DNA of 33,026 nucleotides from Ferrithrix thermotolerans DSM 19514. Lineage in GTDB: Bacteria > Actinomycetota > Acidimicrobiia > Acidimicrobiales > Ilumatobacteraceae. The notes beneath the pieces were generated by a model. That model did no database searches. It saw only the letters and a program-made list of their open reading frames with translations, and had not been told where the DNA came from. The stretch covers positions 1 through 33,026 of the forward strand of contig CAMASN010000034.1 of the NCBI GenBank assembly GCA_945861025.1, read 5' to 3'. Both the position numbers and the translations under genes were made by a program. Below are positions 1 to 33,026 of this stretch, one piece after another. Positions within the stretch are counted from its first letter, which is position 1, and each line of letters starts with the position of its first letter.

Positions 1-140
1 GGCGTGTCGAGCCATTCGGCTCCCTTAAATTCGCGGGAGAACTGCGCAGGAACATTGATGTCGCTGACAAACGACCACACCGTTGCTACGTCAGCGGCAA
101 CGGCTATTTCTACTTCGATGTAATCGGTTGGTGCAGTCAT
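1..140 (-). CDS. SRPBCC-family protein, N-terminal part
   Basis: The gene runs off the left edge, leaving 46 codons. The visible N-terminus has the first beta strand (IEVEIAVAADVATVW) and following helix (FVSDINVPAQFS) of the START/Bet v1-like SRPBCC fold, the family of polyketide cyclases and small hydrophobic-ligand-binding proteins. The ATG at 140-138 is supported by an AGAAGGA ribosome-binding site seven bases upstream. It lies 66 bases downstream of the amidohydrolase on the same strand, so they may be co-transcribed. The ligand cannot be told from this fragment. The start is sure; the family call is good but rests on a short segment. Confidence 0.7.
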   Translation of the reverse strand, partial: MTAPTDYIEVEIAVAADVATVWSFVSDINVPAQFSREFKGAEWLDT

Positions 141-206
141 GATCTTTGTCCTTCTTTCTTTCGATTGCACACGTTAGATGACTCCAACGGTGAACTTCTT
201 ACTGGG

Positions 207-2030
207 TTAGGCAGCCCAGGCACACGTTGAGACATACGTCGCGAAGAAACCAGCCACCTCACAGGCACACCCGTGCTCGTTCGCATCGTGAGATCTAGTT
301 CCACTCAAATCGCGAGATGCAAAACCGGCAAAATTACTTCTCCGCATAACGAACTCTGGCGGAACATCACAAACTTTGCCGTCAAACACGGTCGTCCTGA
401 TGGGAATCTTGCCGATCAACTTCGGGTCACATTCGTATGGGTCTGAGTCGAGTGCCGTCAAATTTGCAATCTTGCCTACTTCAATGCTTCCGAGTTCATG
501 TTCGCGACGCCACGAATAAGCAGCCTCAATCGTCACCGCTCGCAGTGCGTCATGCACTCCGATTCTTTGGTCGGGGCCTGCGACACGACCCGATGGCGTG
601 GTTCGATTCACGGCAAATGACGCCATCAACATTGGGTCGCTTGGACACATCGGAAGATCAGAATGAAACGAAAGTGGAATACCTCGTCGAAGTACAGATG
701 CAGAGCGCACCATCGCATCAGCCCGCTCTGGGCCGAGACCCCATGCACTGTATTTGTCGGCAAATCCAACGGGATAGTACGGATTCGCAGACACGATTGC
801 GCCAAGGCTCGCAATTCTCTCCACTTGCTCCTCTGTTGAGTTTGCAAAGTGCACGATGACTGTGCGGTGGTCATCTCTTGGCTTACGGCGTTGTGCTTCG
901 TCAATGATGTCAAGAAGAACTTCTAAACCAAGGTCTCCATTGACATGAATATGTATCTGCCAATCGGCATTCCAATATGTGTCGAAAACGAGTTTTAGTT
1001 GATCGGGCTCCATCATCCATTGGCCGTGATGGTCAGCATCTGGATTTCCGTCGTAGTCGAGATACGGCTCTTTCATCTGCATTAATTGCGAAATGATGGC
1101 GCCATCGGCAAAAAGTTTCACATGACGGTCGATCACTCTGACCTTGGTTCCTTTTCCAAATTCGACCTGGCTGCAAGCATCAGCTACGAACTGCTCGGGT
1201 GATAATTGCCGTAATGGTTGGGTGCGAGCCTCAACCATGAAAGTACTTTCGAACGGCACATCGTCGTTACCGAGAATTTCCTGATACAGATCCCACGGCT
1301 CACTGAGCCACCAGATACCAGGTTCGTTGATTGCGGTTACGCCATTCATGTGCAGATACTCAACTAATTGTTCTAATCCGAGATGAAATCGCTCTCGGGT
1401 CATGAAATGCGGCAGTAGATACTTGGCGAGAACAATCATGAATCCGTTTTCATAAAAATGCCCGCGCTCCCAATCGATCTGCTCGCTGGCAAGTCCAAAG
1501 CCCTGGGTCAACTCGCGGGTAAGCCCAATTGCGTCGAGAGCCGCCGAACTGAGAATCCACTCATGACAGGATCTTTGCCATATTGCAGTCGGACGATCTC
1601 CAACCAACTTGTCAAGGCGTTCGCGATTGAGCGGACCATGCCACAACGCGTGCCATCCCCATGAAAAGAGCCACTCGCCTTCTGGTAAGGACTGGTGCGC
1701 ACCGAGTAGACGATCGTCGTAATCGGTTTCATTCGAACAAGCAACAAATGTTCGGTGTGGCAAAATCCAGTCTTCTGGTGAGATGACTTCGGTTGTCAAC
1801 GTGGTTGCCCCAAGCATCGGGTGCAGGTGTTGATCAATAAGGCCCGGAACAAGAACCCGATCAGCGAACACATTTGACACTTCATGATCGGAGCCAACTG
1901 TGGTCAGAACTTCTTCAAGTGATCCGACGGCGAGAAACCGACCGTCTCGAATAGCTACTGCCTGCGCCGACGGGCAATCGTCGTTCATTGTGATGATGCG
2001 CTTGGCCTGATAGACGACGGTCTTTGACAT
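207..2030 (-). CDS. Amidohydrolase, YtcJ-like (amidohydrolase 3 family)
   Basis: A 607-residue metal-dependent hydrolase. After a short N-terminal beta domain comes the metal-binding motif LVPGLIDQHLHP (H68 and H70), then a TIM barrel with HVKLFADGAI (candidate bridging Lys), IHVNGD, IVHFAN and SFHSDLP, and a C-terminal LGSIEVGKIANLTALD segment returning to the beta domain. This order is that of the YtcJ / N-substituted formamide deformylase branch, which hydrolyses amide-type bonds; the substrate is unknown. The ATG at 2030 is chosen because the frame further upstream runs antisense over ybaK and is not protein-like. Roughly the last 45 residues look unlike the family and are Cys/Ala-rich. 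Sampled GC is about 50%, below its neighbours, which suggests transfer. Confidence 0.85.
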   Translation of the reverse strand: MSKTVVYQAKRIITMNDDCPSAQAVAIRDGRFLAVGSLEEVLTTVGSDHEVSNVFADRVLVPGLIDQHLHPMLGATTLTTEVISPEDWILPHRTFVACSNETDYDDRLLGAHQSLPEGEWLFSWGWHALWHGPLNRERLDKLVGDRPTAIWQRSCHEWILSSAALDAIGLTRELTQGFGLASEQIDWERGHFYENGFMIVLAKYLLPHFMTRERFHLGLEQLVEYLHMNGVTAINEPGIWWLSEPWDLYQEILGNDDVPFESTFMVEARTQPLRQLSPEQFVADACSQVEFGKGTKVRVIDRHVKLFADGAIISQLMQMKEPYLDYDGNPDADHHGQWMMEPDQLKLVFDTYWNADWQIHIHVNGDLGLEVLLDIIDEAQRRKPRDDHRTVIVHFANSTEEQVERIASLGAIVSANPYYPVGFADKYSAWGLGPERADAMVRSASVLRRGIPLSFHSDLPMCPSDPMLMASFAVNRTTPSGRVAGPDQRIGVHDALRAVTIEAAYSWRREHELGSIEVGKIANLTALDSDPYECDPKLIGKIPIRTTVFDGKVCDVPPEFVMRRSNFAGFASRDLSGTRSHDANEHGCACEVAGFFATYVSTCAWAA

Positions 2031-2054
2031 CACCCAAACGTAATCCGTACAACA

Positions 2055-2065
2055 ACCTGTCAGGT
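2055..2065. promoter_or_regulatory. 11-bp palindrome upstream of the amidohydrolase
   Basis: ACCTG-T-CAGGT is a perfect inverted repeat about 25 bases upstream of the amidohydrolase ATG, in the 50-base gap after ybaK. Its position fits an operator or a small leader hairpin. No regulator can be assigned, and an 11-bp palindrome is short enough to arise by chance. Confidence 0.25.
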
Positions 2066-2080
2066 AAGCAGAATGAGCAG

Positions 2081-2560
2081 CTAAACACGCTTCAAGTCGG
2101 TGACCAGACCGCCGCTGGCCTCGACCAACTTGTGCGGCTCGATGCCGAACACGTCGTGCCATGTACCCGCAGCGGCCCACACCTCAGGGTGCTGCAACAG
2201 ATCGGGATCGATGAACACGCGCAGCTCGGTGGCATGACCAAAGGGAGGCACGCCGCCAATGGGAAACCCGGTGACACTGCGCACCGTGTCGGCATCGACC
2301 CGCGCACATTTCACGCCACCCGCAGCGGCCGCGAGCTTCTTCTCATCAAGCTGGTTCGACCCACTCACATAGGCCAAGACCACTTCGCCATCAACGGCAA
2401 AAATGAGGCTCTTCACAATCTGACCCACCTGAACACCCACGGCGTTGGCCGCATCGACGGCGGTCTTGCAGCCCTCAGGAAATCGAACGGTGACAATCTC
2501 GAGACCACGCGCGCGGGCTTCGGTGGTCACTCGCAACACGTTGGGGTGCACATCACTCAT
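2081..2560 (-). CDS. ybaK: YbaK/EbsC-family Cys-tRNA(Pro) deacylase
   Basis: A 159-residue protein of the single-domain YbaK/ProX editing family, which hydrolyses cysteine mischarged on proline tRNA in the cytoplasm. Family features include the KTAVDAANAVGVQVGQIVKSLIF segment with the conserved lysine of the active-site pocket, AYVSGSNQLDEKKLAAAAG, and the glycine-rich TGFPIGGVPPFGH loop. Length is normal for the family. It follows the pterin dehydratase gene after 30 bases and seems to close the suf operon. A cysteine-handling tRNA quality enzyme beside cysteine-derived sulfur assembly may be meaningful or accidental. The family is clear; cysteine specificity is inferred from relatives. Confidence 0.9.
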   Translation of the reverse strand: MSDVHPNVLRVTTEARARGLEIVTVRFPEGCKTAVDAANAVGVQVGQIVKSLIFAVDGEVVLAYVSGSNQLDEKKLAAAAGGVKCARVDADTVRSVTGFPIGGVPPFGHATELRVFIDPDLLQHPEVWAAAGTWHDVFGIEPHKLVEASGGLVTDLKRV

Positions 2561-2590
2561 ACGGTGGACTCTACGCAGCGAGCGGCGGGT

Positions 2591-2821
2591 TTACAGGAGT
2601 TGGTCGATGGCCTCAGCGAGGCGCCGATCGAGCTCGGTGACGGTGTTGCCCTCGTCGTGGGTGGTCATGCTGATGGACACCCGGCTATACGCAATGCTCA
2701 TGTCGGGATGGTGGTCCATTTTCTGCGCAATGAGCGCAACACTGGCCATGAACCCAAACGCCTCGGCGAAACCATTGAACTTGAACGTCTTGCTGAGCAC
2801 CCCATCGAGTTCGTTCCACAT
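2591..2821 (-). CDS. 4a-hydroxytetrahydrobiopterin (pterin carbinolamine) dehydratase
   Basis: A 76-residue PCD/DCoH protein. It aligns along its whole length with the family core: FGFMASVALIAQKMDHHPD carries the His-His-Pro active-site motif, followed by the Y-x-x-V strand (YSRVSISM) and TTHDEGNTVTELD. The enzyme dehydrates 4a-hydroxytetrahydropterin, recycling the cofactor of aromatic amino acid hydroxylases; no hydroxylase is in the window. The ATG at 2821 gives the short form without the N-terminal helix of the roughly 100-residue animal type; MWNELDG aligns with GWNELEG of that type, so the protein is unlikely to be truncated. The start lies five bases after the sufC stop, so translation is probably coupled to the suf operon. 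Confidence 0.88.
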   Translation of the reverse strand: MWNELDGVLSKTFKFNGFAEAFGFMASVALIAQKMDHHPDMSIAYSRVSISMTTHDEGNTVTELDRRLAEAIDQLL

Positions 2822-2826
2822 GGCGG

Positions 2827-3618
2827 TCAGCGTAATGTGCCGGGGCCAGCGAACAGGTCGTCGAGTGCGCTTGGCTCGTCGTCGGGCACTGCCGACTCGA
2901 ACGCCGCGTAACCATCGCGCTCGAGCACATCGACCAACTCGGGTCCGCCCGATTCGACGATGCGACCCTTCACCAAGATGTGCACGACATCGGGCTTCAG
3001 TTCTTCGAGCAGACGGCTGTAGTGCGTAATGACCAACGCGCCAAGACCGTCTTGGTTCGTTGCATCTTCGACACGGCGAGCGCAATCGCGCAACGCATCG
3101 ATGTCGAGACCAGAGTCGAGTTCGTCGAGAATGGCGATGCGCGGACGCAACATTGCCAACTGCAATGTCTCGTTGCGCTTCTTCTCGCCGCCCGACAGGT
3201 CGACGTTGAGCGAGCGCTCGAGAAACGCCTCATCGAAGTCGATGCGAGCCGACTCAGTGCGCAGCATTTGGGCAACATCGTCGGTTGTGCGACCGCGAGC
3301 CTTAAACGCCTCGGTCATCACATCGACAACGGCTACGCCAGGAACCTCGGTTGGGTACTGCATCACCAAATGCAGCCCGGCCTGCGCACGCTGCCATGTG
3401 GGCAACGCCAGAAGATCGATGTCGTCGAGAAACACCGAACCAGCGGTGACCTTGTAGCCAGGCTTGCCCATGACCACTGCCGAGAGCGTGCTCTTGCCGG
3501 CGCCGTTGGGGCCCATGACCGCATGCACTTCGCCCGATGACACGGTGAGGTTGATGCCGTTGAGAATCTTCTTGCCGCCAATGGAGGCGTGCAGATCGGT
3601 GATGGTGAGCGTGGTCAT
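2827..3618 (-). CDS. sufC: Fe-S cluster assembly ATPase SufC
   Basis: A 263-residue cytoplasmic ABC-type ATPase that powers the SufBCD scaffold. It has Walker A GPNGAGKST (36-44), signature LSGGEKKR (141-148), Walker B IAILDE (161-166) and switch His199 in VITHYSRLL. SGLDIDALR after Walker B and the QYPTEVPGV segment are typical of SufC rather than of transport ATPases. The start is the ATG at 3618, which overlaps the stop of the Rieske gene as ATGA. About 20 residues at the C-terminus (PDDEPSALDDLF) form an acidic extension. The order Rieske-sufC is common in actinobacterial suf operons. The assignment is essentially certain. Confidence 0.97.
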   Translation of the reverse strand: MTTLTITDLHASIGGKKILNGINLTVSSGEVHAVMGPNGAGKSTLSAVVMGKPGYKVTAGSVFLDDIDLLALPTWQRAQAGLHLVMQYPTEVPGVAVVDVMTEAFKARGRTTDDVAQMLRTESARIDFDEAFLERSLNVDLSGGEKKRNETLQLAMLRPRIAILDELDSGLDIDALRDCARRVEDATNQDGLGALVITHYSRLLEELKPDVVHILVKGRIVESGGPELVDVLERDGYAAFESAVPDDEPSALDDLFAGPGTLR

Positions 3619-3962
3619 GACGCAGCGCCTTCTATAGAGCCAGTTGATTCTTCGATGACAAGCACGATGTTGTTGTCGACAACAGAAACGTCGTAGACAG
3701 GCACGGGCTTGAGGGCCGGCAACGTGCTGGGCGCACCGGTGACAAGGCTGAACGCACTGCCGTGTTTCCAGCACTCGATCTCTTTGCTGGCCGGCAACAC
3801 TTCACCTTCGCTCAGCGAGATGTCGGCATGGCTGCACGTGTCGCCCAATGCGTAGATGTCGTTACCGATGCGTACAACCGCAATGGCGCGCCCGCCGACA
3901 TCGAACTTCTTCACGCCGCCGGGAGCAATGTCGGCGAGCGCACCGAGAACATGAGTGCTCAT
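3615..3962 (-). CDS. Rieske-type [2Fe-2S] ferredoxin of the suf operon
   Basis: A 115-residue single-domain Rieske protein. The ligands are C43 and H45 in DTCSHAD and C64 and H67 in ECWKHG, the two loops that bind a 2Cys/2His [2Fe-2S] cluster. Proteins of this kind are usually annotated as the ferredoxin subunit of non-heme iron oxygenases, but here it sits between sufD and sufC with ATGA overlaps on both sides. Its likely role is therefore electron transfer in, or as a client of, Fe-S assembly rather than with an oxygenase, and no oxygenase gene is nearby. That role is inferred from context only. Confidence 0.9.
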   Translation of the reverse strand: MSTHVLGALADIAPGGVKKFDVGGRAIAVVRIGNDIYALGDTCSHADISLSEGEVLPASKEIECWKHGSAFSLVTGAPSTLPALKPVPVYDVSVVDNNIVLVIEESTGSIEGAAS

Positions 3963-5095
3963 GCGGGCACCATTGCCTGATGCAGTTTGCGCGAGATGCG
4001 CAGACGCAGATCGGCCGCGAGACCACCCGTTGGGAGTTGGCCGAGCACTTCGTCGAAAAAGCCGAGCACAACAAGACGCTCAGCGATGTCGGGCTGGATG
4101 CCGCGGCTCTCGAGATAGAAACGCTGGTCTTCGTCGATGGGTCCAACCGTGCTGGCATGGCTGCACTTGACATCGTTGGTCTCGATCTCAAGATTGGGCA
4201 CGCTCTCGGCCCAGGCACCATCGCTGAGGGTGAGATTGCGGTTGGTCTGGAAGGCCTGTGTGCCGCGAGCGTCGGGGCCAATTTTGATGAGGCCGGTGTA
4301 CACGCTGCGGGCGACATCGTTGACCGCGCCTTTGAACAACAGGTCGGCGCTGGTCTTGGGCGCGATGTGCTCTTGGGTGATGCGGAAGTCGTGAGTCTGC
4401 GAGCCGTCGGCGAAGTAGAGCGCCACCTGACGTGTGCTTGAGCCTTGGCCAACGAGCTTGGCGTGAGTGCGGACTCGGGCGTAGTCGCCGCCGAGCGCCA
4501 CTGCCGACAACAACGTGGTTGAGTCACGCTCGCCCACCGATTGCTGATTCGCGATCTGCCACACCGAGCTACCGAGTTCGTTGATCGCGAGGTACTTCAC
4601 GCGAGCGGCCTGACGGGCCCGCACATGCAACACCGGCATCACGATGCCAGTGACATCGTCGGCCGACATGAATCGCTCGATGACGGTGACCTCGCTGTCG
4701 TCGCCAGCATCGATGTCGAGGCGAGGGAAACACGCCCCACCGCTGCCCTGCAACACATGGGTAATGACGATTGGCTCATCGAGCACCGTGCCGCGTGGAA
4801 TGCGTAAACGGATGACCGACGCGAACGCTTCGTTGAGATCTTCGAACAGGTCGAGCGAGTGATCGCTGACATCGAGTTCGTCGGTGGTGAGCACCGAATC
4901 GGCACCGGTAATGGTGGTTGACATGGTGCCGGGCGAATACGCCGCGAGATTGAGTTCGGCGATACGGCTGTAACGCCAGATTTCGTCTTGGGCGGTGGGG
5001 AACGTGGCTGCAGCAAAACGCTCAAGGGCCGCCAACCGTGAATCGGTGTCGGCCAAACGCAGGCTGCGCACGGCGTCGGGGGTAAACGAATGCAC
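3959..5095 (-). CDS. sufD: Fe-S cluster assembly protein SufD
   Basis: A 378-residue beta-helix scaffold protein that partners SufB and SufC. The C-terminal block NDVKCSHASTVGPIDEDQ contains H313, matching the SufD histidine at the SufB-SufD interface where the cluster is thought to form, followed by the FYLESRGI and ERLVVLGFFDEVL helices of the SufC-binding region. The start is a GTG at 5095: an in-frame TAG lies four codons upstream and no ATG is available near the N-terminus. The 61 bases between the preceding stop and this GTG include an inverted repeat. The gene ends in an ATGA overlap with the Rieske gene. Confidence 0.95.
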   Translation of the reverse strand: MHSFTPDAVRSLRLADTDSRLAALERFAAATFPTAQDEIWRYSRIAELNLAAYSPGTMSTTITGADSVLTTDELDVSDHSLDLFEDLNEAFASVIRLRIPRGTVLDEPIVITHVLQGSGGACFPRLDIDAGDDSEVTVIERFMSADDVTGIVMPVLHVRARQAARVKYLAINELGSSVWQIANQQSVGERDSTTLLSAVALGGDYARVRTHAKLVGQGSSTRQVALYFADGSQTHDFRITQEHIAPKTSADLLFKGAVNDVARSVYTGLIKIGPDARGTQAFQTNRNLTLSDGAWAESVPNLEIETNDVKCSHASTVGPIDEDQRFYLESRGIQPDIAERLVVLGFFDEVLGQLPTGGLAADLRLRISRKLHQAMVPA

Positions 5096-5110
5096 CCCGA
5101 AATACTACTG

Positions 5111-5123
5111 TCTCCGTAGGAGA
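5111..5123. promoter_or_regulatory. Inverted repeat before sufD, possible Shine-Dalgarno-masking hairpin
   Basis: TCTCC-GTA-GGAGA is a perfect 5-bp inverted repeat about 16 bases before the sufD GTG start. On the mRNA its downstream arm is GGAGA, the only purine-rich ribosome-binding candidate for sufD, and the upstream arm UCUCC would pair with it. It could therefore modulate sufD translation, or be an operator. The spacing to the GTG is longer than optimal for a Shine-Dalgarno site. Confidence 0.35.
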
Positions 5124-5156
5124 AATTAACCGGCTGACGCAGGCGACCAGCGAGAG

Positions 5157-5519
5157 CTAGCTGTTGCCTCGACGTTTGAAGAACCGCCGCAGGCCCTTGG
5201 CCTCATCGGGCAACGGCGGAATGCCCCTGCGCATATCGGCCATGACCTGCTGACCAACCTGATTGAGAAAGTCTTCGGCTTCGTCGAGCACGGCTGCGGC
5301 AGAGCCGTCGTCGAGGCCCGGCGGTTCGGGCGGGGTGGGAGGTGTGATCAATGACCCAACCGCCCAGTTCACATCGGCAAGGCGAGGCTCGTAAGCGTGG
5401 CAATTCTCGGGACAACGCCAGGGCGCGTCGGGAGCAAGATCAAGATTGCACTTGCGCACGGTTTCGCCGCCCGCATAGCTGCGACTCTCAAAGTTCTTGC
5501 ACTCTTGGCGCATCGGCAT
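5157..5519 (-). CDS. Conserved-looking four-cysteine protein inside the suf operon
   Basis: A 120-residue soluble protein of unknown function. All four cysteines lie in the first 40 residues (C7, C24, C36, C40; pattern C-x16-C-x11-C-x3-C), in a segment rich in charged and aromatic residues. Then come a proline-rich linker (about 58-68), an acidic helix (73-95) and a basic tail (RRFFKRRGNS). It starts 19 bases after sufB and ends 61 bases before sufD, on the same strand, so it is almost surely part of the operon. A metal or Fe-S binding role is an inference from the cysteines and place. I do not recognise it as any named Suf component such as SufU, SufE or SufT. The ATG at 5519 is used; an alternative ATG lies two codons in. 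Confidence 0.75.
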   Translation of the reverse strand: MPMRQECKNFESRSYAGGETVRKCNLDLAPDAPWRCPENCHAYEPRLADVNWAVGSLITPPTPPEPPGLDDGSAAAVLDEAEDFLNQVGQQVMADMRRGIPPLPDEAKGLRRFFKRRGNS

Positions 5520-5538
5520 GGCACTATTCTGCCAGCGA

Positions 5539-8447
<2,909 letters not shown>

Positions 8448-8448
<1 letters not shown>

Positions 8449-8461
8449 GCCGCTCTCGGCT
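8448..8461. terminator. Shared convergent hairpin at the argG / M20 stops
   Basis: AGCCG-CTCT-CGGCT makes a 5-bp GC-rich stem with a 4-base loop. It begins at the last base of the argG TAA and ends inside the stop codon of the opposing peptidase gene. There is no long T-run on either side, so intrinsic termination would be weak. Confidence 0.4.
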
Positions 8462-9560
8462 AACGAGCTTGCAGTGCGGCCACGATGCCGCCGAGCAACC
8501 GAGCCCGATCGGGCATGGTGGCTACCAATACGTATTCGTGATCGGCGTGCGCTCCGCCACCAACCGCGCCAAGGCCATCGAGAGTGGCCACGCCATTGGC
8601 CGCGGTGAAGTTGCCATCAGAGCCGCCGCCCACAGCCACGCCCGCAATCTCGCCAAGCCCTAGGTCGCTGGCCACTTGCACCGCGAGCGGAAACAGCCAC
8701 GCCGACGACGACGCCGGCATTGGTGGACGATTGATGCCGCCGCGAAGTTCGAGCCGAGATTCGCTGAGGTGAGCATGCAGACCAGCCATAGCGGCTTCGA
8801 TGCGCTCTTTCTCGCCTGGTGCCTCGACCCGCACATCGATGGTGACCTTCGCGAGGGCCGGCACCACGTTGTCGGCGGTTCCCGCTGAGGCAAGCGTGGG
8901 CGTGACCGTTGTACCCGTGGTGGTGTCGCCCAGTGTGCTGACCGCAAGCACTTGATGCGCTGCTTCGATCAGCGCGTTGACACCCTTTTCGGGCTCGAGT
9001 CCGGCATGCGAGGCACGGCCGTGGATGAGCAACTCGAACGTGCCGGTGCCCTTGCGAGCGGTCTTGAGCGCGCCGCCATCGGCACTGGGTTCAAGCACTA
9101 ACGCTACGCCGCATGCAAGCGCCCGCTGAACGATGAGGCCGCGCGAGTCGTGCGAGCCGGTTTCTTCATCAGCAGAAAAAAGAATCTCGACGCCTGAGAG
9201 ATCGGGCAACTGCGCGAGCCCGTGGATGGCTTGCACGATGCCTGCCTTCATGTCGAACACGCCAGGGCCCATTGCCCGACCTTCGACAACCTTGAACGGC
9301 CGCGCCGCCACTGTTCCGAATGGGAACACCGTGTCGTGGTGACCGAGCACAAGCACCTTGGGCTCACCCCCGCCCGACCAATGCACATGCGGTCCGACCG
9401 GTGAGTCGATGATCTCTGCCGTGCCGCCAAGGCGCTGCTCGATGAGCGAAGACAACGCCGCAGCCGACACGACGAGCGCCTGCACATCGCGCGATGGCGA
9501 CTCGATATTGACCAACGTCTCGAGGTCGGTCAGCATCAGTTCGAGGTCGAGGTTTGCCAC
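8460..9560 (-). CDS. M20-family metallopeptidase (carboxypeptidase G2-like)
   Basis: A 366-residue zinc hydrolase of the M20/CPG2 type, which releases C-terminal or N-acyl amino acids. Predicted metal ligands are H74 (GHHDTV), D103 (VFDMKAG), E133 (DEETG), E157 (LEPSADGG) and H338 (GGAHADHEY); E132 is the general base. The dimerisation domain lies between, with the substrate loop HAGLEPEKGVNALIEAA at about 185-201. No signal peptide is visible, so it should be cytoplasmic. I chose the GTG at 9560, which has AGGCAGA upstream; the ATG at 9536 is an alternative eight codons in with no ribosome-binding site. The substrate cannot be named. Confidence 0.9.
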   Translation of the reverse strand: MANLDLELMLTDLETLVNIESPSRDVQALVVSAAALSSLIEQRLGGTAEIIDSPVGPHVHWSGGGEPKVLVLGHHDTVFPFGTVAARPFKVVEGRAMGPGVFDMKAGIVQAIHGLAQLPDLSGVEILFSADEETGSHDSRGLIVQRALACGVALVLEPSADGGALKTARKGTGTFELLIHGRASHAGLEPEKGVNALIEAAHQVLAVSTLGDTTTGTTVTPTLASAGTADNVVPALAKVTIDVRVEAPGEKERIEAAMAGLHAHLSESRLELRGGINRPPMPASSSAWLFPLAVQVASDLGLGEIAGVAVGGGSDGNFTAANGVATLDGLGAVGGGAHADHEYVLVATMPDRARLLGGIVAALQAR

Positions 9561-9648
9561 GTATGCATTCTGCCTGATTGAGACCACCGAGACCGTGTCG
9601 ATTCGACCCGTAGCGACGCGACGTACCCGCCGTGGCAGAATCACGGCC

Positions 9649-11904
9649 ATGCGCAAATCCAGATCACTCATCGCCGCGACCATCGTGTTGGCTTCCTTCG
9701 CCGGTGCCTGCTCAAGCAGTTCATCGGACAGTTCGCCGGCCACGTCGCCGGAGAGCACCACCACCACGATCGCATTGCCGTTGGCCACGTTCACCGTGCA
9801 ACCCGGCATGAACCAGATCGCAGTGCTCGGCGCAACGCCTGGCGACAAGCTCGAGGTCGTCGCCGCCGACGGCACCGTTGCTGGCACTGGCGTCGCCGAC
9901 GAGCAGGGCTCGTTCCTGCAGCGCACCATTCCAGCGGGCAGCTACATCGTTCGCACCGTGGGAGCCAGCCCAACGGCCAGCGCACCCGCCGAAGTGTTCG
10001 ACGAGGCAAAGGTTCCGGCCCAATCGTTCTATAGCGATCAGGAACTACCCGCCGGAGGCTTTGGCTACCTGACTACCCGTGACGGCACCACATTGAGCAT
10101 GAATGTGATGTTGCCCGGACCAGCCGACAAGGGCCCCTACCCAACCGTGGTCGAGTACTCGGGCTATGACCCCAGCAACCCGGCCAACACCACCTTCGGC
10201 TTGTTGTTCAACGCCATGGGCTATGCGTACGTTGGCGTGAACATGCGCGGCACCGGCTGCAGCGGCGGCTCGTACCTGTTCTTCGAACGACCACAAAGCG
10301 TCGACGGCTATGACGCCATCGAGGCCATCGCTGCCCAGCCATGGGTGCTCGATCATAAGGTGGGCATGGGCGGCATCTCGTACCCCGGCATCACCCAGTT
10401 GTTCGTGGCCGCAACTCAGCCACCGAGCCTTGAGGCCATTGCCCCATTGAGCGTGCTCGACGACTCGTATCGCGCCACCGGTTACCCCGGCGGCATTTTG
10501 AACACCGGCTTCGCCGCACCATTCCTGCAAGAGCGTTTCGACGCAGCCAAGATCTACGGCCAGGGTTGGACGAAAGAGAAGGCCGACGGCGGCGACACCA
10601 AGTGTGCCGACAACCAGAAGTTGCGCTTACAGAACCCCGACTTCTTGCAGGTCACCAAAGACAACATCTACTACGACCCAACCCTCGCCGATGCGTACTC
10701 GCCAAGCACATTCATCGACAAGATCAAGGTGCCTGTGTTCCTCGCTGGCTCATGGCAAGACGAGCAGACCGGCGGCCACTTCCCGAACATGATCAAGAAC
10801 TTCACCGGTACCCCACACTTGTACGTAGATCTCGTGAACGGACTGCACACCGAGTCGTTGAGCCCAACCGTGTTTATTCGCTTGGCCGAGTTCTACTCGC
10901 TCTACGTGGCGAAGAAGGTGCCAACACTTGCTGGCGCTCGCGTGGTTGCACCGATCCTCGTGCCGAGCATTTACAAAACGGAAGCGCCCGAATTGCCGGC
11001 TGACCGGTTCGAGGGCAAGACCTTCGCCGAAGCACTGGCAACCTTTGAGGGTGAGCCATCAGTGCGAGTGCTGTTCGAACAGGGCGCCTCGGGCAAGACC
11101 GTGCCAAGCGGACCGTTGCCACGTTGGATCGAGAGCTACACGACGTGGCCAATTCCGAGCGCCGTATCAACCACGTGGTACTTGGGCGACAACGGTTCGC
11201 TCAACACCGACAAGCAGTCAACGGGCACCGCCGATAGCTACAAGGCCGATCCCACAGCACTGCCAAAGGCTTTCTACCCAGGCGGCCGCAGCAGCGACGT
11301 GTGGGGCGCCAATGTGGTGTACGACTGGCGCTCGATTCCTTCGGGCACCGGGCTTGGCTACATCACGGCACCTCTCACCAGCGACATTGCTGTCATCGGC
11401 ACCGGCTCGATCGATCTCTGGATCAAGTCGACATCACCCGACACCGACCTTGAGGTGACCATCACCGAAGTTCGTCCCGACGGCACCGAGATGTACATCC
11501 AGACCGGCTGGCTGCGTGCTTCACAGCGCGCCATCGACACCAAGAACGCAACCGATGTGTACCCAGCGCACACCCACGCCAAGGCCGACGCATCGCCACT
11601 TCCGGCAGGTGAGTTCACGCCCGTGCGCGTCGAGATGTTCCCGTTCGCTTACGCGTTCCGTATTGGCAGCCAGATCCGCATCACCATTGATGCGCCAGGC
11701 AACAGCCGACCAGTGTGGGAGTTCGATTCGCTCAGCAAGGGCGAGACCGTCACGATTGCGCATGACTCGAAGTACCCATCGGCCATCGTGTTGCCGGTGG
11801 TGCCAGGCGTATCAATTCCAGCGGGCTTTGCCGCTTGCGGCGCGCTGCGCGGCCAGCCATGCCACCCATACGTGGCAGCCGACAACGAGCGCGCTGCCAA
11901 GTAA
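9649..11904 (+). CDS. Secreted S15/CocE-like serine hydrolase, probable lipoprotein
   Basis: A 751-residue exported hydrolase. The N-terminus MRKSRSLIAATIVLASFAGAC is a lipoprotein-like signal with C21 as lipidation site, followed by a Ser/Thr-rich linker to about residue 40. The alpha/beta-hydrolase core carries S244 in GMGGISYPG, D371 in GSWQDEQTG and H400 in VNGLHTES as likely triad. The C-terminal jelly roll of X-Pro dipeptidyl-peptidase/CocE enzymes is recognisable at ITAPLTSDIAVIGTGSIDLWI and later strands. Members cleave Xaa-Pro dipeptides, cocaine-like esters or antibiotic esters; which applies here is unknown. An extra domain of about 80 residues precedes the catalytic core. It starts 88 bases from the divergent peptidase, so both may serve peptide scavenging. 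Confidence 0.9.
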   Translation: MRKSRSLIAATIVLASFAGACSSSSSDSSPATSPESTTTTIALPLATFTVQPGMNQIAVLGATPGDKLEVVAADGTVAGTGVADEQGSFLQRTIPAGSYIVRTVGASPTASAPAEVFDEAKVPAQSFYSDQELPAGGFGYLTTRDGTTLSMNVMLPGPADKGPYPTVVEYSGYDPSNPANTTFGLLFNAMGYAYVGVNMRGTGCSGGSYLFFERPQSVDGYDAIEAIAAQPWVLDHKVGMGGISYPGITQLFVAATQPPSLEAIAPLSVLDDSYRATGYPGGILNTGFAAPFLQERFDAAKIYGQGWTKEKADGGDTKCADNQKLRLQNPDFLQVTKDNIYYDPTLADAYSPSTFIDKIKVPVFLAGSWQDEQTGGHFPNMIKNFTGTPHLYVDLVNGLHTESLSPTVFIRLAEFYSLYVAKKVPTLAGARVVAPILVPSIYKTEAPELPADRFEGKTFAEALATFEGEPSVRVLFEQGASGKTVPSGPLPRWIESYTTWPIPSAVSTTWYLGDNGSLNTDKQSTGTADSYKADPTALPKAFYPGGRSSDVWGANVVYDWRSIPSGTGLGYITAPLTSDIAVIGTGSIDLWIKSTSPDTDLEVTITEVRPDGTEMYIQTGWLRASQRAIDTKNATDVYPAHTHAKADASPLPAGEFTPVRVEMFPFAYAFRIGSQIRITIDAPGNSRPVWEFDSLSKGETVTIAHDSKYPSAIVLPVVPGVSIPAGFAACGALRGQPCHPYVAADNERAAK

Positions 11905-11944
11905 GCAGTAGCGACACGAACAGAGAACTGATCCAATAGCGCAC

Positions 11945-12766
11945 ATGAATCGTCGCGTCGAGCTCGGAGAGTTTCTGAGAGCTCGGCGCGACGCTCTGCG
12001 CCCCAGCGATGTGGGGCTGCCAGCAGGCACCCGGCGACGCACGCCGGGCCTGCGCCGAGAAGAAGTGGCATTGCTCGCAGGCGTGTCGCTCACTTGGTAC
12101 ACATGGCTTGAGCAAGGTCGGCGAATCAACGCATCACGCGACGTGTTGCATGCGCTCGCACGAACATTGCGCCTCGACGAGGCCGGCCGCTCGCACTTGC
12201 TGGCGCTCGCCAATGGCGAGTCGTCAGATCCCGTAGAGCGCACGCTTGATGCTCCCGATGCCATCGTGCGGCTCATTGCCTCAATGGAGCCATCGCCCGC
12301 GTATGTGCTCGGCCCGCGTTGGGAATACGTGGCGTGGAACGCTGCGCAAGACAAGCTGTACCCCGCGCTCAGCAACCTGCCCGAGCACGAGCGCAATCTG
12401 CTGTGGGTGATGTTCTGCGAGCCAACGGCCAAGGCATTGATCGCCGATTGGCACGACCGGGCGCGCAGCACGCTCGCCGAGTTTCGGGCCAGCACGACGA
12501 GGCTCATGGACGATCCGGTCGTGATCGATCTCGTCGAGCGCCTGCTGCTGGGCAGCCCCGACTTTGCGCTGTGGTGGCCCGAGCACGACGTGGCTGGATT
12601 CCACACCCGACTACGTCGCTATCACCACCCTCGTGCAGGAGAGTTGACCTTCGAGTATCAGCAACTGATCCCCGCCGAGTGGCCTCACCTGCGAGTTATC
12701 TGCCAACTTCCGCTACCTGGCGACGACAGCGCGCAGCGGCTATCGGCGTGGCACGACGTGGGCTGA
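11945..12766 (+). CDS. XRE-type transcription regulator with MmyB-like ligand domain
   Basis: A 273-residue regulator. The N-terminal helix-turn-helix (about 8-75) has the hallmark TPGLRREEVALLAGVSLTWYTWLEQGR. Residues 105-265 form the MmyB-like domain with YVLGPRWEYVAWN, the acidic/aromatic helix ERNLLWVMF and the C-terminal FEYQQL strand, as in actinobacterial MmyB/Clr-type regulators whose PAS-like domain is thought to bind fatty-acid-like ligands. It begins 40 bases after the hydrolase gene and ends 76 bases before the oxidoreductase operon. It could regulate either neighbour, but these proteins usually act on an adjacent divergent gene, and none is present. Confidence 0.9.
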   Translation: MNRRVELGEFLRARRDALRPSDVGLPAGTRRRTPGLRREEVALLAGVSLTWYTWLEQGRRINASRDVLHALARTLRLDEAGRSHLLALANGESSDPVERTLDAPDAIVRLIASMEPSPAYVLGPRWEYVAWNAAQDKLYPALSNLPEHERNLLWVMFCEPTAKALIADWHDRARSTLAEFRASTTRLMDDPVVIDLVERLLLGSPDFALWWPEHDVAGFHTRLRRYHHPRAGELTFEYQQLIPAEWPHLRVICQLPLPGDDSAQRLSAWHDVG

Positions 12767-12795
12767 CCGCCCCGATTCGTGCCGTTGCGTAGAAA

Positions 12796-12812
12796 TCTGA
12801 CGCGGTGTCAGA
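12796..12812. promoter_or_regulatory. Palindromic operator, copy A (before the 12843 operon)
   Basis: TCTGAC-GCGGT-GTCAGA is a perfect 6-bp inverted repeat 30 bases before the oxidoreductase ATG. The extended sequence AATCTGACGCGGTGTCAGAA matches the two other copies in this window at 23869 and 30209. A possible -10, TACGGT, lies at 12831-12836, which would put the palindrome over the -35 region, as expected for a repressor site. Confidence 0.75.
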
Positions 12813-12842
12813 AATCGTGGCGGCGTGCGTTACGGTTGTCAC

Positions 12843-13757
12843 ATGATTGAGATCCCGCATGGGGCGCGGGTGTTCGGCATGCAATTGCCGATCCAAGCGC
12901 AGAGCAACTACTTCGTATCCGAATGGGAACGTACCGCCGGACCAACCGAACTGGCGCGCGTGACCAAGACTGCCGACGACAACGGCTTTCACTATGTGGG
13001 CGTCTGCGACCACGTAGCGCTGCCCGACTCAGTGGTTGGCGGCATGGGCACGCATTGGGCCGAGCCGATCAGCACCCTGTCGTGGCTTGCAGCGCTCACC
13101 ACGCGAGTCGGTCTGCTGACCCACGTGTACGTGCTGCCGTACCGGCACCCGCTTGTAGCGGCGAAGCAGTTCGCCAACCTCGACTGGTTGTCGGGTGGTC
13201 GCGCCCTAGCTGGCGTCGGCGCCGGACATGTGCAGGCCGAGTTCGAAAAGCTCGGTGTCGATTATCACCGCCGCGGTCGCATGGTCGACGAAGCGTTACC
13301 CGTGTTCATGGAAGCACTCGAGAACGAGTTCGTCGATGGCTTCGGCGCACGACCACGTCCGGTTCAGTCGCCTCGCCCGCCCGTATGGGTGGCTGGTTCT
13401 AGCGATCCCGCAATTCGTCGCGCCGCCAAGTTCGGCGACGGTTGGCTGCCGCAGGGTCCTTCCACCGCAGCGATGGTCGCTACGTTGCAGGCTGGCCGCG
13501 AGGCCGCCGGTCGCGCCGATCGCCCGATGATGATCGGCCACATCACACCGTTCCTTCATGTAGGCACCGCCACATGGGACATCGGCGCCGACACGGTCAC
13601 CGGATCACCAACCGCTGTTGCCGAGCAGATTCTTGCTGGCACACCCGACGGCGTGAATCAACTGCAGGTGCGCTTCAAGGCCCGCAGCTGCGACGAGATC
13701 TGCGAACAGATGGTCGCATTTGCTACCGACGTTTCGCCGCTGCTCACCACCATCTAA
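12843..13757 (+). CDS. LLM-class F420-dependent oxidoreductase
   Basis: A 304-residue luciferase-like monooxygenase-fold enzyme. Recognisable blocks are the strand FHYVGVCDHVALPD, LTTRVGLLTHVYVLPYRHPLVAAKQFANLDWLSGGR, the GVGAGHVQAEFEKLG loop, and the cofactor-site strands PVWVAGSSDPAIRRAAKFGDGWLP. The pattern matches the TIGR03619-type F420 group, which reduces or oxidises small organic molecules with coenzyme F420; FMN use cannot be excluded. The ATG at 12843 starts the match; an ATG six codons upstream lacks a better site. It heads an operon with a DUF7064-like gene and an acyl-CoA synthetase behind palindromic operator A, so a catabolic role is likely. Confidence 0.88.
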   Translation: MIEIPHGARVFGMQLPIQAQSNYFVSEWERTAGPTELARVTKTADDNGFHYVGVCDHVALPDSVVGGMGTHWAEPISTLSWLAALTTRVGLLTHVYVLPYRHPLVAAKQFANLDWLSGGRALAGVGAGHVQAEFEKLGVDYHRRGRMVDEALPVFMEALENEFVDGFGARPRPVQSPRPPVWVAGSSDPAIRRAAKFGDGWLPQGPSTAAMVATLQAGREAAGRADRPMMIGHITPFLHVGTATWDIGADTVTGSPTAVAEQILAGTPDGVNQLQVRFKARSCDEICEQMVAFATDVSPLLTTI

Positions 13758-13769
13758 AACTCTCCGACC

Positions 13770-13795
13770 AACACTCCCCGTTTAACACTCCCCGT
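13770..13795 (+). repeat. 12-bp direct repeat after an oxidoreductase gene
   Basis: AACACTCCCCGT occurs at 13770-13781 and again at 13784-13795 (14-base period) in the C-rich, 83-base spacer between the oxidoreductase and the DUF7064-like gene. It looks like a small tandem duplication; no function is apparent. Confidence 0.7.
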
Positions 13796-13840
13796 CTGGC
13801 GCCCCCGCGGCTGACGCTCCCTTCACTCAGAAAGACCCCC

Positions 13841-14992
13841 ATGCTCACCAACCTCGATGACTATCCAATCCATCAGTTGCCCGAACCCATGCAGCATGTG
13901 GGCACCACCGATCGCAACTTCTACGACCGGTACTACTTCAACGGTTTCGACAAGTCCGGTGAATGCATGTTCATTCTCGGCTTGGGCGTGTACCCCAACC
14001 TCGGGGTCATCGATTCGTTTCTTGCCGTGATGCACAAGGGTCAATACAACGTGGTGCGCGCATCACGCGAGCTCGAGGGCGTCGATCGCTTGCACCCCAG
14101 CGTTGGCCCGCTCAGCGTCGAAGTCATCGAAGGCCTCAAGCGTCTTCGCGTTGTGTGCGAGCCCAACGAATGGGGCATCACTATCGACGCCACATGGACC
14201 GGCGCTCATGCTCCGTTCGAAGAACCTCGCCACTACATCCGCGAGAACGGCCGGGCAATTTTCGACACCACTCGTCTTGCGCAGCTCGGCGGGTGGGACG
14301 GCGAACTCACCGTCGACGGCAAAACGTTCTCGCTCACCGAGGCCACTTGGTGGGGATCACGTGATCGCTCGTGGGGCATTCGGCCAATCGGCGAAAGCGA
14401 ACCACAGGGCATCCGTGCCAAGAACCCATTCAGCTGGTTCTGGGTCTATGCGCCCATTCGTTTCGAGGATCACTCGATGGTCGTGATGATTCAAGAACGC
14501 CAAGACGGCAGCCGCGTGCTTGAAGAAGCCGTGCGGTTATGGCCCGCCGAAACCGGCCGCGAACCCGAGTTCTTCCACTCGCCGCGTCATGCACTCGAGT
14601 TCACTCCCGGCACGCGTTTCAGCACCGGCGCTCACCTGATGATGGACGCCGCCGATGGGACAACCATCGACATCACGGCCGAGCCACTCATCCCAATCCA
14701 CATCGGCATTGGCACCGGCTACGGCTACGACGCCGATTGGCGCCACGGCATGTGGCAAGGCGCCGAACCGGTGGTGCAGCACTTCCATCTCGACACCAAT
14801 ACCGCCGAGGGCAAGGCGCGCCTTTTCGGCATCGTCGATGCGGGCGCGCGGTTCACCTACACCGATGACCGCGGTACGCATGTGGGCTACGGCCTCTACG
14901 AGACGATGATCATCGGACCGCACAAGCAGTACGGATTTGTCGACATGCTCGATGGCTACGCGGGCCCAAGCACTGGTAATGCCACGCAATGA
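13841..14992 (+). CDS. DUF7064/AttH-like protein of a catabolic operon
   Basis: A 383-residue soluble protein rich in beta strand, aromatic residues and Gly, without signal peptide or membrane segment. Blocks such as DRYYFNGFDKSGECMFILGLGVYP, FEEPRHYIRENGRAIFDTTR, the WWGSRDRSWGIRP motif and GYGLYETMIIGPHKQYGF resemble the AttH/lipocalin-related proteins (DUF7064/DUF7065) commonly found beside acyl-CoA synthetases and F420 enzymes in actinobacteria. That family is not biochemically defined as far as I know; a hydrophobic-ligand or hydratase role would be a guess. The family call is from memory of these motifs and moderately sure. It overlaps the synthetase start by ATGA, so they are translationally coupled. 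Confidence 0.7.
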   Translation: MLTNLDDYPIHQLPEPMQHVGTTDRNFYDRYYFNGFDKSGECMFILGLGVYPNLGVIDSFLAVMHKGQYNVVRASRELEGVDRLHPSVGPLSVEVIEGLKRLRVVCEPNEWGITIDATWTGAHAPFEEPRHYIRENGRAIFDTTRLAQLGGWDGELTVDGKTFSLTEATWWGSRDRSWGIRPIGESEPQGIRAKNPFSWFWVYAPIRFEDHSMVVMIQERQDGSRVLEEAVRLWPAETGREPEFFHSPRHALEFTPGTRFSTGAHLMMDAADGTTIDITAEPLIPIHIGIGTGYGYDADWRHGMWQGAEPVVQHFHLDTNTAEGKARLFGIVDAGARFTYTDDRGTHVGYGLYETMIIGPHKQYGFVDMLDGYAGPSTGNATQ

Positions 14993-16560
14993 GTCGCACG
15001 TTCAACTTGGCCGACCTGTTCGAGGTCATCGCCGATGCCGTTCCCGACCGCACCGCGGTAGTGGCCGGCGGTCAGCGCCGCACCTATCAAGAGCTCGACG
15101 ACCGGGCCACCAGGCTCGCCAATCACTTACACGCCAACGGCGTCAACAAGGGCGACCATGTAGCCATTCATGCAATGAACTGCGCCGAGTGGGTCGAGGC
15201 GTTCTTCGCCTGCTTCAAGCTCAGCGCAGTTCCAATCAACGTGAACTATCGCTATGTCGAAGCCGAGTTGCGCTATCTCTACGACAACGCCGACAGCATC
15301 GCCGTCATCGTCGAGCCACAGTTCCGCGAGCGTCTCGATGCCGTATTGGCCGATCTGCCCGGCGTGCGCCACGTGCTCGAAATCGGCCCCGACTACGAAG
15401 CAGCCCTGGCCGCAGCGTCACCCGAGCGCCCGAACTTGGGCCGCTCGAACGACGACCTCTACATGCTCTACACCGGCGGTACCACCGGCATGCCCAAGGG
15501 CGTGATGTGGCGTCACGAAGACACGTTCTTCGCAACAATGAACAGCGCTCGCTACGGCAAAGAGCTTGAGCAGCCCGAAGATCTGGCGGCCGAAGTCACG
15601 GCGTCGCCAACCTCGATGACCATGATGGCCATTGGACCGATGATGCACGGCGGTGCGCAGTGGATGCTCGGCAACACCATCTTCATTGGCGGCACCATCG
15701 TGTTATACACCGAGCGCGGCTTCGACGCTGATGCCGTGCTACGCATCATCGAGCGCGAACACGTGAACAGCGTGAACACTATTGGCGACGCGATGGCACG
15801 GCCACTCGCCGAGGCCATTGCGGGTGCACCGGCTGGCACCTATGAACTGTCGTCGCTCTTCGCATTTGGCAACGGCGGCGCTCCGCTATCGGCAGCAGTG
15901 CGCGAGCAGCTCACCGCAGCGTTGCCTACCGCCGTCATCATGGACAGCTTTGGTGCTTCTGAAACTGGCGCCACCGGCAGCAAAGTCGACGCAGGCGAAG
16001 GCTTTGGAGCACCACGTTTCGCGATGGGTCCACACACCACCGTGTTGTCCGACACCGGCGAGCAATGCGAGCCAGGCGTCACCGGCAAATTGGCACGCAC
16101 CGGCTACATCCCGCTCGGCTACTACAAAGACCCCGAGAAGACTGCAGCCACGTTTCCTACCTTTGCGGGCAAGCGTTGGGTTGTGCCCGGCGACTTCGCG
16201 CGCATCGAGGACGACGGCACCATCAGCCTGCTGGGGCGCGGTTCGGTCAGCATCAACTCGGGTGGCGAGAAGATCTATCCCGAAGAAGTCGAAGCCGTAC
16301 TCAAGAAGCACCCGGCTGTATTCGATGCAGTTGTCGTGGGCACGCCCAACGAACGCTGGGGCGAGCAAGTCACCGCAATCGTTCACGTGCGGCCCGGCCA
16401 CGAACTCTCTGAGGCCGACGTGAAGACTCACTGCCGCACCGAACTCGCCGACTACAAGGCACCACGAACCGTGCTGTTCCTCGGCGAGATTCAGCGCACT
16501 CCGGTCGGCAAGGCCGACTACACGTGGGCGAAGAAAACGGCGCTCGAGCTCATCGGTTAG
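14989..16560 (+). CDS. Acyl-CoA synthetase (AMP-binding, FadD19/FadD17-like clade)
   Basis: A 523-residue adenylate-forming enzyme that activates a carboxylic acid to its CoA thioester. The phosphate-binding loop YTGGTTGMPKG is at 161-171 and is followed by VMWRHEDTFF, a signature of the FadD19-type clade that includes steroid side-chain CoA ligases. DSFGASETG (A5 region), GDFARIEDDG (A7), GRGSVSINSGGEKIYPEEVE (A8) and the C-terminal RTPVGKADYTWAK lysine (A10) are intact. It ends the operon controlled by operator A; the next gene starts ten bases on but is of a different kind. The natural acid is unknown; steroid or branched acids are plausible from the clade. Confidence 0.92.
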   Translation: MSRTFNLADLFEVIADAVPDRTAVVAGGQRRTYQELDDRATRLANHLHANGVNKGDHVAIHAMNCAEWVEAFFACFKLSAVPINVNYRYVEAELRYLYDNADSIAVIVEPQFRERLDAVLADLPGVRHVLEIGPDYEAALAAASPERPNLGRSNDDLYMLYTGGTTGMPKGVMWRHEDTFFATMNSARYGKELEQPEDLAAEVTASPTSMTMMAIGPMMHGGAQWMLGNTIFIGGTIVLYTERGFDADAVLRIIEREHVNSVNTIGDAMARPLAEAIAGAPAGTYELSSLFAFGNGGAPLSAAVREQLTAALPTAVIMDSFGASETGATGSKVDAGEGFGAPRFAMGPHTTVLSDTGEQCEPGVTGKLARTGYIPLGYYKDPEKTAATFPTFAGKRWVVPGDFARIEDDGTISLLGRGSVSINSGGEKIYPEEVEAVLKKHPAVFDAVVVGTPNERWGEQVTAIVHVRPGHELSEADVKTHCRTELADYKAPRTVLFLGEIQRTPVGKADYTWAKKTALELIG

Positions 16561-16570
16561 ATTTCGCCGC

Positions 16571-18076
16571 ATGCATCTCGGTGGCCGCGCAGCAACGGGC
16601 GCCGCCATTGGCGTAGCGGCGCTCAGCGGTGCCGTTATTGTCTACGCAACCCGCCACGACCCGGTGTTGTCGCCAGACTCAATCAGCTATCTCTCGGCCG
16701 CCGCGCTGTTTCGTTCAGGGCGCGGACTCACCGAGTTCAGCGGACAACCACTCACTGTGTTTGGTCCCGTCTTCCCAATGTTGCTTGCGGCGGGCGGTCG
16801 CAACCTGCAATGGGCGCGCGTTGTTGGCGCCGCTTGCATCGTGTGCGCAACGTGGCTGATGTTCGTACTGTTGCGGTCGCGAGTTCGCCCGTGGGTTGCT
16901 GTCGCTGGTGCAGCCGCATTCGCACTGGGCCCAGGCCTTGTATACATCGGCTCCACGGTCTGGAGCGAGAACCCCTACATCGTCATCTCATTGACCGCGC
17001 TCGCCGTGCTCACAATGCGACCGCTCACCGAACGAACCGCAGCTCTCGGCGGCCTCCTGTGCGCGCTCGGTTTCCTCACCCGTTATGCGGGCGTGGGGCT
17101 CATCGCCACCGGGGCGGTGTGCGTGCTTGCCGCCGCTCAACAGATGGGTCTTGAGCGACGCCACGCGTTGCGGCTGTTCTCGATTCACATCGCTACGACA
17201 ATCACCGTGTGCGCTGCGTGGATGATTCGAAACCTTGTGCAAGCCGGCGAAGCACTAGGACCAAGGTTCTCGGGTGGCAGCCCCGAATCGATCGGCCGAC
17301 TCACCAACCGAGTCACTTCGGGCATCGGTGCACTGATATTCGGCAACACGGCGAGCAAAGGCGTGACCACCAACGGGGGCACTGTGATCACCGTGCTGCT
17401 CGCGGTTGCGATCGTCATCACGATGATTTCCGGAACTCGCCGCGTGCTTGATTTCACCATGGCAGCGTTCGCACTCACATCGTTGGCGCTGCCGGCCATT
17501 GCGCGGCATTTCACCGCGAGCGACATTGAGTTCAGAGTGATGTCGCCAGCGCTCATTCCCATCGTCTACTTCGCGGCCGTGATGCTCGAGCGCATTCGAT
17601 TGCGAGCGGTGATCGCCGCGCTCGCCGTCGTAGTAGTTGGCTGGTCCGCGTACGAAGGCGTTGCCGTGGCCGACCGCGTGCCAGATGTGGTTGCCATCGC
17701 AGCGGGGTCGCGTACGCAGACATCGAAGGCACTCTTTGACCTCATCGACACGCTGCCCGCCGACGCACATGTGCTCACCAATAGCCCCCAACGGGTGTGG
17801 TGGCAGACCGATCGCAATCCCACGTTGTTCGCGTTTGTGCGGCCACGCGCCGGCAACAGCAACTATCCGCTCAGCGTTGCCGACACGCTGCGCTACGCGT
17901 GTCTGCCGCACACGTATCTCGCTTGGTTCGCAACGTTGGCTAACGCTGGCGATGGGCCCGCCGATCGTCGCCCCGATCTCGCCGAAGTCATCGATCTCAC
18001 GGTTGCGCAGAGTGTGAATGGCGGCGTGTTGTACACGTTGCGCGCGCACGTTGCGGCGCAGTGCCCTGCGGGCTGA
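16571..18076 (+). CDS. Polytopic membrane protein, GT-C glycosyltransferase-like
   Basis: A 501-residue membrane protein with about ten hydrophobic segments and a soluble C-terminal region from about 380. After the first segment, D36 in LSPDSISYLSAA occupies the place of the conserved acidic residue of the first periplasmic loop in GT-C (PMT/ArnT-type) glycosyltransferases, and WSENPYIVISLTAL continues the pattern. These enzymes transfer sugars from polyprenyl-phosphate donors outside the membrane. The C-terminal domain (SNSPQRVWWQTDRNPTLF) resembles that of other actinobacterial members. The start ATG lies ten bases after the synthetase stop, so it may be read through from that operon despite an unrelated role. 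The family is inferred from topology and one motif. Confidence 0.65.
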   Translation: MHLGGRAATGAAIGVAALSGAVIVYATRHDPVLSPDSISYLSAAALFRSGRGLTEFSGQPLTVFGPVFPMLLAAGGRNLQWARVVGAACIVCATWLMFVLLRSRVRPWVAVAGAAAFALGPGLVYIGSTVWSENPYIVISLTALAVLTMRPLTERTAALGGLLCALGFLTRYAGVGLIATGAVCVLAAAQQMGLERRHALRLFSIHIATTITVCAAWMIRNLVQAGEALGPRFSGGSPESIGRLTNRVTSGIGALIFGNTASKGVTTNGGTVITVLLAVAIVITMISGTRRVLDFTMAAFALTSLALPAIARHFTASDIEFRVMSPALIPIVYFAAVMLERIRLRAVIAALAVVVVGWSAYEGVAVADRVPDVVAIAAGSRTQTSKALFDLIDTLPADAHVLTNSPQRVWWQTDRNPTLFAFVRPRAGNSNYPLSVADTLRYACLPHTYLAWFATLANAGDGPADRRPDLAEVIDLTVAQSVNGGVLYTLRAHVAAQCPAG

Positions 18077-18145
18077 GCGGGCCTTCTATCTCTTCGGTGG
18101 CGGGCACCCACGTAGCTCGAATGCCGATCGCGCTCGGTATTCGCC

Positions 18146-18298
18146 CTACGGCAGGTATGCGCCGAGTACTGCCTGCTCGGTGCCGGGTTCCACAACGTGA
18201 GCCCACGTGTTGGCAAACGCGGCGGATGAGTGGCCGTTGCTGGCACATCCGACGCATACCGCCGCGATCAACACGACGGCGAGCGGCGATGAGCGCAC
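18146..18298 (-). CDS. Possible small lipoprotein, 50 residues
   Basis: From a GTG at 18298 a 50-residue frame reads MRSSPLAVVLIAAVCVGCASNG and then a short polar tail ending in VLGAYLP. The basic start, hydrophobic core and VCVGC-ASNG junction resemble a lipoprotein signal, although Cys at position -3 of the lipobox is unusual. It starts 12 bases after the stop of the oxidoreductase on the same strand. The tail is very short and the frame may be the remnant of a longer gene, or chance. No ribosome-binding site stands out. Confidence 0.4.
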   Translation of the reverse strand: MRSSPLAVVLIAAVCVGCASNGHSSAAFANTWAHVVEPGTEQAVLGAYLP

Positions 18299-18309
18299 TG
18301 TGGCCCGAG

Positions 18310-19290
18310 CTATGCGAACTCGGGCAAGACGGCTTCGGCCACAAGGCGGATCGAGGACCACGCCTCATCGATGGGCATACCGCCGCACATTGGATGCAAC
18401 GTAAGCGCATCAAATGGTCCCAAAGTCTTACAGCGCTGCACGCATTGCTCGGGCGTGAGGATTTGGTACGTGCCTTCGGCGCGCAGTTCGTCGACGGTGG
18501 TGGCAGTGCTATGCACCGCCGACTGGATGTCGGGCGTTTGCCAACCGGCGTACACCTGAGCCTCATGCAAGAAGTGATGCCCCAGCTCGGCCCATGCCCT
18601 ATCTGGGTCTTCGGAGACGTGAACCATGGCTGTCTCGGCCGATGCCGCCATGAAGAACCCGCCGGTTCCGTTGGCTGTGCATTGTTCGTTGTAGTACTCG
18701 GCGAGACCGGGAACCTGTGCCGCGGCGAAGAATGGCAGACCGAACCGGGCGGCACGTCGCGCAGCAATTCTGCTGGTGCCACCGAGCATCAAGATCGGGT
18801 GCGGCGCGCTTTGCGGAGCAGGCGTCACCTGCACGGTGGCGCCGCGATACTCGAATGGTTCGCCGGTCCACGCCTGTCGCATCACGGCGATGGCTTCGTC
18901 CATCAGAGCGCCGCGGGTTGCCCAGTCTTTACCGTGGGCCGCGTATTCCTCGGGGCGATAACCGATGCCAGCGATGACCACCAGGCGTCCACCGCTGGCG
19001 AGATCAAGCGCAGCGATGTCTTCGGCGATACGCAACGGATCGTGCAGCGGCACCAGCAACGCCGACAGGGTGACCTGCAGGTTCGTTGATGCCCCAAAAA
19101 TGAGGCCCGCCAAGATCAGCGGCGACGAACTCCACCCGTTGGGCGCGCCGTGATGTTCCTCCAGCGAGACGCCAGAGAATCCGTGTGCATCGGCATAACG
19201 AACCATGTCGAGCATTGCCCGATGACGACGGCCGTTCTCGGCCCGATCTGGTTCGGGCATCACCATATTGAAACGCATCAGAGCTCGCAT
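18310..19290 (-). CDS. LLM-class flavin-dependent oxidoreductase
   Basis: A 326-residue luciferase-like enzyme. The N-terminus MRFNMVMPEP leads into YADAHGFSGVSLEEHHGAPNGW, the EEHH motif of flavin (FMN/F420) luciferase-like proteins, then QVTLSALLVPLHDPLRIAEDIAALDLASGGR, VIAGIGYRPEEY and the cofactor strand PILMLGGTSRIAARRAARFG. The C-terminal segment YQILTPEQCV is usual. Substrate and cofactor are not determinable. The ATG at 19290 is used; the ATG at 19278 (MRFN) fits the family start equally well and neither has a good ribosome-binding site. It is divergent from another luciferase-like gene 60 bases away, so the two may be co-regulated. Confidence 0.88.
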   Translation of the reverse strand: MRALMRFNMVMPEPDRAENGRRHRAMLDMVRYADAHGFSGVSLEEHHGAPNGWSSSPLILAGLIFGASTNLQVTLSALLVPLHDPLRIAEDIAALDLASGGRLVVIAGIGYRPEEYAAHGKDWATRGALMDEAIAVMRQAWTGEPFEYRGATVQVTPAPQSAPHPILMLGGTSRIAARRAARFGLPFFAAAQVPGLAEYYNEQCTANGTGGFFMAASAETAMVHVSEDPDRAWAELGHHFLHEAQVYAGWQTPDIQSAVHSTATTVDELRAEGTYQILTPEQCVQRCKTLGPFDALTLHPMCGGMPIDEAWSSIRLVAEAVLPEFA

Positions 19291-19310
19291 GCATCTAGTT
19301 CTAGTCGGTT

Positions 19311-19330
19311 CGGCTGAAGCCGTTCGGCTT
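19311..19330. promoter_or_regulatory. Overlapping inverted repeats between divergent oxidoreductase genes
   Basis: CGGCT-GA-AGCCG (19311-19322) overlaps AAGCCG-TT-CGGCTT (19317-19330), so three half-sites alternate in orientation. A direct repeat GTTCGGCT with 14-base period covers the same place. It lies in the 60-base gap between two divergent luciferase-like genes and could be an operator for both. No known regulator is recognised. Confidence 0.35.
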
Positions 19331-19350
19331 GGCCGTGCGAAGCTGATCCC

Positions 19351-20391
19351 GTGACAAGGGATCTGAAACTTGGTTGGCATGTCGGTTACTGGGGACGGGA
19401 TATGCCCGCCAATGTTCCCGAGACGTTGATCACCATCGAACAACTGGGCTTCGACAGCGTGTGGACCGCCGAGTCATGGGGCTCCGACGCCATCTCGCCG
19501 TTGGCCTGGTGGGGCGCCGCAACGACCAAGTTGCGTCTGGGCACGAACTTGATCCAAATGTCGGCGCGCACGCCTACGGCCACGGCAATGGCGGCCGTGA
19601 CCATGGATCACCTGTCGCATGGCAGGTTCTGTTTGGGTCTTGGCGTGAGCGGCCCGCAGGTGGTTGAAGGTTGGTACGGCCAGCGCTTCACTCGCCCTTT
19701 GGCACGCACGCGCGAATACGTGAACATCATCCGTAAGGTGCTTGCTCGCGAGGAGCGCCTTACCAACGCTGGACCCGAGTATCCGATCCCGGCTCTCGAC
19801 GGCCTCGGCCTGGGCAAAGCACTCAACGTGATGACGCATCCGCTGCGCGCAGATCTACCCATCTTCCTGGGTGCCGAAGGACCGAAGAACGTGGCCCTCG
19901 CTGCCGAGATCGCCGACGGTTGGTTCCCCATTTTTTATGCCCCAAAGCACGAAGAACTCTATGGCCCCAACCTGCGCGAAGGATTCGCTCGCCCTACGGC
20001 GCGCCGCACCCCCGAAGACTTTGAGATCTTGGCCACGGTCACCGTTGCGATCGACGACGACCTCGAGCGCGCCTACGACCGCCTGCGCCCAACACTGGCC
20101 CTCTACGTAGGCGGCATGGGCGCCCAAGAGATGAACTTCCATGCGGATGTATTCCGTCGCCTCGGCCACGAGGAAGCCGTCGACAAGATTCAGAATCTCT
20201 TTCTTAGCGGCCATCAGGCCGATGCGATCGCCGCCGTTCCAGCCGCGATGATCGACGAGATATGTTTGGTGGGTCCCCGTGAAAAGATTCGCGACGACAT
20301 TGAGGCATGGCGTGAAAGCCGCGTGACCACGATGCTCGTCGGTGGGTCACTCGACACGCTGCGCACGATGGCCGAGCTGGTCAACGGCTGA
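19351..20391 (+). CDS. LLM-class F420-dependent oxidoreductase (TIGR03559-like)
   Basis: A 346-residue luciferase-like enzyme. Family blocks include LGWHVGYWGRDMP at the start, LGFDSVWTAESWGSDAISPLAWWGAATTKLRLGTNLIQMSARTP, GLGVSGPQVVEGWYG and PIFLGAEGPKNVALAAEIADGWFPIFYAP. The AESWGSDA and GVSGPQVVEGW motifs are strong marks of the actinobacterial F420-dependent group related to TIGR03559. The start is the GTG at 19351; no in-frame ATG exists near it. Its last 16 bases, including the stop codon, are present three times in tandem. The substrate is unknown; the gene stands between another luciferase-like gene and the GH1 gene. Confidence 0.9.
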   Translation: MTRDLKLGWHVGYWGRDMPANVPETLITIEQLGFDSVWTAESWGSDAISPLAWWGAATTKLRLGTNLIQMSARTPTATAMAAVTMDHLSHGRFCLGLGVSGPQVVEGWYGQRFTRPLARTREYVNIIRKVLAREERLTNAGPEYPIPALDGLGLGKALNVMTHPLRADLPIFLGAEGPKNVALAAEIADGWFPIFYAPKHEELYGPNLREGFARPTARRTPEDFEILATVTVAIDDDLERAYDRLRPTLALYVGGMGAQEMNFHADVFRRLGHEEAVDKIQNLFLSGHQADAIAAVPAAMIDEICLVGPREKIRDDIEAWRESRVTTMLVGGSLDTLRTMAELVNG

Positions 20392-20421
20392 GCTGGTCAA
20401 CGGCTGAGCTGGTCAACGGCT
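20374..20421 (+). repeat. Three exact tandem copies of a 16-bp unit over a stop codon
   Basis: GAGCTGGTCAACGGCT is repeated exactly three times (20374, 20390, 20406). The first copy encodes the last residues ELVNG of the oxidoreductase, and the stop codon spans its junction with the second copy. Because 16 is not a multiple of three, later copies are out of frame and untranslated. Confidence 0.95.
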
Positions 20422-20480
20422 GAGCGCGGGCACGTACCCCCCACACACGCACGTCCCCCACATACATGAAGGAGCAAACC

Positions 20481-21683
20481 ATGCGGTGGCCCGAGAATTT
20501 CATGTGGGGAACTGGTGCGTCATCGACGCAATGCGAGGGTGCCTCGCCCGCGAGCGACTGGTACGACTGGGAGCAAGCGGGCCACGCTCCACCATCGAAC
20601 AACGGCAACGGGTTCGCAACTCACTACGCGCACGACTTCGCGCTGATGGCCCAACTCGGCCTGACGCATCACCGACTCTCGATTGAATGGGCCCGTCTCG
20701 AACCCGAGCAAGGCGTTTACGACCCAGAAGCCATCGCCCATTACCGAGCGGTACTCACCGCGGCTCGCGATGCCGGCGTGTCACCATGGTTGTGCCTGCA
20801 TCACTTCACCTTGCCGCGTTGGTTCTCGGCCTCGGGCGGCTTCTTGGTGGAGCGCAACCGCACCCACGTATGGGCCAAGCATGTCGATTTCATCGCCGAG
20901 ACATTCGGTGATCTGGCAGCTGGCTGGCAACCAATCAACGAGACGAATTACTACGCATTCATCTCGTATCGCGGCGGCGGGTGGCCCCCGGGCCATAACG
21001 ATGATGCCGAGTGGGCCATCGCGGGCGAGGCGATTCAATTGGCCAACGCCGAAGCTGCGAAGCGCCTGAGGCAAACCGGCGCACCCGTTGCGTCGATCTT
21101 TGGACTCTCGACCGTGGTACCCCACGACGACAAGCCCGAAACCCTTGCCCTGGCAGCGAAGTTCGACGATGTGCACTGGAACGCTGGCCTTGGCCTGCAC
21201 CGAGATGGCATCTTGCGCGTGCCCGGCCGCGACCCAATGCACCGCCCTGATCTGGCGGGCGTGTTTGATCTGATTGGCCTGTCGTACTACTCGACCGTCG
21301 GCGTGGCCGACGGGCACTACACCGTTCACCCACCCGATGCTCCGGTGTCGCCGCTGGGCTACGGAATCTGGGCCGATGGCCTGGGACTGGTGCTCGATCG
21401 CCTGCACGACATGGTGCCCAGCACCCCCCTGCTGGTAGCCGAGTACGGCATTGGAACCAACGACGACACGGTGCGCGCCGCGTATCTCGAGCGCGGCCTG
21501 CGAGTAACCAACGACGCCATCGCCCGCGGCGTGGACGTACGCGGTTTCTTCCATTGGACCGCCATCGACAACTACGAGTGGCTGCACGGGTTCGATGTTT
21601 CGTTCGGCGTCATAGACATCGACCGAAACGTGCGACCCAGCGCCCACATACTGGCTCGAGAAGCCGCCGCGCCTTCGCTCTGA
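20481..21683 (+). CDS. Atypical glycoside hydrolase family 1 protein
   Basis: A 400-residue (beta/alpha)8 GH1-type protein, shorter than the usual 440-480. The N-terminal FMWGTGASSTQCEG matches the family F-W-G-x-A-x-A-x-x-Q-x-E-G motif. The acid/base glutamate is E154 in PINETNYY, where the family normally has NEP. The nucleophile is E321 in LLVAEYGIGT, where the family normally has TENG. WTAIDNYEWLHGFDVSFGVIDID near the end corresponds to the WSLLDNFEW region. Both catalytic glutamates are thus kept while their surroundings differ, so the sugar specificity may be unusual. The ATG at 20481 is chosen over 20466 because AAGGAG lies eight bases before it. No signal peptide; cytoplasmic. Confidence 0.88.
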   Translation: MRWPENFMWGTGASSTQCEGASPASDWYDWEQAGHAPPSNNGNGFATHYAHDFALMAQLGLTHHRLSIEWARLEPEQGVYDPEAIAHYRAVLTAARDAGVSPWLCLHHFTLPRWFSASGGFLVERNRTHVWAKHVDFIAETFGDLAAGWQPINETNYYAFISYRGGGWPPGHNDDAEWAIAGEAIQLANAEAAKRLRQTGAPVASIFGLSTVVPHDDKPETLALAAKFDDVHWNAGLGLHRDGILRVPGRDPMHRPDLAGVFDLIGLSYYSTVGVADGHYTVHPPDAPVSPLGYGIWADGLGLVLDRLHDMVPSTPLLVAEYGIGTNDDTVRAAYLERGLRVTNDAIARGVDVRGFFHWTAIDNYEWLHGFDVSFGVIDIDRNVRPSAHILAREAAAPSL

Positions 21684-21706
21684 CCAACGCCGCGCTGACC
21701 AACGCC
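21680..21706 (+). repeat. 12-bp direct repeat over the GH1 stop codon
   Basis: CTGACCAACGCC occurs at 21680-21691 and 21695-21706. The 15-base period keeps frame, so the GH1 stop TGA is followed by a second in-frame TGA. It fills most of the 29-base convergent gap to the HNH gene. Confidence 0.8.
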
Positions 21707-21712
21707 CGCGCA

Positions 21713-22948
21713 TCACGCAACCCTCGTCACCGCGGGAGGCCCGGTGTTTCGAACCCGCCCATCGGGGTAGGTGATCGTGAGCGAGCGGTCGGGGGCCATG
21801 ACCACCGCGACCCCACCCTCGTGCACGCTGTGATGGTGCCGCGAGCACAACGGCAACAGGTTGTGTAGATCGGTGGTGCCGTTATGGCGCCACCATGCGA
21901 TGTGATGCGGCTCGCAATGTTTCGACCGAACCGAGCACCCAGGCATTGCACAGGTGGGATACATCGCTCGCAACGCCCGACGCTGCGCCTTGTTGGCCAC
22001 CCGCACGGATCGCCCAAGATCTACAACCACCCCATTGCTGTTGAGCACCACCGGAATGATGGCCGCCATACACGCCATCCGCCGATACGACTCGACCGGC
22101 AACTCGGCTGCACTGCCAACATCAATATGCGATTGCTCGTGCACACCGTGCATCAAGGTTTCGAGATCGATTACGACGGACACCTCGAACCGATTGTCAG
22201 GCTCATCAATGGAGCGCTCCCCAGAACCGCCGCCCGAAATGAGGTGCGCCAAGGCCAAAGCTCGGAGGTGATCTTGCTTGTGGTCGCCAGTAGGGCAATC
22301 GTCGGGCACCGCTGCATGAAACATGGTCTCGACCAAGTTCTCGAGACGGCCCTGCAACCTGATGCCCGTATCTGGGTCGAACTCGCCGCGCAGACACCAC
22401 ATGCCGCTTTCTGGGTTGACCCACCACCGCACACCGATGTCACGCCGCTGCTGCACCAAGCGGTCTTCGCCTGAGTGCGCATTGAGCCGAGCCAACTCTG
22501 TGCGCAACACCCGCGCGAATTGTTCGGGCGTAGACCGTGACGCGATCTCGGCAAGGCGTGCACCCTGCGAAGCCAACTGAGCACGCTGCTGCTCGGTGAG
22601 GTGCTTGAACGCCCGACCGAGGACATCGACATGCGCAACAGAGACCTGACCAGCTGCCAGCGCACCCTCGACAGCAGGCACAGCGCCCAACGCCTGCGAC
22701 CGACCGATCGCTCGATCGGCATCGCCACGGGTGCCACGCAGCGCAGCCGCGATATCGGCTTCGGGCAACAGAGACGGACAATCGGCAGCGAGCGCTTGCA
22801 ACCGGCGAACAAGCACTGCTTGGCGCGCATCGAGCCATGACCGAACGTGAGTCAGCGACGCCAAGGCCGCATTCACCTGGTCGCTGTGCAACAGCGAGAT
22901 GTCGAGCGCCTCGAGCGCTACCACCTGATCGACTATCGACACCACCAT
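21713..22948 (-). CDS. DUF222/HNH endonuclease, 13E12-repeat family
   Basis: A 411-residue protein. The helical DUF222 domain fills roughly the first 300 residues and a C-terminal HNH motif follows: CAMPGCSVRSKHCEPHHIAWW, then NGTTDLHNLLPLCSRHHHSVHEGG, with Cys pairs and the His-Asn-His set in place. Such 13E12-family proteins are abundant in actinobacteria, are presumed nucleases of unclear role, and in mycobacteria some are LexA-regulated. ATG at 22948 is used; GTG at 22951 and a GTG three bases further in are alternatives. A promoter with a LexA-like box lies about 80 bases upstream. The preceding gene on this strand is a crotonase. Confidence 0.92.
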   Translation of the reverse strand: MVVSIVDQVVALEALDISLLHSDQVNAALASLTHVRSWLDARQAVLVRRLQALAADCPSLLPEADIAAALRGTRGDADRAIGRSQALGAVPAVEGALAAGQVSVAHVDVLGRAFKHLTEQQRAQLASQGARLAEIASRSTPEQFARVLRTELARLNAHSGEDRLVQQRRDIGVRWWVNPESGMWCLRGEFDPDTGIRLQGRLENLVETMFHAAVPDDCPTGDHKQDHLRALALAHLISGGGSGERSIDEPDNRFEVSVVIDLETLMHGVHEQSHIDVGSAAELPVESYRRMACMAAIIPVVLNSNGVVVDLGRSVRVANKAQRRALRAMYPTCAMPGCSVRSKHCEPHHIAWWRHNGTTDLHNLLPLCSRHHHSVHEGGVAVVMAPDRSLTITYPDGRVRNTGPPAVTRVA

Positions 22949-23025
22949 CACCCCCTGAACGCAACGCTCACCTACGTGAGGATGGGCGAACCCATCGAGT
23001 TACTCGGGGAAGACGAGCGGGGGCA

Positions 23026-23054
23026 ATTCTATAGAACAAGTGTTCGATTGACAA
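23026..23054 (-). promoter_or_regulatory. Promoter with embedded LexA-like SOS box for the HNH gene
   Basis: On the minus strand, TTGTCA (23054-23049) and TAGAAT (23031-23026) are separated by exactly 17 bases, each one mismatch from consensus. The spacer contains CGAAC-ACTT-GTTCT (23046-23033), one mismatch from the Gram-positive/actinobacterial SOS box CGAAC-N4-GTTCG. A LexA dimer there would block RNA polymerase. Transcription would start near 23019, giving a leader of about 70 bases. Confidence 0.75.
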
Positions 23055-23083
23055 CGCCGACCCGAAAACGGTCAAACCAGAAC

Positions 23084-23797
23084 TCAGACGGTGGGCACGC
23101 GACCCGTCGCCCGATCGGACGCAATCTGCGTGCCCATCTCGGCAAGCAGCTCGCCACGCAGCGCCCGCACGGTGCCTGCGTATGCCCGGCCGTTGAGCGC
23201 AGCCAGCTCGGTAGCGCGAGCAACAGCGACATCGAGCACGGCATCGACTGGAGCAACCTCGTCGAGATACCCAACATCGACAGCGCCACGAGCATCGGTG
23301 ACTCGCGCTGTGGCTACTGCCAACTGCAGGTGGCGGCGGCTCAAACGCTCGACCGCAATGTTGAACGCCCAGTCGGGCAGCACCATACCGATAGCAACTT
23401 CGTTGAGGCCGATCTTGCAATCGACATCGGCGCCGATGCGCACGTCGCATCCGAGCAACAACAGCGCACCAGCCGCCAATGCGTGACCGGTGCACGCGGC
23501 GACCACCGGGATGGACGAACCGTAGAGACGACTCACGAGTTCACCACCGTCGCACACCAGGTTGGCCATCGCCGAGATGTCGCCACCGCGCATCACCGAA
23601 AGGTCGAAGCCGGCACAGAACTTGCCCTCGCGTCCGTGCAACACCACCGCACCGATTGAGTCGTCGGCTTCGGCCTGATCGAGCGCCGCGCCGATAGCGC
23701 TAATCATCGACGACGACAGCGCGTTGGCCTTGCCGTCATCAAGGTGCACAACCAGCACCGAATCGCGGCGTTCGACGGAGACATGTTCTGAAGTCAT
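23084..23797 (-). CDS. Enoyl-CoA hydratase/isomerase (crotonase) family protein
   Basis: A 237-residue crotonase-fold protein. The oxyanion-hole strands are GREGKFCAGFDLSVM (56-70) and CTGHALAAGALLLLGCD (102-118). At the first catalytic position, where hydratases have Glu in GGGCEL, this protein has Leu (GALLLL). The second Glu is kept as E133 in GLNEVAIGM. It may therefore be an isomerase, hydrolase or other crotonase rather than a standard hydratase. It is divergent from the DUF35/thiolase operon, with palindrome B in the shared gap, so it probably acts in the same pathway. It is short for the family (usually about 260), lacking part of the C-terminal helical region. Confidence 0.88.
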   Translation of the reverse strand: MTSEHVSVERRDSVLVVHLDDGKANALSSSMISAIGAALDQAEADDSIGAVVLHGREGKFCAGFDLSVMRGGDISAMANLVCDGGELVSRLYGSSIPVVAACTGHALAAGALLLLGCDVRIGADVDCKIGLNEVAIGMVLPDWAFNIAVERLSRRHLQLAVATARVTDARGAVDVGYLDEVAPVDAVLDVAVARATELAALNGRAYAGTVRALRGELLAEMGTQIASDRATGRVPTV

Positions 23798-23868
23798 GGC
23801 CCGACCCTACGCGTGTTGGTGTCTGCGAAGCGAACGAAACAAACAACGCTCAGGATCTCGCGCTCGTA

Positions 23869-23885
23869 TCTGACGACGCGTCAGA
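23869..23885. promoter_or_regulatory. Palindromic operator, copy B (crotonase / DUF35 divergent gap)
   Basis: TCTGACG-ACG-CGTCAGA has perfect 7-bp arms and lies between divergent crotonase and DUF35-type genes, 20 bases before the DUF35-type ATG. It shares ATCTGACG and GTCAGAAA with copy A. TAGAAC (23893-23898) is a possible -10 for the plus-strand operon and would make its message almost leaderless. Confidence 0.8.
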
Positions 23886-23905
23886 AACCTGATAGAACGA
23901 TCTCC

Positions 23906-24388
23906 ATGTCCGGTGGAACCTCCGAATACTCCATTGCCGCCGATGGCTCCTTCACGGCGCCACTCGAGCTTTCCTATCCATACAAGCGCACGGTCGGCCC
24001 GATCCTGAGCCGCTTCCTCACAGGCCTGCGCGATCAGCGCATCGAGGGCACCAAAGGAAGCGACGGACGTGTGCACGTACCGCCCGCCGAGTTCGATCCG
24101 ATCACTGGCGAGCATCTCACCGAGTGGGCCGACGTGGCATCTACGGGCACCATCGTCACGTGGTCGTGGCAGCCCGCTCCAGTAGAAGGCAACACGTTGC
24201 AGCACCCATTCGCATGGGCGTTGATTTCGCTTGATGGCGCCGACACAAATGTGTTGCACGCAGTCGACGCAGGAAGAGCCGACGCAATCAAAACCGGCAT
24301 GCGCGTGACCGCTCGCTGGGCCGACGAACCTTCCGGCAGCATCACCGACATCGTGTGCTTCGACCTCACCTCAGGGAGCCCAGCATGA
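23906..24388 (+). CDS. OB-fold DUF35-type protein without zinc ligands
   Basis: A 160-residue protein of the DUF35 (Zn-ribbon plus OB-fold) type. The ribbon is present in shape but has lost all metal ligands: where the next gene has C-P-V-C and C-A-K-C, this one has GSDG (51-54) and DPITG (64-68), around the shared RVHVPP turn. The OB-fold follows (STGTIVTWSWQP; PFAWALISLDGAD; TGMRVTARW). DUF35 proteins partner thiolase-fold enzymes and bind or deliver their acyl-CoA. It overlaps the next gene by ATGA. A metal-free and a metal-binding DUF35 protein in tandem suggest a heteromeric complex. Confidence 0.85.
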   Translation: MSGGTSEYSIAADGSFTAPLELSYPYKRTVGPILSRFLTGLRDQRIEGTKGSDGRVHVPPAEFDPITGEHLTEWADVASTGTIVTWSWQPAPVEGNTLQHPFAWALISLDGADTNVLHAVDAGRADAIKTGMRVTARWADEPSGSITDIVCFDLTSGSPA

Positions 24389-24876
24389 GCGACGACGTTC
24401 TGCGCATTCGCACACCCATCGGCATCAAGTATCAGTACTCGGCCGGACCCCGCGTGAGCAGCCATCTGCTCGGACTCATGGAGGGTCGCTTCGTTGGCAA
24501 GCGTTGCCCCGTGTGCGAACTGGTCTACATGCCTCCCCGAAACGGAACGTGCGCAAAGTGCGGCGCGTTGCTTGGCGAAGACGTAGAAGTGAGCCAGCGC
24601 GGCACCATCACCACCTTCTGTGTGGTCAACGTGCCGTTCCTTGGCCAGACCATCAAGATCCCCTATGTCTCGGCCACGATTCTTCTCGATGGCGCCGACA
24701 TGGGCATGCAACACCTCATCCAAGAAGTCGATGCAGCCGACGTGCGCATGGGCATGCGCGTCGAGCCAGTGTGGAGGCCTCGCGAAGAGTGGCAGCCATC
24801 ACTAGAGAACGTGATGCACTTCCGCCCAACCGGCGAACCCGATGCCCCATTCGATTCCTACGCGGGTCACTTGTGA
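24385..24876 (+). CDS. Zn-ribbon OB-fold DUF35 protein
   Basis: A 163-residue DUF35 protein. An N-terminal helix (SSHLLGLMEGRFVG) leads to the rubredoxin-like zinc ribbon with C41, C44, C56 and C59 (CPVC and CAKC around YMPPRNGT), followed by the OB-fold (RGTITTFCVVNVPF; IPYVSATILLDGAD; GMRVEPVW). Homologues such as the DUF35 domain of ChsH2 bind the aldolase Ltp2 in steroid side-chain degradation. It is coupled by ATGA to the metal-free paralogue and precedes two thiolase-fold genes, the usual order for such complexes. The substrate is not shown by the sequence. Confidence 0.92.
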   Translation: MSDDVLRIRTPIGIKYQYSAGPRVSSHLLGLMEGRFVGKRCPVCELVYMPPRNGTCAKCGALLGEDVEVSQRGTITTFCVVNVPFLGQTIKIPYVSATILLDGADMGMQHLIQEVDAADVRMGMRVEPVWRPREEWQPSLENVMHFRPTGEPDAPFDSYAGHL

Positions 24877-24891
24877 GCCGGGAGATCAGTC

Positions 24892-25944
24892 ATGCGTGAA
24901 GTAGCCATCATCGCGTCGGCACAGGCCGACAACACTTCAACCACTACCTCGACTCCTGTCGAGATGTTGATTCCGGTGATTCAACAAGTACTCGCTAACG
25001 CCTCGATGACCAAAACCGACATCGGTTTTTGGTGCCACGGCAGTTGCGACTACATGACCGGTCAGCCGTTCAGTTTCGTGTCGGCTGTCGACGCACTCGG
25101 AGCATGGCCGCCGATCATCGAAAGCCATGTCGAGGCCGACGGAGCCTTCGCTCTCTACGAGGCGTGGCTGAAGATTCAGACCGGCGAGATCGATACGGCG
25201 TTGGTGTTCGGCAACGGGCGCAGCAGCAGCGGCGACATCAACCGCATCCTTACATTGCAACTCGATCCGTATGTCGTTGGACCGTTGTGGCCCGACGATC
25301 GCTCTATCGCTGCAATGCAAGCGCGTGCGTGTCTCGAGTCGGGCGTTGTAACCGAACGAGCCATGGCCGAAGTTGCTCAGCGCAACCACCGCAATGCACT
25401 CACCAACCCCAAGGCACTACGCAGTGGTGACCATTCGATCGAGGCCTTGATGGCGGCACAGTTGGTGGCTGATCCGTTACGAGAACTTGATTGCCCTGCC
25501 CACGCCGATGGCGTAACCGCGGTGATCATCGCTGCCGGCGATAGGGCCCGCAGCCTCGTCGCCCGCCCAGCATGGATCCGAGGCATCGATCACCGCATCG
25601 AGTCGCAGAACCTTGGTAACCGGTCGATGACCACCTTGCCATCGGCCGCGCTTGCGGCCCACAAGGCCGGCGTCGGCAACGACAAAATCGATGTTGCCGA
25701 ACTGCATGCGCCGTACAGCCACCAAGAGCTCTTGCTCACCACTGCACTCGGGCTCAGCGAGTCAACAACGATCAACCCAAGTGGTGGCGCGCTCTGCGCG
25801 AACCCAATGATGTCCGCTGGTCTCGCCCGCTTCGCCGAAGCAGCGACCCGCGTCATGAACGGCACCGCCGACCGCGCCATCGGGCATGCGTCATCGGGTC
25901 CATGGATGCAACAAAACCTCGTGTGTGTATTGGAAGGTGAGTGA
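24892..25944 (+). CDS. Thiolase-fold lipid-transfer-like protein, catalytic Cys replaced
   Basis: A 350-residue thiolase-superfamily protein. In the nucleophile region ESHVEADGAFALYEAW, alignment with the usual ACASGG-x-AL places Glu (E81) where thiolases have the catalytic cysteine. The second half has VAELHAPYSHQELLL in place of the NEAFA-like His motif and NPSGGALCANPMMSAG for the glycine loop. It is thus unlikely to be a classic thiolase; it may be a Ltp2-like aldolase subunit or a structural partner. GGGAG lies before the ATG at 24892. It ends in a one-base TGATG overlap with the second thiolase-fold gene, consistent with a heteromer. Confidence 0.85.
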   Translation: MREVAIIASAQADNTSTTTSTPVEMLIPVIQQVLANASMTKTDIGFWCHGSCDYMTGQPFSFVSAVDALGAWPPIIESHVEADGAFALYEAWLKIQTGEIDTALVFGNGRSSSGDINRILTLQLDPYVVGPLWPDDRSIAAMQARACLESGVVTERAMAEVAQRNHRNALTNPKALRSGDHSIEALMAAQLVADPLRELDCPAHADGVTAVIIAAGDRARSLVARPAWIRGIDHRIESQNLGNRSMTTLPSAALAAHKAGVGNDKIDVAELHAPYSHQELLLTTALGLSESTTINPSGGALCANPMMSAGLARFAEAATRVMNGTADRAIGHASSGPWMQQNLVCVLEGE

Positions 25945-27101
25945 TGGCTGAGCGTTGTGCTGTCATCGGCGTTGGGCAGACCCAGCACACTTCGTGCCGG
26001 GCCGACGTCTCTATTGCGGGCCTCGTCCGTGAAGCTGTAGATCGTGCGCTCGAGTCGGCTCAGCTCACGATGGCCGACATCGACGCGATCGTTATCGGCA
26101 AGGCCCCAGACATGCTCGAGGGTGTGATGATGCCCGAGTTGTGGCTCGTCGACTCACTCGCAGCGGCCGGTAAGCCCGTGTTCCGCGTGCACACCGCAGG
26201 CAGCGTTGGCGGCTCCACCGCAATCGTTGCCGCACAGCATGTGATGTCGGGCGTGCACAAGCGTGTACTCACCGTTGGCTTCGAAAAGCAGAGCGACGGC
26301 AACGCTATGTGGGCGCTGTCGGTGCCAATGCCATTCGGTATGCCTGTGCACGCAGGTGCCGGCGGCTACTTCTCGCCAATCATCCGCTCGTACATCAAGC
26401 GCAGCGGCGCACCAGCGCACATTGGTTGCATGGTGGCCGTGAAAGACCGCACCAACGCGTGCCGCAACCCATACGCGCATCTGCACGAGCCCGATTGGAC
26501 ACTCGAAAAGGCGATGGCCAGCCCGATGTTGTGGGATCCAGTGCGCATGGTCGAGACCTGCCCAAGCAGCGACGGCGCAATGGCATTGGTGCTCGCCAGC
26601 GAAGATGTCGCCGATGCCCACGACGGCCCCAAGGCATGGGTTCACGCCACCGCAATGCGCAGCGAGCCAACCTCATTTGCCGGTCGCAATCAGGTGAGTC
26701 CCAAGGCCAGCGAAGACTGTGCCAACGACCTGTGGCGTAAGGCTGGCATCACCTCACCAATCGACGAAATCGATGCTGTCGAGATGTACGTCCCGTTCGC
26801 CTGGTTCGAACCAATGTGGCTCGAGAGCCTCGGCTTTGCCCCCAAGGATCACGGCTGGCGCTTCGTTGAAGACGGCGTCACCGAGATGACCGGTCGTTTA
26901 CCGGTGAACTGCAGCGGCGGTGTGTTGTCAACGAACCCCATCGGCGCCAGCGGCATGCTGCGCTTCGGCGAGGCCGCAATGCAAGTGATGGGTATTGCCG
27001 GCGAGCATCAGGTCGACAGCGTGCGTAAAGCATTCGGTCACGCCTATGGCGGCGGCAGCCAGTTCTTCGCAATGTGGGTCGTCGGCAAAGACAAGCCCTA
27101 G
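25944..27101 (+). CDS. Second thiolase-fold protein (Ltp-like), catalytic Cys replaced
   Basis: A 385-residue thiolase-superfamily protein. The nucleophile region FRVHTAGSVGGSTA has Gly (G86) where the catalytic Cys would be. VEMYVPFAWFEP (Y282) corresponds to the VEVYDCFT-like motif of lipid-transfer proteins, and VNCSGGVLSTNPIGASG to the glycine loop; GHAYGGGSQFF closes the protein. The ATG at 25944 is chosen for its overlap with the previous stop; a GTG three bases earlier is possible. With the two DUF35-type proteins and the preceding paralogue it probably forms a carbon-carbon lyase or condensing complex acting on an acyl-CoA. Retro-aldol chemistry is an inference from the Ltp2 family. 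Confidence 0.87.
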   Translation: MAERCAVIGVGQTQHTSCRADVSIAGLVREAVDRALESAQLTMADIDAIVIGKAPDMLEGVMMPELWLVDSLAAAGKPVFRVHTAGSVGGSTAIVAAQHVMSGVHKRVLTVGFEKQSDGNAMWALSVPMPFGMPVHAGAGGYFSPIIRSYIKRSGAPAHIGCMVAVKDRTNACRNPYAHLHEPDWTLEKAMASPMLWDPVRMVETCPSSDGAMALVLASEDVADAHDGPKAWVHATAMRSEPTSFAGRNQVSPKASEDCANDLWRKAGITSPIDEIDAVEMYVPFAWFEPMWLESLGFAPKDHGWRFVEDGVTEMTGRLPVNCSGGVLSTNPIGASGMLRFGEAAMQVMGIAGEHQVDSVRKAFGHAYGGGSQFFAMWVVGKDKP

Positions 27102-27111
27102 GGTCAATCGG

Positions 27112-28485
27112 ATGCAGCAGCATTCGTCCACAGAGTTTGACGTCATCATCATTGGCACGGGATCGGGCAACAGCTTGCTCACTCCCGAGTGGGACAACCT
27201 GCGCGTCGCCATCGTCGAGAAGGATGTTTTCGGTGGCACCTGTCTGAACCGCGGCTGCATCCCAACAAAGATGTTGGTGTACACCGCCGATGTGGTGTCA
27301 CACATCCAAAATGCGTCAAAGTTCGGCATTGATGCCACCGTGAACCAGGTGCGTTGGCCCGACATCGTGAACCGCGTTTTCGGTCGCATCGATTCGATCC
27401 CCCCTAGCGGTAAGGCGTATCGCGAGTCGCTCGACAATGTGCGCGTGTTCACCGGCGAGGGCACCTTCGTGGCACCCAAGGTGATCGAGGTCAACGGCGA
27501 GCAGATCACAGCCAAGCACATCGTGGTGGCCGCCGGAGCACGGCCAACGCTGCCACATATTGACGGACTCGATGCTGTCGATTTCCACACAAGCGACACC
27601 ATCATGCGCATCGAGTCGGTGCCCGAGCACCTCATCATTTTTGGTGGCGGCTACATTGCGACCGAGATGGCGCATGTGTTCGCAGCGATGGGCAGTCGCA
27701 TCACCATGATCATTCGCAGTGGGCGCTTGTTGGCCCGCGAAGACGAGGCCGTCAGCGAACGTTTCACCGAGCTCTACAGCAAGCGATTCGATGTACGCAC
27801 TCACACCCACATCGGCCGCGTCGATCAGGCCAATGGCGAAATCACCGTGAAGGTCAAAACCGATGGCCACACTCATCACATCACCGGCGATGCACTACTC
27901 GTCGCAATCGGTCGCACCCCCAATGGCGATCTGATGGACCTCGGATCAGCCGGCGTTGAGCTCGACGAAGACGGCTTCATCATCACCGACGAGTATCTGC
28001 GCACAAACGTGCCCGGTGTGTGGGCCCTTGGCGACGTCACCAATCCGAATCAGCTCAAGCATGTAGCCAACGCCGAATGCCGCGCGGTGGCGCACAACAT
28101 CATCCATCCCGACACCATGCGCACCGCCGACCTGTGGCCTATCCCCCACGCCGTATTCGCAGATCCGCAGGTGGCCTCAGTAGGCGAAACCGAACAGTCG
28201 CTGCGCGCCGCCGGCCTGCCTTACATCACCGCCGTGCAGCGTTATGCCGACGTCGCATATGGGTGGGCGATGGAAGACACCGACCACTTCTGCAAGCTCA
28301 TCGCCGACCCCAACACGCGTCAGTTACTGGGCGCTCACATCATTGGGCCGCAGTCGAGCATCTTGATTCAGCAGCTCATTCAGGGAATGAAGTTTGGGCA
28401 AACTGTCGACCAGATGGCGCGTGAGCAGATCTACATTCATCCGGCGCTGACCGAACTGGTCGAGAACGCCCTGCTACAGCTGTAG
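27112..28485 (+). CDS. mtr: Mycothione reductase
   Basis: A 457-residue FAD/NADPH disulfide reductase that reduces mycothiol disulfide. It resembles the mycobacterial enzyme throughout: DVIIIGTGSGNSLL at the N-terminus, the redox pair C44/C49 in FGGTCLNRGCIPTKML, VFGRIDSIPPSGKAYR, DFHTSDTIMRIESVPEHLIIFGGGYIATEMAHVF, ALGDVTNPNQLKHVANAE, YGDVAYGW-like YADVAYGWAMEDT, and the C-terminal IHPALTELVENALL with the catalytic His. GTGSGN and YGWAMEDT separate it from dihydrolipoamide dehydrogenase and mercuric reductase. It starts ten bases after the thiolase-fold gene and may be the last gene of that operon. It shows that the host makes mycothiol. Confidence 0.94.
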   Translation: MQQHSSTEFDVIIIGTGSGNSLLTPEWDNLRVAIVEKDVFGGTCLNRGCIPTKMLVYTADVVSHIQNASKFGIDATVNQVRWPDIVNRVFGRIDSIPPSGKAYRESLDNVRVFTGEGTFVAPKVIEVNGEQITAKHIVVAAGARPTLPHIDGLDAVDFHTSDTIMRIESVPEHLIIFGGGYIATEMAHVFAAMGSRITMIIRSGRLLAREDEAVSERFTELYSKRFDVRTHTHIGRVDQANGEITVKVKTDGHTHHITGDALLVAIGRTPNGDLMDLGSAGVELDEDGFIITDEYLRTNVPGVWALGDVTNPNQLKHVANAECRAVAHNIIHPDTMRTADLWPIPHAVFADPQVASVGETEQSLRAAGLPYITAVQRYADVAYGWAMEDTDHFCKLIADPNTRQLLGAHIIGPQSSILIQQLIQGMKFGQTVDQMAREQIYIHPALTELVENALLQL

Positions 28486-28501
28486 TTGCATGTGCAACTA
28501 C
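28482..28501. terminator. Perfect palindrome holding both convergent stop codons
   Basis: GTAGTTGCA-TG-TGCAACTAC is a perfect inverted repeat with 9-base arms. It contains the TAG of mtr (28483-28485) and, on the other strand, the TAG of the acyl-CoA synthetase (28500-28498). RNA from either side can form a 7-8-bp hairpin. No T-run follows, so it is a bidirectional terminator or stability element only by inference. Confidence 0.55.
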
Positions 28502-30159
28502 TTAGTGTCGGCGATTTGACGCTGCAACTCGCGCTTGAGGATCTTGCCCGACGCGTTACGCGGCAGCGCCTCGGTGAAGAAGACCACGTGTGCTGGCACC
28601 TTGAACGAGGCCAAACGCACCGCAACGTGATCGCGAATCTCTTGTGCCGTGAGTTGTGCGCCAGCCTTGACCAAAATAGCTACCGCTACCTCTTCGCCAA
28701 GACGTTCGTGTGGAATACCAAACACTGCCGCCTCGTGCACGCTGTCGTGATCGTAGACAGCGGCCTCAACCTCGGCGCAATACACATTTTCACCAGCACG
28801 CAGAATCATGTCCTTCACGCGGTCTTCAACGTAAATGAATCCCTCGTCGTCGAGATGACCAAGGTCGCCCGACCGCAGCCAACCGTCGACGATTGTCTCG
28901 GCTGTTGCCTCTGGGCGATTCCAGTAACCGCGAATGAGGTTCGGGCCTTTGAACCAGATCTCGCCGCGCTCGCCCACTGACAGCGCATTGCCCTCGGGAT
29001 CGCGAACGCCAATGGTCATGATCGGGACAACGCGACCTGAACTGGTGGGCTTATTCACGTAATCCTGGCCACGGTTGCCTGGGCCATACGCATTGGTCTC
29101 GGTCATGCCGTAGCCGATGGTGGGCTTGCCCTTGGCGAAGCTGCTCGAGACCTTCTCGACCAATGCTGGTGGCGCAGGTGCTCCACCGCCACCGATGTCG
29201 CGCAGACTCGATGTATCAAACTCGCTAAAACGTGGTGAGTGCACGAGATCCCAACTCTGGGTTGGCACGCCCACAAAGTTCGTGACGTGCTCACGCTCGA
29301 TCAACTCGAGCGCCTTGTCGGCATCCCACTTGTACATGATGACTAGCTTCACGCCGCCGGCGAAGCAGCCGAGCATCACGGGCACGCAACCGGTGACATG
29401 GAACAGCGGCACAATCAAGATGAACGCGGGCGGATGCGTGAGCGGCTCAGATGGTTGGCGCAAGCGCTCGGCAGCGGCACGACACGAGAACGCCATCATC
29501 GCTTGAATGATCGCGCCATGCGTAGACACCGCACCCTTTGGCCGCCCGGTGGTGCCCGATGTGTACAAAATAGTGGCGTCGTCGTGCGGACCAATGTCGA
29601 CCTGCGGCATCGGCGTGCCGGCAATGACGACGTCGTTCCATGTGTCGACGCCAGCGGGAACCGTGTCGAGGCGAACGCCGATGATTCGCGTGCCCAACCG
29701 GACGCACGACGACAACGAGCGATCAATGCGGATGTCGTCGGCGATGAGCACCTTGGCACCGCAATCTTCGAGAGCGAAGTCCATTTCGTCTTCAGTCCAC
29801 CACGAGTTCATCGACACCGAGATGGCGCCGATTGAAGTGATCGCGGCAAACGCAATCACCCACTCGGGAAAGTTGCGCATCGCAACCGCAACGCAATCTC
29901 CCTTGCGCACTCCGTAACGCTCAAACAGGGCCGCTCCAAGCGCAGCGCTTGTCTCGCGAACCTGACCGAACGTGTAGTTCTCGTCTTCGTAGACCAAGAA
30001 CGTGGACTCGGCAGGCGCCGACGCATAGAACGCTGTGAGGTTCGATGGGGCGTTCACAAACACCCGCTGCATCGAGCCGTTAATCAGCGCATCGCCGATC
30101 TCAAACTGGCCGCCAGCCGCGGTTGTCTGCCCCATTGCCTCATCAAATGTAATCCCCAT
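28498..30159 (-). CDS. Acyl-CoA synthetase (long-chain fatty acid-CoA ligase type)
   Basis: A 553-residue adenylate-forming enzyme making an acyl-CoA from a free acid, ATP and CoA. Motifs are YTSGTTGRPKG (199-209), the PLFHVTG region, GYGMTETNAYG (A5), DGWLRSGDLGHLDDEGF (A7), EDRVKDMILRAGENVY (A8) and the C-terminal PRNASGKILKREL lysine (A10). All are intact, so it should be active. It belongs to a different branch from the synthetase at 14989, having S-G-T-T-G and R-P-K-G where that one has G-G-T-T-G and M-P-K-G. The ATG at 30159 is the first sensible start; the ATG at 30135 is an alternative. It is divergent from the OYE-type gene, with palindrome C between them. Confidence 0.93.
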   Translation of the reverse strand: MGITFDEAMGQTTAAGGQFEIGDALINGSMQRVFVNAPSNLTAFYASAPAESTFLVYEDENYTFGQVRETSAALGAALFERYGVRKGDCVAVAMRNFPEWVIAFAAITSIGAISVSMNSWWTEDEMDFALEDCGAKVLIADDIRIDRSLSSCVRLGTRIIGVRLDTVPAGVDTWNDVVIAGTPMPQVDIGPHDDATILYTSGTTGRPKGAVSTHGAIIQAMMAFSCRAAAERLRQPSEPLTHPPAFILIVPLFHVTGCVPVMLGCFAGGVKLVIMYKWDADKALELIEREHVTNFVGVPTQSWDLVHSPRFSEFDTSSLRDIGGGGAPAPPALVEKVSSSFAKGKPTIGYGMTETNAYGPGNRGQDYVNKPTSSGRVVPIMTIGVRDPEGNALSVGERGEIWFKGPNLIRGYWNRPEATAETIVDGWLRSGDLGHLDDEGFIYVEDRVKDMILRAGENVYCAEVEAAVYDHDSVHEAAVFGIPHERLGEEVAVAILVKAGAQLTAQEIRDHVAVRLASFKVPAHVVFFTEALPRNASGKILKRELQRQIADTK

Positions 30160-30208
30160 GGCCCACACTCTTACATCCGTAACGCCTGACAACCTCGTCC
30201 AAGTGCGA

Positions 30209-30225
30209 TCTGACGTAACGTCGGA
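30209..30225. promoter_or_regulatory. Palindromic operator, copy C (synthetase / OYE divergent gap)
   Basis: TCTGACG-TAA-CGTCGGA has 7-base arms with one mismatch and shares ATCTGACG with copies A and B. It lies in the 69-base gap between two divergent genes and ends three bases before the GTG of the flavoenzyme. If that GTG is the true start the site lies within the core promoter of a nearly leaderless message; otherwise the ATG at 30247 is used. Confidence 0.7.
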
Positions 30226-30228
30226 TTC

Positions 30229-32370
30229 GTGACCGACTTTCGCACCATGTTGAGCCCCGCATCGATCGGATCGATGACTCTGCCCAACCGGGTGATCCTG
30301 CCTGCGATGGACATGAACCATTGCGATGAGGGTGCCATCACGGTGACCGAGGTCGAGCACTATTCGGCTCGAGCCGCCGGTGGGTGCTCATTGGTAATTA
30401 CTGGGGCCTCAGCGGTCTCGTGGCCCCTCGGAGCCACCTCTCGCAAGCAGCCCGGGCTGAGCGACGACCGTTTCATTCCAGGTCTGACGGCGCTTGCCGA
30501 TGGCGTTCACGCTGCTGGCGGGCGAGTCTGTGTGCAGCTGTGCCACCACGGCAAAACCGCCAGTGTCGACTCGGCCGATGGACGGCCGCAGCTCGTGCCA
30601 AACCCTCCACCAGATCGCATGGATCTGAGCGCGCTCGCCGACAATCCCATCGACGAGCTCATGCGCCTCGCCACGGCAACGCAGGGTAAGCCCGCTACCT
30701 ACAAGTCAGCTACCGCCGACGATTTGGTGTGGGTCGCCGAACAGTTCGCCGACGCTGCGGCGCGTGTGCAATCAGCCGGCTGCGATGCCGTCGAGATTCA
30801 CGGCGCGCACGGATACTTGATCTCCACCTTCTTGTCGTCGGCCTACAACTTGCGCACCGACGAGTACGGCGGCGACCTTTATGGCCGCTCGCGCTTACTT
30901 GTCGAAGTGATTCGCTCTGTTCGTGCACGGGTCGGCGTCGACTTCCCCATCATCGTGCGCCTCAACGGCTGCGAATACGGAATTCCCGGCGGTATCACTC
31001 CCGAAGAAACCGCGGCCACGGCCCGCCTCGCCGAGGCGGCTGGGGCCGACGCCATTCATGTATCGGCCAACGCCGTGAATCCGTTTCGCGACTTCACCCT
31101 TGGCCCACTTCCGGCCGAGGTTGGCCAATACCGCGAGATGGCGGCCACCGTGAAACGCGCTGTGCGAATTCCAGTGATTGCTGTTGGCCGACTGTTGCCT
31201 GAGATCGCCGAAGAAATGCTTGCTGCTGGCGAGTGCGACTTCGTGTCTCTCGGCCGTCAGCAGCTCGCCGATTCCGAACTCGTCAACAAACTCGCCGAGG
31301 GCAAGCGCGCATCGATTCGCCCGTGCATCAACTGTTACGTATGCGTCGAGCAGAACTTCTTCGACGCACCACCCCGATGCGCGGTGAACCCTGCGCTTGG
31401 CCATGAGATCGCTGCAACCCAACAGATTGCACTCACCGCAAGGCCCGTTCATGTCGTCGTTATTGGGGGCGGTCCGGGCGGCCTCGAAGCAGCGCGCATT
31501 GCTTCGCAGCGCGGCCATCGCGTCACCCTGCTCGAGCGCGGTGATCGGCTCGGCGGAACGATGTGGTTCAGCCAACTCACCACGCCAGCGAACGAGATGT
31601 TGGTCGATTGGCTCTGCCACGAAGTTCGCCAGAACGGCGTCGACATCAAGCTCGGGCATACCGCCACCGTCGAATCGATCACGAGAATGCAGCCCGACAT
31701 TGTGGTGGTTGCAACGGGAGCCAAACGTGATCGGCTCGCTGTGCTGGGCGGCGACCTCGACCACGTGCGATCGGGCGACGAGATGCGCGCCCTCATTATC
31801 GGCGACACCGACGACAGTGCCGGCGGAAAACAGTCGCTCCTCAACCGAGCCGCACTCGCCGTCGGACGCACACTGCGACTCACCAAGAGCGCCGACACCA
31901 TCCGATCGTTGTCACGCCGCTGGATGCCCGTGGGCAAGCACATCGTCATCGTGGGCGGAGGCCTTGTTGGTCTTGAGCTCGCCGAGTTTCTTGCCGAGCG
32001 CGACCGCACAGTCACGGTGCTCGAGCAGGGACCGCATTTTGGATTGCCCATGGCAATGCCGCGCCGGTGGACTGCGGTGCTCAAGACCTCGAACCACGGG
32101 GTCACATTGGTGCGCAACGCACAGGTCACTGAGATCACTGCAACCCACGTGCTGTACCAGGTTCACACTGCCGACGGCACGGCGACGGGCGATGTGATCT
32201 CGGTTACCGCAACCGATGTCATCATCGCCAGCGAGGTGCGCAGCGACACCAGCCTTGCCGACCATCTTCGCGACGCAGGCCTTGTTGTGCACGTGGTTGG
32301 CGACGCTGGCGAGGTCGGCTACATCGAAGGTGCGATGCATTCGGCGCATGCGGTAGCAGTGGCTCTCTGA
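30229..32370 (+). CDS. OYE-type NADH:flavin oxidoreductase with Fe-S cluster and FAD domain
   Basis: A 713-residue three-domain reductase like 2,4-dienoyl-CoA reductase and BaiCD/BaiH. The N-terminal FMN barrel begins LSPASIGSMTLPNRVILPAMD and includes CHHGKTAS, EIHGAHGYLISTFLSSAYNLRTDEYGG and the phosphate-binding VSLGRQQLADSE. The [4Fe-4S] ligands are C366, C369, C372 and C384. The FAD site is VVVIGGGPGGLEAA (about 409-422) and the NADH site VGGGLVGLELAEFL. Such enzymes reduce conjugated double bonds of acyl-CoAs, steroids or terpenoids. The GTG at 30229 gives the best length; ATG at 30247 (MLSP) is equally compatible. It is divergent from an acyl-CoA synthetase and behind palindrome C, which ties it to the same catabolic set. 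Confidence 0.93.
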   Translation: MTDFRTMLSPASIGSMTLPNRVILPAMDMNHCDEGAITVTEVEHYSARAAGGCSLVITGASAVSWPLGATSRKQPGLSDDRFIPGLTALADGVHAAGGRVCVQLCHHGKTASVDSADGRPQLVPNPPPDRMDLSALADNPIDELMRLATATQGKPATYKSATADDLVWVAEQFADAAARVQSAGCDAVEIHGAHGYLISTFLSSAYNLRTDEYGGDLYGRSRLLVEVIRSVRARVGVDFPIIVRLNGCEYGIPGGITPEETAATARLAEAAGADAIHVSANAVNPFRDFTLGPLPAEVGQYREMAATVKRAVRIPVIAVGRLLPEIAEEMLAAGECDFVSLGRQQLADSELVNKLAEGKRASIRPCINCYVCVEQNFFDAPPRCAVNPALGHEIAATQQIALTARPVHVVVIGGGPGGLEAARIASQRGHRVTLLERGDRLGGTMWFSQLTTPANEMLVDWLCHEVRQNGVDIKLGHTATVESITRMQPDIVVVATGAKRDRLAVLGGDLDHVRSGDEMRALIIGDTDDSAGGKQSLLNRAALAVGRTLRLTKSADTIRSLSRRWMPVGKHIVIVGGGLVGLELAEFLAERDRTVTVLEQGPHFGLPMAMPRRWTAVLKTSNHGVTLVRNAQVTEITATHVLYQVHTADGTATGDVISVTATDVIIASEVRSDTSLADHLRDAGLVVHVVGDAGEVGYIEGAMHSAHAVAVAL

Positions 32371-32427
32371 GCGCAGATTGTCGTTGCTTTCGCATCAAGG
32401 CGCGCCCATCGTGAACAATGTGCAACT

Positions 32428-33026
32428 GTGAGCGCACTCTCGACCCCTCAACAATCCATCGTGACCCTCGATCTTGAGGGCGTGCTCGTCCCTGAGATCT
32501 GGATCGCGGTCGCTGAGCGCACCGGTATCGAAGCGTTGCGCCGCACCACGCGCGACGAACCCGACTACGACGTGCTCATGCGTGGCCGCCTGCAATTGCT
32601 CAGCGAGCATGGCCTCACGATGTCAACCATTGCCGACGTGATCTCCACGTTGTCGCCACTCGAAGGCGCACGCAAGTTCCTCGACACACTTCGCTCGATG
32701 ACTCAGGTCTTGCTGCTCTCCGACACGTTCGAGCAGTTTGGCCAGCCACTCATGCGCCAGTTGGGATTCCCCACCTTGATCTGCCACCGACTCGTGGTCG
32801 AGAACGATCAGATCGTCGATTACAAACTTCGCCTTCCCGACCAAAAACGTGAGGCCGTACGCGCCCTGCACGGTTTGAACTATCGCGTCATCGCCGCTGG
32901 CGACTCGTTCAACGACACCGCCATGCTGACAGAAGCCGATGCAGGCTTTCTGTTTCACGCACCCGACAGCATCAAGACAATGTTCCCGCAGTTCACCGCC
33001 GTCGACGAATACGACGAACTGTTGGC
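32428..33026 (+). CDS. thrH: ThrH: phosphoserine phosphatase / homoserine phosphotransferase, partial
   Basis: The gene runs off the right edge after 199 codons. It is a HAD-superfamily protein very similar to Pseudomonas ThrH: the nucleophile motif VTLDLEGVLVPEIWIA (DxE instead of the usual DxD, characteristic of ThrH), TTRDEPDYDVLMRGRL, the SDTFEQFGQPLMRQLGFPTLICH block with motif II, and AAGDSFNDTAMLTEADAGFLFHAPD with motif IV. ThrH dephosphorylates phosphoserine and can move the phosphate to homoserine. The start is the GTG at 32428; few residues are missing, as the family is about 205 long. It follows the flavoenzyme by 57 bases and its role is unrelated to that gene. Confidence 0.93.
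   Translation, partial: MSALSTPQQSIVTLDLEGVLVPEIWIAVAERTGIEALRRTTRDEPDYDVLMRGRLQLLSEHGLTMSTIADVISTLSPLEGARKFLDTLRSMTQVLLLSDTFEQFGQPLMRQLGFPTLICHRLVVENDQIVDYKLRLPDQKREAVRALHGLNYRVIAAGDSFNDTAMLTEADAGFLFHAPDSIKTMFPQFTAVDEYDELL

Follow-up and report, generated by a model that had tools for sequence, protein, structure and literature searches.

Ltp3 and Ltp4 are described as aldol-lyases acting on C24-branched sterol side chains (PMC6678751, PMC7807495, PMC6273163), and their role in the degradation of such side chains has been reported for Rhodococcus (Wilbrink 2012, as cited in PMC6678751, PMC7807495, PMC6593523 and PMC8708139). Removal of the C24 branch from plant sterols, for which they are cited, is part of phytosterol use and of steroid-drug production. 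A 2019 review proposes a 'heteromeric aldol-lyase (Ltp3-Ltp4)' (PMC6678751). The genes ltp4 (Rv3522) and ltp3 (Rv3523) of Mycobacterium tuberculosis are preceded by Rv3520c and Rv3521 (PMC6429209), between which a KstR site is located (PMC1995591). Phytosterol is stated to induce ltp3 approximately 97-fold and ltp4 approximately 96-fold in a Mycobacterium (PMC6593523). The conversion of phytosterols to 4-HBC by M. neoaurum is described as continuing after single deletion of ltp3 or ltp4 (PMC10398937), which argues against a strict need for these genes in that strain. Our search of the open-licence literature, outside of which most subscription journals lie, retrieved neither a purified complex, a structure or catalytic residues for Ltp3/Ltp4 nor a paper that names Rv3521 together with DUF35. 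For the Sal-Shy system, a crystal structure with a DUF35-thiolase-thiolase-DUF35 arrangement has been described (PMC12329534).

A heteromeric Ltp3-Ltp4 aldol-lyase has already been proposed in print (PMC6678751), and the novelty implied by a first-pass annotation of the DNA studied here is not supported. What we add is the four-part gene order, pairing counts and invariant replacements of catalytic residues; these data give a testable composition, i.e., four parts that stay together and invariant residues that can be changed.

A four-gene cassette with two DUF35-type and two thiolase-fold proteins

In the window, that is, the whole stretch of 33,026 nucleotides that was analyzed, region 23906-27101 consists of four genes on the plus strand, two for DUF35-type proteins followed by two for thiolase-fold proteins. 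These and two further genes are the following:

14989..16560, + strand: acyl-CoA synthetase of the PRK07798 subfamily (NF005863, 687.3 bits, cut-off 543)
19351..20391, + strand: LLM oxidoreductase of the F420_Rv3520c family (TIGR03559, 456.8 bits, cut-off 335)
23906..24388, + strand: DUF35a, predicted metal-free DUF35/ChsH2-C-like OB protein, 160 aa (Pfam, model and ribbon counts)
24385..24876, + strand: DUF35b, zinc-ribbon DUF35 protein, 163 aa (PF01796 and PF12172)
24892..25944, + strand: Ltp4-type thiolase-fold subunit, 350 aa (NF005924, PRK07937)
25944..27101, + strand: Ltp3-type thiolase-fold subunit, 385 aa (NF006180, PRK08313)

The DUF35a and DUF35b genes overlap by four bases (ATGA) and the Ltp4-type and Ltp3-type genes by one (TGATG), in agreement with the coordinates and the overlapping or adjacent arrangement given in the first-pass annotation. 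The acyl-CoA synthetase is possibly FadD19-like and a pathway neighbor. No KstR-type site was detected in the window with two exact palindromic patterns (T..AAC..GTT..A and AGAAC..GTTCT).

The thiolase-fold proteins match NF005924 (503.9 bits, cut-off 419) and NF006180 (658.9 bits, cut-off 514), the subfamilies PRK07937 and PRK08313, which we take to be those of Ltp4 and Ltp3, respectively. In Pfam searches, the Ltp3-type protein scored above the cut-offs for Thiolase_C_1 (103.2 bits, cut-off 28) and Thiolase_N; the Ltp4-type protein exceeded the former by little (29.5 bits) and did not exceed the latter. On the basis of subfamily, gene order, size and synteny, the pair is very probably Ltp4 and Ltp3. 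The substrate, which the first-pass annotation had called unknown, is thereby given a candidate, since the two subfamilies are identified with proteins that published work links to the degradation of C24-branched sterol side chains.

Both small proteins contain PF01796 (OB_ChsH2_C), with 43.5 bits for DUF35a and 50.6 bits for DUF35b (cut-off 27.1). DUF35b additionally matches zf-ChsH2 (PF12172; 31.4 bits, cut-off 23.2) and has the four ribbon cysteines C41, C44, C56 and C59, which bears out its initial description as a zinc-ribbon protein. The Pfam search gave no zf-ChsH2 match for DUF35a, and a CxxC motif is present in the ribbon region of none of 81 rows (0/81). The ribbon cysteines of DUF35a have indeed been replaced, as first noted, although not by Gly and Pro: the residues are Gly51, Gly54, Asp64 and Thr67 by hand alignment. 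According to its structural model (pLDDT 89.9), the presumably metal-free DUF35a would have the fold of the ChsH2 DUF35 domain, its best PDB match being 6ok1_B (Foldseek E 2.8e-6, TMq 0.63). The zinc ribbon of DUF35b varies among relatives, with four cysteines in 11/81, a Cys3-Asp/His set in 52/81 and at most two cysteines in 18/81, and the last group weakens the contrast between a zinc-containing and a metal-free DUF35 protein as a key feature.

The general picture that emerged from other genomes is that of a cassette whose parts stay together. We retained the best 80 of 106 loci by Ltp4 similarity; these 80 are from genera other than those of the named Ltp3/Ltp4. In this set, the order DUF35a-DUF35b-Ltp4-Ltp3 occurs in 80/80 named loci, and DUF35a and DUF35b share one reading frame in 57/80. 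Among 148 genomes of the order, Ltp4 was located at 67 places in 56 genomes; Ltp3 lies directly downstream at 66 of the 67, and the sole other place is split between contigs. A chance neighborhood is therefore rejected. The same 11/56 genomes contain two copies each of Ltp4 and Ltp3, and both were absent, at the thresholds used, from four other listed genomes of the window's own family. Some Proteobacteria also have the cassette, as do metagenome-derived Actinobacteria. A plasmid search with the Ltp3-like protein yielded 11 records; the name ltp appears in none of the annotations shown, and several records are unannotated. A tree built from 30 thiolase-fold proteins assigns Ltp3 and Ltp4 to separate clades, which join at 89/87 support; the joining branches are long and flagged as unreliable, and we therefore make no claim of a recent Ltp3/Ltp4 duplication.

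Replaced catalytic residues and the proposed mechanism

At the sites that define SCP2-type thiolases, the Ltp4-type and Ltp3-type proteins have Glu and Gly instead of the nucleophilic Cys, HAPY and YVPF instead of HDCF, and ANP and TNP instead of GHP, respectively. The first-pass annotation had named E81 and G86 at the nucleophile position, and no alignment places a cysteine there; the loss of the HDCF and GHP residues from both proteins goes beyond that observation. E81 matches the Cys of 7yvy and 6hsj in gap-free stretches, and its register is certain to about one residue, as the 6esq profile alignment and MAFFT each place a gap beside it; in no alignment version does a cysteine occupy the nucleophile position of the Ltp4-type protein. 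In the model of this protein (pLDDT 84.8, pTM 0.87; residues 53-73 and 111-132 mostly below pLDDT 50), E81 would sit between strand 77-80 and helix 84-96, and the predicted fold is that of a thiolase, with 6esq_A (Z 41.8, rmsd 2.5, 339 aligned) and 7pxp_G (Z 38.2, rmsd 2.8, 339 aligned) as close structures. E77, S78, H79, E81 and D83 are invariant in all 81 rows. G86 of the Ltp3-type protein lies on the Cys of 6hsj within a gap-free stretch and is likewise found in 81/81 rows, and the RVHTAGS loop of Ltp3 is invariant. Mean column identity is 77% for Ltp3 (22 rows) versus 70% for Ltp4 (33 rows), in row sets that differ.

Further positions can be compared with Ltp2. Y282 of the Ltp3-type protein coincides with the catalytic Tyr of Ltp2, which belongs to the YDxF/Y motif of the Ltp2/Sal aldolases, and is conserved in all 80 rows that have a residue there; the Ltp4-type protein has H272 (His in 77/81 rows, Tyr in 2/81). 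Neither thiolase-fold protein has a known catalytic acid, whether that of TcLtp2 (Tyr344) or that of CtSal (Cys304). Near the Tyr344/GHP position, hand alignment places Asn331 (79/79 rows) in the Ltp3-type and Asn304 in the Ltp4-type protein, MAFFT introducing a gap into Ltp2 there, and the Cys304 position is taken by Pro284 and Pro274, respectively.

Given the invariance of Glu81 (81/81) and of the nucleophile loop in Ltp3, the catalytic sites look remodelled rather than decayed, as judged from conservation. Decayed pseudo-enzymes are ruled out because conservation is among the highest at the replaced positions, and an ordinary thiolase because the catalytic positions of both proteins lack Cys. 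The earlier notion of one degenerate member on each side oversimplifies the case: each of the thiolase-fold families keeps invariant residues of its own at the old catalytic sites, and DUF35b itself has lost ribbon cysteines in some relatives. What does stand is the idea of a Cys-independent carbon-carbon lyase with DUF35 partners, planned like Ltp2-ChsH2, in view of the obligate Ltp4-Ltp3 pair, the DUF35 fusions among the best 80 of 106 loci, and the thiolase and ChsH2-DUF35 folds.

The four genes probably encode a heteromeric aldol-lyase of the Ltp3-Ltp4 type together with two DUF35 partners. From directly computed features, namely gene order, pairing, two folds of the four, loss of thiolase residues, invariance of their replacements and the Ltp2/ChsH-type operon described below, we infer orthology to the named Ltp3/Ltp4, a complex, a reaction, a substrate and residue roles as follows. 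The central thiolase-fold dimer would be an Ltp4-Ltp3 heterodimer, where Sal-Shy has two copies of one protein, and the flanking DUF35 subunits would be two different proteins, joined into one fused protein in many genomes. The enzyme would catalyze retro-aldol cleavage, without an acyl-enzyme, and yield a ketone and a short acyl-CoA; its substrate would be a beta-hydroxyacyl-CoA whose steroid side chain bears a tertiary hydroxyl at the branch carbon. Tyr282 of Ltp3 would take the hydroxyl proton, like Tyr294 of Ltp2. The proton donor would not be of the Tyr344 or Cys304 type, because both positions are changed; the Ltp4 nucleophile loop with its invariant E77, H79, E81 and D83 may contribute the groups that are lacking or give the substrate cleft its shape. 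The loss of both known catalytic acids counts against this explanation, as does the lack of the oxyanion-hole His in Ltp3. A tentative extension is a heterotetrameric aldolase whose symmetry is broken and whose catalytic set is new. Each half of a Sal/Ltp2-type complex would have turned into a different protein; residues that Ltp2 and Sal do not use, for example E81/H79 of Ltp4 or the RVHTAGS loop of Ltp3, would provide the proton donor and the oxyanion hole, and two unlike pockets would possibly act on one carboxylated, branched substrate.

Compatible with the aldol-lyase reading is the possible, if somewhat doubtful, case that Ltp4 is a non-catalytic scaffold that completes the dimer interface while Ltp3 and one DUF35 protein do all the chemistry. 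The better conservation of Ltp3 (with the reservation about row sets given above) fits this, as do the His at the Ltp2 Tyr position of Ltp4 and its lack of about 17 residues between the LGL and NPSGG motifs that are present in Ltp3 and Ltp2; however, the five invariant residues around E81 exceed the needs of a scaffold, and Ltp3 by itself has no known catalytic acid. Some ketosynthase-fold proteins have Gln in place of the Cys. An acidic residue at this site could favor enolate formation from a carboxylated substrate, and the invariant Glu and a C28-carboxylated intermediate in the published branch-removal scheme (PMC6678751) would suit a decarboxylase or condensing enzyme. We regard this as improbable, because a retro-aldol reaction is favored by the published aldol-lyase assignment and by Tyr282 of Ltp3, which occupies the position of the Ltp2 base. 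A beta-oxidation thiolase whose nucleophile has moved elsewhere shares the fold and is hardly credible given that the nucleophile, HDCF and GHP positions contain no Cys and that their replacements are conserved within the families.

Steroid genes in the host and across the order

The host genome contains an Ltp2/ChsH-type side-chain operon: an Ltp2 homologue (617.8 bits to 6ok1_A), which carries YDHF, adjoins ChsH2, a MaoC protein and two acyl-CoA dehydrogenases. Two matches to the steroid-thiolase family exceed the cut-off. In the 95.6%-complete assembly, KshA_C, KstD (best 27.2 bits) and an HsaC-type enzyme (TIGR03213 as proxy, best 48.2 bits, cut-off 366) were not found, and complete sterol degradation is therefore not supported for this host. 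Judged by its sequence relationships, the pair would have Ltp3-Ltp4 function in this organism.

In the best 80 of 106 loci, homologues with at least 40% identity to the Rv3520c-type protein occur in 54/80 and to the PRK07798-type acyl-CoA synthetase in 16/80; within the flank fetched, the Rv3520c-type gene and the cassette lie on opposite strands in 51/80, an arrangement like that of Rv3520c and Rv3521, and on the same strand in the window. Steroid-type genes in the flanks of these best 80 are of the FadA5 type in 33/80 and of the EchA19 type in 19/80; neighbor clustering covered 27/80 loci. The 20 best of 57 KshA_C matches fall in 15 genomes, and in 11 of these KshA_C lies no more than 10 kb from Ltp4. 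Across the order, with shared ancestry ignored in both tests, Ltp4 is present in 25/35 genomes with KshA_C (p = 4e-6) and in 16/22 with a KstD-like match (p = 4e-4), 0/22 of which exceed the KstD model's own cut-off. Neither marker was matched in 21/56 Ltp4 genomes.

These data bear on a rather unlikely alternative, in which the same heteromeric lyase would act here on another substrate, a branched isoprenoid or steroid-like acyl-CoA, trimming side chains without ring degradation. The host, with side-chain genes present and the ring-degradation markers not found, would fit, as would the pair-bearing genomes without either marker and the second pair copies in 11/56. Against it, the host's Ltp2/ChsH-type operon points to steroid C3 side chains, and in genomes of the order the pair co-occurs with KshA_C and KstD-like matches.

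Comparison with known systems

With Ltp3/Ltp4 (Rv3523/Rv3522 of M. tuberculosis; ltp3/ltp4 of R. rhodochrous DSM 43269), the window proteins share what we take to be the same subfamilies, sizes, ltp4-ltp3 order and an Rv3520c-type neighbor. The DUF35 proteins are separate genes in the window, whereas Rv3521 is presumably a single-frame fused DUF35 protein, the state found in most of the best 80 of 106 related loci. A further difference is that the host genome lacks the tested ring-degradation markers. The acetoacetyl-CoA thiolase/HMG-CoA synthase/DUF35 complex (6esq) and benzoylsuccinyl-CoA thiolase (7pxp), the folds of which are close to the Ltp4 model, each have a DUF35 subunit; the thiolase subunit of 6esq keeps the catalytic Cys by alignment, unlike the window pair, and BbsB of benzoylsuccinyl-CoA thiolase presumably does so as well. 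Sal-Shy (CtSal, 9myr) resembles Ltp3 in having Gly at the nucleophile site, but Sal dimerizes with itself and uses Tyr302 and Cys304 (YDCY), where Ltp3 has YVPF and Ltp4 HAPF/HAPY, and we do not class the window system as a member. Ltp2-ChsH2 (TcLtp2, 6ok1) shares a thiolase fold without nucleophilic Cys, a DUF35 partner and the Tyr at Y294 in the Ltp3-like subunit, whereas the window has two unlike thiolase-fold subunits, two DUF35 proteins, no Tyr344 equivalent and Pro284 of the Ltp3-type protein at the oxyanion His of YDHF. By analogy, the window system would work like Ltp2-ChsH2, though we do not class it as a member of that system.

Composition and conservation of the cassette

The first-pass annotation had placed four genes at 23906-27101 and had assigned E81 and G86 to the nucleophile position of two thiolase-fold proteins, and both coordinates and residues were borne out. 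The four genes are closely packed on the same strand:

23906-24388, plus strand: DUF35a (160 aa), metal-free, DUF35-type OB domain as in the C-terminus of ChsH2, without zinc ribbon
24385-24876, plus strand: DUF35b (163 aa), DUF35-type OB domain as in the C-terminus of ChsH2, with zinc ribbon
24892-25944, plus strand: Ltp4-type thiolase-fold protein (350 aa), NCBIfam PRK07937 (503.9 bits, cut-off 419)
25944-27101, plus strand: Ltp3-type thiolase-fold protein (385 aa), NCBIfam PRK08313 (658.9 bits, cut-off 514)

Among the two DUF35-type proteins of the cassette, the domain search confined the zinc ribbon to DUF35b. The thiolase nucleophile position is occupied by G86 in the Ltp3-type protein (gap-free alignment stretch) and by E81 in the Ltp4-type protein (gap-free stretches against 7yvy and 6hsj), the latter with a register uncertain by about one residue because the 6esq and MAFFT alignments have a gap beside E81. 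A cysteine was absent from this site of Ltp4 in every alignment version (7yvy, 6hsj, 6esq, MAFFT). Structures were predicted for two of the four cassette proteins, DUF35a and the Ltp4-type protein. The Ltp4 model (pLDDT 84.8, pTM 0.87; residues 53-73 and 111-132 mostly below pLDDT 50) has a thiolase fold, with 339 residues aligned to 6esq_A (rmsd 2.5, Z 41.8) and E81 between a strand and the next helix, and the top PDB match of the DUF35a model (pLDDT 89.9) in Foldseek was ChsH2(DUF35) of the Ltp2 complex (E 2.8e-6, TMq 0.63).

Scanning genome_contigs with the Ltp4-type protein yielded 106 relatives, the best 80 of which are the loci considered here, and all counts on these 80 loci are therefore conditional on Ltp4 similarity. 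The order DUF35a-DUF35b-Ltp4-Ltp3, on one strand and tightly spaced, was found in 80/80; the two DUF35 parts share one reading frame in 57 of them and are separate, as in the window, in 23. Residues were counted over 81 rows (the 80 loci plus the window), some nearly identical to the window's own. E77, S78, H79, E81 and D83 of Ltp4 are invariant, H272 is kept in 77/81 rows and N304 in 80/81; in Ltp3, RVHTAGSVGG (81-90) is kept in 81/81 rows, and Y282 (80/80) and N331 (79/79) in all rows having a residue there. Since the replaced sites are invariant or nearly so, the unusual residues of both proteins look as if kept by selection. The ribbon region of DUF35a has a CxxC in 0/81 rows. That of DUF35b has four cysteines in 11/81, Cys3-Asp/His in 52/81 and at most two cysteines in 18/81, and given this variation, zinc is not the constant feature of DUF35b.

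Distribution and genetic environment

In a sample of 148 genomes drawn from the order, an Ltp4-type protein (E <= 1e-60) occurs in 56 genomes at 67 places and an Ltp3-type protein (E <= 1e-110) in 57 genomes at 68 places. Ltp3 lies directly downstream of Ltp4 in 66 of the 67 places, with 2 to 164 bases between the matches; in the sole exception (genome G025) the two are on different contigs. One genome, G078, has Ltp3 without Ltp4, and its Ltp3 is a fragment at a contig edge. The window's own family is represented by four more listed genomes, and neither protein was found in them at these thresholds. Two copies of both are present in the same 11 of the 56 Ltp4 genomes (e.g., G002, G143, and G140), and a second copy may serve a second substrate; the second copies are mostly more diverged from the window's pair. 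The cassette also occurs in Proteobacteria (loci L023, L067, L072, L073, and L083), among them Spongiibacter pelagi and two MAGs of Sterolibacterium; at L073, the neighborhood includes an EchA19-type gene and a KstD-like one that scores 564.8 bits against a cut-off of 789.

Neighbors were counted in fetched flanks of up to 6 kb on each side, with a minimum identity of 40% to a single query per family. Among the best 80 of 106 relatives, these flanks hold an F420_Rv3520c-family gene at 54 loci (51 times on the strand opposite to the cassette), a FadA5-type steroid thiolase at 33, an EchA19-type gene at 19 and a ligase of the PRK07798 type at 16. In the window itself, both the Rv3520c-type gene and the PRK07798-type ligase are represented. 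Its other genes include:

16571-19089, plus strand: two long reading frames that match no Pfam family at E 1e-5; for the first, a weak glycosyltransferase-family match (31.4 bits)
23084-23797, minus strand: crotonase-family gene transcribed away from the cassette; 3 of the best 80 of 106 loci, all close relatives, hold a homologue (at least 40% identity)
28498-30360, minus strand: acyl-CoA ligase; its match to the steroid-24-oyl-CoA synthetase model (423.7 bits) falls short of the cut-off of 750
30229-32370: Fe-S flavoenzyme resembling BaiCD/OYE; its score against the bile-acid BaiCD model, 403.3 bits, is under the cut-off of 825

Across the 148 genomes, Ltp4 is present in 25 of the 35 with a KshA_C match (Fisher p = 4e-6) and in 16 of the 22 with a KstD-like match (p = 4e-4), shared ancestry being ignored in both tests and none of the 22 reaching the KstD model's own cut-off. 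Neither match was found in 21 of the 56 Ltp4 genomes. Within the 15 genomes holding the best 20 of 57 KshA_C matches, KshA_C lies within 10 kb of Ltp4 in 11.

Side-chain and ring degradation genes in the window genome

In the window's own genome, a homologue of Ltp2 that keeps the YDHF motif and scores 617.8 bits against TcLtp2 is adjoined by ChsH2, two acyl-CoA dehydrogenases and a MaoC protein (27.6 bits against a cut-off of 27); two steroid-thiolase family members and six PRK07798-type ligases also score over their cut-offs. KshA_C was not found in this genome, nor was KstD (best 27.2 bits) or, by the TIGR03213 proxy, an HsaC-type enzyme (best 48.2 bits, cut-off 366). With side-chain genes present and KshA_C, KstD and HsaC-type genes not found, support for a steroid role in this genome extends to side chains only, and the organism is possibly a side-chain-only steroid degrader. 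The Ltp2/ChsH-type side-chain operon is located at C9:7500-13600 (L103). Four further DUF35 and thiolase-fold neighbors were seen: by alignment, the thiolase-fold members at C8:26551-27721, C9:38119-39095 and C5:62954-64217 keep the nucleophile-position cysteine, and that at C9:7981-10506, the Ltp2 homologue, lacks it.

Relation to known Ltp3/Ltp4 proteins and to Ltp2 and Sal

We take Rv3522 to belong to PRK07937, Rv3523 to PRK08313, and Rv3521 presumably to be a double DUF35 protein. A paper naming both Rv3521 and DUF35 was not found among the open-licence papers searched. In excerpts of the sources cited here, Rv3522 is ltp4 and Rv3523 ltp3 (PMC6429209), a KstR site lies between Rv3520c and Rv3521 (PMC1995591), and a 'heteromeric aldol-lyase (Ltp3-Ltp4)' is named for removal of the sitosterol/campesterol branch, after Wilbrink 2012 (PMC6678751); the aldol-lyase assignment recurs in PMC7807495, PMC8708139, PMC6593523, PMC4761994 and PMC6273163. 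The first-pass reading, a cysteine-less carbon-carbon lyase proposed to have four subunits, was right in outline, but its novelty and unknown substrate were not supported: the kind of pair is already known, and a substrate has been proposed for it. New from our analysis are the constant four-part composition and the invariant non-thiolase sites. Mycobacterium neoaurum without ltp3 or ltp4 still converts phytosterols to 4-HBC, as an excerpt of PMC10398937 describes, which speaks against a strict need for these genes in that strain.

For the DUF35-dependent aldolases, excerpts of PMC12329534 give Tyr294 of YDHF as base and Tyr344 as acid in TcLtp2; in CtSal, Tyr302 and Cys304 are catalytic, the former nucleophile position is a glycine, and DUF35-Sal-Sal-DUF35 is the arrangement seen in the crystal. 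Y282 of Ltp3 is aligned with Tyr294, and would act as base in a retro-aldol cleavage. Unlike TcLtp2 and CtSal, Ltp3 has Pro284 at the His/Cys position, and by hand alignment Asn331 at the Tyr344/GHP-His position, a column that MAFFT gaps in Ltp2. The proton donor would be a residue other than the known Ltp2/Sal acids. Ltp4 differs from TcLtp2 in having His272 at the base position, and its nucleophile loop is acidic with an invariant histidine. That Ltp4 is a scaffold rather than a chemical participant is a reading for which its lack of about 17 residues found in Ltp3 and Ltp2 and its lower conservation compared with Ltp3 speak, whereas the invariance of this loop argues for a role in the chemistry. 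In the complex that we propose, both halves of the Sal/Ltp2 plan would have turned unlike each other. Because the known catalytic acids are missing, we keep Ltp3-Ltp4 outside the Ltp2 and Sal classes and assign it to neither; in its working, by the proposed mechanism, the pair would resemble both.
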